Shown here in pieces: positions 1 to 64,000 of a stretch of 64,000 bases of DNA. Origin of the DNA: Acidobacteriota bacterium (lineage in GTDB: Bacteria; Acidobacteriota; Terriglobia; Acidiferrales; UBA7541); contig QHYM01000099.1 of assembly GCA_003223295.1 (NCBI GenBank), positions 1-64,000 of the forward strand, given 5' to 3'. Each line of letters starts with the position of its first letter. Position 1 is the first letter of the stretch. The notes beneath the pieces were generated by a model. That model saw only the letters and a program-made list of their open reading frames with translations, had not been told where the DNA came from and searched no databases. The translations under genes were made by a program, and so were the position numbers.

Positions 1-29
1 TTGCGGAAAGCTTTTGAGGAGAGGAAACC

Positions 30-572
30 ATGAGGAGACAATTTGCGTTTCTGGGGGCCGGCTGCCTGACGCTGGGCCTGATGGCTTTGTTGGGGTCAGC
101 GCAGGCAGACAAGAGCTCGAGGCCAAGTCCGCCGGCAAAGGCTAGTTGCTCCCTGCCGGATGGCAAGACGATTACCGTTGACTATTCCAGTCCGCGCGCC
201 AAGGGGCGGAAGGTTTTTGGCGGCCTGGTACCCTATGGCCAAGTATGGCGGGCAGGGGCCAATGAGGCGACGACATTTGTCACCACAGCGGACGTGATGG
301 TTGGGGGCAGCCACATCCCGGCGGGCAGCTACACACTCTTTACGATTCCCAACAAGGACAACTGGACGCTGATCATCAGCAAGAAAACTGGAGAGTGGGG
401 CATTCCCTACCCCGGCGCGGACCAGGATCTCGTTCGCGTGGACATGAAGGTTTCGGCCACCTCCTCGCCGGTCGAGAACTTCACGATTGCGTTCGACAAA
501 GCGGCGTCCGGATGCACGCTACGAATGGAATGGGAAACATCAAGGGCCACCGTGGATATTTCGAAAATGTAG
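30..572 (+). CDS. DUF2911 family secreted protein
   Basis: Signal peptide followed by DUF2911-like core (YSSPRAKGRKVFGGLVPYGQVWRAGANEATTF...IPAGSYTLFTIP). Confidence 0.85.
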   Translation: MRRQFAFLGAGCLTLGLMALLGSAQADKSSRPSPPAKASCSLPDGKTITVDYSSPRAKGRKVFGGLVPYGQVWRAGANEATTFVTTADVMVGGSHIPAGSYTLFTIPNKDNWTLIISKKTGEWGIPYPGADQDLVRVDMKVSATSSPVENFTIAFDKAASGCTLRMEWETSRATVDISKM

Positions 573-664
573 GGTTCCCGTTTTTGAATTCCAAAAAGGG
601 TGCGGCTTGCGATTTGCGGACCGCACCCTTTTCGCTTTTGCTGCGGCCCAGGGGACGGAAAGAC

Positions 665-1627
665 CTAGACTCGCTGCGGCAGGCGAGCCATGCCGCGGTC
701 TACAAGCATCACCGCACTGACGACCATAGCCGCCGAGAGAAACACGTTGAGCGTGACGGCTTCCCCGGCGAGAAGCCAGCCCAAGAACACGGCCACGATC
801 GGGTTGATGTAGGTGTGCGTGGCGACCAGCGTTGGAGAGTAATGTTCCATGAGCCAATTGTAGGCGGTGAAGGCTACGACCGAACCAAAAACAATCAGAT
901 AGCCGAGAGATAGCCACGAACGCAAGGTGACGGATGAGAAGGAAAATCCTCGATATTCTCGAGCCACTGTGCCCACCAGGAGCAATTGAGCAGAACCTGC
1001 CAGCAGCGAGAGGGCCGATAAGAGAAGCGGATTCCCCGAGAGGTGGGATCGACGCGAATAGACAACCCCCACTCCCCAGGAAAGCGCACCTACAACTACG
1101 GCGAGCGACCCAACGAATACGCCCGGACCGGAAGCTAGTGCGCTTCTTCCCATTAGGAGACCCACGCCACCAAGACCCAGAAATATTCCGGCTAATAGGG
1201 TACCGTTCCAGTGCCATTGTTTCGCGGCGACAGCAGAGAACAAGAATACCCAAATCGGCTCGCTGGCAATCAACAGCGATGCCAAACCGGAAGGAACCTT
1301 TTGTTCGGCCCAATGCAGCGTGCCGTGCCCCATCAGGAAGAAGAATGCGCCAATAATGAGGCTAGCGCGGATCTGCGCCCAGGTGGGGCGCAAGCGCTTG
1401 GCGAGGCACCAGAAAAGAAGAATGGTGCCCGCGGTGAGATGGCGGATGCCCGCCGTATAGAGCGGAGGAATGCTTTCAACGGCGTAGCGAATGGCCAGGT
1501 ACGTGGAGCCCCAGATCAGATAGATCGATAGAAACGAAAACACCACGGTGGCGCGATTCAACCGGGGGCGGACGGACTTCGCGGAGCCCAAGACTTCTTC
1601 GACGGTGGCGACGGATTTCGTAGACAT
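665..1627 (-). CDS. DMT superfamily (EamA-type) transporter
   Basis: About 10 hydrophobic segments, EamA repeats (YLIWGSTYLAIRYAVESIPP...GALSWGVGVVYSRR); internal ATG (MSTKS) chosen as likely start, longer ORF begins at 1651. Confidence 0.85.
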   Translation of the reverse strand: MSTKSVATVEEVLGSAKSVRPRLNRATVVFSFLSIYLIWGSTYLAIRYAVESIPPLYTAGIRHLTAGTILLFWCLAKRLRPTWAQIRASLIIGAFFFLMGHGTLHWAEQKVPSGLASLLIASEPIWVFLFSAVAAKQWHWNGTLLAGIFLGLGGVGLLMGRSALASGPGVFVGSLAVVVGALSWGVGVVYSRRSHLSGNPLLLSALSLLAGSAQLLLVGTVAREYRGFSFSSVTLRSWLSLGYLIVFGSVVAFTAYNWLMEHYSPTLVATHTYINPIVAVFLGWLLAGEAVTLNVFLSAAMVVSAVMLVDRGMARLPQRV

Positions 1628-1707
1628 AAGGTCAATCAGGAAACGCGGCAAAAGCGAATAAAAGAACCGCCAAAACTGTCTTGCTGTAATGCTCTATTTC
1701 TGCTATA

Positions 1708-1743
1708 CTCATTACATCACTCTAGATGATTCCATGTAACGAG
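1708..1743. promoter_or_regulatory. Inverted repeat CTCATTACAT-N16-ATGTAACGAG in the EamA/CGNR divergent intergenic region, overlapping a TTGCTG-N17-TATACT promoter
   Basis: Arms 1708-1717 and 1734-1743 are 9/10 complementary; -10 TATACT at 1704-1709, -35 TTGCTG at 1681-1686. Confidence 0.6.
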
Positions 1744-1766
1744 TCAAGCTAAATTAACCCATTACC

Positions 1767-2339
1767 GTGCCAGTCACAAGCGACATCTTCTATTCCAAAG
1801 GGTACGGCCAAGTGGCCCCCTGGGTGGACCTCGCCAACAGCGAGGAATGGGACGGCTTCGGCAAGCTGACCGACCACCTCGTCAACCCGCTGTGGCTAGC
1901 CGCATTCCTGAAGCACTGGAAACTCCGTCCCGTTCCGCGACCAAGCATCCCGGTTAGAGAGCTGAAGCGCCTGCGCATCTTATTGCGATCTGCAGCTGAG
2001 CGATTCGCAGCAGGGCGTAGACTTCCCCATGCGGACCTGGCCAAGCTCAACGCCGCCTTGAATGTACCGGCGCGCCAGCAGTTCGTCGAGAACCAAAATG
2101 GGTTTCGCGCAGAGCTGGTTCCGTTGAAGCGCGATGGCAGGTGGCTGCTTGCACGGGTTGCCGCTTCGCTGGGAGAAATGCTTACGAATGGCGTAGTGCG
2201 GCGGATCAAGACTTGCGCGAATTCCGGCTGCCGCTGGGTATTCTTCGATAAGACCAAGGCTAGGACAAAACGCTGGTGCAACGACAGAACGTGCGGCAAC
2301 CGGGCGCGCGTACGGCGGGCAAGAGCGGCGCAGCGCTAG
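1767..2339 (+). CDS. CGNR zinc finger (ABATE domain) putative transcriptional regulator
   Basis: C-terminal [35 protein letters not shown], diagnostic of CGNR zinc fingers; GTG start. Confidence 0.88.
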
Positions 2340-2956
2340 GAGTTTTTCGGCCTCACGAGGGCAAGAAACTCGTCGCGCGTCTGTTTGTTGTGGCGGAATG
2401 CGCCGAGCATCGAGCTAGTCACGGCTTGGCCACACTGTTTTTCCACACCGCGCATTTGCATGCACAAATGGCGAGCCTCGATGATGACGCCCACTCCCTG
2501 CGGAGCAAGTTTTTCCTGAATGGCTTCCGCGATCTGGCTGGTCAAGCGCTCCTGAATCTGTAGGCGCCGGGCGTACATATTCACGAGGCGGGCGATCTTG
2601 CTGAGGCCGAGGACACGCTTGTCCGGCAGATAGGCGACGTGCGCTTTGCCGAAGAACGGCAAGAGATGATGCTCGCAGAGGCTGAAGAACTCGATGTCCT
2701 TGACGATGACCATCTCGTCGTACGCCACGCTGAACGTCGCTCCATTGAGGACGTGATCGATGTTCTGGTGATAGCCGCTGGTGAGGAATTTGAAGGCCTT
2801 TTCAAAGCGCTCCGGCGTTTTGCGCAGACCTTCGCGATTGGGATCTTCGCCGATGATCTTGATCAACTCGCGGACGTGGCAGGCGATGGTGCGCGCGTCG
2901 AGCTCCTTGCGCTCATTCCTGTCATTCAGCAGGATTTCTTCCGTTGGCTTGGTCAC
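2336..2956 (-). CDS. folE: GTP cyclohydrolase I
   Basis: [50 protein letters not shown] motif. Confidence 0.95.
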
Positions 2957-3393
2957 GAGCGATTTCCCTCCGTGTTCCCTGCATATTCAAAGCTGTTATT
3001 GCCTGTTTCTTGGATGCGCACGCGTTCGAGTTTGGCATGGGGAAAATCCTGCAGGCGACGAAAGATTTCGATGCACAGATTTTCCGTGGTGGGGACGGTA
3101 TCGCGAAACGCGGCAACGTCTTCGTTGAGCGAGCGGTGGTCGAATTCTTCGAGCACCTGCCGTTCGACGAAGGCGTCCAAGTCCGCCAGGTTGGCAATCA
3201 TGCCCGTGGCGGGATCGATCTTTCCTGAGAGGCTGACCTCTAGAACGTAGTTATGGCCGTGCCCGTAAGGATTATTGCATTTGCCGAAGACGCGATAATT
3301 CTCCTCTTCACTCAGCTCCGGGGTGTGCAGCCGGTGCGAGGCGGCAAACTGGTAGCGACGACCAAGTTCGACGTGGAGCGAATCATTTTTCAT
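2953..3393 (-). CDS. 6-pyruvoyl-tetrahydropterin synthase / QueD family protein (paralogue 1)
   Basis: [18 protein letters not shown]; overlaps folE start by 4 nt. Confidence 0.9.
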
Positions 3394-3409
3394 GACAATA
3401 TCTAGATCC

Positions 3410-3850
3410 TTAATTCCCTGCCCTGCTCACGCCATTGCGATAGCAATCGGCGAAAAGATCCGGCGATTCATAGAGACGGACCCGGTGCAACTTTCCTTGG
3501 GTGATGCGCGGCTCGAGCAATTGCCAAATCACGCGCGCAATGTTTTCGCAAGTGGGAATCTGGCCCGCCAGTTCCGGCACCTCGTAATTCAAATGGCGGT
3601 GATCCATGCGTCGCATCACTTCCCGCTCAAGGATATCTTTTAATTCTTTTAGGTCCAGCACCATGCCGGTCACGGGATCCGGCTCCCCCGCCACGGAGAC
3701 TTCCAGCGTGTAGTTGTGCCCGTGGCCATGAGGGTTGTTGCACTTCCCAAAAATTCGACGGTTCTCCTCGGTCGAAAGATTCGGGTTGTGATAGAGGTGC
3801 GAAGCCGAAAACTCGATTTTTCGCGTGAGAAGGACCATAGGCATAGCCAC
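3410..3850 (-). CDS. 6-pyruvoyl-tetrahydropterin synthase / QueD family protein (paralogue 2)
   Basis: FGKCNNPHGHGHNYTLEV; clear paralogue of the neighbouring ORF. Confidence 0.9.
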   Translation of the reverse strand: MAMPMVLLTRKIEFSASHLYHNPNLSTEENRRIFGKCNNPHGHGHNYTLEVSVAGEPDPVTGMVLDLKELKDILEREVMRRMDHRHLNYEVPELAGQIPTCENIARVIWQLLEPRITQGKLHRVRLYESPDLFADCYRNGVSRAGN

Positions 3851-3853
3851 TAG

Positions 3854-4927
3854 TTATTTTACCGATTCCGGGGCGCCAATGGAGTATTCCCTGCCCTTCC
3901 AGGCGATTCTTCCCTTGACGTGGCTCCGGTAAGACGCCCAGAGCACGCCTGCATACAGAAATGCCCCGGGGATGTAATAGAAGATGAAGGAAAACGGATA
4001 ATGGTTACGAGCAAGATCAAGGCCGTAGATGGTTTGGCGGGCAATCAAGAACAAAACGCCGACGAAGATCAACAAGGGGAATTTCAGCCCGAGGAAGATC
4101 AAGAGAAATGGAATCCACGGAAGAGTGGACTCCATTTCGCGGAAGGCCGCCCATGGCGTACCGCCCATCAAGCGATAGAGGTTTTTTTCCCAACCCTCCC
4201 ACATTGCTTTGAACGAAGTGTACATCCGCGTGCGCACGAGCCCTTTGCCAGAACCAAACCAAATGCGATGGCCGGCCTGCTTTACGCGCAGGGCGATGGC
4301 GACGTCTTCCAAAACTTCTCCCGCAACACCACGGTGGCCACCGATGGCGTCGTAGACATCGCGGCGGATCAACAAGAATTGGCCGTTTGCTGCCGCAGTC
4401 GGTGAAGCGGGATCGTTCACCCGGTCATAGGAGAATTTTTTCGCGAGCCGCAGATAGACGAACGGAATAAGCGCTTTTTCGTACCAGGTGCGGCTGATTT
4501 GCTCGGGAGAAAACGAAACCAGCGCGGCCTGCTGCTCGTGGGCAATTCGAAGCGCGCGCGCTGCGGAGTTGGCAGCATGCCTCGCGTCGGCGTCGGTGAA
4601 GAGAAGCCAGCGGCTGGTGGCCTGCTGCACTCCAACCCAAAGAGCATGGTTTTTGCCCACCCAGCCGTCGGGGAGTCCACCCGTTTCGAGCAGGCGCAAG
4701 ACGGGAATTTCTTTCATGGAGTTGCGCACGACGTCCGCGGTGGCGTCCGAAGACTGGTCGTTGACCACGAGGATTTGCGCAATCTCCGGCTGACGCGCCA
4801 GGGACTCGATGCATGTGGCGATGACCACTTCCTCGTTTCGCGCCGGAACGATGGCGGTGACAAAGTCGGGTGCGGGAGCGGCGAGGGGCTGTTCCAGCAC
4901 AGACACGATGGGATTGTCGCTCGGCAT
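3854..4927 (-). CDS. Family 2 glycosyltransferase with C-terminal TM segments (HpnB/CrtQ-like)
   Basis: IVPARNEEVVIATCIESL, LLFTDADARH, GEVLEDVAIALRVKQAGHRIWF; hydrophobic C-terminus. Confidence 0.82.
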   Translation of the reverse strand: MPSDNPIVSVLEQPLAAPAPDFVTAIVPARNEEVVIATCIESLARQPEIAQILVVNDQSSDATADVVRNSMKEIPVLRLLETGGLPDGWVGKNHALWVGVQQATSRWLLFTDADARHAANSAARALRIAHEQQAALVSFSPEQISRTWYEKALIPFVYLRLAKKFSYDRVNDPASPTAAANGQFLLIRRDVYDAIGGHRGVAGEVLEDVAIALRVKQAGHRIWFGSGKGLVRTRMYTSFKAMWEGWEKNLYRLMGGTPWAAFREMESTLPWIPFLLIFLGLKFPLLIFVGVLFLIARQTIYGLDLARNHYPFSFIFYYIPGAFLYAGVLWASYRSHVKGRIAWKGREYSIGAPESVK

Positions 4928-4988
4928 ATTTATTGGATGCGGAAGGGCCGGTTCCGGACCCGAGAATCATGCGATAATACAACACTTA

Positions 4989-5513
4989 ATGGTCATGCTA
5001 AGGAAAATGGTGGCGTGGGGCGTGGTGGGTTTTGCGTGCCTGGTTGTGGTGTTTTTTGCGCGGCCCATGTACCGGCAGGGCGAACCCACGGTGGCGGGCA
5101 GGAAGGCCCCGGACTTCCCAACGGAGATTTGGGGCAAGCCGGGCCATCTCCGGGACCTAAGAGGCAAGATCGTCGTGCTGAATTTTTGGGCTACCTATTG
5201 CGCGCCATGCGTTGAAGAGATGCCCTCGCTCAATAAATTGCAGAAGTATATCGAATCGCGGAACGCGGTCGTGTTAGGCGTGAGCGTGGATGAAGATTCC
5301 GATGCGTACCAAAAATTTATTATGGATGAAGGGATAGCTTTTCCAACTTGCCGTGAGCCGCGCAAACTTTCACTGGACTACGGCTCGCCACTTATACCGG
5401 ACACCTACATCATCGACCGCAACGGAAGAATCGCACGAAAGTTCTACGGTCCTCAACAATGGGACTCGCGGAAAATGCTTGCGTATTTTGACGCCATCCT
5501 GGGGCAAAGCTGA
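4989..5513 (+). CDS. TlpA-like thiol:disulfide redoxin
   Basis: N-terminal TM anchor and WATYCAPCVEEMPSL thioredoxin motif; start placed at ATG 4989 inside the longer ORF. Confidence 0.85.
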   Translation: MVMLRKMVAWGVVGFACLVVVFFARPMYRQGEPTVAGRKAPDFPTEIWGKPGHLRDLRGKIVVLNFWATYCAPCVEEMPSLNKLQKYIESRNAVVLGVSVDEDSDAYQKFIMDEGIAFPTCREPRKLSLDYGSPLIPDTYIIDRNGRIARKFYGPQQWDSRKMLAYFDAILGQS

Positions 5514-5520
5514 GAAAATC

Positions 5521-5611
5521 AGTTTTCAGTACTCAATATTCAGTTCTCAGTCTAGGATTCCAGGGCAAACTCCCTTTTATCTCGCTCGTTTTCCGCTAAG
5601 AACTGAAAACT
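5521..5611. terminator. Inverted-repeat intergenic element between convergent genes (possible bidirectional terminator)
   Basis: AGTTTTCAGT (5521-5530) complementary to ACTGAAAACT (5602-5611). Confidence 0.4.
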
Positions 5612-5612
5612 C

Positions 5613-6866
5613 TTATTCGTAGTGGAGGGCTTCGACGGGGTCGAGCTTGGCGGCTTGCATGGCGGGGAGCCAGCCGCTGATCACGCCCACCAGGACAAGC
5701 ACGATGGTGGAAAGCGCCATGGTGAAAAGAGACAACGTCAGATGAATGTCCACCTTGCCGGATTCGTCTTCGTAGGCGGGCCCGAGAAAGGGCAACGTGC
5801 CGATGGCGGACGTCAGCGCCCAGGAAAGCAGCATCCCAATGACTCCAGCGGCGAGGGTCATAACCAGGGCTTCCAGCAAGAACTGTGAGCGGATATGAGA
5901 CTTCCTGGCGCCCAGCGCGCGGCGGAGACCGATCTCACGGACGCGCTCTTCGACAGAAACCAACATGATGTTCATGACCCCTACGCCGCCGATGCCCAGC
6001 GTCATCGCCCCGATAAAGAAGAGCAGCGCTTCGATGCCAATGGTGATGCCTTCCATGATCGGCTTGAACTCTTCCCTGCCGAACATGGTGATGGCGCGCT
6101 TGTCATTCGGCGAGAAGTGCTGGCGATTAGCGATGGCGGTGCGGAACTGCTGCATCGCCTGAGCTTCAAATACAGGAGCGATCGGCTCGAAGACCATCAC
6201 GCTGGAATACTTGGTGTCCCAAAGATCGTTGGCGGCGGTGTAAGGGATGAAGGCGGATTCGTCGTCGCAATTGAAATAACAACTGTCGGAGAACTTCATG
6301 TCCATGGAGCCGATGACAGTAAACGGCACGCCTTTGATGCGCACGGTCTCGCCGACGGCGGGCTCACCGCTGAAGAGTTTCTTGCGAAGGCGGGCGCCAA
6401 GGAAAACCACGCGGCGGCGTTCGACGATGTCTTCCGGCGTAACCCAACGGCCGTCGGTCGGCACTTCGTTGCGCATTTCGCCGTATTCCGGAAACACGCC
6501 GCGGACGGCGGAACTGGAGAGGCGCTCGCCGTAAGAAACACCCTGGAAGCGAACCGTTTCCCGGGTGACGCGCTTGACCAGCGGCGATTGGGCCTTCACC
6601 CATTCGGCATCTTCTTCCTCGAAGCGGACAGGCTTGCCAGCGCGTTCACCGCCCGCTTGCTCGCTGGTGGTGCCGGGCCAGGCAATGACCGCGCCCTTCC
6701 CGAAAACTTCGAACGTATACATGAGCACACTGCGAAAGCCAGAGCCATAGCTGAGCAAGAGTGTGACCGCGACTATTCCCCACGAAATGCCGGACATCGT
6801 CAGGAAGCTGCGAATGGGGTTGCGGCCAAGGGCGGTCCACGCCTGTTTGAAGATTTCGGTCAGCAT
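5613..6866 (-). CDS. ABC transporter permease (MacB/FtsX type)
   Basis: MLTEIFKQAWTALGRNPIRSFLTMSGISWGIVAVTLL and C-terminal FtsX core; start inferred at internal ATG 6866 overlapping the upstream gene. Confidence 0.88.
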   Translation of the reverse strand: MLTEIFKQAWTALGRNPIRSFLTMSGISWGIVAVTLLLSYGSGFRSVLMYTFEVFGKGAVIAWPGTTSEQAGGERAGKPVRFEEEDAEWVKAQSPLVKRVTRETVRFQGVSYGERLSSSAVRGVFPEYGEMRNEVPTDGRWVTPEDIVERRRVVFLGARLRKKLFSGEPAVGETVRIKGVPFTVIGSMDMKFSDSCYFNCDDESAFIPYTAANDLWDTKYSSVMVFEPIAPVFEAQAMQQFRTAIANRQHFSPNDKRAITMFGREEFKPIMEGITIGIEALLFFIGAMTLGIGGVGVMNIMLVSVEERVREIGLRRALGARKSHIRSQFLLEALVMTLAAGVIGMLLSWALTSAIGTLPFLGPAYEDESGKVDIHLTLSLFTMALSTIVLVLVGVISGWLPAMQAAKLDPVEALHYE

Positions 6867-8122
6867 CAGCCACCTGCCTCGAAGCGGAGAGCCTCGATCG
6901 GGTCGACGGAGGCGGCGCGGTTTGCCGGATAGAGGGCCGAGAGAATGGAAATCACGCCGAGCAGCAAGATGGACATGACGGCGATTTTCCAACTCGTGAG
7001 CATGCCGGTGAAAAATGGAGGCATGGGCGCCAAGTTGACCAGGCCGCAGAAGCCGTAAGAGAGGATCAGGCCGACGCCACCGCTGATGCCAACAACGAAA
7101 ATTGTTTCCAGGAAAAACTGGCGCAGGATGGAGCGGCGGGTGGCGCCAAGGGCCATGCGCACGCCGATTTCGCGCGTGCGTTCGCGAACGCTGACGAGCA
7201 TGACGTTCATGACGCTAAGCCCACCCAGGAAAAGTGTGGCGATACCGACGGCGCCCATGAAAATTTCCATTCCCACAATGATCAAGCGATTGGCCTGAGC
7301 GTTCTTCACGGTGTCCCAAATACTGGCGGCTTCTTCGTCGCGTGGATCGAAATTGTGCAAACGCCCAAGCGTGCGGCGAATCTGGTGGACACAGTCCACG
7401 TGGGTTTCAAGCGACCAAGGGGCGACAAGAAGACGGTCCACGCTGTGCTCGATGGCCGGGGGCTTGTTGGGAAAATCGCGGCGCATGGAATTGAAGGGGA
7501 TGAAAATCTTTCGCGTATCGAATCCGTCGTAGCTGGAGTTCTGGTCTTTAGGCTTCATCGCGCCGATAACCACGTAAGGAATGCCGTTCATCCATACGGT
7601 TTGGCCCATCGGATCGCGCTCGGCGAATAGCTGCTTCTTGGTATCGCTGCCGAGAAACGCAACATTGCGCGCTTCGGCGTTGTCTTCGTCATTGTAGAAG
7701 CGGCCCTGCGCGGTCGCCACGCTGCGGATTTCAGAGAATGGCGGAAGGGCCCCAACGACTTGAATCGCTCCGCTGTTAAACAAGCTCCGAACCTGAACCT
7801 CGTTGCCGAGCTCCGGCATCACGTACTTGCAGGCGGGAGCTTCTTTGGCGAGCTGAATGTAATCGTCTTCGAGCCAGCGAACGAGACGCCCCGAGCGCGT
7901 GCCGCCCGCCTGCATGCTGGTGCGGCCAGCGAAAACGATCATGACGTCCTTGCCAAAGGTTTCCTGGTTTTTCTGGATGCCGTCGCCGAGGCCTTCACCG
8001 GCAGCCACCATGATGGTGATGGAAATGATGCCCCAGGCGATGCCGAACATCGTTAGCAGCGTGCGGCGTTTGTGCGCCCAAAGAGTTCCCAGCGTGTCGC
8101 GCAATAGGTCCGTGAAGTTCAT
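6866..8122 (-). CDS. ABC transporter permease (MacB/FtsX type)
   Basis: LGTLWAHKRRTLLTMFGIAWGIISITIMVAAGEG...REIGVRMALGATRRSILRQFFLE. Confidence 0.9.
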   Translation of the reverse strand: MNFTDLLRDTLGTLWAHKRRTLLTMFGIAWGIISITIMVAAGEGLGDGIQKNQETFGKDVMIVFAGRTSMQAGGTRSGRLVRWLEDDYIQLAKEAPACKYVMPELGNEVQVRSLFNSGAIQVVGALPPFSEIRSVATAQGRFYNDEDNAEARNVAFLGSDTKKQLFAERDPMGQTVWMNGIPYVVIGAMKPKDQNSSYDGFDTRKIFIPFNSMRRDFPNKPPAIEHSVDRLLVAPWSLETHVDCVHQIRRTLGRLHNFDPRDEEAASIWDTVKNAQANRLIIVGMEIFMGAVGIATLFLGGLSVMNVMLVSVRERTREIGVRMALGATRRSILRQFFLETIFVVGISGGVGLILSYGFCGLVNLAPMPPFFTGMLTSWKIAVMSILLLGVISILSALYPANRAASVDPIEALRFEAGG

Positions 8123-8140
8123 GGCGCTCCGCCGCCCAAT

Positions 8141-9373
8141 CTATTGCAGAACGACCTGTTGTTTCTCGTTGAGGCCTTCGAGGATTTCCGTCTTCACGCC
8201 GTTCGAAATGCCCAGTTTAACGCTGAGCTTTTTCTTGCCGTTCTCTCCTTTGGCGTCGGGGATTTCGACGGAGGCTTTGCGCTCCTTGTCGTAGATCAGA
8301 GCCGCTTCCGGAATCATGAGCACGTTTTTCTTTTCTTCGAGCAGGATTTCGGCGTTGGCGCTCATGTTGGCTTTAAGCTCGCCGCCGGGGTTGGAGATCG
8401 AGACGCGCACTTCGAACGTCGTCACGTTGTCTTTTTCTTTGCCGAGCGGGGAAATCTTGGTGACCTTGCCGGTAAATTTCTTGTCCTTGAAGGATTCCAC
8501 GACGATGCGCGCGGGCTGGTCCAGATAGACTTTGCCGATGTCGGCTTCGTCGACCTTGCCTTGCACGTACACTTCGCTGACGTCACCAAGGGTCATGATC
8601 AACGTGGCCTGCGATCCCAGTACCAGGATGGAGCTGACCGCATCTCCCACGTTCACGTCGCGCGAAAGAACCAGCCCATCAATCGGGCTGATGATCGTGG
8701 AGTTGCGAAGGTCTTCCTGCGCGTTTTCCAATGAAGCTTTCGCCTGCGCGACTTGCGCCTCGCACTTAGCGATTTCTGCCTGGGAGACCACGAGATTCCG
8801 TTGCGCGCTTACTTGTTTGTTTAGTGCGAGCTGATAATTTTTCTCCGCGTCTTCCACGAGGCTCTTGGACATGACGCCGCCTTTGTACATTTGCTCGGCG
8901 CGCTCCATGGTGAGCTTCAGAAAGGGCACGTCGGGGCCTTCAGCGTCCACTTTGTTGCGCTCCAGAGTGGCTTTCGCCGATTGCAAGGCGGCTTCGGCGG
9001 CTTGCAGATTGGCGCTGAATGCCCGCACTGCGGCTTCGAGCTGCACCTTGTCGAGGTCGGCAAGGATTTGGCCCTGCTTCACGCGGTCGCCATAGTCCAC
9101 GTAAATCTTTTTCACGATACCACTGGCTTTGGATTTCACTTCGACTTTGGAGAGGGGTTGAATTTTGCCCGTGGCCACCACCACGCGGGCCAGGTCGCCG
9201 CGTTCAGCGGCAGCCAGCTTGGAGGGGTCAACGGCGCGGTTGGGACTCAGGGCCGCCTTCACCCCGTAGCCACCAGCTCCCAAGACGAGAAGGGCCGTGG
9301 CCGCCCAGATGATGCGCCGGCGGCGTTTCTTGCCATTCTTGCCGTTTGCTAAGCCATTGCCATTACTAGACAT
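8141..9373 (-). CDS. Efflux periplasmic adaptor subunit (MacA/HlyD family)
   Basis: N-terminal TM, lipoyl/barrel-sandwich (GKIQPLSKVEVKSKASGIVKKIYVDYGDRVKQGQILADLD), coiled coil, SPIDGLVLSRDVNVGDAV. Confidence 0.9.
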   Translation of the reverse strand: MSSNGNGLANGKNGKKRRRRIIWAATALLVLGAGGYGVKAALSPNRAVDPSKLAAAERGDLARVVVATGKIQPLSKVEVKSKASGIVKKIYVDYGDRVKQGQILADLDKVQLEAAVRAFSANLQAAEAALQSAKATLERNKVDAEGPDVPFLKLTMERAEQMYKGGVMSKSLVEDAEKNYQLALNKQVSAQRNLVVSQAEIAKCEAQVAQAKASLENAQEDLRNSTIISPIDGLVLSRDVNVGDAVSSILVLGSQATLIMTLGDVSEVYVQGKVDEADIGKVYLDQPARIVVESFKDKKFTGKVTKISPLGKEKDNVTTFEVRVSISNPGGELKANMSANAEILLEEKKNVLMIPEAALIYDKERKASVEIPDAKGENGKKKLSVKLGISNGVKTEILEGLNEKQQVVLQ

Positions 9374-9518
9374 ACAGCACCCCCGCTCTATTTTCAGGTG
9401 TTACAGGGCTTTCCTAATGAAGTACGAAAGACTTCGGGAAAAGTTCCCTCGGTTTATAGACGATGAGAGAGGCCTTTGGTCAGGCCGGAAACGATGGTTT
9501 GTCGGGCGCGGGACAGTT

Positions 9519-11972
<2,454 letters not shown>

Positions 11973-12044
11973 TGCACTATATTAGATGATTTGAGGTTAC
12001 ATCCGAATTCATCAGGATTTCGCCGCTGCTGCTATAATCCCCGC

Positions 12045-12266
12045 ATGACACTCGTTGAAGCTACTTATGAATTGCAGTCCCCGCTTAGCGATGAGCAATT
12101 GCGCCGCCTCGGCGAATTCGCCAATACCTACGGCCTGCGACGCTTTCGGTTGGACGATTCGAGAAAACAATTGTCGTTCGAATACGACGCCTCGCGCCTG
12201 CGCGACACGCAAGTAGTTCATGCGCTTGGCCAAGCGAAGATTGCCGTGGCGCGCAAAGTCAGCTGA
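12045..12266 (+). CDS. Small hypothetical protein (73 aa)
   Basis: In-frame ATG 6 nt after TATAAT; MTLVEATYELQSPLSDEQLRRLGEFANTYGLRRFRLDDSRKQLSFEYDASRLRDTQVVHALGQAKIAVARKVS; divergent from the P-type ATPase. Confidence 0.6.
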   Translation: MTLVEATYELQSPLSDEQLRRLGEFANTYGLRRFRLDDSRKQLSFEYDASRLRDTQVVHALGQAKIAVARKVS

Positions 12267-12369
12267 CACTTCCGCCGTGCTCGTTCAGAATGATCGCGAC
12301 ACTGTCTGATTCCCTGCTGAACGAGCGCCCTCGCTTGCTCAATGCTGGGCCTCCGACTACAATGCCCGC

Positions 12370-12399
12370 GCTTGCAGCCCCGTTCCCAAGCGAGCAAGC
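12370..12399. repeat. Stem-loop GCTTGC-(AGCCCCGTTCCC..)-GCAAGC upstream of the CocE-like gene
   Basis: 6-bp stem, loop containing the 12-mer AGCCCCGTTCCC also found at 14561-14572. Confidence 0.4.
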
Positions 12400-12433
12400 T
12401 GCCTAATCTTTTTTTCTTTACACAGAGGTTTCG

Positions 12434-14410
12434 ATGACACAAGCCGTCCGCGGTCACACGTCTGTGCTGCTCGCCGACACGATTGCCGCATTGTTGCTGG
12501 CAGCAAGCGCGATGGCTCAAAGTTCCTCGGCGCAATCCGCGCAGGCTACGCTGGCGAACGAAACACCCGCCAAGCTCGTGCCTGCCACCACAGGTTTCGA
12601 CTATGAGCGGCGCGACGTAATGATCCCCATGCGTGATGGCGTAAAGCTGCATACGGTGATCCTGGTCCCAAAGGGCGCGAAGAACGCACCGATCCTACTG
12701 ACGCGCACGCCCTATAGCGCCACAGACCTTACTTCGCACGCGCAGAGCGCTCATCTCGGTCCCATCTTGTACGGCTACGACAACGCGACCGAGGTCATTG
12801 TCGAGGGCGGGTACATCCGCGTACTGCAGGACGTGCGCGGCAAGTACGACTCCGAAGGCGACTACGTGATGAACCGCCCGCTGCATGGCCCGCTGAATCC
12901 CACGCCGGTGGACCATTCAACTGACACCTACGACACGATCGATTGGCTGGTGAAAAATATCCCGGAGAGCAACGGCAAGGTCGGCATTCTCGGAATTTCC
13001 TATGATGGTTTCCTGCCCTTGATGGCGCTGGTAAATCCGCATCCTGCGCTGAAAGTGTCCGTCCCGATGAATCCGATGGTGGATGGCTGGATGGGCGATG
13101 ACTGGTTCCACAACGGCGCCTTTCGTCAGCAGAACCTGCCGTACATCTACGAGCAGGAAGCCACGCGGGATAACAAGGCGAAATGGTGGATCAGCCACTT
13201 TGACGATTACGACGAATACATGCAGGGAGGCTCGGCGGGAGAACTTGGCCGCCAGCACGGCGTCGAACAAGTCGGCTTCTGGCGCAAAATTCTGGAGCAT
13301 CCGAGCTACGACGCGTTTTGGCAACAGCAAGCGATGGATAAAATCCTTGGCGCGCAGCCGTTGAAAGTGCCGACGATGCTGGTCCACAGCCTGTGGGATC
13401 AGGAGGACATTTACGGCGCGATTGCGGTGTACAAAGCCATCAAGCCGAAAGACACGAACAACGACAAGGTGTTTTTGGTGATGGGACCTTGGCATCACGG
13501 CCAGGAAATCGAAGACGCCAGTTCGCTGGGCGCATTGAAATTCAGCAGCGACACCGGGCTGTATTTTCGAAAAGAAATTCTTGGGCCATTTCTCGCGCAA
13601 TATTTGAAGGATGGTGCGCCGAAAGCCGATGTCGCGCCGGTGAACGCATTTGAGACAGGCACAAACAAGTGGCGGAGCTTGCCCGCGTGGCCTGCCGGTT
13701 GTGCGCATGGGTGCGCGATCCACGCAACGCCGCTTTATTTCTCTGCGTGGCTGCGGTTGAGCTTTGCCGCGCCGAAGGCAAACGATGCGCCGTTTGATGA
13801 GTACATCTCCGACCCAGCAAAGCCAGTGCCCTTCCGCGCGCGTCCCAACCAGCCCGTTGGGTACCGCAATGGTATGACGTGGTCAGAGTGGCTTGTGGAC
13901 GATCAGCGCGAAGCTTCTGGGCGGCCGGATGTCCTGGCATTTGTTTCGGACGAATTGCGCGAACCAGTGAAAATCAGCGGACAGCCCATCGCCAACGTGG
14001 TCGCATCCACCAGCGGCACCGATTCCGACTGGGTGGTGAAATTGATTGATGTTTATCCCGACGAGGTGGCCGGACAGCCGCAGATGGGCGGCTATCAATT
14101 GATGGTTTCCGCGGACATTTTTCGAGGACGCTATCGCGAAAGTCTGGAAACGCCAAAGGCGCTGACACCGGACAAGCCACTGCTGTATCGCTTTGCGTTA
14201 CCCACCGCCAATCATGTGTTTCTGGCCGGGCACCGCATCATGGTGCAGATCCAGTCGAGCTGGTTCCCCCTTTACGACCGGAACCCACAGACGTTTGTGC
14301 CAAATATTTTCTGGGCCAAGCCGGGAGATTATCGGAAGGCGACGCAGCGGATTTACCATGCGGCCGGGCAAGCGAGCTTTATCGAATTGCCGTTGGTTTC
14401 AGTTCCCTAA
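12434..14410 (+). CDS. CocE/NonD family hydrolase (X-Pro dipeptidyl-peptidase S15-like)
   Basis: VMIPMRDGVKLHTVILVPKGAKNAPILLTRTPYSA, GKVGILGISYDGFLPLMAL, C-terminal jelly-roll. Confidence 0.92.
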   Translation: MTQAVRGHTSVLLADTIAALLLAASAMAQSSSAQSAQATLANETPAKLVPATTGFDYERRDVMIPMRDGVKLHTVILVPKGAKNAPILLTRTPYSATDLTSHAQSAHLGPILYGYDNATEVIVEGGYIRVLQDVRGKYDSEGDYVMNRPLHGPLNPTPVDHSTDTYDTIDWLVKNIPESNGKVGILGISYDGFLPLMALVNPHPALKVSVPMNPMVDGWMGDDWFHNGAFRQQNLPYIYEQEATRDNKAKWWISHFDDYDEYMQGGSAGELGRQHGVEQVGFWRKILEHPSYDAFWQQQAMDKILGAQPLKVPTMLVHSLWDQEDIYGAIAVYKAIKPKDTNNDKVFLVMGPWHHGQEIEDASSLGALKFSSDTGLYFRKEILGPFLAQYLKDGAPKADVAPVNAFETGTNKWRSLPAWPAGCAHGCAIHATPLYFSAWLRLSFAAPKANDAPFDEYISDPAKPVPFRARPNQPVGYRNGMTWSEWLVDDQREASGRPDVLAFVSDELREPVKISGQPIANVVASTSGTDSDWVVKLIDVYPDEVAGQPQMGGYQLMVSADIFRGRYRESLETPKALTPDKPLLYRFALPTANHVFLAGHRIMVQIQSSWFPLYDRNPQTFVPNIFWAKPGDYRKATQRIYHAAGQASFIELPLVSVP

Positions 14411-14549
14411 GGTCTCAGGGGCAGGGGAAGGATTGAGCAAGAAATGGGGCCCCCGCTTGGGGTCGGGGGCTGGCGTCGTTTTCACGCCAGCGCCTGGGGT
14501 CATCCATCCTTGCTTCCCTCTTAGAGGCAGGTGGGAACGACCTGCAAAG

Positions 14550-14585
14550 AGTGACAAGCAAGCCCCGTTCCCCTCGCTTGTCGCT
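14550..14585. repeat. Stem-loop with AGCCCCGTTCCC loop downstream of the CocE-like gene
   Basis: AGTGACAAGC / GCTTGTCGCT 10-bp stem (one G-T wobble) around AGCCCCGTTCCC. Confidence 0.4.
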
Positions 14586-14891
14586 CTATACAGCTTCGTT
14601 AACGAAATACGCCTACGGAGGCAGAGAATGCACGGCTGCGAGCAACTCTGCGCACCGGCGAGGAATTGCCTAAGCTGTTCTTTATGTTAGGGTTAGGCTA
14701 GCTGCGAAAAGTGGGGCACGAAAAGTGGACTCAGAATTCAAATCGCAACCCCTTCCTTGGTCGCACGGGCCTGGGCCCGCTCGCCGGTAGAGTCAGCGCT
14801 GAGACCGAGTCCGGTTCCAGAACCCCAGTAACAGAACTCCCGAACATTCCGCGCTATCGGTTTTTCTTCGGAACCTGGAGCAAAATGGGGC

Positions 14892-15224
14892 ATGCAAAGC
14901 TTCCGCAATGGAACACTCGGGGGCCGCCGACTTCCTGCCCGGCTGCTCCGCGCGGCTATTTGCTTGTTCGCTTGCTCCCTGCCGCTGCTGGCCGATACGC
15001 CTTCGCTGCTGCGGCGTCTAGCAACAGGCGGTTGCTACTGCCATTGTGCGGAATCGAAACTGCGCGGCGGCTGCGTGAAGATGTGCGAGTCCAAGAAATA
15101 TGCCTATCGTTGGTGGGCGACGAGGTGCGCGAAACCTCACATGAGCACGCCGACCCGCGACTCCCACGCCGGGCCAAGATTCCCGCATCCCGGACGCGCG
15201 GAACGCGCGGAGCTTCGGAAGTAG
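14892..15224 (+). CDS. Small putatively secreted Cys-rich protein
   Basis: N-terminal signal-peptide-like LLRAAICLFACSLPLLADTP then GGCYCHCAESKLRGGCVKMCESKKYAYRWWATRCAKPH. Confidence 0.55.
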   Translation: MQSFRNGTLGGRRLPARLLRAAICLFACSLPLLADTPSLLRRLATGGCYCHCAESKLRGGCVKMCESKKYAYRWWATRCAKPHMSTPTRDSHAGPRFPHPGRAERAELRK

Positions 15225-15335
15225 TCTTAGGTTCTAAACTCAAAGTATCAAGTTCTTGCCCACTCCTCTCAGCTGTTCCCCAAAATTGTTGAGGGTCGAC
15301 TTTTTCCAGACGCAGTCCGCTGACTGGTCAGGGAA

Positions 15336-16523
15336 TCAGCGGGAGACGTTTGCGGAGGGAGTAGGAATCGCAGGACGAGTCGTCGGATTGCTTTCACCGA
15401 GAAGCGTGGCGAGAATCTCGGGGATTTCGAAGATGGCACGGTTGTTGTGGGCCGCCACGTTCCCGCGAAACTCCGCGAGCGTTGCAGGATCGAGCATGTG
15501 CTTCACCCCGCTTACGAGATCTTTGAAGCTTTTCAGGACGATGCCGACGTTTTTCTCTTTCACCCAGTCCGCGTTGTAGCGCTCCTGGGGAAGCGTCCAT
15601 GCGTTGCATTCGATCAGTACAGGGAGCTTGCGAATCATGCCCTCCGCGATGCTTCCGGGGCCAGGCTTGCCAATCAGAAAATCGGCGGCGCGCATCAACT
15701 GGTGCACTTCTCTTGTAAATCCAATGATGTGCACAGGCATCTTCCACTGCCGTGATCGCAGCCTGGTGGCGAGTGCTTCGTTGCGCCCACAAATCAGAAT
15801 CAACTGCAGGGGTAGATCTTCCGCATCCAGACGCTCGGTGATGTCTAGCATCACCTTCGAGCCGTGTCCGCCGAAGAGGACCATGGCCGTAGTCCGATCA
15901 GCCTGCAAGCCCATTCTCTTGCGCAATTCCCCGGGCTCGGAATCGTCCGCCGCATAAAAGTCCGGCCGCACGATCATCCCCGACGTTTGAAAAACATGCG
16001 CGGAATCATGGCCCATCGCGCGCGCCTGCTCCGCGGCTTTTTCCGTTCCGGCAACGACATACTGGTCTTTGACCGGTTCAATCCAAAAACGCGGCGGAAA
16101 ATCAGCGAGATCCGTGATGATGGTCACGAAGGGCCGCCCTGGATAGACGCGTGTCCAGCTTTCGCAAATCTGGCGATTGAAATGAGGAATGACGGATACA
16201 AGAAGGTCCGCTCGATTTTCGCGCCAATGGTTTTCGAGCAAGTTCACCAGAGGTTTGTGAAAAAGCCGAATGGTCCCTTGCAGCAGGCGCAGAAGATAAG
16301 TGCTGCCGAGAGTCCAGCCGTTTTGCAAAAGAATGTTGTATTGCTGCTGAATGCGAATCCCCGTCAACTTGCGCAGAACGTCAAGTTGGTCGGTAAGATC
16401 CTGGAACTGTACGAGTTCGACCCGCCAATCGCGCGACTCCTGGGAAATAACGGTCTGCAAAGCAACGGCAGCGTTTCGATGTCCTCCCCCCGCGTCATGG
16501 TAGACGATCAGGATTTTCTTCAT
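15336..16523 (-). CDS. MGDG synthase / processive diacylglycerol glycosyltransferase-like protein
   Basis: MKKILIVYHDAGGGHRNAAVAL, VTIITDLADFPPRFWI, FLIGKPGPGSIAEGM; start at internal ATG 16523. Confidence 0.85.
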   Translation of the reverse strand: MKKILIVYHDAGGGHRNAAVALQTVISQESRDWRVELVQFQDLTDQLDVLRKLTGIRIQQQYNILLQNGWTLGSTYLLRLLQGTIRLFHKPLVNLLENHWRENRADLLVSVIPHFNRQICESWTRVYPGRPFVTIITDLADFPPRFWIEPVKDQYVVAGTEKAAEQARAMGHDSAHVFQTSGMIVRPDFYAADDSEPGELRKRMGLQADRTTAMVLFGGHGSKVMLDITERLDAEDLPLQLILICGRNEALATRLRSRQWKMPVHIIGFTREVHQLMRAADFLIGKPGPGSIAEGMIRKLPVLIECNAWTLPQERYNADWVKEKNVGIVLKSFKDLVSGVKHMLDPATLAEFRGNVAAHNNRAIFEIPEILATLLGESNPTTRPAIPTPSANVSR

Positions 16524-16686
16524 TGGGGAGATTGTGCCATAGGAGTCCAGCAGCGCAGTAGAGCACACTCCATGCCATGTGGATAATTCTGTAACTCGCT
16601 TGTGCTCAATAAGTTCCATGGGCGCATTCACCTAGATTTTGCCGCCTCTTCACAGGTTGTTCATATTCAAAACCGACAATTAGGGC

Positions 16687-17571
16687 ATGCGCTGCGACCT
16701 TCATGTTCACACGAAAGCTTCCGGAATGTTCAACGCTCCGGGGCTGAAGCACTTGTGCCAGGAGTGCTACAGCGAACCCCTTGAAGTTTACGACCTTCTG
16801 AAGCGAAGAGGCATGTCGGCCATCACGATCACGGACCACGACTCGATTGACGGTGCACAAGCCTTGCGGTCCCGCCCGGATTTCTTTCTGAGCGAAGAGG
16901 TTACCGTTCGAATGCCCAGCGGCACAGAAATGCATATGGGCGTTTACAACCTGACCGAGCGCGACCACATGGATATTCAGCGCCGCGCCAACGATTTTGT
17001 CGCTCTTCTGATGTATCTCACGGAGCGGAAGCTGCTCTTCAGCGTCAACCACGTCTTTTCGGGATTGACGGGCCGCCGCGAAGCGGAAGACTTTGCGTGG
17101 TTCGAGTCCTATGTTCCGGCTTACGAGGCGCGCAACGGACAGATGTGGCGGAAAAGTAATGAAGGCGCGGCGCAGCTGGCCGCGAGTCTTGGCAAAATTG
17201 CCATCGCCGGCAGCGATGCGCATGCGCTTTCCGGAGTGGGGCTTACCTACACGGAAGTGCCGGGGGCGAGGACGGCCGACGAGTTTTTCGCAGGATTGCG
17301 AGCAGGATGGGGCCGCGTGGCTGGAGAGCACGGGAGCTACGGCAGGCTCACGGCGGACGTTTTCAGCATCATCGGATCGATGTTTGCTGACAAGCCCTGG
17401 ACGACAATGCTCTCGCCGCTGGCACTGCTGGTGCCGGCCTTTTCCGGAGGGCACTGGCTAAACGAAGTCCGCTTTTGCCGGAAATGGACCGCGGCAATGG
17501 AAAACGGCGGAAAGAGAAAACGGAAGCTGTGGGACATCGATCCGCGTCTCGAGGCCAATTGGGCAAGTTGA
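16687..17571 (+). CDS. PHP-domain metal-dependent phosphoesterase
   Basis: MRCDLHVHTKAS, AITITDHDSIDGAQ, FSVNHVFSGL, IAGSDAHAL. Confidence 0.88.
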   Translation: MRCDLHVHTKASGMFNAPGLKHLCQECYSEPLEVYDLLKRRGMSAITITDHDSIDGAQALRSRPDFFLSEEVTVRMPSGTEMHMGVYNLTERDHMDIQRRANDFVALLMYLTERKLLFSVNHVFSGLTGRREAEDFAWFESYVPAYEARNGQMWRKSNEGAAQLAASLGKIAIAGSDAHALSGVGLTYTEVPGARTADEFFAGLRAGWGRVAGEHGSYGRLTADVFSIIGSMFADKPWTTMLSPLALLVPAFSGGHWLNEVRFCRKWTAAMENGGKRKRKLWDIDPRLEANWAS

Positions 17572-17612
17572 GACAGACGGTTTACATTCGACCATTCGAA
17601 TGCGGTAAGAGG

Positions 17613-18164
17613 ATGGCAGTGGCACGCAGCTTGTGGAGATACATCGAGCGCCGCGATCACCGGTTGATGCACCGGGTGAACCGGTGGCGCGCGCCGCGGT
17701 GGATTCGCATCTGGACAATCACGGTGACGCGCCTAGGGAACGGCTGGATTTGGTACGCACTGGGCTTCTTGCTGCTGGGCTTGGGCGGCCCGCGACGATT
17801 TGCTGCCGTCTGCGCAGCGGGGGCGGCAGCGTTAGCAGGAGTTTTCTTGTTCAAGGCATTGAAACATTTGAGCCAGCGGCCACGACCTTGTCAGATCGAA
17901 CCCCATTGCTGGTCGAAAGTACTGCCTCCCGATCAGTTTTCCTTTCCGTCGGGCCACACCATGACAGCTTGCTCCATCGCGCTGGTCATCAGTTACTTTT
18001 ATCCCTCGCTGGAATTCGCGCTCGTGTTCCTCGCCCTAAACATTGCGGTTTCCCGGATCGTGCTGGGGATGCATTTCCTCAGCGACGTTCTTGCAGGAAT
18101 CGTGTTGGGCGTTGCGCTGGGATGCGCTGCGATTACTGCCTTTGCTTCGATGGGGCTGGCGTAA
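17613..18164 (+). CDS. PAP2-family phosphatase (membrane)
   Basis: KALKHLSQRPRPCQ, FSFPSGHTMTACSIAL, ISRIVLGMHFLSDVLAG: the PAP2 three-motif signature. Confidence 0.88.
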   Translation: MAVARSLWRYIERRDHRLMHRVNRWRAPRWIRIWTITVTRLGNGWIWYALGFLLLGLGGPRRFAAVCAAGAAALAGVFLFKALKHLSQRPRPCQIEPHCWSKVLPPDQFSFPSGHTMTACSIALVISYFYPSLEFALVFLALNIAVSRIVLGMHFLSDVLAGIVLGVALGCAAITAFASMGLA

Positions 18165-18223
18165 TCCTGGACGCTGCCAGCTCGAAATACGCTCGGGCTT
18201 CGCTGACTGCCTCCTCCTAGATC

Positions 18224-19222
18224 TCAGATCGGCGGCTTGCTGTGAGAAGCAAGGCTCTCGCGGAAGGTAGCGAGATTATTCTTGTCCACAATCGCCGTTC
18301 CCGTGTCTACCCAGGCCGGGATTGGGGCAGTGGGCGCGGTTCTCCAGTCCTTGAACTCATGAACGGCGTTGTGGTGGAGATCGTCCACAAATTTCAGACC
18401 GTAAAAGCTCATCACATAGGGCTTCTGCACGACCGTGGCGGTAATCGCGCCGCGCTCAATCCAATCGAGCGTCCCCGGATCCTTGTCAAACGCAACAATA
18501 GGAATCTTGCCGGTGAGGTCCACGCGGTGAAGCGCATCGGCAGCGCCGGCGCCTCCTGAGGCCTCGAGTCCAATGATCCCGTCGGGCTTATCTTTGCCTT
18601 GCAGGAGAGCGGTAATGGCATCGTAAGCGTTGCGGGAATCGCCCTTGTCATCGATGGTCTTAGTGACTTTGATTCCGGGGTATTTCTTCAGCGTGTCATT
18701 CACACCCCGAACCCGCTCGTCGAGATTGAACTGGCTTGGGATGCTGATGATCACCACGTTTCCTTTGCCGGAAAGAAGGTCCGCCATGCGCTTCCCGCTT
18801 TCCTGGCCGGCACGAAAGTTATCCGTGCCAACGAACGTAACGCGGTTGGAGCCGGGGACATCTGCATCCACACAAATTACGGGGATTCTCTGCTGGATGG
18901 CAGCGTTAATAGGCGCCCTGAACAGATCGGGATTGGATGCAGAAAGCAGAATCCCAGCAGGCTTTTGCGCGACAGCTTGCTGAAAAGCGGTCACTTCCTC
19001 ATTTGGTGAAAAATTAGCCGGTCCCGTGAGCTCTGCCTTAACGCCCAACTGTTTAGCCGAATCTTCCAGGCCCGCCGCTGCTTCCTGCCAGTACGGCAAG
19101 CTGGTGCTGGAGGCCACGAAAATGTAGCGCTCATCCGCTTGGTGGTAAGGCTTCTGGCACGCCACCAGGAATCCAATCAGGAGAATTACCGGGAGAAGAA
19201 CGTGAGCGAGGCGAGGTTTCAT
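18224..19222 (-). CDS. Sugar ABC transporter substrate-binding lipoprotein (ribose-binding-like)
   Basis: Lipobox LIGFLVACQK; periplasmic binding protein fold motifs (GILLSASNPDLFRAPINAAIQQRIPVICVDADVPGSNRVTFVGTDNF). Confidence 0.88.
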   Translation of the reverse strand: MKPRLAHVLLPVILLIGFLVACQKPYHQADERYIFVASSTSLPYWQEAAAGLEDSAKQLGVKAELTGPANFSPNEEVTAFQQAVAQKPAGILLSASNPDLFRAPINAAIQQRIPVICVDADVPGSNRVTFVGTDNFRAGQESGKRMADLLSGKGNVVIISIPSQFNLDERVRGVNDTLKKYPGIKVTKTIDDKGDSRNAYDAITALLQGKDKPDGIIGLEASGGAGAADALHRVDLTGKIPIVAFDKDPGTLDWIERGAITATVVQKPYVMSFYGLKFVDDLHHNAVHEFKDWRTAPTAPIPAWVDTGTAIVDKNNLATFRESLASHSKPPI

Positions 19223-19371
19223 GGCGGTCTCCTTACGGAAGTTTTTCAAATGCGGACCAACCGCGGACAAAAATCCGGGTACAATCTGGCGTCTTCGGTG
19301 GCTAAGCCTATCACAGCCGCGGCCCGGGAGAGCATCTTCTCTTCTCGCGCGGGCCGGAGAGTTCGGGGCAA

Positions 19372-20301
19372 ATGACGGATGCCAGTGCGACGGTCAGCAC
19401 TTTGACGGGGCGGCAAGGACTGCGGTCGGACGCGAGATTTCTTGTTCAAGTGTCGCGGCCCGGGCTTTGGAGCACGACTGCGCTGTTCTATCTTCTGCCG
19501 CTTGGCCACACGGACTTTATCCATTCCGGGCGACTCTGGCTGGGGCTGATCTTTGTATTATTTCCGCTAGGATTGCTGCTCTATGGAGTGAACGACCTGG
19601 CTGACGCGGAGGCCGATCAACTGAACCCGCGAAAAGGGACCTATATGTTTGGCTCGCGTGGCGGACGTGAGCAGCTTGCCGCCTTGAGATGGCAAATCGT
19701 TGCCGCGCAACTTCCCTTCCTGGCCGCGTTTTATTGGCTTGTGGGTCCACGAATCCTGTGGTGGTACGCCATTCTGCTTTTAGCGGTGGGGCTTTACAAC
19801 GCGCCGCGCTTCGGATGGAAAGGCCACCCACCCTTCGACGTACTCATCCAGGCGAGCTACCTGTTGGTGTTTGTGTTGAGCAGTTGGCTGAACAACGTGT
19901 CCCAACTTCCGTGGGAGACGTTTTTGTTTGGCGCACTGTTTGCGATGCATTCGCATGTGTTCGGCGAAGTGATGGACATTGAGCCGGATCGATTGAGCGG
20001 CCGGCGAACAACGGCGACCATGATCGGCCGCGTGCGTGCGAAATTCCTGATCGCCGCGTTTCTTTGTGTCGAGGCAATCCTGGTGCGGTTTTATTTTCGG
20101 GATTGGATGGTTACAGGATTCCTGGCGCTTGGCGCCGTTTGGTTTGTGCTGGATGCAACATTGCTGTGGCAAAATCGTGCGTATCGCCCGAAGGAGATGC
20201 GTCTGTTCCTCTGGGGATGGAACATCGCGGCAGCGCTCGGCATTTTCTGGAATTGGGCCCAAGGTACGCTCATACACTTGAATTCTTCGCGTGGACTTTA
20301 G
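19372..20301 (+). CDS. UbiA-family prenyltransferase
   Basis: VSRPGLWSTTALFYLLPLG, GVNDLADAEADQLNPRKGTYMFG (NDxxDxxxD-like motif), polytopic. Confidence 0.85.
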   Translation: MTDASATVSTLTGRQGLRSDARFLVQVSRPGLWSTTALFYLLPLGHTDFIHSGRLWLGLIFVLFPLGLLLYGVNDLADAEADQLNPRKGTYMFGSRGGREQLAALRWQIVAAQLPFLAAFYWLVGPRILWWYAILLLAVGLYNAPRFGWKGHPPFDVLIQASYLLVFVLSSWLNNVSQLPWETFLFGALFAMHSHVFGEVMDIEPDRLSGRRTTATMIGRVRAKFLIAAFLCVEAILVRFYFRDWMVTGFLALGAVWFVLDATLLWQNRAYRPKEMRLFLWGWNIAAALGIFWNWAQGTLIHLNSSRGL

Positions 20302-20303
20302 GG

Positions 20304-21005
20304 ATGGCTGGAAGATACCTGCTGGAAATCAGCGTGGACGGGCTGGACAAAGCCTTGGCCGCGGAACGCGGAGGCGCAGACAGAATTGAGCTGTGCGCCG
20401 ACCTCTCTGTTGGCGGGCTGACACCCACCCAAGAAGTGTTGTGCGGCGTACGTAAGAAAGTTCGCATCCCTATTTTTTCCATGGTTCGGCCGCGCGCGGG
20501 AGACTTCGTTTATTCTGGCTCGGAATTTGAGGACATGAAACGCGCTATTGCGGATGCAAAAGAATCCGGAATGGATGGAGTAGTGTTGGGAATCCTAGGC
20601 AAGGGCTACCGAGTGGATGTCGAGCGCACGCAGGAATTGGTTAGCCTGGCGGGACCGTTGCCCGTAACTTTTCACCGCGCGTTCGATGAATGCGCCGATT
20701 TGCGCGAAACGCTCGAAGCCGTGATTCGAACGGGCGCAACGCGGATTCTCACTTCGGGAGGCGCATCGGGCGCTCCCGAAGGCGCCGCAGTTCTTGCGGG
20801 GCTGATTCACCTTTCGCGCGACCGCGTCACCATACTTCCGGGCGGCGGCATTAGCGCTTCGAACTTTAACGATGTGGCGCGACGCACTCACGCACACGAA
20901 TTCCACTCCGGTCTAAGCTCCGAGCTTCCTTATTCCAGCGGAGACTACAGAAGGTTTGAGGCAGAGGTACGAAAATTGGCGGGACAAGTAGCGCAGCTTC
21001 CTTAG
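20304..21005 (+). CDS. cutC: Copper homeostasis protein CutC
   Basis: LEISVDGLDKALAAERGGADRIELCADLSVGGLTPT, VTFHRAFDECADL, RILTSGGASGAPEG. Confidence 0.92.
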   Translation: MAGRYLLEISVDGLDKALAAERGGADRIELCADLSVGGLTPTQEVLCGVRKKVRIPIFSMVRPRAGDFVYSGSEFEDMKRAIADAKESGMDGVVLGILGKGYRVDVERTQELVSLAGPLPVTFHRAFDECADLRETLEAVIRTGATRILTSGGASGAPEGAAVLAGLIHLSRDRVTILPGGGISASNFNDVARRTHAHEFHSGLSSELPYSSGDYRRFEAEVRKLAGQVAQLP

Positions 21006-21075
21006 ATGTCCCCCGCACTCCCCGAAAAGCGAGGGCGCAACTCTTGATTCCCCGCGCCGAACTGAATTGAGCGCT

Positions 21076-22254
21076 TCAGGCCTTTTGCGCCTGGCGCCGC
21101 AGGAACGTTGGCACGTCCAAATCGTCGGCTGGAACTTCCGGGCTGACTTCGCGCACATTCTGCTGGACCTGATGCACGACGTTGGCGGGCTGCTGCATGG
21201 GAGGCTCCATGATTTCGCGCCCGGCCTTCCACGTCTTTGGCAGGAAAGACTGCTTCTGCTGGACATTTTTCTTGTTGGCTTCCTTGAAGCCCGCGGCAAT
21301 CACGGTGATCTTGACGGAGTCCTTCATGGTGTCATCCTGCACCGCTCCAAAAATGATGTTGGCGTTTTCATGCGCAGCTTTTTGGATGACGCTCGACGCT
21401 TCGTGAACCTCGTGGAGCGAGAGGCTGGAACTTCCGGAAATATTGATGAGAATGCCCTGCGCGCCTTGAATGGAATTGTCTTCGAGGAGCGGGCTGGCAA
21501 TGGCGCGGTTCGCGGCATCAACGGCGCGATTCGTGCCCGTAGCGACAGCGGTGCCCATGACGGCATAACCCTGGCCGTGCATGATGGCTTTCACGTCGGC
21601 GAAGTCGCGATTGATGATGCCGGGAACGGTGATGATGTCAGAAATGCCCTGAACCGCCTGGCGAAGAATGTCGTCGGCGATACGGAAAGCATCAAAAAAG
21701 CTGGTGCCGCGCTCGACGGTGTCCATCAGTCGCTCGTTGGGAATCACGATGACCGTGTCAACAGCGCCAATCAATTCCTCGAGCGCCTGCTCGGCCTGCA
21801 TCATGCGGCGCTTACCTTCGAACGCAAACGGTTTTGTAACGACGGCGACGCTTAGAGCGCCCAATTCGCTGGCGAGCGAAGCGACAACGGGCGCGGCGCC
21901 GCTGCCCGTGCCTCCGCCAAGGCCGGTCGTGATGAAAATCATGTCCGAGCCTTCCAGCGCTTCAATGATTTTGTCGGTGTCTTCGAGCGCGGCTTTGCGG
22001 CCTACCTCAGGATTAGCGCCCGCGCCCAGGCCTTTGGTGAGCTTCGCGCCAAGCTGCAGCTTTGCCGGTGCCTGCGAGAGCTTCAGGGCCTGCAAATCGG
22101 TGTTCGCGGCGATGAATTCCACGCCCTCCAGCTTCGCGCGAATCATGCGATTCACCGCGTTGCACCCGCCACCGCCCACGCCGATGACTTTGATTTTCGC
22201 CGGCTGCAGTTCCTCGCTGAAACTCATGCGAATTCCCGCGTCTCTTGCGTTCAT
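21076..22254 (-). CDS. ftsZ: Cell division protein FtsZ
   Basis: [34 protein letters not shown]-terminal DVPTFLRRQ. Confidence 0.98.
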
Positions 22255-22298
22255 ATTCTATTGACCTCCTCCAAGTTCGCCGCGCCAAGCGGGCAGGG

Positions 22299-23513
22299 TC
22301 ACGAGGCGCCTGCGAACATGGATTTCAATTTGGATACCAGGGTCCCTGAGCGATTCTGACCGGACCGGCGCGCCTTCGCGCCAGTCAACACCAGTCCAAC
22401 CACTGTGGCGTACTCCGGTTGAGCCACCTGTTCCGGCAGGTCCGCCAAACCCTTTGGCTCCGCGATGCGCACCGGCAAACGGAAGGATTGCTCGATGAGG
22501 TCATCGAGGCCGCGCAAACGCGCGCCACCGCCAGCGAGAACAAATCCCGCGGGAATCTGGCCGTCGAGGCCAGCGCGCTGAAGGTCGTCGCGAATCAGCG
22601 AAAGTAATTCCATTGCACGCGGCTCGATGATGTCCGTGAGCATGTGCGGGAAAATGGTGCGAGGCGGCCGATCGCCGACGCTGGCGATTTCAATCGCACC
22701 GTTGTCTTTGATGAATGACGAGGCCGCCCAGCCGTGGCGGCGCTTGATGCGTTCGGCTTCGGGAATGGGCGTGCGCAAGCCCACGGCAAGATCATTCGTG
22801 AAGTGGTCGCCGCCAATGGGAACAACGCCGATGTGACGAACCACGCCGCCGCCATAAGCGATCACTTCAGTCGTGCCACCACCGATGTCCAGCAGGCAGC
22901 AACCGAGGTCGCGCTCGTCCTGCGTAAGGCAAGCTTCGGCCGAAGCAAGCGGTTCGAGAACGGTGTCGCTGATGAGGATTCCCGACTTGTTCGCCGCGGT
23001 GACGAGATTCTGCGACGCCGCAACGGAGGAGGTCACCACGTAAACGTTGGCGACAAGGCGCTGGCCGACCATTCCGATGGGGTCGCGGATACTATCCTGC
23101 GCATCGACGATGAATTCGTGCGGGAGGACGTGCAGTACTTCGCGGTCTTCCGGAAGAGAGATGTTGCGCGCGGCATCCACGGCGCGGCGCACGTCTTCGC
23201 GCTCGATGTCGCGCGGGCGCTGCCCCAGGGTGATGCCACCGCGGCTGTTTACGCCGCGCACGTGGTTTCCGGCCACGCCGATGAGCGCTTCTTCCACGGG
23301 CACGTTGGCCACGCCTTCGGCCTCTTCAACGGCGCGCCGGATCGAACTCACCGTGGAATCCAGATTCACAATCAGTCCCTTGCGCAGACCTTTGGATTCG
23401 GCCGCGCCGAGCGCCAGAAACTTTACGAACTCACCATCGATTTCCGCGATCAGGACAGAGGTTTTAGTGCTGCCAATATCAAGCCCAACCAGGTATTTGT
23501 CTTTCTTCGCCAA
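22299..23513 (-). CDS. ftsA: Cell division protein FtsA
   Basis: YLVGLDIGSTKTSVLIAEI, SHMC-domain region, CLLDIGGGTTEV. Confidence 0.97.
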   Translation of the reverse strand: MAKKDKYLVGLDIGSTKTSVLIAEIDGEFVKFLALGAAESKGLRKGLIVNLDSTVSSIRRAVEEAEGVANVPVEEALIGVAGNHVRGVNSRGGITLGQRPRDIEREDVRRAVDAARNISLPEDREVLHVLPHEFIVDAQDSIRDPIGMVGQRLVANVYVVTSSVAASQNLVTAANKSGILISDTVLEPLASAEACLTQDERDLGCCLLDIGGGTTEVIAYGGGVVRHIGVVPIGGDHFTNDLAVGLRTPIPEAERIKRRHGWAASSFIKDNGAIEIASVGDRPPRTIFPHMLTDIIEPRAMELLSLIRDDLQRAGLDGQIPAGFVLAGGGARLRGLDDLIEQSFRLPVRIAEPKGLADLPEQVAQPEYATVVGLVLTGAKARRSGQNRSGTLVSKLKSMFAGAS

Positions 23514-23534
23514 GCCGCCGCTCCTGCGATGAAT

Positions 23535-24473
23535 CTATTTTATTTTCGCGGCCACCGTGCCCGCACTGGTGTCGGGATTCACGACCACTTGCCGCGTGTA
23601 CTGCAAATCGATGGACTGCACGCGCCCGGTATGGGCCTGCCACTGCGAAAAATTGTCCACGAGCATCTTGTACTTGCCGGAGAAATCGCTCGAGCCGAAA
23701 TGAACCGTCACTGCCTGAGCATCGGTTGCGCTCGCAAGGCCGGTCATGACCACGCGCAAATCCTTGAGAATAGACAGGTCCACTTCGCTGACGTTTTGGG
23801 ATGATCCCCCGCGGACCAATTCGATATCCTTCATGAATTCCTGATACAACTGCATACGCTTCTCGCGCTGATCGCGCTGCACGTCTTCGGAGACTCCGCT
23901 TACGATCGGAAATTGCAAATCCGCATCGCGAGGCCGGTCGAGAATCACCCCGTGAGCGTCAATCAGCGCCAGCTCATTTGCATTGCGGGCAAAGGCGATG
24001 GGCGTCCGCTCTGAGAGCTCGATGCGAATCCGGTTGGGAAGAATGCGCTGCACGCTCGCAGATTCCACCCAAGGGATTTGCTCAAGCTGGCTCCGGCGGG
24101 TATCGAGCGGAATTTGCAAAACACTGTGGTTGCGGTCCTGTGCGAATTGCTTCAGTATGGCCTCGCGCGCGACCACGTGATTGCCAGTCAGTTCGATCTG
24201 CTCAGGCTTCAGCAACAGCATCGACGGCGAATAAAGAAGGAATCGAGTCCCGTAAAACGCCGCGACCGTAACGACAGCACCCGTGGCTGTGAAAACCAGG
24301 ATCCGGCGGTAGAAGGTCCAGCCGCGCCCGCTCAGCTTCTTGCGGCGGATTTCGACGGGCTTCTGCCGGCGAAGGTAGCGCGGTTCATCGTCGGAAATCA
24401 GCTCCGGCCGGTAACGCTCGCTGGCGTCAGCGGCAGCGGTGGCGTTCCTTTGCATGGGCTTCAGGCGTTCCAA
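23535..24473 (-). CDS. ftsQ: Cell division protein FtsQ (POTRA domain)
   Basis: Single TM, POTRA (IELTGNHVVAREAILKQF), position between murB and ftsA. Confidence 0.92.
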   Translation of the reverse strand: MERLKPMQRNATAAADASERYRPELISDDEPRYLRRQKPVEIRRKKLSGRGWTFYRRILVFTATGAVVTVAAFYGTRFLLYSPSMLLLKPEQIELTGNHVVAREAILKQFAQDRNHSVLQIPLDTRRSQLEQIPWVESASVQRILPNRIRIELSERTPIAFARNANELALIDAHGVILDRPRDADLQFPIVSGVSEDVQRDQREKRMQLYQEFMKDIELVRGGSSQNVSEVDLSILKDLRVVMTGLASATDAQAVTVHFGSSDFSGKYKMLVDNFSQWQAHTGRVQSIDLQYTRQVVVNPDTSAGTVAAKIK

Positions 24474-25369
24474 ACGACCACCTCATTCTCCAAGGCCACG
24501 CCGTAAGCTTTCTGGACGCGCTCACGCACATCGGCGATCAGCGCCAACATATCTTTGGCGGAGGCGTGACCCGCATTCACAAAAAAGTTGGCATGACGGT
24601 CGCTGACTCGCACATCGCCGACGGAGAGACCTTTGAGCCCCAGCTCATCAATCATGCGGCCCGCGGAGGCCCCAGGAGGGTTTTTGAAGATGCAACCGGC
24701 ACTTTTTTGCCCAAGCGGCTGACTGGAGCGCCGTTTTTCGTTGCAGATACGAATGCCTTTTAGAATTTCGTTGTACGTTTTGGAGGGTAGTTCCAATATC
24801 ACTGCGAGCATCATATCATCAGGCGCAAAAGAAGTGTGGCGATATTCGAAGGAAATTTGATGCCCCCGCAGGGTTTCGATTTGCCGGGTGGCGGCCCGGT
24901 AGAGCTTCACTTCGCGGACATAGCTACCGATCTGCATCCCGTAGGCGCCGGCATTCATCCGCAGCGCCCCGCCCACGGTTCCCGGGACTCCGATTAAGCC
25001 TTCCATACCCCCCAGGTCACGCTTGGCGCAGAAGGTGACGGTGCGGCCAAGGTCCGCGGCGGCATCCACATGAGCGAAATTGCCTTCCAGAACGACGTCA
25101 GACTCGGGCGGCACGAGTTGCAAGACAACCCAGAGCAGCTCGCCGTCTCCCACCAGCAAGTTCGAACCCCCGCCGAGAAATTTGTTGGGAATGTGGTTTG
25201 CGTCCAATAGCTGGAGCAAATCCGGAATAGTTTCATGCTTTGTGATGCGGAGCAGGTCCGTTGTGCCGCCGATGCCCAGAGAAGTCAGTTCCGACAGCTT
25301 TGCTCCCTGGCGCAGTTCGACACGAAGCTCCGTCAAACGTCCAATCAAGTTGGGATCGCTAATGCGCAT
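24461..25369 (-). CDS. murB: UDP-N-acetylenolpyruvoylglucosamine reductase
   Basis: [46 protein letters not shown]. Confidence 0.97.
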
Positions 25370-26765
25370 GTTGCGCCGGATGCTCCGCTCCTAGAAGAGT
25401 GGTTAATTCGTTGCTTGCGCGGCTGACGCTGCCCGCGCCAATGGTCAAAATCGCGTCGCCCGGGCGCGCTTGCTTGAGCAAAAGCTCAATGCCCTCCTGA
25501 AGCGAACGGGAGTAGTGAACATTTTTATGTCCGGCGCCACGAATGGCATTGGCAAGCGCTTCGCTGGTCACACCTGGTTTGGGCGCCTCGCTTGCGGCGT
25601 AAATATCGGTTAAGACGAGAACATCGGCTTGGTTGAACGCGCGGCAGAATTCATCCCAAAGGTGCTGCGTCCGCGTATAGCGATGCGGCTGGAAAAGGAC
25701 CAGCAGCCGGTTGAACTTGCAGCCGCGGGCGGCGTCAAGCGTCGCGCGGATTTCGGCCGGGTGATGGCCGTAGTCGTCGATGACGGTAATGTCGTTCACC
25801 ACGCCCTTAATGTCGAAGCGGCGGCCAACACCGGCGAATTTTGCGAGGCCCTCGCGAATCAGGTCGGCGGCGACATTGAGATACAAGGCCACGGCCGCGG
25901 AAGCGGCGGCATTGCGTACGTTGTGCATCCCCGGAGGATGTGACAAGCGAAAGAGGCCAAGATCATCGCCTTTATAGGTCAACCGGAATTCGCTCTCCAA
26001 ACCATCCAGCTTTATTTCACTGATCACCAGATCGGCCTGGCTCGACGTTCCGTAAGTAATGATGGGACGCTTCACGCTGGGAATGACGGCTTGCACGTTG
26101 GGTTCGTCCACACACAGAATCGCCGCGCCATAAAACGGCACACGATTCACAAACTGGATGAAAGCATCCTGGATATCCTCGAGCGAGCTGTACTGATCGA
26201 GATGTTCGCGGTCGATGGTGGTCACCACTGCGACGACAGGCGCGAGCATGAGGAAGCTGCGGTCACTCTCGTCCGCCTCCACGACAAAGTATTCGCCTTT
26301 GCCCAAACGCGCGGTAGTGCCCGCTTGATTGACTCGCCCACCGATCACGAACGTGGGGTCGAGGTGGGCCGCGGCAAGCACCGAGGCAACCATGGAAGTC
26401 GTGGTGGTCTTGCCATGCGCGCCGGCAACGGCAATGCCGTATTTCAGGCGCATCAATTCCGCGAGCATCTCGGCGCGCGGGATCACCGGAGTTTTCATGT
26501 TGTGGGCTTCGATGACTTCAGGATTGTCTGGTTTCACGGCGGAGGAAGTCACGACGACGTGCGCGCCATCGGCGTTCGAGGCTTGGTGGCCCTCGTAAAT
26601 AGTCGCGCCCAATTTCTGCAGCCGTTCGGTGATGTTCGACAGTTTTACGTCCGACCCGGAAACGGAGTAGCCCAGCGTAAGAAGAACCTCGGCGATGCCG
26701 CTCATGCCGATGCCGCCGATGCCCACCAAATGAATGCGTTGAAAATTGCGAAACGAGACCATCAT
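25359..26765 (-). CDS. murC: UDP-N-acetylmuramate--L-alanine ligase
   Basis: [49 protein letters not shown]. Confidence 0.97.
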
Positions 26766-27859
26766 GGATTTGCCCTCGCTGCTTTGCCTTGCACGTTTGC
26801 GGCCTCTTCAATCAAGTTGACGATTTCTCGCGTGGCTTGAGGGCGGGCCAATGCGCGCGCGTTCGAAGAAAGCTTTTCGATTTCCTGGGGCTGCTCGAGA
26901 AGCGAGAAAATTTCGGCGGTCAGTTTTTCTGGCGTCAACTCGGGCTCGGTAATCAGCCGCCCCGCGCTAGCCCGCGCCATTTCCTGCGCGTTGCGCAATT
27001 GATGGCTGTCCGTCGCTCTTCCAAAGGGAATGAAAATGGCGGCGCGGCCCGCGGCCGCGACTTCCGCGGCGGTAATCGCTCCAGCGCGGCAAACGATGAC
27101 GTCGGCCCAGCCGAAGCGCTCAGGCATGTTCGTCAGAAAGGGCACCACCTCCGCCAGGATTTCGCGCCGCGCATAAGCGGTACGCACCGCGTCATGGTCG
27201 CGCTCGCCGGTTTGATGCACGATGCGCAGCTCGTTTTTTCGCGTGGCCAGGCGGTCCATGGAATCCACAAACACACGGTTGATCGGCAGAGCGCCCTGGC
27301 TGCCGCCCGTAACGAGCAGGCGCAAGGGATTTCCGGGCTTGCGCGGCGCAATCGAAAAGAACTCCGAACGCACCGGGCATCCCGTAACCACCGCCTTTTC
27401 TCCCCACGCCTGTGCAGAAATTTCATAGCCGGTGGCAATGCGCTTCGAAAGACGCGCCAGCAATTTGTTCGTGAGGCCTGGCTCCGCGTTGGGCTCAAAG
27501 ATGATATTCGGCACGCCCCCGAGCCAGGTGGCCAATAACATGGGCCCCGCCGCGTAGCCGCCCACTCCAAACGCGGCAACCGGCTTGTGCTTGCGCAACA
27601 CACGCCTGGCGTCAAACATGGCGGGAACGAGCATCGTCAGATTCTTGAACAGGATCGCTCCGCCCTTACCCTTTAGTCCCGCAACACGCAGCGTTTCCAG
27701 CAGCAGGCCTGCCTGCGGCACGAGCTTCATCTCAATTCCGCGTTCGGTTCCTACGAGCACGACTTCTCTTTCTTTCCCTCTGGATAGCCACTCGCGGGCA
27801 ATGGCCAGCGCCGGGAAAACGTGTCCGCCTGTGCCGCCGCCTGCAATCAGCAATTTCAC
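26762..27859 (-). CDS. murG: UDP-GlcNAc:undecaprenyl-PP-MurNAc-pentapeptide GlcNAc transferase
   Basis: [25 protein letters not shown] start inferred from alignment to the family N-terminus. Confidence 0.95.
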
Positions 27860-27875
27860 TTGACGCGCCCGATCC

Positions 27876-28994
27876 TCAAGATTCCGTGGCCTGCTGCGAA
27901 ATGTTGAGCAACACACCCGTGCCCAGCAGCATCACCAGCAAACTCGACCCGCCATAGCTGATGAATGGCAGCGGAATTCCTTTGGTCGGCACCATTCCCA
28001 AGACCACGGAGAAATTGATCAGCGCCTGCCACAAGACCATGGTGGTAATGCCCAGCGCGAGCAAACGGCCGAACGCGTCCGGCGCTGCGAAGGCTGCCCG
28101 AATGCCGCGCCTGCCGTACACGACAAACAGCGCGATCACGATCACCGCGCCGATGAAACCTAGTTCTTCGCAAATCACGGCGTAGATGAAATCGGTATGC
28201 GCTTCGGGCAGGTAGAAGAGCTTTTGCTTGCTTTCCATCAAGCCGACGCCGGTGAGTCCACCGGAACCCACCGCGATCAAGGATTGCCTCAACTGGAAGC
28301 CCGCACCTTGCGGGTCGGAGCCGGGATCCCAGAACGAGAGCAACCGCGCCATTCGATATGGAGCCAGCGTAATAAGCAGATAGAGCGCGGGCAGAGCTAC
28401 GGCAGATCCTGTAGCAATCCACTTCCAGGAAAGTCCCGCGACAAACAGAATCGTCGTGGCAAAGAGCAGGATATCCACTGAGGTGCCCAGGTCTGGCTGC
28501 CCCAGGATCAATGCAACGCAAACAAGGACGGGCGCAAACGCGGGCAGAATGGTGTGAAGAAAATCTTCTTTGCAGAACTCCATCGCTTCCTTGCCGCGTC
28601 GCTTTTGGTCCAAAAACCATGCGAGATAAAGAATCACGGCTAGCTTGGCGAGCTCCGAAGGCTGGATTCCTATTGGGCCAAAACGGATCCAGCGATGCGT
28701 GGCGTGGGACCGATCCAAAAAGAACGCGCCGACCAGCATCAGCAAAACAACGCAAACCACCGGATAGATCACCGCGGGCTGGCGGAGCTTGTGATAGTCC
28801 GTGCGCATCAAGACGAACATTCCTAGAAGCCCAATCAAAAGCCACGCCGCTTGCCGCAGCAGAAAGATGTACGAGTGCCCGTACAACTGCTCCGCCGTCA
28901 CGGCAGAAGCACTCAGGATCATCACCGCGCCAAACAGACAGAGCGCGAGCGTGACGCCAAAGAGCCATCTGTCACTGTCCGGCCGTCTCGGCAC
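27876..28994 (-). CDS. ftsW: Lipid II flippase/polymerase FtsW (SEDS family)
   Basis: SEDS topology; [35 protein letters not shown] and [16 protein letters not shown]. Confidence 0.95.
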   Translation of the reverse strand: [372 protein letters not shown]

Positions 28995-29000
28995 GTTGGT

Positions 29001-30392
29001 TCACCGCCCTCCCGAAGTCGTGCTCGTAGCCTGTCGCTCGAGCTGCTGCACAAGCTCCTTGAAAACGCGGCCGCGGTGCTCATAGTTTTGAAACTGGTCG
29101 AAACTGGCGCAGGCTGGCGCCAGCAAAACGATGTCTCCCGCGCGTGCGGCGTGTGCGGCGGTTTCGACGGCTCGTTCGATCGTTCCGGCCTGTTCGATGG
29201 CTACGCTACCGGCAATTTGCTTCTCGATTTTGCCGGCTGCGGCGCCAATCAAAAGCGCGAGAATGGCTTTCTCTCGCAGCGGCGCCTGCAGCAACGTGTA
29301 GTCGCTGCCTTTGTCCTTGCCGCCCAAAATGATCAGGATGCGGCCCGGAAAAGCGTCGAGCGCTTTCAGTGTGGCATCCACGTTGGTGGCTTTCGAATCG
29401 TTATAAAAACGCACTCCGCCAATTTCCGCGACGAACTCGAGGCGGTGTTCAACCCCCGCAAACGACCGCACGCCCTTGGCGATGGCGGCAGGTTCTGCGC
29501 CCGCGAGACGCGTCGCAGCCACTGCCGCGAGCACGTTTTCCACGTTGTGCGCCCCAGCCAGCGGAATATCGGTGAGTTGGAGGACTGGCTCCTCCACTCC
29601 GTCGCGGCGAAACAAGATTTCGTTTTCCTTCACGAAAGCGCCTTGCACGACGCGCTGCCTTCGGCTGAACCAATACACTTGCGGTTTTGTCAGCGCATAC
29701 GGAGTCGTGCCCGGATCGTCAGCGTTCAAGACGGCGCTATCTGCTTCCGTCTGGTTCTCAAAGATTCGCGCTTTGGCAGCGCCGTAGCTTTCTAGAGTGT
29801 GATGGCGGTCCAGATGATCGGGCGTGAGATTCAGGAATACGCTGATGTTTGGACGAAGCGTTTCAATCAGCTCCAACTGAAAACTGCTCAGCTCCGCAAC
29901 GGTGACGCTTTTGTCGCTGGCTTTGTCGACGCAAGAGATCAATGGCGTGCCGATGTTGCCCGCAAGAATCGTGGAAAATCCGGCGCTGCGCAAAATGTGC
30001 TCGATCAACGACGTAGTGGTCGTTTTCCCGTTCGATCCGGTAATCCCAATAAGACGCCCTTTTAGGAAGCGACTTGCAAGCTCGACCTCGCTCCAAATCG
30101 TCACGCCCTTCGCCCGCGCGGATTGGAGAAGAGGCGCGTCCGCCGGCACGCCGGGACTGGGAATAATCAAATCCGCGTCCCGGATTAGCTCTTGCCGGTG
30201 GCCGCCGAATTCGAGGCCAACTCCTGCCTTTCGCAGAGGAGCGATTGAATCAGCAAGTTCCTTTTCAGATCGTGCGTCCGTCGCGGTCACGCGTGCGCCT
30301 CGCGCGGCACAGAACAACGCCGTGGCCAGCCCGGTCCTGGCCAGACCGACGACGAGCACGCGCTTGTTCCGAAGCTCGATGGACGCGGACAT
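29001..30392 (-). CDS. murD: UDP-N-acetylmuramoylalanine--D-glutamate ligase
   Basis: GITGSNGKTTTTSLIEHIL, NLTPDHLDRH, ILGGKDKGSDY; start at internal ATG 30392 (ORF is longer). Confidence 0.96.
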   Translation of the reverse strand: MSASIELRNKRVLVVGLARTGLATALFCAARGARVTATDARSEKELADSIAPLRKAGVGLEFGGHRQELIRDADLIIPSPGVPADAPLLQSARAKGVTIWSEVELASRFLKGRLIGITGSNGKTTTTSLIEHILRSAGFSTILAGNIGTPLISCVDKASDKSVTVAELSSFQLELIETLRPNISVFLNLTPDHLDRHHTLESYGAAKARIFENQTEADSAVLNADDPGTTPYALTKPQVYWFSRRQRVVQGAFVKENEILFRRDGVEEPVLQLTDIPLAGAHNVENVLAAVAATRLAGAEPAAIAKGVRSFAGVEHRLEFVAEIGGVRFYNDSKATNVDATLKALDAFPGRILIILGGKDKGSDYTLLQAPLREKAILALLIGAAAGKIEKQIAGSVAIEQAGTIERAVETAAHAARAGDIVLLAPACASFDQFQNYEHRGRVFKELVQQLERQATSTTSGGR

Positions 30393-30409
30393 TTTGGTTG
30401 CCGAATCTC

Positions 30410-31543
30410 CTACCTCAATTTCAACGTCGTCAGAGCAAACAATGCGAAAACCAACGCGGCGATCCAGAAGCGCACGATCACCTTGGATTCGCTCCAGCCC
30501 AGCAGTTCGAAATGATGATGAATGGGCGCCATGCGAAAAATGCGCTTGCCGCGCAGTTTGAACGAACCTACCTGCAGAATCACGGAAAGCGCTTCGACAA
30601 CAAAGATTCCGCCTACAAAGAACAGCAAAATCTCCTGCTTGATGATGACGGCGACGGTCCCAAGCGTTCCGCCCAGGGACAACGAACCAACATCTCCCAT
30701 GAAAATTTCCGCAGGATGCGCGTTGTACCAGAGGAACCCCAGTGATGCGCCAACCAGCGCCCCGCAAAAAACCGTGAGTTCACCGACTTTAGGAATGTAT
30801 TGAATGTCGAGGTAAGCCGCCCAACGAAAGTTGCTGCTGACGTAGGTAAGCACGGTAAGAGCCCCCGCCGCAATGACCGTGCAACCAATGGCGAGGCCAT
30901 CGAGGCCATCGGTGAGATTCACGGCATTCGAGGAACCAACAATCACCAGGCAGACAAAGATGAGAAATGGAAGAAACGCCACGGGCCACCAATACGGAGT
31001 CTTCATCAAGGCGTGAATCACGAGGTCTGGGTGAATTCGCTTGGCAAACGGAATCACCAATTGCGTCGAGTAAACGTTACGCGTCAGCAGCACGAGCAAA
31101 GAACCGCCGACGATCAAACTGACCAAAACTTGGAAGTAGATTTTCTTCTTCGCCGTGAGGCCTAGGTTCTGCCGCTTCGAGACTTTGGCGTAGTCATCGA
31201 TGAAACCGATGATCGCAAATCCAGCCAAGGCAAAGAGCGCAATCAAGATGAACGGATTCGTCAGATCGGCCCAAAGCAGCGTCGGAATGGCGGTGGATAG
31301 CACGATCAGCACGCCGCCCATTGTCGGCGTCCCCGCCTTTTTCTGATGCTGCTGAGGACCCTCTTCGCGGATGTACTGGCCGATCTGGAGTTCACGCAAA
31401 CGGCGAATCAGCCACGGGCCAAAAACGAGCGCAAGGAACATCGCGGTCAGGCTGGCATAGACTGTTCGAACCGTGATGTAACGAAAGACATTGAGCGGAC
31501 TAAACGAGCGCCGCAGAACCTCGACGAGGAGGTAGTAGAGCAT
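30410..31543 (-). CDS. mraY: Phospho-N-acetylmuramoyl-pentapeptide-transferase
   Basis: KKAGTPTMGGVLI, NAVNLTDGLDGLAIG, PIHHHFEL. Confidence 0.98.
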   Translation of the reverse strand: MLYYLLVEVLRRSFSPLNVFRYITVRTVYASLTAMFLALVFGPWLIRRLRELQIGQYIREEGPQQHQKKAGTPTMGGVLIVLSTAIPTLLWADLTNPFILIALFALAGFAIIGFIDDYAKVSKRQNLGLTAKKKIYFQVLVSLIVGGSLLVLLTRNVYSTQLVIPFAKRIHPDLVIHALMKTPYWWPVAFLPFLIFVCLVIVGSSNAVNLTDGLDGLAIGCTVIAAGALTVLTYVSSNFRWAAYLDIQYIPKVGELTVFCGALVGASLGFLWYNAHPAEIFMGDVGSLSLGGTLGTVAVIIKQEILLFFVGGIFVVEALSVILQVGSFKLRGKRIFRMAPIHHHFELLGWSESKVIVRFWIAALVFALFALTTLKLR

Positions 31544-32983
31544 TTAGTGCCGAACCTCTTGACGCGAAGACTCTCCTTGTGCAGCGTTGCGGGCGATCAG
31601 TGCTTCGACAATCTGTTCCATTTTCACTCCGCGTGAACCCTTCACCAGCAGCAAATCGCCGGGTGCTACCAAGGTTTCCAAGAATTTGGCTGCTTCCGGC
31701 GGCGTTTCAAAAAACTTCGTCCGCGCGCGCAGCAGGCCTGCCGCCACTGCCCCTTCCACGATTTGGGAAGCGTCACCGGCCACGCCGATGACCCAATCGA
31801 TCTTCCCGGTCTTGGCCGCAAGCTGCCCCGCCTCGCGGTGCAACTCCGGCGAGGCACTTCCCAGTTCGCGCATCTCGCCGGCCACAAGAATCCGCCGCTG
31901 AAAATTCGGAGTGGCCGCGAGCAATTCCATCATGGCCTGCAGCGCTGCCGGGCTCGAGTTGTAACTGTCATTGATCAGCGCCGCCCCGTTCGAAAACTGC
32001 AGCAGCTCCCCGCGCATGGCCGGAGCCCGCAGGGTGTTAAATACGCTCTGCGCCTCTGCCGCGCCGATTCCCCAAACGCTCGCGGCAGCCAGTGCCGCCA
32101 GTGCGTTCGCAATCGCATGCCGACCGGGAACGGTCAACTCCAACCGCACGCGCCCTTCCGGGCTCACGTAATCGAACGCCGATCCCAACGCGCCCCGGTC
32201 TTCAATTTCCTCCGCCATGAAGAACGCCTGCTTTTCGATGCCATACGTCAGCACGCGCCCGGGCGCATAAGGCCCAAACGCCGCAACACGCGGATCGTCC
32301 GCGTTCAATACCGCCGTCGATCCTCGGCCGTTCAATCCCTCGATCAATTCGCGCTTGGCCAGCGCAATCTCATCCACCGATGCAAAGAATTCCAAATGCG
32401 CGGGAGAGACGCGCGTCACCACACCAACGTCGGGCCGTGCAATCGCCGCCAGCCGCGACAGTTCTCCGCGCCGCGACATCCCCATTTCCAGCACCGCCGC
32501 CTGATGCGTTTCTTCCAGGCGAAACAGCGTCAGCGGCAGCCCGTACTCATTATTCAAATTTCCTTCGGATTTCAGGACCCGCAGCTTCGTGCCCAGCAAG
32601 GCCGCCAGAATTTCCTTCGTGGTGGTCTTGCCAACGGAGCCAGTGACGCCGGCAATTTTCCCGCCCCATGCTTCGCGCACAGCCCGCGCCAATTGCTTGA
32701 GCGCCTCGAAAGTGTCGGCCACGGGGATGCAGCGGTCGCCCACCCAGCCCGTAAACCGCGGGAGCTGCGCTTCCGCCACCACAGCCGCCACAGCTCCGAG
32801 CTCCAGCGCACCGGCCACATGATCGTGTCCGTCGTGACGCGGTCCGTGGATAGCCACGAACAGTTCTCCGGCACGTACCGTGCGAGAATCAATCGACACA
32901 CCGGCCAGCCGGGCCACGGGGTCGAGTCCCGCCCCCGGCCGAGTACCCAAAGCGCCAGCCACCTGTGCAATCGTCCACCGCAT
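31544..32983 (-). CDS. murF: UDP-N-acetylmuramoyl-tripeptide--D-alanyl-D-alanine ligase
   Basis: GVTGSVGKTTTKEILAALL, LEMGMSRRGELSRL, INDSYNSSPAAL. Confidence 0.97.
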   Translation of the reverse strand: MRWTIAQVAGALGTRPGAGLDPVARLAGVSIDSRTVRAGELFVAIHGPRHDGHDHVAGALELGAVAAVVAEAQLPRFTGWVGDRCIPVADTFEALKQLARAVREAWGGKIAGVTGSVGKTTTKEILAALLGTKLRVLKSEGNLNNEYGLPLTLFRLEETHQAAVLEMGMSRRGELSRLAAIARPDVGVVTRVSPAHLEFFASVDEIALAKRELIEGLNGRGSTAVLNADDPRVAAFGPYAPGRVLTYGIEKQAFFMAEEIEDRGALGSAFDYVSPEGRVRLELTVPGRHAIANALAALAAASVWGIGAAEAQSVFNTLRAPAMRGELLQFSNGAALINDSYNSSPAALQAMMELLAATPNFQRRILVAGEMRELGSASPELHREAGQLAAKTGKIDWVIGVAGDASQIVEGAVAAGLLRARTKFFETPPEAAKFLETLVAPGDLLLVKGSRGVKMEQIVEALIARNAAQGESSRQEVRH

Positions 32984-33135
32984 AAGTTCCTCAAAAGATT
33001 GGTCTTAGTCCAACACCCCACGGCTCGTTCGTTTTTCAACGTTTTGAGGGCTCCTCCTCTCGAGAGGTCTGTCTTTGGCTCGCCCCGACCGCGTCGGAGC
33101 CCGAGCGCCCTCGCCACGGCGATGAAACAAGCGCG

Positions 33136-34743
33136 CTAGGTGCCAAACCCGGAGCCGTCTTGCGGCCCTTCAAAACCGCGATCGCGAAGCGCGCGCCGCG
33201 CCACTTCGCGATCCTCAAATTGCAGCGTGCGATCCGCGAGAATCTGATAATTCTCGTGGCCCTTTCCAGCCAACAGCACGATGTCGCCGGCGCGCGCCTC
33301 ATCCATTGCCATGCCGATAGCTTTTTCGCGGTCCGGCTCGATCAAATATTTTCCAGCCGTCTTTTGCAATCCCACGATGATGTCGCTGATGATTTTCAGC
33401 GGATCTTCCGTGCGCGGATTGTCGCTCGACAGAATCGTCAGGTCGCTCAGCCGTCCCGTCACTTCTCCCATGACCGGCCGCTTGGTGCGGTCTTTCAATC
33501 CTCCGCACCCGAAAAGGGTGATGATGCGGCCTTTCGGATTAAGCTCGCGCGCGGTGCGAACCAGATTCTCCAACGCGTCATCCGTGTGCGCGTAATCCAC
33601 AATCACCAGGAAGGGCTGGCCTTGATCCACGCGCTGAAAACGGCCCGAAACGCTCTCGAGATCCTGGATGCCTTTCTCGATGATTTCATTCGAAAGCCCC
33701 AAAGCCTGCGCCGCGCCGACCGCCGCCAGCAGGTTGTACACATTGATTCGCCCGACGAGTCGCGAGGTCACCTGCACTTTTCCATGGGGGGTTTGCGCCG
33801 TGAAACTCAGGCCCTCGAAGCTGAGATGAAATTTCTTGGTGGTGATGTCCGCTTCCGATTCTAGTCCATACGTGACGGTCTTCTTTGCCAGCCCTTCCAA
33901 CTGCTTGCCGTAACCGTCGTCGGCATTCACAACCGCAACTTCTGGCCCGCCCGCCCCGGTGCCTTCGAACAGCCGCCTTTTGGCCGCGAAATAATCCTCA
34001 AACGTCTTGTGATAATCCATGTGCTCGCGCGTCAAATTCGTAAACACCGCCGCTTGAAAATGGCAGCCCCACAACCGGTCCATTGCCAGCGAATGCGAAC
34101 TCGCCTCCAGCACCGCAAACTTTCCTCCGGCGTCGCGAATCTCGGCAAGAAACCCTTGCAGGTCCACTGATTCGGGCGTCGTGTTCGGTGCAGGATGGTC
34201 GCCGAGCGGTGTGTGATAAGCGATGGTGCCAAACAAACCGGTTCGCGCGCCGGAAGCTTTCACCATCGCGTCGACGAGCGAAGTGGTAGTAGTTTTTCCG
34301 TTTGTTCCGGTCACTGCGACCAGTTGCAAGGCATTGGCAGGATGGCCAAAGAAATTTGCCGCCGCGGTCGCCAGCGCTTTCCGTTCCTCGCGAACCTGGA
34401 CCCACGCAACTCCGCGCGGAAGTTTCTTGGGCGCCGCCCCCTCGCTGGCTACGGCCACGGCGCCGCGTTTCAATGCATCTTGGATGAATGTATTTCCGTC
34501 CGCTTTTGCGCCATGCAGCGCAAAAAACAGTGCGCCTTTCTCCACTCGGCGAGAATCACAGCTCACCTGCTGAATCTCGATGCCGTCGGCGTCATTTGGC
34601 AAAGTGGCTTCCACGCCGTCAAACAGCTCGCTCAGTTTCTTCGCGATTTTCGACCCGGCGACTTGGACAGAAGTTTTCAGAGGTTTTTCCCGCCCGGCGG
34701 TGGTATGTCGCACCTGTTTTTCTCGGCGCAGTGCCATCTTCAT
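33136..34743 (-). CDS. murE: UDP-N-acetylmuramoyl-tripeptide synthetase
   Basis: AVTGTNGKTTTTSLVDAM, NLTREHMDYH, DNPRTEDP (diaminopimelate-type DNPR motif). Confidence 0.97.
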   Translation of the reverse strand: MKMALRREKQVRHTTAGREKPLKTSVQVAGSKIAKKLSELFDGVEATLPNDADGIEIQQVSCDSRRVEKGALFFALHGAKADGNTFIQDALKRGAVAVASEGAAPKKLPRGVAWVQVREERKALATAAANFFGHPANALQLVAVTGTNGKTTTTSLVDAMVKASGARTGLFGTIAYHTPLGDHPAPNTTPESVDLQGFLAEIRDAGGKFAVLEASSHSLAMDRLWGCHFQAAVFTNLTREHMDYHKTFEDYFAAKRRLFEGTGAGGPEVAVVNADDGYGKQLEGLAKKTVTYGLESEADITTKKFHLSFEGLSFTAQTPHGKVQVTSRLVGRINVYNLLAAVGAAQALGLSNEIIEKGIQDLESVSGRFQRVDQGQPFLVIVDYAHTDDALENLVRTARELNPKGRIITLFGCGGLKDRTKRPVMGEVTGRLSDLTILSSDNPRTEDPLKIISDIIVGLQKTAGKYLIEPDREKAIGMAMDEARAGDIVLLAGKGHENYQILADRTLQFEDREVARRALRDRGFEGPQDGSGFGT

Positions 34744-34744
34744 C

Positions 34745-36886
34745 CTAATGCCTGCGCTTCCGTTTCGGCTTGGCGATCTTTGCCGCTGGTGCCCCGAATT
34801 GCACCGTCAGCCTCGCCCCTCGCCGCACCTTCATTCCCGCCGCAGGCGCTTGACTTACTGCAAGACCGCTGCCAACCAAAAGGGGATCCAGCCCCAGTTT
34901 CAAACACGCCGCCGTCACTCCCCGCATGGTCTTTCCCGAGAAGTCCGGCAAGGGGATGTCGCCGCCTTCATCCACCGCCACTGTCACTGCAGGTACTTGA
35001 TCTTTCGCACTCCTCGCATTTGTCCCGGAGAGCTCGGCTGGGGGTAGGTCCGGTAGGGCAGTAAAATCCGTTGGAGTGAAATCCGAGAGCGCTGCTAAGT
35101 TTGATGCATTTCCATCCTTGTACGCAACTTGAATCAACCGTGGCTGGACCGGCACGTCGCGGGGCACGTCCAGGTACGGCAACACTTGCTCGGCGATCCG
35201 CTTGAAAACCGGCGCTGCCACTTGTCCGCCTTCATGCTGTCCTACCGGCGAATCCAGCGACACCAGGATGGTCACCGCCGGGTTGTTGATGGGCGCAAAT
35301 CCCGTGAAGGAGGCAATCAGTTGCGTGTGGGAGTAGCGGCCTGTGGCTGGATCGATTTTTTGTGCTGTGCCGGTTTTGCCCGCGGCCGTCCAGCCATCGA
35401 GGTGGGCCAGCGGTCCGGTACCGTTCAAAACGACGCCCTCCATCAGCCGGCGAAGGGTCGCCGCCGTTTCTGGACGGATAACGCGCCTCGGCTCCCCTGA
35501 AGCCAGAGCGCTCCCAGTGGGCAACACCTTATTGTCGCGGCGCAGTTCCGCCACGATATGCGGCTTGTAGAGCATCCCGCCGTTCGCGATTGCGGAAACG
35601 GAGCTAATGAGCTGGATGGGCGTGACGCCCACCTCTTGCCCCATCGAAATCGACCCAATCGAGATGGCCGACCAGTTTTCCAGCCGCCTTACCAGCCCCT
35701 TGCTTTCGCCGGGCAAATCCACACCCGTAAGCTGGCCGAATCCAAACGCGCGAATGTAGTCGTAAAATTTCGGCGCTCCCAAACGCAGCGCGATTTTGAT
35801 CGCTCCCACGTCGCTCGATTGCGCAAGGATGTCCGAGACCGTCAGCAATCCGAATGGCTTATGGTCGCGGATGCGGTGCCCCGCCACGTACACGGCGCCG
35901 TTTTCGCAATCGAACACTTCCTCCGGCCGGACGATGCCCTGGTCGAAAGCCGCTGCCAAAGTGATCAACTTGAATGTCGACCCCGGTTCGTAGAGCGCTG
36001 TAACCGCGCGGTTCATCCGCGACTCCGCGGACGCGCCGTTCGCCACGTTTGGATTGAATTTCGGCCAATTGGCCAGCGCGAGAATTTCCCCCGTGTTGGG
36101 ATTCATCACCACAACGCTACCAGCCAGAGCACGCGTCTTCGTGATGGCTGCACCGAGCTCGCGCTCTGCGATGTATTGAATCTTTTCATCCAGCGTAAGA
36201 ATTACGTCGGCTCCGCGTTCGCGCCGTGCCTCCACGCCGTCGAACCAGCGCTGCCGCGCGTCGGCCATCACCACGATCTTTTCGCTCTTGCCGCGAATCT
36301 TGCTATCCAGCTCGTATTCGATTCCACCCAGGCCCTTTTCATCGACGTCAACAAAGCCCAGCACGTGAGCGGCAAGGTCCCGTTTCGGGTAAACGCGCTG
36401 GTTCTCTTTCTGAAAGTAAATGCCTTTCAGATTCAGTGCCTCGACAGCTTCCTTTTTGTCGGGCGGCACTTTGCGCGCTATCCAGACGAAGCTTTGCGCC
36501 GATCCCAATCGCGCTTCCAGAACGTCGCGGGGGATGCCCAAAACCTGTGAGAGCAACTGCGCTGCGAGCTGCGCATCTCCTATTTCAATGGGTACGGCAA
36601 ACACGGAATCCACCGGGATGCTCATGGCCAGAGGATCCATGTTGCGGTCGTAAATGGAGCCGCGCCTTGGTGTGATTTCAATGGTGCGCTGTTGCTGCCG
36701 CGCCGCGCGCACCAGGTAGTCGCTGTGACGGAGGAGTTGCAGGTAGCCCAGCCTGCCGAGGACCGCGGTGAGGCATACGAGAATTACTGCGGCAACCATG
36801 AGCAGCCGCTCGTTGGCTGTGAACTCACGTCTGCTGGTCCCCGCTCGGCGGTCAGCCTTCACGACGTGCGCGCGATTGTGGGCCAT
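34745..36886 (-). CDS. ftsI: Division-specific transpeptidase (FtsI/PBP3) with C-terminal PASTA domain
   Basis: RRGSIYDRNMDPLAMS, YEPGSTFKLITL (SxxK), KTGTAQK, C-terminal PASTA-like PLPDFSGKTMRGVTAACLKLGLDP. Confidence 0.95.
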   Translation of the reverse strand: MAHNRAHVVKADRRAGTSRREFTANERLLMVAAVILVCLTAVLGRLGYLQLLRHSDYLVRAARQQQRTIEITPRRGSIYDRNMDPLAMSIPVDSVFAVPIEIGDAQLAAQLLSQVLGIPRDVLEARLGSAQSFVWIARKVPPDKKEAVEALNLKGIYFQKENQRVYPKRDLAAHVLGFVDVDEKGLGGIEYELDSKIRGKSEKIVVMADARQRWFDGVEARRERGADVILTLDEKIQYIAERELGAAITKTRALAGSVVVMNPNTGEILALANWPKFNPNVANGASAESRMNRAVTALYEPGSTFKLITLAAAFDQGIVRPEEVFDCENGAVYVAGHRIRDHKPFGLLTVSDILAQSSDVGAIKIALRLGAPKFYDYIRAFGFGQLTGVDLPGESKGLVRRLENWSAISIGSISMGQEVGVTPIQLISSVSAIANGGMLYKPHIVAELRRDNKVLPTGSALASGEPRRVIRPETAATLRRLMEGVVLNGTGPLAHLDGWTAAGKTGTAQKIDPATGRYSHTQLIASFTGFAPINNPAVTILVSLDSPVGQHEGGQVAAPVFKRIAEQVLPYLDVPRDVPVQPRLIQVAYKDGNASNLAALSDFTPTDFTALPDLPPAELSGTNARSAKDQVPAVTVAVDEGGDIPLPDFSGKTMRGVTAACLKLGLDPLLVGSGLAVSQAPAAGMKVRRGARLTVQFGAPAAKIAKPKRKRRH

Positions 36887-36964
36887 GATGGGTTCGGTTC
36901 GGCCAGCGCTCCGCCTCGAGCTTCCCTGAGCGTGTAAATTCTTTGACGCCGTGCCGGCAAACTG

Positions 36965-37381
36965 CTATTGCGAGCGGCTCTGGCGTACGTATCTCGCAGC
37001 AGCCACCTGCGCTCCCGCAGGAGCGTCGTATTCGCGTACTTGCGTTGGCAGTGGCTCGGTCAGGCCCAATTGGCGGCGCGCAATCACATCAATGCGCATC
37101 GGGTTTCGCAGGCTGGCAATTTCCAGCTTCAAGGAAGAATTCAGCGTCGCCGCTTCCACCTGTTTTGCCTTTACTTCCTCCAATTGGAAGCTCAGATCGA
37201 TGCAGCGAAAGTGTTGGTAGATATAAAGCATGAAAAAAGCGGCCACGATTCCGCCCAGCGCCAGCGTGCGGTAGTAATACCGCAGCTTCACGGGCTCGAC
37301 GTGCCGCACCAGGCGCGAATTGTCGATCCGCTTGACGGTCTGAAATTCCCGCACTGCCCTTGCCTTTTTCTTGCTCGACAT
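36965..37381 (-). CDS. ftsL: Cell division protein FtsL
   Basis: Small single-TM protein with coiled-coil (LSFQLEEVKAKQVEAATLNSSLKLEIASLRNPMRIDVIARRQLGL) between rsmH and ftsI. Confidence 0.88.
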   Translation of the reverse strand: MSSKKKARAVREFQTVKRIDNSRLVRHVEPVKLRYYYRTLALGGIVAAFFMLYIYQHFRCIDLSFQLEEVKAKQVEAATLNSSLKLEIASLRNPMRIDVIARRQLGLTEPLPTQVREYDAPAGAQVAAARYVRQSRSQ

Positions 37382-37383
37382 GA

Positions 37384-38259
37384 CTACACTCTTTCCGCGC
37401 ACCGCAGTTTCGCGCTTCGCGAACGCGGGTTGCCGGCCATCTCTTCCTCGCTGGGCTGGATTACATGTTTGGTCAGCACGCGGAGCGTTCCTGCCCGCTC
37501 ACCCTCCTGAAACGCTCGCTTCACCAAGCGGTCTTCCCGCGAGTGGTAGCTCAGCACTACCCAGCGACCGCCCGAATTCATTGTGACCGGGGTCCGAGAA
37601 AGAAACTGCCCGAGTTCCTCCAACTCTCGATTCACCGCTATCCGCAGCGCCAGAAACGTTTTTGTTGCGGGATGCAGTCTCTGCCTTCCCCATTGCTTTC
37701 GGGCCCCTGCCACAGTCGTTGCCAGGTGCGCGGTGTCTCGTATCGGTCGCGCTCTCACGATCGCCCTGGCGATCTTTCTGGAATCGTGCTCGTCCGCTTC
37801 GCGGTAGAGCAAGTCGGCCAGCTCTCTCTCCGGCCATCGATTCACAATTTCGTCTGCCGTCAATTCGTCCTCGGCATTCATGCGCATATCCAGCGGACCG
37901 GCCTCGCGAAAGGAAAACCCGCGCTCGGCCTGATCAAGCTGCATGCTCGAAACTCCCAAGTCGGCCAAGACCCCGTCCACCGGCGGAATCCCCAACTCTT
38001 GTGCGACCTCCGCAATCCGCGAGAACGGTGCATGCGCCACTGTCACCTTCGCCCCAAAGATCTTCAGCCGCTCCCGCCCCATGGCGAGCGCCTGTGCGTC
38101 CCGGTCCAGACTGGTCAGCCTTCCAGAGGTCAATTTCGCGGCTATTGCTGCTGAGTGCCCGCCCGCTCCCAGCGTGGCGTCGATGTACGTTCCGTCCGGC
38201 TTTACGCGCAGCCATTCGAGCACCTCTCCCAACATCACCGGCGTGTGCGCCGCACCCAA
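37384..38259 (-). CDS. rsmH: 16S rRNA (cytosine1402-N4)-methyltransferase
   Basis: HTPVMLGEVLEWL, DATLGAGGHSAAI, DGVLADLGVSSMQLDQAERGFSF. Confidence 0.97.
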   Translation of the reverse strand: MGAAHTPVMLGEVLEWLRVKPDGTYIDATLGAGGHSAAIAAKLTSGRLTSLDRDAQALAMGRERLKIFGAKVTVAHAPFSRIAEVAQELGIPPVDGVLADLGVSSMQLDQAERGFSFREAGPLDMRMNAEDELTADEIVNRWPERELADLLYREADEHDSRKIARAIVRARPIRDTAHLATTVAGARKQWGRQRLHPATKTFLALRIAVNRELEELGQFLSRTPVTMNSGGRWVVLSYHSREDRLVKRAFQEGERAGTLRVLTKHVIQPSEEEMAGNPRSRSAKLRCAERV

Positions 38260-38280
38260 GCTCGTTACTCATTACCCCAA

Positions 38281-38721
38281 CTAAATCCCCAAATCTTCCA
38301 AGGCCTTGTCGTCTTCGTCCGTGTACGGCTCATTCTTCAACTGATCCAGCATTCGCGTGTGATTCATCACTTCCAGGTAGTCCAGGTTGCCCAGCACATC
38401 CACGTCTCCCTTGGCCTGGGCCGATTCCCGCAGCACAGTCGGCAGGAGCAGCCTGCCCTGCCCATCCAATTCCACGGTCTGACCGTAATAGCTGGTTCGC
38501 ATCAAAAACTTCCTTTTTGCTCGGTTCGTGCTCGGCATCTTCTCCAGCTTGTCTTCAATCTCCGACCAAGCCTTCATCGGATAAATTCGCGCCGTTTCAC
38601 CGGTGGTGCTGGTGATGTAAAACTGGTTGCCGTACTCCTTCAATTGGTCGAGAAACACGGCGGGTATCTTCAGACGACCCTTCTCGTCCACCTTCGCTGG
38701 ACAGTTGCCCCGCAGCTTCAT
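38281..38721 (-). CDS. mraZ: Transcriptional regulator MraZ
   Basis: LRGNCPAKVDEKGRLKIPAVF, first gene of dcw cluster; two SpoVT/AbrB-like halves (YYGQTVELDGQGRLLLPTVLRESA). Confidence 0.95.
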   Translation of the reverse strand: MKLRGNCPAKVDEKGRLKIPAVFLDQLKEYGNQFYITSTTGETARIYPMKAWSEIEDKLEKMPSTNRAKRKFLMRTSYYGQTVELDGQGRLLLPTVLRESAQAKGDVDVLGNLDYLEVMNHTRMLDQLKNEPYTDEDDKALEDLGI

Positions 38722-38797
38722 TTGCCCCGCTCAGCTCGACCCGATTGCCGGAATCGAACGCGAAAATGTGGTTTACAATGGCCAAAATGCCCACTTT

Positions 38798-38883
38798 CGC
38801 CACAACTCTGGGTAGTTGTCTACTTTGCCCTACCGCCCGCTACCTGACCCTACTCCTACCCACTTCTTACCACTTTACGCCAC
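38798..38883 (-). promoter_or_regulatory. MraZ-box-like operator array: eight in-phase GTRG boxes at 10-bp period
   Basis: Minus strand: GTGGCGTAAA GTGGTAAGAA GTGGGTAGGA GTAGGGTCAG GTAGCGGGCG GTAGGGCAAA GTAGACAACT (ACCCAGAGTT) GTGGCGAAAG. Confidence 0.7.
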
Positions 38884-38911
38884 ATCCTACTTGGTTTTGC
38901 GCCCTTGTCAA
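38884..38911 (-). promoter_or_regulatory. Putative sigma70-type promoter of mraZ/dcw operon
   Basis: Minus strand TTGACA (38911-38906), 16-nt spacer, TAGGAT (38889-38884). Confidence 0.6.
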
Positions 38912-39172
38912 GAGAAAACATGCATTCTCAAAAAAAAGTTGTGATAATCCGCATGAACCAGACCGATGCTTTTCACTGCAAGTTATAGTGGTTTGCTTGT
39001 CGGTGAACTTCAAGCGGTAGTGGTATAGTTTCTCCGCTGTTCCAAATTGCAAACCCTTCCCTGTCCCCAATGGAAAATGCCGCCGATAGACTCTTCAGAA
39101 TCTCCTATTCTCTTCTATCTGATCATGTGTTATTCTCTTCGTGTCTTCAATATTCGTAAGGAGCCTTTTTCC

Positions 39173-39250
39173 ATGGAATGGACCACTCCTCGGCACGAAG
39201 AGATTGATCTGAACTGCGAAATCAGTTCCTACGCCAACGCCGAGCTCTAG
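39173..39250 (+). CDS. pqqA: PQQ precursor peptide PqqA
   Basis: 25 aa MEWTTPRHEEIDLNCEISSYANAEL with the E-x3-Y crosslink motif; AAGGAG ribosome-binding site 9 nt upstream; followed by pqqB. Confidence 0.93.
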   Translation: MEWTTPRHEEIDLNCEISSYANAEL

Positions 39251-39292
39251 ACTTTCTGTTCGCCAGGCGAGCACGCTGGCCGGCGTACCGAA

Positions 39293-40225
39293 ATGCGCGT
39301 AAAAGTCCTCGGATCCGCAGCCGGGGGTGGCTTTCCCCAATGGAATTGCCAGTGTCCAAACTGTAGCGGTTTGCGCCGCGGCTCACTCAAGGCTCGTCCG
39401 CGCACGCAGACGCAGGTTATCTTTTCTCCCGACTCCAAAATCTGGTTTCTGCTTTGCGCTTCTCCCGATCTACGGCAGCAAGTGCTCTCCGCCCGCGAGC
39501 TAGCACCCCCCGAGGATTCTTCTCCCTCCCCGATTGCCGGCGTCTTTCTGCCGAGCGCCGACGTTGACTCCGTGATGGGCCTGCTCCATCTGCGCGAGTT
39601 TCAGAGTTTTTTTGTCTTCGCTACGCGCGGTGTGCAGTGTGCCCTTCAAAAGGAAAACCGCATCTTCCGCGTCTTGGAGCGCTCCAATCCGCCCGTGAAA
39701 TGGCAGACCCTGTCGAGCAAAGGACGCTTGGGCTGTCATTTGACGGAAGATTCCTCCGGCCCCGCGGACTTCATCTGCACGACCCTGCCGCTGGGAGGTT
39801 GCTATCCGGATTACGTCAGTGAGGAAACCCTGAGTGCGCTTCCACCTGACGAAGCAACGATCGGCTTCGTCATGGAGCAAGGCGACAAACGCCTCTTCTT
39901 TGCGCCGTCGCTTTCCGGATCTTCGGGCGCGTGGAGGTCTATTGCCGAAACCTCGGACATTGTTTTCATCGATGGTACCTTCTGGAGCGACGACGAGCTC
40001 ATGCGTACGGGCCGCAGCAGAAAGTCCGCTTGCGAGATCGGCCACTTGCCGCTCTCCGGCCCCGGCGGCCTCCTGGAGCAATTTCCTGCGAACGCCAAAG
40101 GCCGCAAAATCTTGATTCACATCAACAACACCAATCCCATCCTTGACGAAAAAAGCGCCGAGCACCGCGTCGTGCTGGATGCCGGCTTCGAAATCGCCTA
40201 CGATGGCATGGAGCTCGAACTCTAA
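39293..40225 (+). CDS. pqqB: PQQ biosynthesis protein PqqB
   Basis: MRVKVLGSAAGGGFPQWNCQCPNCSGLR. Confidence 0.97.
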   Translation: MRVKVLGSAAGGGFPQWNCQCPNCSGLRRGSLKARPRTQTQVIFSPDSKIWFLLCASPDLRQQVLSARELAPPEDSSPSPIAGVFLPSADVDSVMGLLHLREFQSFFVFATRGVQCALQKENRIFRVLERSNPPVKWQTLSSKGRLGCHLTEDSSGPADFICTTLPLGGCYPDYVSEETLSALPPDEATIGFVMEQGDKRLFFAPSLSGSSGAWRSIAETSDIVFIDGTFWSDDELMRTGRSRKSACEIGHLPLSGPGGLLEQFPANAKGRKILIHINNTNPILDEKSAEHRVVLDAGFEIAYDGMELEL

Positions 40226-40228
40226 AGT

Positions 40229-40993
40229 ATGGCCGCGCCAACAACCAGTAGTCTCGAAAAGTCGCTGCTCTCCGAAGCCGAGTTCATCGCCGGTTTTCAC
40301 GCCATTGGTGAAGAGCGCTATCACCACAAGCATCCGTTTCACTTGATGATGCACGAAGGCAAGCTCACGCGCGGCCAGCTCCAAGCCTGGGCGCTCAACC
40401 GCTATTTCTACCAGAGCCGCATTCCGATCAAGGACGCAGCCATCCTTGCCCGCAGCGAGGATCCTGCATTTCGCCTCGCATGGCGCAAACGCATCCTCGA
40501 CCACGACGGCGAGGGCGCGAAGCCAGGCGGAATCGAAAAGTGGCTAAAGCTAGTCGAAGCCACGGGGCTTTCACGCGATCACGCTCTGCGCGGCGACGGC
40601 ATCCTTCCCGCCACGCGCTTTGCCGTGCAAGCCTATGTTGACTTCGTTGCCACGCGCTCGCATGTTGAAGCCGTTGCCTCGTCTCTCACCGAACTTTTTT
40701 CGCACAAACTCATCGCTCTGCGCATGGATCGCATGCGCCAGCACTACCCCTGGCTTTCTGGCGGCCTCGACTACTTCACCGGCCGCCTCACGCAAGCCCC
40801 CGAAGACGCGGAGTTTGCGCTGGCATGGGTGGTGAAGCACGCGCGCACTCGCGAAGAACAGGACAAGGCCCATGCTGCTCTGCGCGCCAAATGCGACATT
40901 CTGTGGGCGCAACTTGACGCTCTCTATTTCGCCTACGTGAATCCCGGCTGGCCTCCTCCGGGCGCCTTCCTGCCCGCCAAGGAAAATGCATGA
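40229..40993 (+). CDS. pqqC: Pyrroloquinoline-quinone synthase PqqC
   Basis: YHHKHPFHLMMHEGKLTRGQLQAWALNRYFYQSRIPIKDAAIL. Confidence 0.97.
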   Translation: MAAPTTSSLEKSLLSEAEFIAGFHAIGEERYHHKHPFHLMMHEGKLTRGQLQAWALNRYFYQSRIPIKDAAILARSEDPAFRLAWRKRILDHDGEGAKPGGIEKWLKLVEATGLSRDHALRGDGILPATRFAVQAYVDFVATRSHVEAVASSLTELFSHKLIALRMDRMRQHYPWLSGGLDYFTGRLTQAPEDAEFALAWVVKHARTREEQDKAHAALRAKCDILWAQLDALYFAYVNPGWPPPGAFLPAKENA

Positions 40994-41268
40994 GTGTGGA
41001 TTTAAACAGCCGGCCGCGGCTCGCCGCGGGATGCCGTATGGGAGAAAACAACAAACAGCGTGTCCTGCTGATGCCCGAACGCGCTCTGCGCCTCAATGGC
41101 CCAAGCTTGGAAATCGTGTCGCGCTGCGATGGCAAGTACACCGTGGCGCAAATCATTGGCGAGCTGCAATTGCTCTACTCGAAGGCCGAGCCGCATAAAG
41201 TCGAGCAAGACATCCTCGGCTATCTCGAACTTTTGCAGAAGGAACGTGCCCTCGACTTTGACGTGTAG
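40990..41268 (+). CDS. pqqD: PQQ biosynthesis peptide chaperone PqqD
   Basis: RPRLAAGCRMGENNKQRVLLMPERALRLNGPSLEIVSRCDGKYTVAQIIGEL. Confidence 0.95.
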   Translation: MSVDLNSRPRLAAGCRMGENNKQRVLLMPERALRLNGPSLEIVSRCDGKYTVAQIIGELQLLYSKAEPHKVEQDILGYLELLQKERALDFDV

Positions 41269-41304
41269 GGTCCGCCTTCCGGGGCGGGCCGCTCTTCGCT
41301 GCCC

Positions 41305-42438
41305 ATGCCAACCGCCATAAACAATCCGCTCGCTCTCGTCGCCGAACTCACGCACCGTTGCCCGCTTCATTGCGTCTACTGTTCGAACCCTCTTGAACTG
41401 CAATCCCGTTCGAATGAACTCTCCACCGAGATTTGGTCCGGCGTGTTCAAAGAAGCGGCTGCCGCCGGTGTTCTCCAGGCCGATTTCACGGGGGGTGAGC
41501 CACTCGCGCGGCCCGACATCGTCGACCTCGTCCGCAATGCGCGCTCCGCCGGGCTTTATGTCAGCCTCATCACTTCCGGCCTGCCACTCGACGAAGCAAA
41601 GCTCGAAGCCTTGGTGCAAGCCGGACTTGATCACTTTCAGCTTAGCTTCCAAGGCGCGCGCGAAGAAACCGCCAACGACATTTCCGGCACGAAGTCCCAG
41701 CAGCACAAACTGCGCGTTCTTCAATGGCTCAAGCGCTATCGCATCGGCCTTACACTGAATTTTGTGATCCACCGCCGCAACATTGACGAACTCGAGGAAA
41801 TGCTCGCCATCGTGGAAGATTCCGGCGCGGGCCGCGTGGAATTTGCCAGCGTGCAGTATTACGGATGGGCCTTTGCCAACCGCGACAATCTTCTGCCGAC
41901 ACGGCAACAATTGGATCGGTGCGTAAAGCTTCTTCATCGCGCGGAAGAACACCTCTCCGGCAAGACTCGCATTGTCTTCGTCGTGCCGGACTACTACGCC
42001 AAGTTTCCCAAGCCCTGCGTCGGCGGATGGGGCCGCAAGCTCATGCTCATCACACCGAGCGGCGACGCGCTTCCCTGCCACGCCGCGCCGGTTATTCCCG
42101 GCTTGAAATTTGCAAACGTGAAGAACCGCAGCCTACGTGAAATCTGGGAACATTCCGAAGCATTCCAGAAATTCCGCGGCGAGGACTGGATGCAAGAGCC
42201 ATGCAAATCCTGTGATCGCCGTGCGCAGGATTTTGGCGGCTGCCGCTGCCAGGCGATGCTTCTCACCGGTGACGCCAATGCGACCGATCCCGTCTGCTCT
42301 CTCGCTCCGCAGCGCCCGAAAGTGGACGCCGTCCTAGCCAAAATAAACGATGGGCGCACTGCTGGGGCTGAGCTTGCCTCGCCGGTGGTAATTTCCGCAG
42401 ACAAGATCAATTGGCTCTATCGCGCGAACCCTGTGTGA
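41305..42438 (+). CDS. pqqE: Radical SAM PqqA peptide cyclase PqqE
   Basis: LTHRCPLHCVYCSNPLEL (CxxxCxxC) and SPASM cysteines CKSCDRRAQDFGGCRCQA. Confidence 0.97.
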   Translation: MPTAINNPLALVAELTHRCPLHCVYCSNPLELQSRSNELSTEIWSGVFKEAAAAGVLQADFTGGEPLARPDIVDLVRNARSAGLYVSLITSGLPLDEAKLEALVQAGLDHFQLSFQGAREETANDISGTKSQQHKLRVLQWLKRYRIGLTLNFVIHRRNIDELEEMLAIVEDSGAGRVEFASVQYYGWAFANRDNLLPTRQQLDRCVKLLHRAEEHLSGKTRIVFVVPDYYAKFPKPCVGGWGRKLMLITPSGDALPCHAAPVIPGLKFANVKNRSLREIWEHSEAFQKFRGEDWMQEPCKSCDRRAQDFGGCRCQAMLLTGDANATDPVCSLAPQRPKVDAVLAKINDGRTAGAELASPVVISADKINWLYRANPV

Positions 42439-42445
42439 TTCAACT

Positions 42446-43678
42446 TCAGTCGCTTGCAGCCGCCTTTGTGGTCTCACCGGGTGTCTGTTGCAGCCTCATC
42501 CCGACACGAAAAACAAAAACCAAACTCCCCAGCAGCACCATGGACCCAAACGCGGTCAAAGTGTGCGGAGCGCCGATGCGCTTCGCGACGCCTCCCGCGA
42601 TCAGCGCGCCAATCGGCTGCACGCCCATGAACATCGTCGCGTATACCGCCATCACGCGGCTCCGCAATTCATCCGGCACGCGATTTTGGATCAGCGTATT
42701 GGTTGCCGCCATCTGCGAAGTGGCCGCGAAACCCACAACGAACAGCACCACTACGCACAACCAGAAAGCCTTCGCTCCCGAGAAAATCAGCAAGCCAATC
42801 GCACAGGTCGTCGACGTCGCCCCAATCCACCGCGCCAGTCCTCGATAATGCGTCCGTGCCGCGAAATGCAGTGCCCCCAGCACCGCGCCCACTCCCGCGG
42901 AACTCATCAGCAATCCCAGCGTCCGCGCGTTCCCCTTCAAAATATCCTGCGCGTAAATGGGCATGAAGACCGAGTATTGCAATCCGAAGAGGCTCAGCAC
43001 GCTCAGCAACAGCAGCGTCGATCGTATCGGCAGATCGCTCATCGCAAACTGGAATCCTTGCACCAAACTCTTCAGCGGCGATTCGTCGGCTGGCCTCATT
43101 TCCGTCTTCGGAATCTTCATCATCAGCAACGCCACGATCACGGCCACAAAACTCAGCCCGTTCAGAAAGAAGCACCAGCCTTCTCCAAGCCATGCAATCG
43201 CGAATCCCGCAATCGCGGGGCCGACGACGCGCGCCCCGTTGAAAATCGACGAATTCAGCGCAATGGCGTTCGGCAAATCTTCTTTCCCCACCATTTGCAC
43301 CAAAAACGCCTGGCGGATGGGCACGTCGAAGGCGTTCACCACGCCCAGCAGGAAAGCAATGACAACCACTACCCACGCACCGCGCCAGCCTCGAATCGCT
43401 CCTGTCAGCGTGAGCGCCGCCAGCACAAACGCAAGCACCATCGAGACCGTCTGCGTGGCGATCACGCCGCGGTGCCGGTTGTAGTGGTCGCCGATATATC
43501 CGCCAAGCGACGAGAGAAACAGCATGGGCACCTGGCTCGCAAATCCAAAAATCCCCAGCAGCGCCGCCGAGCCGGTCAGCTTATAGACCAGCCACAGTTG
43601 TGCGGTGGTTTGCATCCATGTTCCGATGAGCGATATGAGTTGCCCGGCGATAAAGAGCTGGAAGTTGCGGTGTTGCAT
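42446..43678 (-). CDS. MFS transporter (EntS-like)
   Basis: 12-TM pattern, NFQLFIAGQLISLIGTWMQTTAQLWLVYKLTGSAALLG. Confidence 0.88.
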   Translation of the reverse strand: MQHRNFQLFIAGQLISLIGTWMQTTAQLWLVYKLTGSAALLGIFGFASQVPMLFLSSLGGYIGDHYNRHRGVIATQTVSMVLAFVLAALTLTGAIRGWRGAWVVVVIAFLLGVVNAFDVPIRQAFLVQMVGKEDLPNAIALNSSIFNGARVVGPAIAGFAIAWLGEGWCFFLNGLSFVAVIVALLMMKIPKTEMRPADESPLKSLVQGFQFAMSDLPIRSTLLLLSVLSLFGLQYSVFMPIYAQDILKGNARTLGLLMSSAGVGAVLGALHFAARTHYRGLARWIGATSTTCAIGLLIFSGAKAFWLCVVVLFVVGFAATSQMAATNTLIQNRVPDELRSRVMAVYATMFMGVQPIGALIAGGVAKRIGAPHTLTAFGSMVLLGSLVFVFRVGMRLQQTPGETTKAAASD

Positions 43679-43899
43679 CGCGCGGAAGCGAATCGAAAGG
43701 TCGGGGCGAAAGCGCGCGGGCCAAGACAGAGTAATCTTCCTCCACTCCTGCGATGCGACAAATCTGAACTAGTCACCATGCCGTGAACGAGCGAAGCTTG
43801 TCAACGCATTGGCAGAACACCAGGAGTACCGAATTGGCGGGAACTGCATTTCTCTTGAACTTAAGACTTAAGACTTAGAACTAATAACGGAGAACTGCT

Positions 43900-44637
43900 T
43901 CACTCGTTCGGCGGGTCCGGTGCGCCCACATGCATGTGGCTCAGGTCGCGAAGCATAGCCCTGTCTTCTTCGCTCATGCCGCGCGTAAAATTCGGATCGT
44001 TCAAATGCTGGTTCCGCGCGGACTCCGGCATATTCTGCAGCACGCCGAGTCTCTGCCGGATCGCCCTCTGCCTGTCTGGCGGCATCTGCTGCCACTTCGG
44101 AAGCACATCATTCCTGATGTGCGTCTGCTGTTGAGGCGTCAGCCTCTCCCAGTTTCGGGCAGCATCGCGCACTTCTTGCTGCTTTTGCGGCGGCAACCGG
44201 TTGAATTTCTCTCGATTCTGCAAAACCCGTTGTCTATCCGCGGGGCTCAGATCCTGGAACCGTCTGGCATTTGATTGAGGATTGCCCGCATTCGGTGGCC
44301 GGTTCGGATTGAACTCCGGCCGTTGCCCGGACTCGCCGCGCGCATTGGGCGGGCGATTCCCTCCGATCATGCCCATCGATTCGGTTTGCCGGCTCGGCGC
44401 CACGTTGTTATGTGGCCGATCGTTGCCTGGCCGCATATTCTGCGGTCTCCGGTTTTCTTGCTGCGGTTGCCTCCGCTCCTGTCTTGGCGCCTGTCGCTGC
44501 CGCGGTTTCGGCTGCTGTTGTCTCTGCTGTTGAGGTGGCTTGTTCTTGTCGCGACTCTGCGCGGCACACGACAACGCCATCGCTGCGACACACACCGCCA
44601 TCAGCACCCATTCGCCGAATTGGAATCGCAGCTTCAT
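43900..44637 (-). CDS. DUF3106 domain protein, secreted, Q/R/N/P-rich linker
   Basis: FQDLSPADRQRVLQNREKFNRLPPQKQQEVRDAARNWERLTPQQ; signal peptide. Confidence 0.8.
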   Translation of the reverse strand: MKLRFQFGEWVLMAVCVAAMALSCAAQSRDKNKPPQQQRQQQPKPRQRQAPRQERRQPQQENRRPQNMRPGNDRPHNNVAPSRQTESMGMIGGNRPPNARGESGQRPEFNPNRPPNAGNPQSNARRFQDLSPADRQRVLQNREKFNRLPPQKQQEVRDAARNWERLTPQQQTHIRNDVLPKWQQMPPDRQRAIRQRLGVLQNMPESARNQHLNDPNFTRGMSEEDRAMLRDLSHMHVGAPDPPNE

Positions 44638-44643
44638 TTCACC

Positions 44644-45096
44644 TTATTGCTGTTGCCCGCCATCATCGACCTGCACCGGCTGCGGCAATTCCGACAGCAC
44701 GTCAAAATTCGAAAGCACGTCGTAATTCTCCAGCACCGAAACATCCTCCGGCGGAACCTGCGGCTGATTGTTCGCCGAGTGCGTACTCACCCAAATGGTC
44801 GCGAGCACCAGCATCGACGCAGCAATCGCCACTCGCGGCGCCGGCATGAACCATGCCCACCAGCTCTGCTTCACCGGCTCCGCGGCCACACGCGCGTGCA
44901 CGCGCAAATCAAACGCTGCTGAAGGCTCGATCATCGGCAGCTCGTCCAGCAAACCGCTCACCGCGCGGAACTCATTCACGCGCAGGCGGCACGCCGGGCA
45001 CGCTGCGAGGTGCTTCTCCACCTCCAGCCGCTCGCTTTCCTTCAAGCGCCCGTCTACATATTCCAGAATTTTGTTTTCCATCCGACCACAGCTCAT
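44644..45096 (-). CDS. Zinc-finger anti-sigma factor
   Basis: ILEYVDGRLKESERLEVEKHLAACPACRLRVNEF plus one TM. Confidence 0.85.
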   Translation of the reverse strand: MSCGRMENKILEYVDGRLKESERLEVEKHLAACPACRLRVNEFRAVSGLLDELPMIEPSAAFDLRVHARVAAEPVKQSWWAWFMPAPRVAIAASMLVLATIWVSTHSANNQPQVPPEDVSVLENYDVLSNFDVLSELPQPVQVDDGGQQQ

Positions 45097-45123
45097 GACT
45101 TTTTCTTTCCCTTCTGGCCCCGG

Positions 45124-45732
45124 CTACGACTTCCCTTGCTGCGCCACGAGGGGGGCGAGTTCCACTCGCAGCGTTTCGTATGCCCGGAATAGCAGCGATT
45201 TCAGCGCGCTCTCCGAGCATTGCAAAATCTTCGAAATCTCTCCGTAATCCAATTCCTGATACTTGTGCAGCAGCACCGCCGCGCGTTGTTTCTCCGGAAG
45301 TTTTTCAATTGCGTGATGAATCATCTTGCGCCGCGTTTCCTCCACCAGGTGTTGCTCGATATTCGCGTGCTTCTCGGCGACGTCCAGCGCCTTCTCTTCG
45401 CCCTCTTCCGCGTCCACTGTCACCGGCGCATCCAGTGAAATTTCCATGCGCTGGTACCGCGTGTCTCGCAGCGAATTCAGCGCCAGGTTCGTGGCGATCC
45501 GGAAGAGCCACGTCGTGAACTTCGCGCTCGGCACATAATCTTCGCGTGCCCGGTACACCCGCAAGAAAACTTCTTGCGCCAGATCCTCTGCCTGTTCCCG
45601 GTTCCGAACCATCCGGTACAGGAAGTTCACCAAGGGACTCCTGTAGCGATGCAACAGCAGTGTGAATGACTGCTCGTCGCCCGCCTTCACGTCCAGCATC
45701 AGTTGGACGTCCGACCTGGCCATAGCCGCCAC
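45124..45732 (-). CDS. ECF RNA polymerase sigma factor (RpoE-like)
   Basis: LYRMVRNREQAEDLAQEVFLRVYRAREDYVPSAKFTTWLFRIATNLALNSLRD; LPEKQRAAVLLHKYQELDYGEISKILQCSESALKSLLFRAYETLR. Confidence 0.95.
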   Translation of the reverse strand: MAAMARSDVQLMLDVKAGDEQSFTLLLHRYRSPLVNFLYRMVRNREQAEDLAQEVFLRVYRAREDYVPSAKFTTWLFRIATNLALNSLRDTRYQRMEISLDAPVTVDAEEGEEKALDVAEKHANIEQHLVEETRRKMIHHAIEKLPEKQRAAVLLHKYQELDYGEISKILQCSESALKSLLFRAYETLRVELAPLVAQQGKS

Positions 45733-45847
45733 ACTGTATCAAACCCTTGATGTCTCAGAAAGTTGCGATTGTATACGCTCTCAAAGCGTTGGTAGGACAG
45801 GCTTTATCGGGGCAATTTATGGGGCGTTTAAGTTGGCTTTTCGACGC

Positions 45848-46591
45848 TCAAACATGGAATAAGTGGTGCATTATCAATAAGCTAGCGACGCCCACAAACA
45901 CCAGCAGGGCCATTCGCCAGTTCGGTTCCCGGTTTACCTCAGGCAGCAGGTCTGTCGCTGCCACATAGACCGTCACCCCGCCCGACAACGGCAGCGCATA
46001 CTTCAGTTGCCCTTGCAGCGCGCTCGTCAGCGCCACGCCAAAAATCGTGGCTGCTCCTAATAACCCGGCTCCCAGAATGGCGTTGCGCTTGCCGCGCCCG
46101 CTCGCCAGCGCCACCGACGCAATCGTGAATCCTTCCGGCAGTTTGTGCAGGAATACCGCCACGAAGAGGACGACTCCCAGCCAGGTTGAAATCAAAAATC
46201 CTGCCGCAATCGCTACGCCGTCAAAAAAAGTGTGGATCGTCATGCCGAGCAGCACGGTTCTTCCCGCATGATGATGGCTGAATTCTTCGTGATGCGTCTC
46301 TTCCCCAAAATGAAAATGCGGTGCAATCGTGTGCTCGAACAGATGCACCAGGAAGAATCCAATCAGCACGAACACCAGCGCGCCTTCGCCAGAAAGCCGC
46401 ACCGACTCCGGGATCACCTCAATGAACGCTACCGCCAGCATGTATCCCGCGCCCAGCGCCAAAAAATATTGCAGATACTGCCTTGGCCATTCCTTTCGAA
46501 CGACGAAGTATCCGCCAAGCAAATTCCCCGCCGCCGCAACCAACCCGAGCAGCGCCGCCAACCCCGTCCGAAATGCCACGTCATGTCCCAT
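45848..46591 (-). CDS. ZIP-family divalent metal transporter
   Basis: GYMLAVAFIEVIPES, MTIHTFFDGVAIAAGF, FLHKLPEGFTIAS. Confidence 0.92.
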   Translation of the reverse strand: MGHDVAFRTGLAALLGLVAAAGNLLGGYFVVRKEWPRQYLQYFLALGAGYMLAVAFIEVIPESVRLSGEGALVFVLIGFFLVHLFEHTIAPHFHFGEETHHEEFSHHHAGRTVLLGMTIHTFFDGVAIAAGFLISTWLGVVLFVAVFLHKLPEGFTIASVALASGRGKRNAILGAGLLGAATIFGVALTSALQGQLKYALPLSGGVTVYVAATDLLPEVNREPNWRMALLVFVGVASLLIMHHLFHV

Positions 46592-46601
46592 GAAAGAAGT
46601 T

Positions 46602-46935
46602 CACAGCTGACAGCTAACAGCCGACAGCAAGATAGACAAAGAATTGAAAAACCTGCATTGTGCTACGAACCTCGTGTAATCGTGGTTCGCAGGCCTGACA
46701 GCATCCGCAGAATCTCAGAGACTTCCTTCAAATAGCGGGAAGCAGCTGGAGAAAGCGCGGCACGGCGCAATTGTGACGTCAGCCCGAACAGCTCAGCGCG
46801 CGGAAATCCAACGCTTGCGCCGTAGATAGCAAGAACAGGCTGGTGACTTCGCTTCCACACGAGCAATTTAGTGAAGTGTTGCATGGTCTATGCGATCTCC
46901 TCCTTTGGCTGTTAGCTGTGAGCTGTCGGCTGTTA
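46602..46935. repeat. Inverted copies of AGCTAACAGCCGACAGC flanking the four-helix-bundle ORF
   Basis: Left cagctgacagctaacagccgacagc, right gctgttagctgtgagctgtcggctgttagct (reverse complement contains agctaacagccgacagc). Confidence 0.5.
46663..46884 (-). pseudogene. Degraded four-helix-bundle (23S rRNA intervening-sequence-like) protein
   Basis: N-terminus MQHFTKLLVWKRSHQPVLAIYGASVGFPRAELFGLTSQLRRAA matches the family, then jumps to a C-terminal-like YLKEVSEILRMLSGLRTTI; middle missing. Confidence 0.6.
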
Positions 46936-46941
46936 GCTTCC

Positions 46942-48012
46942 TCAGCCACTGTGGCGGAACAAAATCACATCGCCTTCCTGCACCACGTATTCTTTCCCCT
47001 CTAGCCGCACCTGCGCCTTTTCCTTCGCTGCCGCAATGCTCCCAGCCTCCAGTAAATCGCTCCAGCGCACCACTTCCGCGCGAATAAATCCCTTTTCGAT
47101 GTCGCTATGAATCGCTCCCGCCGCTTTCACCGCCGGCGCGCCCTTGCGAATCGTCCACGCGCGCACTTCCGGCTCTCCTGCCGTGAAAAACTGAATCAAT
47201 CCCAACAAGTCATACGTCGCGCGAATCAGCCGGTTCAGCCCCGGTTCCTTCAATCCATACGACGCCAGCAGCTCCGCCGCTTCTTGCTCCTGCATCTCCG
47301 CCAACTCCGCTTCCAGCCGCCCGCAGATCGCCACCAGCGCCACATTCGGCCGTCCCTGCAAAGCGCCCAACTTGTGCCGTTCTACGGCCGTGTCCAACTT
47401 GTCTGCTTCTTCGTCGCCCAGGTTCAGCACATACAGCACCGGCCGCGCCGACAAAAACAAAAACCCCCCAATGGATTTGCGCTCCTCCGGCGTCAATTCC
47501 AGTTCGCGCAGCGGTTTCTCCGCTTCCAGTTGCGCTTTGCATTTCTCCAGCGCGGTTTTCTCGATCTCCAGCACGGGATCACGCTTCTTTTTCAAATCTT
47601 TCTCCACGCGTTCCAGCCGCCGCGTAATCTGATCGTGGTCGGAAAGCATTAGCTCCAGATCGAGGTTCGTCGCGTCCCGCAGCGGATCGATGCTCCCCTC
47701 GGAATGCGGCACGCTTGGATCCTCGAACACGCGAATCACGTGGGCGATTAAGTCCACTTCGCGCAACTGCGCCAGCGCCTCGCGCATGCGCTCCTTCTGC
47801 ATGCCGCCCAGGTCCACATAATTCACCGTCGCGTACGTGATTTTCTTCGGATTGTAGAGCTTCGCCAGTTCCTGCAACCGCGGCTCCGGCACTTTCGCTA
47901 CACCCACGTGCGTCGCCGACGCCGCGCCTTTCCCCTCGACGTGCGCCTTCGTCAAGATCCGGAACAGCGTCGTCTTCCCGACCTGTGGTAATCCGATGAT
48001 TCCTGCCTGCAC
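46942..48012 (-). CDS. ychF: Redox-regulated ATPase / GTPase YchF
   Basis: GIIGLPQVGKTTLFRILTKA, NYVDLGGMQKERMREALAQLREVDLIAHVIRVFED, TGS-like C-terminus. Confidence 0.95.
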   Translation of the reverse strand: MQAGIIGLPQVGKTTLFRILTKAHVEGKGAASATHVGVAKVPEPRLQELAKLYNPKKITYATVNYVDLGGMQKERMREALAQLREVDLIAHVIRVFEDPSVPHSEGSIDPLRDATNLDLELMLSDHDQITRRLERVEKDLKKKRDPVLEIEKTALEKCKAQLEAEKPLRELELTPEERKSIGGFLFLSARPVLYVLNLGDEEADKLDTAVERHKLGALQGRPNVALVAICGRLEAELAEMQEQEAAELLASYGLKEPGLNRLIRATYDLLGLIQFFTAGEPEVRAWTIRKGAPAVKAAGAIHSDIEKGFIRAEVVRWSDLLEAGSIAAAKEKAQVRLEGKEYVVQEGDVILFRHSG

Positions 48013-48112
48013 GCGCGCCCCTTCACTCCGCTAATTTTCCGCCTGCACAAATCCCTCATCCTAACACACGCATCTCCCAACCTGCCGCTAGCCGATTCCT
48101 GGGGAGGTTCGC

Positions 48113-48532
48113 CTATCTGCTGAAAAGGTTTGCAACCAGCGGGTGCAGCACGGCGAAAGCAATAGTTCCGAGGATACAAACTACTGCACGTACTGCACAT
48201 TGAGTGATGTAAAGACCAGAAAATCGCGATTCAAATCCTGCAGTTAAGAGAGTTGCGTCTCCCTGCTGAAGCTTGTCTCGGCGTGACTTGCTCGGCAGGA
48301 ACAGTGTAAGCGCCAGAACCTCCAATATTAAAGCCGCAATGCCCCAATTTCGAGACTGGTCTTGCGTTTCGCTCATCAGGGTGGCATGGTCAGCCAGCCC
48401 AATCCACTTGCTGGCTGTCAGGCCAAGAAAGAACGACTTATCAAGCGCGTAAGCAACGGCAGCCATCGTCAGGACCGCCAGTACAAATCGTGGGCGTCCT
48501 CGCACCCAGGCAGCCACGGAACTGTCTTCCAT
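48113..48532 (-). CDS. Hypothetical membrane protein
   Basis: 3-4 hydrophobic segments; no family recognised. Confidence 0.5.
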   Translation of the reverse strand: MEDSSVAAWVRGRPRFVLAVLTMAAVAYALDKSFFLGLTASKWIGLADHATLMSETQDQSRNWGIAALILEVLALTLFLPSKSRRDKLQQGDATLLTAGFESRFSGLYITQCAVRAVVCILGTIAFAVLHPLVANLFSR

Positions 48533-48741
48533 CGCGTAGTCCTCTTGGTCGCAAGTTTACCGAAAAAACCGAGGAGGCGAAACGGCCCGACAACATAGCT
48601 GACCATGGTTGGTGACGGTCGCCCGATTTGAGAGTCACCTCCAGTTGTAAATTGCCAAAGCGAAACTGTTTCGATCCTCATCTCGTGAAACCTTGCATGG
48701 TTTCGGGCCGTCTTAACGCCTATGCTTGCCCTTTGCCGCCA

Positions 48742-49341
48742 ATGAGCGTGAGCGTCCTCGACCTTTCCGCTTATGTCGGCCTCGTTGCGGTCGGCGCGGT
48801 TACCCTGAACCTCCTCCTCGGAATGCTCATGGCTTTCCGCTACAGCCCCCACCGCTCTTGGCCGCATCGCAGATTCAACTATTTCCGCCTGCACAACTGG
48901 TCCGGCTATATCGCCCTGTCTCTGGCGCTCCTGCACCCGGCCATTCTGCTTCTGAACAAAGACCCGCGCTTTCGCCTGATGGATCTCGTCTATCCCATCT
49001 ATTCCCCCAGCCAGCCGCTCGAAAACACCATCGGCGCCGTCGCTCTCTACCTCCTCGCCTTCGTGGTCGTTACTTCTTATCTGCGTCTTCGGCTGGGCCG
49101 CTACCTGTGGAAGTCTTTCCACTTCAGCATCTATTTCGCTGCCGCCGCTCTTTTCTTTCACAGCCTCTTCACCGACGCAGGCTTGAAAAACGACGCGGTG
49201 GACTGGTTCGATGGCGGCAAGCTGTTCGTCGAGTTCTGCCTAGTCCTGATCGTCGTAATCAGCCTCCTCCGCTGGCGCTACTCGCGCAAGAAGGCCCTCC
49301 GCCTCCGTCAGGTTTCCCGGCAGGCCGCCACTTCTCTCTAA
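48742..49341 (+). CDS. Ferric reductase-like / cytochrome-b-like transmembrane protein
   Basis: Polytopic with conserved His in TMs (NYFRLHNWSGYIALSLALLHPAILL, SFHFSIYFAAAALFFHSLF). Confidence 0.7.
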   Translation: MSVSVLDLSAYVGLVAVGAVTLNLLLGMLMAFRYSPHRSWPHRRFNYFRLHNWSGYIALSLALLHPAILLLNKDPRFRLMDLVYPIYSPSQPLENTIGAVALYLLAFVVVTSYLRLRLGRYLWKSFHFSIYFAAAALFFHSLFTDAGLKNDAVDWFDGGKLFVEFCLVLIVVISLLRWRYSRKKALRLRQVSRQAATSL

Positions 49342-49413
49342 CATGCTTCATGACTTGCCTCCCGGCGCGAACTTGCTAATCTATTTGCCCCGTCTCCAGA
49401 ATGGAGCTTCCCC

Positions 49414-50133
49414 GTGCCTACGGAATACGAACTTCCGCCGTTTGATTTGCGCCTCGCCATGGACACCCTGGCAGTGAAGGACCCGCTCCTTGCCCCGCTG
49501 ATTAAAGAAACGCAGGAATTCCGCGTCGAAAAGGGCCCTGCCAACGGCCCTTATGAGGTCCTTGTCGAAGCCATAACGCATCAATCCATTTCCGGCAAAG
49601 CTGCCGCCACGATTTTCGGCCGCGTGAAAGCGCTGGGGTCCAATGGGCGCATCCCCACGCCGGAGGAGATGCTCAAGCTACGCAAGCCGGCGCTACGCAA
49701 AGCCGGATTGTCCGGCGCAAAGATCCTTGCGATGAAAGACTTGGCAAAAAAGACCATCGAGGGCGTCGTCCCCACACTCGAACAAGCGAATCAGCTATCC
49801 GATGAGGAACTCGTGAAACGCCTCGTCTCCGTGCGCGGCATCGGTGCCTGGACGGTCGAAATGTTTTTGATCTTCCGCCTTGGCCGCCCCGACGTTCTTC
49901 CCATCCACGACCTCGGGGTCCGTAAAGGCTGGGCCATTACCTACGGCAAGAAGCACATGCCCAACCCCAAGGAACTACTGAAGTTTGGCGAACGCTGGCG
50001 CCCCTACCGCACCGTCGCCAGTTGGTACATGTGGCGCGCCTGCCAACGCGCCGGCCATGCCGCCCTGCGCAAAATCCGCCCTGCCAAAGTCCGCAAGCGG
50101 CCGCCAGCCGACGCCCACCGCAAGGGCAAGTAA
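49414..50133 (+). CDS. DNA-3-methyladenine glycosylase II-like (HhH-GPD)
   Basis: EAITHQSISGKAAATIFGRV, LVSVRGIGAWTVEMFLIFRLGRPDVLPIHDLGVRKG. Confidence 0.92.
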   Translation: MPTEYELPPFDLRLAMDTLAVKDPLLAPLIKETQEFRVEKGPANGPYEVLVEAITHQSISGKAAATIFGRVKALGSNGRIPTPEEMLKLRKPALRKAGLSGAKILAMKDLAKKTIEGVVPTLEQANQLSDEELVKRLVSVRGIGAWTVEMFLIFRLGRPDVLPIHDLGVRKGWAITYGKKHMPNPKELLKFGERWRPYRTVASWYMWRACQRAGHAALRKIRPAKVRKRPPADAHRKGK

Positions 50134-50407
50134 TGCGTAGAGGTAGGATCCGCCTCGTGCAGTGAGGCGTCCTTTTCTCCTTGACCGTCCCTATCCTGAT
50201 CATTAGCTTTAGGTAAACGTCACTTCGCTGCTGTCACAGGTAATTTGCACAGTTTTGGTGCAATCCTAAACCATTTAGAATGAACACTTGCGAGACATCC
50301 CATGGAACTTTTCGTTCTATAAGGACGTATGTAAATAGTAAGCTCTTTAGAATCAACACTTACAAAAAAACAGGGGGGAGGGCCCTCTCCGAACAGGAGA
50401 AGACAGC

Positions 50408-50887
50408 TCAGGTCCACGTAGTTAACTCTCGCGCCATCAGATACATAGCCGCGATTCCGGCCAGCAACACGCCGCTCTCGAGCGAAACCGAAATTCGATG
50501 CAGCCGGCTGAACTCCGCGAGCATCGGACTATCCGCCGCCGTCTCCTGAATCGACCCCATTTGCACACGCAGCGCCGCCATCTTCGCGCTGACGGTGTAT
50601 TGCGAGATCGCCGTCAGCACAGCCATCAGCACCACGCACAGCGCCGCCGGACTGGCCAGGCTCGCGAACGCCTTCGTGCGCATCACCCGCGCTAACAAGA
50701 AGACGCAGCCGCAAATGATTCCTCCGATGTGCATAGCGCTAAGCGAATATCCGACAATTGCTCCCGCTTGGTCGCGGCTCCCCAGGATCCGGAACGCCCC
50801 CGGCGCCACGACAAAGCTCAGGAAGACGTCGCTCCCGAGCCAGACGCTCAAACCTAGAAACTCGATGGTACGAAGCAAGGTTGACAT
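50408..50887 (-). CDS. DUF4149 membrane protein
   Basis: IEFLGLSVWLGSDVFLSFVVAPGAFRIL, four TM segments. Confidence 0.75.
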   Translation of the reverse strand: MSTLLRTIEFLGLSVWLGSDVFLSFVVAPGAFRILGSRDQAGAIVGYSLSAMHIGGIICGCVFLLARVMRTKAFASLASPAALCVVLMAVLTAISQYTVSAKMAALRVQMGSIQETAADSPMLAEFSRLHRISVSLESGVLLAGIAAMYLMARELTTWT

Positions 50888-50932
50888 GCGGAGATTTTAG
50901 CTAGAATGGTTGTGGCGCGAAACTAAAGATGG

Positions 50933-51006
50933 TGGGCGACAAAGGACTTGAACCTTTGACCTCTCCCGTGTGAGGGGAGCGCTCTAACCAACTGAGCTAG
51001 TCGCCC
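50933..51006 (-). tRNA. tRNA-Val (anticodon CAC)
   Basis: Minus strand GGGCGACTAGCTCAGTTGGTTAGAGCGCTCCCCTCACACGGGAGAGGTCAAAGGTTCAAGTCCTTTGTCGCCCA folds as cloverleaf; anticodon stem CTCCC/GGGAG with loop CTCACAC. Confidence 0.95.
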
Positions 51007-51075
51007 AATTGCAAGGAACCGCGACGCCGCGAAGCGTCATCTATTTGTAGCAGGAAGGGCCCGGGTTTTCAATAC

Positions 51076-52023
51076 ATGCCGACTGCCACCTCTCAAGTCG
51101 TCTCGCAGCTGCAGCGCTCCATCGCGCGCGCCATCTTTGGCAAGGAAGACGCCATCCAGCTCGCGCTGATCACCCTTCTCGCGCGCGGCCACTTGCTCAT
51201 CGAGGACGTTCCCGGGGTGGGCAAAACCACTCTGGCGCAAGCGCTCGCGAAATCTTTTCATTGCAGCTTCCAGCGCATTCAATTCACTTCCGATTTGCTT
51301 CCCAGTGATGTTCTCGGCGTCAGCGTCTACAATCTGGAGAATCACGAATTTGAATTTCGCCCCGGCCCGATTTTCGCCAACGTGGTGCTCGCCGACGAAA
51401 TCAACCGCACCACGCCGCGAACGCAATCCGCGCTACTTGAAGCAATGAACGAAGCACAGGTCAGTATGGACGGCAAGACGCAGCCGCTTCCGCAACCGTT
51501 TCTCGTTGTGGCCACGCAAAACCCCGTCGAGCATCATGGCACTTATCCCCTGCCCGAATCGCAGCTCGATCGCTTTCTGATGCGCATCAAGATGGGTTAC
51601 CCGTCGCACGAAACTGAGCGGGAAATCCTGCGCAAACGCATTGGCGACGATCCGCTGCATTCGCTCGAGCCCGTCGCGGATTTGAGCGAAGTGCTGGCCA
51701 TGCAGGAGGCTGTCAACCACATTAAAGTGGACTCCAGCTTGCACGACTATGCCCTTGAAATTGTCAATCGCACGCGCAAGACGGAGCAGCTCGCTCTCGG
51801 GGTGAGCCCTCGCGGCACCCTCATGCTGCAGCGCGCCGCACAGGCTCGCGCGTTCCTCGATGGCCGCGACTTTTGCATGCCCGACGACTTTAAGCAGCTC
51901 GCTGTCCCCGTTTTCGCGCATCGCGTCGTGGCCAGCTCGCGTCACGCCTCGTTGCAGAAGAAATCGGAGACTACCGAATCCGTCCTGCGCGAAATTGTCG
52001 AGTCCGTTTCCGTGCCGTTGTGA
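51076..52023 (+). CDS. MoxR-family AAA ATPase
   Basis: HLLIEDVPGVGKTTLAQALAKSF, VLADEINRTTPRTQSALLEAMNEAQVSMDG. Confidence 0.95.
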   Translation: MPTATSQVVSQLQRSIARAIFGKEDAIQLALITLLARGHLLIEDVPGVGKTTLAQALAKSFHCSFQRIQFTSDLLPSDVLGVSVYNLENHEFEFRPGPIFANVVLADEINRTTPRTQSALLEAMNEAQVSMDGKTQPLPQPFLVVATQNPVEHHGTYPLPESQLDRFLMRIKMGYPSHETEREILRKRIGDDPLHSLEPVADLSEVLAMQEAVNHIKVDSSLHDYALEIVNRTRKTEQLALGVSPRGTLMLQRAAQARAFLDGRDFCMPDDFKQLAVPVFAHRVVASSRHASLQKKSETTESVLREIVESVSVPL

Positions 52024-52093
52024 CGTTGGGGCAAGATGCTTCCGCATTTATTTGGAACTGAGAATCTGCGACTGAAAACTTAGATCTAGAGTC

Positions 52094-53446
52094 ATGGCCG
52101 CCCTTCGCTCCACTCTCGCGCACCTTCTGGCCAAGGCCGACCGCCCCGGTGTCCGCGCGTTTTTTCTCTCCATGGCCGCGCTTTCCGGCGCCCTTCTTCT
52201 AGCGCTTTATTCCAGCGCCGCCGCGGAGCTCGGCCAGCTTGTTCTCGCCAGCACTTCCGCGCTCGCGGCCCTAGCCATCGCAGGATGGGTTGCGGTTACG
52301 CTGGTGCCCGCTCTGGCTCGGCGCACGCCGCTACGGTGGATCGGCTTCAGGATCGAATACCGAGTTTCCCGCGAAGGCTGGATCTATCTCGGAGGCCTCT
52401 TGCTGGTGGCGCTTGCCGCGCTGAACACCGGTAATAATCTTCTTTTCCTGATTCTCGCGAGCCTCATCGCCCTCATTCTGATGTCCGGAATTCTCTCTTC
52501 CATCAGCCTCTCCGGCATCGAAATGCGCCTCACTTTGCCCGAGCATATCTTCGCCGGGCAGCCGGTCCGCGCTCAGGTGGAACTCGAAAATCAAAAGCTC
52601 ACGCTGCCTTCGTTCTCGCTCCGTGTCGAGGCCGTCCAGGAAAAAGGCGCGCCTGCCTCGGCAATTCTCGAGAAGCCGGTGTACTTTCCCTATCTACCCA
52701 GGCAGGACCGCCTCCAGCAAATCGTTCCCATAACTTTCCAGCGGCGCGGCGTTTATCGCCAGGATGCTTTCCGCATCGTCACGCGCTTTCCTTTTGGCTT
52801 TTTGCAGAAGGCGCGGCGACTGAACTTGAAAACGGAGGCGTTGGTCTATCCTTCGGTGGACCCCACGACGGAATACAGGGACGTCTTGCCCGTTCTTCAG
52901 GGGGCGCTCGAAAGCGTCACCAAGGGGCGGGGCCAGGATCTGTATGGAGTGCGCGACTACGTCCGTACCGACAGTGCGAGGCTGGTGCATTGGAAAGCGA
53001 CGGCACGTTCTGGCTCGCTGATGGTCCGGGAATTCACGCGCGAAGAGGACTCGCGCGTCTTGCTGGTGCTTGATCCGCATTCCGCGGCAGCGCAAAAACC
53101 CGCAAGCAACGGACAAACTTCAGCGATCGACGAGCGCTTTGAGCGAGCCGTAGCGCTGTGCGCGAATATCGCCTGGCACTTTTATCAAGCCAATGCGATG
53201 CTGGCGTTCCGCAGCGTTGACTTCGATACGCCGCTGGCTCCCGGCGAGAAACACATTTTCGAAATCCTTCGTCACCTTGCCGTCGTGCAGCCGCTTCCGC
53301 TCGATCCCGAGCAAAAACTCATCGGTGAACTCGCATCTTCACCGGAACTCTTCAAAATCATCGTCACCAGCCAGCCTCGCGGCTTCTTTCCTCATGCAGT
53401 GTGGAGTTCTTCCTTCATCGTCTTCCTCGACGAAGAAGCGCAATAG
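52094..53446 (+). CDS. DUF58 domain protein
   Basis: GVRDYVRTDSARLVHWKATARSGSLMVREFTREEDSRVLLVLD. Confidence 0.92.
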   Translation: MAALRSTLAHLLAKADRPGVRAFFLSMAALSGALLLALYSSAAAELGQLVLASTSALAALAIAGWVAVTLVPALARRTPLRWIGFRIEYRVSREGWIYLGGLLLVALAALNTGNNLLFLILASLIALILMSGILSSISLSGIEMRLTLPEHIFAGQPVRAQVELENQKLTLPSFSLRVEAVQEKGAPASAILEKPVYFPYLPRQDRLQQIVPITFQRRGVYRQDAFRIVTRFPFGFLQKARRLNLKTEALVYPSVDPTTEYRDVLPVLQGALESVTKGRGQDLYGVRDYVRTDSARLVHWKATARSGSLMVREFTREEDSRVLLVLDPHSAAAQKPASNGQTSAIDERFERAVALCANIAWHFYQANAMLAFRSVDFDTPLAPGEKHIFEILRHLAVVQPLPLDPEQKLIGELASSPELFKIIVTSQPRGFFPHAVWSSSFIVFLDEEAQ

Positions 53447-53504
53447 GAGTCGAGAAGATATTCGCTCGCATCCCTGGCCACTTGTGCGAGAATCCCGACG
53501 CGCC

Positions 53505-54629
53505 ATGCTCAAGGGACAAGAACTCACCCCATTTCGTAAACAACTGCTCGCGTGGTTCCGCCAATTCCAGCGTGACTTGCCATGGCGACGCACGCGCGAT
53601 CCGTATCGCGTCTGGCTCTCCGAAATCATGCTGCAGCAAACGCGAGTTGCGGTGGTGATTCCCTACTACGAACGCTTTCTTGAACGCTTCCCAACTGTTC
53701 ATGCGCTTGCCGCTGCGTCGGAGAAAGAAGTGCTGCGGCTATGGTCTGGGCTTGGCTACTACAGCCGCGCGCGCTACCTGCAAAAGGCGGCGCAGCAGAT
53801 TGTCGCCCAGCATGGAGGAGAATTTCCTTCGCGCCTTGAAGACGTGCGCGCACTGCCGGGAATTGGGGCTTACACCGCCGCCGCCATCTTAAGCATCGCG
53901 TTCGAAGAAAAACACGCCGTGCTGGACGGCAACGTCGCGCGCGTCCTTGCACGATTGGGAACGACTCGCGGCGATTTGCGTTCCTCAGGGCGCTGGCAAG
54001 AGTTGCAGGAATGCGCGGACGCCTATCTCGATACGAAATCGCCGGGCGAGTGGAATCAAGCGATGATGGAACTGGGCGCGACGGTCTGCACACCAAAATC
54101 GCCACAATGCCTTCTCTGCCCGGTGGCGCAATTCTGCGAAGGACGTAAACTGGGGATTGCGGAACTCTTGCCTGAAAAACGCAAGAAGCGCGCAACCGTG
54201 GAAATCCATCTGGCCGCCGCGGTCTTTGCTGATGAAGACGGTCGCACGCTGTTGCTTCCTCCACCCGAGGAGCGAAACACGGAACCACTTGTGGATTACG
54301 TGCCGACGCTTGCATCCAACCTGTGGCATTTTCCGACGATCCCTGTTGCCGGTGATGCCGTCGCAAAATTGCGTACGCATCTCCGGCGTCTGCAGGTTCA
54401 AAACCAAAATGGCAACCTGAATTTCATTGCGGCAGACAAAGTTCGCCACACGGTAACGCACCGCGCCATCACGGTGGAACCATTTCGCATCAGTGTCAAA
54501 AAGCTTCCTCGCATCAAGGGCGCCGAACGCGTTCCACTGAGCGAAATCACAGTTCTTCCCGTTTCCAACCTCACGCGAAAAGTCGCTCGCGCAGCGCTCT
54601 CGGCCTCTTCCAGCGCGAAGAATCGCTAG
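53505..54629 (+). CDS. mutY: A/G-specific adenine glycosylase
   Basis: WLSEIMLQQTRVAVVIPYYERF, LPGIGAYTAAAILSIAF, LDGNVARVLAR, Fe-S loop CTPKSPQCLLCPVAQFC; start at internal ATG 53505. Confidence 0.95.
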   Translation: MLKGQELTPFRKQLLAWFRQFQRDLPWRRTRDPYRVWLSEIMLQQTRVAVVIPYYERFLERFPTVHALAAASEKEVLRLWSGLGYYSRARYLQKAAQQIVAQHGGEFPSRLEDVRALPGIGAYTAAAILSIAFEEKHAVLDGNVARVLARLGTTRGDLRSSGRWQELQECADAYLDTKSPGEWNQAMMELGATVCTPKSPQCLLCPVAQFCEGRKLGIAELLPEKRKKRATVEIHLAAAVFADEDGRTLLLPPPEERNTEPLVDYVPTLASNLWHFPTIPVAGDAVAKLRTHLRRLQVQNQNGNLNFIAADKVRHTVTHRAITVEPFRISVKKLPRIKGAERVPLSEITVLPVSNLTRKVARAALSASSSAKNR

Positions 54630-54706
54630 AGCGTTATCCTTTCGCTGTCGTCCCAAGTACCGCCAAGCGTGGCGGCACTCGCAGATGCTAGGATAGAAAA
54701 TCTGCT

Positions 54707-56956
54707 ATGGCCGCCAGCGCCACAACTACGGCTATACCCGCACTGCCCGCCGAGCGTTTTTTTCGCGCTTCGCTTTCGCTGCTCGTTCTGACTTCGATTC
54801 TCACACTGGCAAGCACCGGCAAGCTGGATTTGTTCACTTCGCTGATTGGTCCACTCCTTGCGCTGCATAAGGGCTACCGTTGGTGGCACGGGCGGCCCGC
54901 CGAACTCTCCCACCGCGCCGCCACCTGGTGCCTGCTGGCATACCTGGCGTTCTTTCCGGTGGATGCAATGTTTCTGTCGCGATTTTTGGCCGGCGGCCCT
55001 TCAAATCCGCCGCTTTTTGCACTACTGCTGGCGGTGGTGCATTTCCTGATCGTTGCCATGCTGGCCCGCTTTTACAGCGCGACGTCGGACCGCGACGCAC
55101 TTTTTCTCAGCATGCTGGCATTCGCAGCGATTCTGGCGGCAGCGATCCTTACGGTCGACACGCTGTTCTTGACGCTCTTTTTCCTGTTCCTCCTGTGCGG
55201 AGTTTCCACGTTCATCGGACTGGAATTGCGCCGCGGGGCAACTGGAGCGCTTTCGCCCGCACCAACACGCCGTGAAACGGAACGCAAACTCAGCCGCGCT
55301 TTAAGCCTTGCCGCGCTCAGCGTGGCGATGGGAGCCATTCTTCTTGGAGGCATGTTCTTCTTCTTTTTCCCGCGATTCAGCGCCGGCTACATGGGACGCG
55401 TGAGCTTCAGCCCGTCGCTCATGACCGGTTTCACCGAGGACGTCGAACTAGGCCAGATCGGAGAAATCAAGAAAAGCTCCACGGTTGTCATGCGCGTGGA
55501 GACGGACAAGCCGATTGGATACGAGTGGTTGCGATGGAGAGGAATCGCGCTGACAACTTTCGATGGAAAGCGCTGGAGTTCGAACGCAGGCAAGCCCCAA
55601 AAACTCCAAACAAAAGCGGACGGATGGATTCACACGCCAGAAGCGGCGAACGTTCCAGGACAGACAATCCTTTATACCGTTTTTCTTGAACCAGTGGCCA
55701 CAGACGCGATTTTCGTTCCAGGAAGAGCCTTGTCTCTGCAAGGAAATTTCACCGGCGGGGCGGCCAATTCGTTTGCCGCGTTGCAGCGCAACTATCTTGT
55801 TACCGACGAGACGGAAACACTGAAGATTCCGTTTCGCAACTTCTCCGCCATCCGGTACGCCGGCATTTCGCGCTTGCCTCCGCGCGATGCAGCGAAACTC
55901 CGTACTGCAGGAACTGACTATTCCAGCGAGATTCTTTCGACATATTTGCAGCTTCCCGACGGGCTCGACCGGCGAATTCCGGAATTTGCGCGTGAAATCA
56001 CGACAAATTCGCAAACTCCGTTCGACAAAGCTCTGCGCATCGAAAGCTATTTGCGCACGCGCTACGCCTACACGCTGAACCTGACGGGAAAACCCGGACA
56101 GGATCCCCTGGCGCACTTCCTGTTCGAAACGCGCGCCGGACATTGCGAATACTTCGCCTCGGCCATGGCCATCATGGCTCGAACACTGGGCATTCCTTCG
56201 CGTGAAGTGAATGGGTTCCTTCCGGGCGAATACAACGATCTCGCGGGCGACTACATCGTACGCGCCAGCGATGCGCATAGCTGGGTCGAGGTGTATTTCC
56301 CCGGAAACGGCTGGCAAGTGTTCGATCCAACGCCGTCGAGTGTGGAAACCGGAGGCGGATTCTTGCGTCGGCTGGGGCTCTACGCCGACTGGATGGAGAT
56401 CAAGTGGAATGAGTGGGTGATTGGCTACGATTTCGCGCACCAGATGGCGCTGGCGCAGAACCTGCAGCGTAGCTCGAAGAATTGGGGAGAGTCCGCGAGG
56501 GCGTGGTTTGACCGGAAGCAGCAGGACAGCATGCGAAGGCTGAAATCGTGGCAGCTCCAGCATGGCTCGCTGGGCTACTTGCTGCCGGTGATGCTGGTGC
56601 TGTTGCTCGCGGCGCTGCGGTACAACGTGCCAGCAGAAGTGGTCCGGCGGATTCGCTTGTTTCTGCGCATCCGCGCGTCCGCGTCTACTCGTTCCGACCC
56701 GCAGCTTGCTTCGCGGCTGTATGGGGAATTGCTGCGAATGTTGTCACGACGTGGGTTGCTCCGTGGCGAAGCGCAAACGCCTTTCGAATTTGCCGCAGCG
56801 GTGAACTCGCCGCAGCTCGCCCCGGCGGTGCAGGAGTTCACGCACATCTACGTCCATGCACGCTTCGGCGGCGCGCCGTGCGACACCACGCGGCTGGGGC
56901 AACTGCTCGAGCAGGTGCGCGCGGCTCTGCGTACACGGCCACATACCTCCCAATAG
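54707..56956 (+). CDS. Transglutaminase-like membrane protein (TgpA/DUF3488 type)
   Basis: N-terminal TM bundle, transglutaminase core RAGHCEYFASAMAIMARTLGIPSREVNGF...ASDAHSWVEVYFPGNGWQVFDPTP. Confidence 0.93.
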   Translation: MAASATTTAIPALPAERFFRASLSLLVLTSILTLASTGKLDLFTSLIGPLLALHKGYRWWHGRPAELSHRAATWCLLAYLAFFPVDAMFLSRFLAGGPSNPPLFALLLAVVHFLIVAMLARFYSATSDRDALFLSMLAFAAILAAAILTVDTLFLTLFFLFLLCGVSTFIGLELRRGATGALSPAPTRRETERKLSRALSLAALSVAMGAILLGGMFFFFFPRFSAGYMGRVSFSPSLMTGFTEDVELGQIGEIKKSSTVVMRVETDKPIGYEWLRWRGIALTTFDGKRWSSNAGKPQKLQTKADGWIHTPEAANVPGQTILYTVFLEPVATDAIFVPGRALSLQGNFTGGAANSFAALQRNYLVTDETETLKIPFRNFSAIRYAGISRLPPRDAAKLRTAGTDYSSEILSTYLQLPDGLDRRIPEFAREITTNSQTPFDKALRIESYLRTRYAYTLNLTGKPGQDPLAHFLFETRAGHCEYFASAMAIMARTLGIPSREVNGFLPGEYNDLAGDYIVRASDAHSWVEVYFPGNGWQVFDPTPSSVETGGGFLRRLGLYADWMEIKWNEWVIGYDFAHQMALAQNLQRSSKNWGESARAWFDRKQQDSMRRLKSWQLQHGSLGYLLPVMLVLLLAALRYNVPAEVVRRIRLFLRIRASASTRSDPQLASRLYGELLRMLSRRGLLRGEAQTPFEFAAAVNSPQLAPAVQEFTHIYVHARFGGAPCDTTRLGQLLEQVRAALRTRPHTSQ

Positions 56957-57126
56957 CGTCAACTCGATGGCCAAAGCAAGGCACAGAGCGAGGCCACGCC
57001 CTTAAATCCTCACCCGAGGCGATGGGCAACCGCATATTCCGCGGGCTACGGCAAATTCAGGCTTAACTGTACGCGCATGCTAGAATTGAGAATTGCGTTA
57101 AGGGGTAATTTTGCCCCGTATGACTT

Positions 57127-58590
57127 ATGACTAAGGTTGGATTTGTGAGCTTGGGATGCCCGAAAAACCTCGTGGACAGCGAGGTGATGATGGGCATTCT
57201 TGCGCATAACGGGTACGAACTGACGCCTCGCGCGGACGAAGCCGAAGTGTTGGTGGTCAATACGTGCAGCTTCATCGAGGCGGCGCAAAAAGAATCGGTG
57301 GATGCCATCCTGGAGATGGCGGAGCACAAGAAATTCGGGGCCGCTAAGAAATTGATCGTCGCGGGCTGCCTGGTGGAGCGGTATCGTGAGCAAATTCTGG
57401 AACAAGTTCCGGAAGTGGACGCGGTGGTGGGCACCGGAGAGGTGGAACGGATCCTGGAAGCAGTGCAAGGCGATTTGCGCGTGCTGCCGGCGCAACCACC
57501 GACGTTTTTGTATCACGACTTCACCCCGCGCATCGTGACCACGCCAAAACACGCGGCCTATATCAAGATTGCGGAAGGCTGCGATCATCCTTGCACTTTT
57601 TGCATCATTCCGGAGCTGCGCGGGAAATTCCGCAGCCGGCGGTTCGAATCAGTGGTGCGCGAAGCGGAAAACCTTGCTGCGGCGGGCACGCGAGAAATCA
57701 CGCTAATCGGGCAGGACACAACATCGTACGGCGAAGATCTAGGTTTGCGCGACGGGCTGGCACAACTGCTCGCCAAACTCGCGCAAGTGGAAGAGTTGCT
57801 GTGGGTACGCTTTCTTTACGCATATCCCAACCGAGTAACGCAGAAATTGCTGGATACTATCGCGGCGCATCCACGGTTAGCGAAATATATTGACATGCCG
57901 CTGCAACATGCCAGCCGGAACGTCCTGGCGCACATGAAGCGCGGTTCGAATGGCGATGCTTTCCTGAACTTGCTGGAACGCATGCGGAAGTCGATTCCGG
58001 GAGTTTCGCTGCGAACGTCGTTTATCGCGGGATTTCCCGGAGAAACCGAGGCAGACTTCAAAGAATTGTGCGATTTCGTGAAGGCCGCGAAGCTGGATTG
58101 GATGGGCGTGTTCGAGTACTCGGACGTGGACAACGCCGAAAGCCACGCGCTGGGCAAAAAGGTGGACGCGGAAACAATCACGGACCGGCGAAACCGCCTG
58201 ATGGCCATTCAGAAGAAAATCTCGAAGGAGAATTTGCGAGCGAAGTATCGTGCGGCGAAGCAGGAAACATTTGTGGCGCTGGTGGAAGGCCCTTCGAAGG
58301 ACAATCCGCTGGTGTGGGAAGCGCGGCTCGAAGGGATGGCGCCTGAGATTGACGGGAAGCTGTACTTGACAGACATCGAATTGTCCGACGGCAAAGTTGC
58401 GGAGGCCGGAGACGTGGCGCGCGTGGAGGTCACGAAGTCCGATGCTTACGACTTGATTGGACGAGTGGTGGAAATCCTGCTGCGGCCTGCACAAAAAGCG
58501 GACCGCAACTTCCCGGCGACTTCGGCGGTTGCCCCGGCGGAGAAACTTCACAGAATTGCCACCGGAGCGCCACTGCGAGTGCTGGGGTAG
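57127..58590 (+). CDS. rimO: Ribosomal protein uS12 methylthiotransferase
   Basis: KVGFVSLGCPKNLVDSEVMMG, EGCDHPCTFCIIPELRGKFRSR, C-terminal TRAM domain. Confidence 0.97.
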   Translation: MTKVGFVSLGCPKNLVDSEVMMGILAHNGYELTPRADEAEVLVVNTCSFIEAAQKESVDAILEMAEHKKFGAAKKLIVAGCLVERYREQILEQVPEVDAVVGTGEVERILEAVQGDLRVLPAQPPTFLYHDFTPRIVTTPKHAAYIKIAEGCDHPCTFCIIPELRGKFRSRRFESVVREAENLAAAGTREITLIGQDTTSYGEDLGLRDGLAQLLAKLAQVEELLWVRFLYAYPNRVTQKLLDTIAAHPRLAKYIDMPLQHASRNVLAHMKRGSNGDAFLNLLERMRKSIPGVSLRTSFIAGFPGETEADFKELCDFVKAAKLDWMGVFEYSDVDNAESHALGKKVDAETITDRRNRLMAIQKKISKENLRAKYRAAKQETFVALVEGPSKDNPLVWEARLEGMAPEIDGKLYLTDIELSDGKVAEAGDVARVEVTKSDAYDLIGRVVEILLRPAQKADRNFPATSAVAPAEKLHRIATGAPLRVLG

Positions 58591-58635
58591 GCTATACTCT
58601 TCGGTCGAAGACCACTGAGAAGAAGACGTTTCGCC

Positions 58636-58854
58636 ATGAAGCACAAATGTCCGATTTGCAAGGCGGAGACGGACTCGGCGGTGCATGCGGACTTTCCGTT
58701 TTGCAGCGCGCGCTGCCGGATGCAGGATCTGGGCAACTGGGCCAGCGAGAAGTACGTGGTTTCCGATCCGATTTTCGACGAAGAAGACGCCGCGGAAGGC
58801 GGGCGCAAGGCGATCCTGCTCGATCTCGACAAAGCCGATGACAACGAATCCTAG
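58636..58854 (+). CDS. yacG: DNA gyrase inhibitor YacG-type zinc-binding protein
   Basis: CPICKAETDSAVHADFPFCSARCRMQDLGNWASEKYVV. Confidence 0.9.
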   Translation: MKHKCPICKAETDSAVHADFPFCSARCRMQDLGNWASEKYVVSDPIFDEEDAAEGGRKAILLDLDKADDNES

Positions 58855-59554
58855 CGCTGCACATGCATTGGAAGCGTCCCGCGAAAAGCCGCGCCTGGCG
58901 CTGGCGCTCGCGACGGTATTCGGAATCGGCTACATCCGCAAAGGGCCCGGGACCTTCGGGTCGCTCGCGGGCGTCGTGACCGCTTCTCTCGCGGCCATAT
59001 TCTTTCTGCATCCGAAGTCGGCCCGCGATTTATTTTCCCTGCATCCACTGGCAGATACGATTCTGAGGGAAAACCTGTTCGGCGCGCCAGGAACAAACAT
59101 TCACAACGCCACGCTGGCTTATCCGCTGTTCATTACCGGAATACTCTTCCTTCTGCTCTCCATGGCCGGGGTTTGGAGCGCTTCGCGTGTGGCTTCGTAT
59201 GCGAGAATTGAGGATCCGCAAAACGTGGTCATCGATGAGGTGGCAGGCCAGCACCTGACGCTGCTGCTGCCGCTGATCCCCATCGCTTTGCCTCACCTGA
59301 CCGCGCACATGGACTTTTCCGCATACACGATTTTTTTTGCCTTGAGCCTGGCCAACTGGAAATACCTGCTTTTGGGTTTTATACTTTTTCGGGCATTCGA
59401 CATCTGGAAGCCGTGGCCCATTCGCCGACTGGAGAAACTGCGCGGCGGCTGGGGCATCATGGCGGATGACTGGATGGCGGGGCTGTACGCCGCAATCCTG
59501 CTGCGCGTGGCGTTGTATTTTGGCCTCCTGACGATTCACATTGGTTGGGTATGA
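58838..59554 (+). CDS. pgpA: Phosphatidylglycerophosphatase A
   Basis: TVFGIGYIRKGPGTFGSLAG, DPQNVVIDEVAGQHLTLLL, FRAFDIWKPWPIRRLEKLRGGWGIMADDWMAGLYA; start ATG 58838. Confidence 0.93.
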   Translation: MTTNPSAAHALEASREKPRLALALATVFGIGYIRKGPGTFGSLAGVVTASLAAIFFLHPKSARDLFSLHPLADTILRENLFGAPGTNIHNATLAYPLFITGILFLLLSMAGVWSASRVASYARIEDPQNVVIDEVAGQHLTLLLPLIPIALPHLTAHMDFSAYTIFFALSLANWKYLLLGFILFRAFDIWKPWPIRRLEKLRGGWGIMADDWMAGLYAAILLRVALYFGLLTIHIGWV

Positions 59555-60609
59555 AATTCGGGTTCGGTTCCTCGGCTGAAAAGAACGGCATTCCACACAT
59601 TGAGAGAGTTGCGCCCGCAGCGGCAATTCCTGGCGGGGAGATGACGATTCATGGGCGCGGATTCGTTTCGCCGGCGCAAGCTCGTCCGGTGGTGCACTTT
59701 GGGGAAGCGGAAGCGAGCCTGGCGCTGGCAAGCGAGAGCCGGTTGATTGCGCGCGTGCCGGAGGGCGCGAGCGGCGGAACGGTGCGTGTCGCGTCCGACG
59801 GGCGAGAGAGCCCGCCGCATCCCGTCCATATTGGGATACAAATCGCGGACAACTTGCACCCGGTGACGAATCCCGCCGTGGATCACGATGGCAACATCTA
59901 CGTGACCTTCTCTGGGCCGCGCGGCCAGCGCGTTCCAGTTTCGCTTTACAAAATCACGGCAAACTACGACGTGAAGCCGTTCCTGACTTCGCTGGTGAAT
60001 CCCACGGGCCTGGCGCTCGACCGGGAAGGAAATCTTTTCGTCTCGTGCAGGAATGACGGGACCATTCATCGCGTTACGCCTGAAGGCCGCTCCGAGGCAT
60101 GGATTGAAGGCATGGGCATCGCCACGGGTATCGCGTTCGATCGCACGGGGAATCTGTACGTGGGAGACCGCAGCGGAACCGTTTTCAAGATCAGCCCGGA
60201 GCGGGAGATTTTTGTTTTCGCGACGCTCGAGCCGTCGGTGGCCGCGTACCACCTGGCGTTTCATCCCAACGGCGACCTGTATGTGTCGGGGCCGACAACG
60301 TCCAGCTTTGACCGGGTCTACCGCATTACACAGGGCGGTGAGGTCAGTGTGTTTTTCCGCGGGCTGGGGAGGCCACAAGGGCTGGCGTTCGACCGCGAAG
60401 GGAATTTGTACGTGGCGGCATCGTACCAAGGCTGGCGCGGCATCGTGCGCGTCGACGCACAGGCGCATGCCGACATCGCACTGAGCGGTTCAGGATTAGT
60501 GGGCTTGGCGCTGCAATCCTCCGGGCGCGCAATTCTTGCCACCTCAGGCGCGCTTTTCACTCTGGATTGGGACGTGCGCGGCCTGCCGCTAGCCGGATCA
60601 TTGAACTGA
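59551..60609 (+). CDS. IPT/TIG + NHL/SMP-30-like beta-propeller protein
   Basis: N-terminal TIG (ITIHGRGF-like MTIHGRGFVSPAQ) and repeated LAFDREGNLYV/IAFDRTGNLYVGD blades. Confidence 0.8.
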   Translation: MKFGFGSSAEKNGIPHIERVAPAAAIPGGEMTIHGRGFVSPAQARPVVHFGEAEASLALASESRLIARVPEGASGGTVRVASDGRESPPHPVHIGIQIADNLHPVTNPAVDHDGNIYVTFSGPRGQRVPVSLYKITANYDVKPFLTSLVNPTGLALDREGNLFVSCRNDGTIHRVTPEGRSEAWIEGMGIATGIAFDRTGNLYVGDRSGTVFKISPEREIFVFATLEPSVAAYHLAFHPNGDLYVSGPTTSSFDRVYRITQGGEVSVFFRGLGRPQGLAFDREGNLYVAASYQGWRGIVRVDAQAHADIALSGSGLVGLALQSSGRAILATSGALFTLDWDVRGLPLAGSLN

Positions 60610-61883
60610 TGAAAGCTGAGATCATCGCGGTTGGTTCGGAATTGCTGACTCCGGACCGCTTGGATACGAATTCGCTGTTTCTCACGGAAGAATTGAACAA
60701 GCTGGGCATCGAGGTGGTCCGCAAAACGATTGTGGGCGATAACCGCGAATTGCTGGCGGAAGCGTTTCGCGATGCGTTGGACCGCGTGCCGTTGATTCTC
60801 GCGAGCGGTGGCCTCGGACCTACCGAAGATGACCTGACGCGCGAGACCGTCGCGGAGCTGCTGGGCCGCAAGCTGATTCTGAACGAAGCCATCCTGCGTT
60901 ACATCGAAGGGCGCTTCCGGCAATTGGGCCGGGAGATGCCTACAGTGAACGTGCGGCAAGCGATGGTGCCCGAAGGCGCCGAAGTGCTGGAAAATCCGCG
61001 CGGGTCAGCGCCGGGCTTGTGGCTGGAGGACAAGGGACGATGCGTTGCGCTGCTGCCTGGGCCGCCGCGCGAGCTGAAACCGATGTACCAGGAACAAGTG
61101 CTCCCGCGGCTGGAGAGGCGGCGCTCCGGAGTTCGCATGTTTCACCGCGAACTGCGCGTCGCGGGCCTGGGAGAGTCGGCTCTCGAGCAGTGCATCAAGC
61201 CCATTTACACGCGCTACTCCGACGTGAACACCACGATTCTGGCGGCGCCGGGCGAAATCCAGATCCATTTGCGCATGTGGACCGACAACGCCGCGCAAGC
61301 GCAAAAAGCGCTTGATGAGATTGTGCAGGGCTTCGAGCTGGCGCTGACCGACCGGATTTATTCGAAGGACGGTTCCTCGATGGAGGAAGTGATCGCGCAG
61401 CTGCTGACGATGAACAAGGCCACGATCTCCGCGGCGGAGAGCTGCACCGGTGGATTGCTGGCTGAACGGCTGACCAGCATCGCCGGAAGTTCGTCGTATT
61501 TTCTGGGCGGCGTGGTTTGTTACAGCAACGATCTGAAAACCACTTGGGTGAATGTGCCGGCGGAGCTGATTCAATCCAAGGGCGCGGTGAGCAGCGAAGT
61601 GGCCAAAGCGCTAGCCGACGGCATACGGCGCAGCGTGGGGAGCACGCTGGGCGTGGGCGTCACCGGAATTGCCGGGCCGGGCGGCGGCAGCGAAGAGAAA
61701 CCGGTTGGCACTGTGCACATCGCGTTGTCACACGCGGGCGGAGTGAAGGAGCGAGGTGTGCGTTTTCCGGGAGACCGGGAGGCGATTCGCTGGCACGCTT
61801 CGCAGCTCGCGCTGGACATGGTGCGGCTGCACTTTCTCTACAACGGCGGTGACCCGCCGGCACACGACGCGAAGAGGTCCTGA
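60609..61883 (+). CDS. cinA: CinA family protein (competence/damage-inducible; nicotinamide-nucleotide amidase C-terminus)
   Basis: AEIIAVGSELLTPDRLDTNSLFL, GGLGPTEDDLTRE, SAAESCTGGLLAERLT, TGIAGPGGGSEEKPVGTVHIA. Confidence 0.95.
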   Translation: MKAEIIAVGSELLTPDRLDTNSLFLTEELNKLGIEVVRKTIVGDNRELLAEAFRDALDRVPLILASGGLGPTEDDLTRETVAELLGRKLILNEAILRYIEGRFRQLGREMPTVNVRQAMVPEGAEVLENPRGSAPGLWLEDKGRCVALLPGPPRELKPMYQEQVLPRLERRRSGVRMFHRELRVAGLGESALEQCIKPIYTRYSDVNTTILAAPGEIQIHLRMWTDNAAQAQKALDEIVQGFELALTDRIYSKDGSSMEEVIAQLLTMNKATISAAESCTGGLLAERLTSIAGSSSYFLGGVVCYSNDLKTTWVNVPAELIQSKGAVSSEVAKALADGIRRSVGSTLGVGVTGIAGPGGGSEEKPVGTVHIALSHAGGVKERGVRFPGDREAIRWHASQLALDMVRLHFLYNGGDPPAHDAKRS

Positions 61884-61886
61884 ACG

Positions 61887-62450
61887 GTGCGCCTCTTCGT
61901 CGCGCTGGAAATTCCTTCCGCGGTGCGGGAGAATCTCGGCAGCTTGCTTGCCTCGGTGCGTGCCATTACGAAAGAGCCGCGTTGGGTGCGCGTGGAAAAT
62001 CTTCACGTCACATTGAAATTTCTAGGAGAAGTCGCCGAGGAAAAGATCGCAGCGATTCGAAGTGCGCTCAGTGACGTTCGCTCCAGGGAGCCAGTGCAAC
62101 TCAGGTTTTGCGACTTGGGCTTCTTCCCCAATGAAAAGCATCCACGCGTCCTCTGGGCGGGAATCGAGGCTTCACCGAATTTGAAGACCGTCGCCGGGGA
62201 TATTGAAGGCGCGATGGAAAAGCTGGGAATTCCACGAGACCAGCGGGAGTTCTCACCGCACTTGACTCTCGCGCGATTCGAACGCGCCCACTTGCCGGAA
62301 GCGCTGCGCAAGACCATCGCAGAGAACGCGCAGCGAGAGTTTGGCTCGTTGCGGACGAACGAGTTTCGCCTGATTCAAAGCAAGCTGAGGCCCTCCGGAG
62401 CGGAGTACACTGCGCTCACGAGTTTCTGTTTCGCACCGCGTGTGGAATAA
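61887..62450 (+). CDS. thpR: RNA 2',3'-cyclic phosphodiesterase (2H family)
   Basis: RLFVALEIPSAV, NLHVTLKFLGEV, FSPHLTLARF (two HxTx motifs); GTG start. Confidence 0.93.
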   Translation: MRLFVALEIPSAVRENLGSLLASVRAITKEPRWVRVENLHVTLKFLGEVAEEKIAAIRSALSDVRSREPVQLRFCDLGFFPNEKHPRVLWAGIEASPNLKTVAGDIEGAMEKLGIPRDQREFSPHLTLARFERAHLPEALRKTIAENAQREFGSLRTNEFRLIQSKLRPSGAEYTALTSFCFAPRVE

Positions 62451-62456
62451 CATCGC

Positions 62457-63101
62457 ATGGCCGAGCTGCCCATTTCGATGAGTCTTCTTGCGATTCCAGT
62501 CGCCGCTTACTTCCTTGGGTCGATTCCGTTTGGATTGATTCTCACGAAGCTTTTTGGAGGCGGCGACGTCCGCAAAGTGGGAAGCGGAAACATCGGGGCA
62601 ACCAACGTCGCGCGCGCAGCGGGCCTGTTGGCGGGTGTATTTACATTGGTGCTCGACGCAGGGAAGGGCGCCGGAGCGGTTTTGCTCGCCGAAAAGCTTT
62701 CGAACGATAGCGCCACGTGGATGATGATCGCCGCATTGGTCGTGCTGCTGGGACACTGCTTTCCTATCTGGCTGAAGTTCAAGGGTGGCAAGGGAGTCGC
62801 GACGGCGGCGGGGATGTTTTTCGTATTGTCCCCGCTCGCGTGTCTTGGTGCAGTGATTTTGTTCATCCTTGTGACGATTTTCTGGCGCTACGTGTCGCTC
62901 GGGTCGGTCTCCGCGGCAGCGGCCATGCCATTGCTGATTTATTTTCTGTGGGCGCCACATCATGCTCCGCCGCTGGCGATTACGTCTGGAACGATGGCCA
63001 CGGCGCTGCTCATCATTTATAAACATCGGGGAAATTTGCAGCGGCTGCTGGAAAATGAGGAGCCCAAATTCTCGTTCGGCAAGAAAATGGACGCGGAATG
63101 A
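62457..63101 (+). CDS. plsY: Glycerol-3-phosphate acyltransferase PlsY
   Basis: YFLGSIPFGLIL, VGSGNIGATNVARAAG, FKGGKGVATAAG. Confidence 0.97.
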   Translation: MAELPISMSLLAIPVAAYFLGSIPFGLILTKLFGGGDVRKVGSGNIGATNVARAAGLLAGVFTLVLDAGKGAGAVLLAEKLSNDSATWMMIAALVVLLGHCFPIWLKFKGGKGVATAAGMFFVLSPLACLGAVILFILVTIFWRYVSLGSVSAAAAMPLLIYFLWAPHHAPPLAITSGTMATALLIIYKHRGNLQRLLENEEPKFSFGKKMDAE

Positions 63102-64000
63102 CGCGGATCGCGATTCTTGGAGCGGGAAGCTGGGGAACGGCGCTGTCGGTGGTGTTGTCCCGCGCGCGAAAGCCGCACGAGATCGCTCTTTGGGTGCATA
63201 ACGCGGAGCTTGCAGAAACGTTACAGCGGCGACGGGAAAATAGTGTGTACTTGCCAGGAGTCCCTTTGCCCGCCGGGATTCGTGCGACTCACGACCTGCT
63301 GGCGGCATTGGCAGCGGCGCAGATCGTGATCGGCGTGATGCCCTCGGTGCACGCGCGAGCCGTTTACTCGCGGGCTCTTCCCTGCGTCACGCCAGAGATG
63401 ATTTTTGTAAGCGCCACGAAGGGCCTTGAACCGGCGACACATCTGCGTATGAGCCAGGTTCTCGCGCAAGTCCTGGCAAAAAGCGGAGCCGTGGAGACCT
63501 CGCAGCACATCGCCGTGCTATCGGGGCCGTCGTTTGCCGCGGAAGCCGCCCGCGGACAGCCGACGGCAGTGGCGCTGGCGGCGCAGGATGCGGCGCTCGC
63601 AAGCCTGCTGCAAGAAGAACTTTCCGGACCATCCTTTCGCCTGTACACCAACGACGACGTGCTGGGCGTGGAACTGGCCGGCGCGATAAAAAACGTAATG
63701 GCCATTGCCGCAGGTGCCTGTCAGGGACTGGGGCTGGGGTCGAATCCTCTGGCGGCGCTCATCACGCGCGGCCTCGCGGAAATGGCGCGGCTTGCAGTAG
63801 CACTGGGAGCTCGCCCGGAAACGCTGAGCGGGCTGGCCGGTTTGGGCGATCTAGTTTTGACATGCACCGGGGCCCTCAGCCGCAACCGGCACGTGGGGAT
63901 TGAGTTCGGCAAAGGCCGCAAGCTTCCCGAAATCCTCGCGGGCATGCGCATGGTGGCCGAGGGCGTGGATACCACTGCGCCACTGCTGGCGCTGGCGCGC
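63098..64000 (+). CDS. gpsA: NAD(P)H-dependent glycerol-3-phosphate dehydrogenase (truncated by window end)
   Basis: Read directly (absent from ORF track): ATG at 63098, MTRIAILGAGSWGTALSVVLSR...GPSFAAEAARGQPT...ELAGAIKNVMAIAAGACQGLGLGSNPLAALITRGLAEM. Confidence 0.95.
   Translation, partial: MTRIAILGAGSWGTALSVVLSRARKPHEIALWVHNAELAETLQRRRENSVYLPGVPLPAGIRATHDLLAALAAAQIVIGVMPSVHARAVYSRALPCVTPEMIFVSATKGLEPATHLRMSQVLAQVLAKSGAVETSQHIAVLSGPSFAAEAARGQPTAVALAAQDAALASLLQEELSGPSFRLYTNDDVLGVELAGAIKNVMAIAAGACQGLGLGSNPLAALITRGLAEMARLAVALGARPETLSGLAGLGDLVLTCTGALSRNRHVGIEFGKGRKLPEILAGMRMVAEGVDTTAPLLALAR

Follow-up and report, generated by a model that had tools for sequence, protein, structure and literature searches.

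A lengthened array of 10-bp-phased GTRG boxes between promoter and mraZ in an acidobacterium, a predicted MraZ operator

The cell-division (dcw) gene cluster of a soil acidobacterium with a genome of 6.03 Mb is preceded by an array of short GTRG boxes with an exact 10-bp period, and this array is very probably a lengthened autoregulatory MraZ operator heading the dcw operon. MraZ boxes have been described in a few model bacteria. Our comparison shows such a phased candidate operator across a little-studied phylum, lengthened along the helix in one genus. As predicted here, the array is an operator of a known kind, distinguished by being longer and by having GTAG in the additional boxes. The features below lie in the stretch of 64,000 nucleotides that was analysed (the window).

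38884–38911, minus strand: sigma-70-type promoter TTGACA-N16-TAGGAT
38854–38883, minus strand: core boxes 1–3 (GTGG, 10-bp period), directly after the −10
38834–38853, minus strand: boxes 4–5 (GTAG), a constrained extension
38814–38833, minus strand: boxes 6–7 (GTAG), a weakly supported extension
38763–38803, minus strand: second conserved element, which opens with the in-phase GTGG of unit 9
38281–38721, minus strand: mraZ, likely the reader of the boxes
21076–38259, minus strand: remaining dcw cluster, rsmH to ftsZ

Read on the minus strand from position 38883 down to 38794, units 1–9 of the array are GTGGCGTAAA GTGGTAAGAA GTGGGTAGGA GTAGGGTCAG GTAGCGGGCG GTAGGGCAAA GTAGACAACT ACCCAGAGTT GTGGCGAAAG, with GTRG in each of units 1–7 and again in unit 9. 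The promoter hexamers TTGACA (38911–38906) and TAGGAT (38889–38884) are 16 bp apart and box 1 abuts the −10, from where the array extends into the 5′ leader. Both the promoter with its phased boxes and their course into the leader are present as an earlier sequence-only reading had described them. This promoter is the single sigma-70-like site within the 501 bp scanned (shuffle mean 0.3), and its hexamers are conserved among relatives of the same genus. The 220-bp region holds a chain of seven GTRG units, whereas none of its 20,000 dinucleotide-preserving shuffles had a chain longer than 3. Pattern searches of the 6.03-Mb genome found no second site where GTRG occurs four times running in 10-bp steps, and the combination GTGG-GTGG-GTRG was absent elsewhere.

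The mraZ product matches PF02381 (E 9.3e-19) with 67.6 bits, against a Pfam gathering cut-off of 23, in two stretches that correspond to two domains, and alignment with E. coli MraZ shows that the DxxxR motif is kept in both. Its score against the TIGR00242 equivalog (75.7 bits, E 3.3e-21) is under the cut-off of 98.35 bits and its sequence match to solved MraZ chains such as 1n0e is weak, so the protein is a divergent member of the family; its position in the dcw cluster supports orthology. The cluster does comprise the 15 genes of the sequence-only reading, in the order mraZ, rsmH, ftsL, ftsI, murE, murF, mraY, murD, ftsW, murG, murC, murB, ftsQ, ftsA and ftsZ, as judged by Pfam matches, with the mraY ORF (30410–31543) assigned by position only and ftsL by a sub-threshold DivIC match together with position. 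Across the shared intergenic region, a pqqB-C-D-E-like gene run (39293–42438, plus strand) is divergent from the dcw cluster.

The array has the features of known MraZ sites. In E. coli K-12, the one genome compared outside the phylum, the region upstream of mraZ reads TTGACA, a −10 of TAAACT and then GTGGGAAATT GTGGGGCAAA GTGGGAATAA GGGGTGAGG, and thus also has GTGG boxes with A-rich triplets at an exact 10-bp period after a sigma-70 promoter, but there are three exact boxes and a degenerate fourth (GGGG), without a GTAG extension. The Mollicute site, given as (AAAGTGKN3)3 with binding shown (Fisunov et al., 2016, as cited in PMC5282649), shares the GTG core, the preceding AAA and direct repeats at a 10-bp period; as described there it has three units and demonstrated binding, whereas the acidobacterial array is a predicted site. 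In Burkholderia cenocepacia, PmraBc carries four 7-nt repeats with 3-nt spacing just after the −10, a layout like that of the array, and controls a 15-gene transcript, the same gene number as in the cluster studied here (PMC7761207). The four-unit PmraBc fragment was bound by MraZ in EMSA, while the acidobacterial array is known from its sequence.

Measured against these sites, the array directly repeats a GTG(G) core every 10 bp (seven consecutive units and unit 9) and lies on the sense strand, downstream of the −10 and upstream of the mraZ start. An AAA precedes the GTG core as in AAAGTGK, more weakly at later boxes: the last spacer letters before box 2 and box 3 are A in 81–100% and 61(G)–90% of same-genus arrays, respectively. 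The number of units, 7–8 instead of 3 or 4, is a difference in length, and a core of three is present. As motif, period and position all agree with the E. coli, Mollicute and B. cenocepacia sites, we read the array as an MraZ operator.

The closest relatives with a name are uncultured Acidobacteria that carry the label gp2, some of them called Candidatus Acidiferrum. Most of the relatives compared are metagenome assemblies. All 31 distinct same-genus arrays are in register, with the first box abutting the −10 in every one, and GTRG occurs 163 times in register in these arrays vs 0–9 times at any other register. Boxes 1–3 are GTGG-like across the genus and later boxes are mostly GTAG. Column rates are given as parsimony changes per column, counted on a 27-taxon mraZ tree, and since the relatives share ancestry the tests on them are indicative. 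Boxes 1–3 are nearly invariant (0.33 changes per column vs 6.67 at fourfold sites, p=1.5e-6), boxes 4–5 have 2.75 changes (p=0.001 vs fourfold sites) and boxes 6–7 have 6.0 (p=0.27), so that constraint fades with distance from the promoter. The spacers evolve at the neutral rate, with 7.8 changes per column in spacers 1–3 and 9.25 in spacers 4–7.

This gradient bears on a less probable but still plausible alternative, in which the MraZ site consists of boxes 1–3 only, or perhaps extends to box 5, and the later GTAG units are functionless remnants of 10-bp tandem slippage. The fading constraint and the fourfold-like rate of boxes 6–7 are as this alternative would have it, and locus L055 is longer than L033 by one whole 10-bp unit, as slippage would give. 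On the other hand, boxes 4–5 are constrained, boxes 4–7 evolve more slowly than their own spacers (p=1.3e-5; p=0.022 for boxes 6–7 taken by themselves), and the spacers differ in sequence from one another, which those of fresh tandem repeats would not. The array does exceed the length usual in the phylum, as the sequence-only reading had proposed for MraZ sites, while clear constraint is found only at about five of its eight proposed boxes.

The ninth unit likewise holds an in-phase GTGG as had been claimed, but this belongs to a separate conserved element rather than to the array. The 41-bp element (GTGGYGAAAGTGGGCATTTTGGCCATTNTAGACCACATTTT, 38763–38803, minus strand), seen in L032–L058, matches the core boxes in conservation within a clade of about 15 genomes. 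Over 15 genomes it has 0.69 changes per column, compared with 3.07 for fourfold sites (p=2e-8). It contains GTGG-9 bp-GTGG in the forward direction and a further GTGG in reverse orientation, and has no second copy in the genome. At 25 same-genus loci with a matching element, the phase of its GTGG to box 1 is 0 at 17 and ±1 at 6, with other phases at the remaining 2. This phasing and the extra in-register unit of L055 fit selection on helical phase, although 10-bp slippage could look alike. Folded alone, the element does better than its shuffles in some of the species (z −2.7 to −0.5), so it might form a hairpin locally. Its role may be that of such a hairpin, of an auxiliary MraZ site or of a site for another regulator. 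An upstream ORF is unlikely, as judged by eye from the alignment, which has indels in L021 and L023 and substitutions at second codon positions.

The GTRG pattern had been set by the original finding before the phylum was surveyed. Among 109 mraZ loci outside the genus, three or more GTRG boxes with the 10-bp period were found in 64, a lower bound because exact matching misses degenerate boxes. Three consecutive boxes are the mode (48 loci), four occur in 11 and five in 5, and none of the surveyed mraZ loci has three boxes on the opposite strand. All five-box loci belong to genus g48, whose GTRG arrays before mraZ resemble that of the window in exceeding four in-register boxes but differ in that all five are GTGG, without GTAG, and in a −35 less like TTGACA. 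Two relatives of the same order (G037 and G038) read GTGG-GTGG-GTGG-GTGT-GTGG. At least five boxes were found among 396 genomes, a draw in which the window's genome is the only member of its genus, in this genome, the g48 genomes, G153, G318 and G441; the runs in the last three resemble short tandem repeats, G153 being without mraZ and G318 and G441 having mraZ on a different contig. Relatives throughout the genus, and the majority of loci sampled in the phylum, thus keep the 10-bp-phased motif just after the promoter and on the sense strand of mraZ, so the lack of conservation that the sequence-only reading had named as its refutation is not what is seen.

Eight genomes from three genera keep rsmH while mraZ is undetectable (G094, G153, G162, G199 and G207 of g56, G145 and G171 of g87, and G068 of g33); three more were uninformative, with a cut contig or a degenerate mraZ-like frame left. 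At none of the eight mraZ-less loci is rsmH preceded by even two in-phase boxes. The boxes thus track mraZ (0/8 vs 64/109, Fisher p=0.0013), in a comparison that covers three genera only, and the regulator has apparently been lost along with its predicted operator. These loci speak against the very improbable reading that a different, unnamed regulator in control of the dcw operon reads the boxes, which would be why they adjoin mraZ: the boxes are missing where mraZ is missing even though rsmH stays, and their motif, period and position fit the published MraZ sites. What this reading has on its side are the 45 of 109 mraZ loci without three exact boxes. Conservation in genus and phylum, absence from mraZ-less dcw loci and the E. 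coli K-12 register together support the earlier proposal of an MraZ operator.

The G-richness of the array (42% G on the minus strand over 90 bp) and a precedent in Staphylococcus aureus, where a G-quadruplex has been reported downstream of the mraZ promoter (PMC11796246), could be taken to mean that the array works through a G-quadruplex or a fold of the leader RNA, as a nucleic-acid structure and not as protein sites. We consider this very improbable. The GTAG boxes have no GG run and still keep the register, and a period of exactly 10 bp speaks for a role of the DNA helix. A structured leader RNA was rejected: alifold found no pair with both sides changed in the 3′ leader, the leader folds no better than its shuffles (z −0.10), and Rfam gave no match.

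Under the preferred reading, the phased GTRG array that runs from the −10 into the leader and is conserved together with mraZ would be read on one face of the DNA by several subunits of one MraZ ring, each on a successive box. The three GTGG boxes beside the −10 would be the core site found across the phylum. Bound MraZ would cover the transcription start and the early transcribed region and so repress the operon, and we infer that repression extends to the whole 15-gene cluster. The GTAG boxes are probably weaker sites that lengthen the bound tract and either raise cooperativity or grade repression as MraZ accumulates; the sequence-only reading had suggested a longer wrapped complex or graded repression, either of which may apply.

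DNA might also wrap around an MraZ ring, and an octamer fully wrapped by eight boxes is numerically attractive. As the eight boxes over about 90 bp match a ring of eight subunits, the DNA might curve around the greater part of one ring in the manner of a small nucleosome, with the weak GTAG boxes setting the extent of the wrap; we consider this arrangement improbable, but if it were true, repression would depend on wrap length. The natural series of 3 to 8 boxes offers a ready set for the study of how a ring-shaped repressor reads DNA and of whether the number of boxes grades the control of cell division.

Some records of the relatives are themselves irregular. A single metagenome assembly (QHYJ01) holds two different mraZ contigs, L032 and L055, and the upstream region of one is identical to that of the window, while L052 and L060 have an acidobacterial-type mraZ under the record titles Betaproteobacteria and Bacillota; bins or labels look wrong in these cases. 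Finally, L061, L036 and L037 have between one and three close copies of a short inverted repeat of the GGCAGCCGTAGGACGGCTGAC type just 5′ of the mraZ start.
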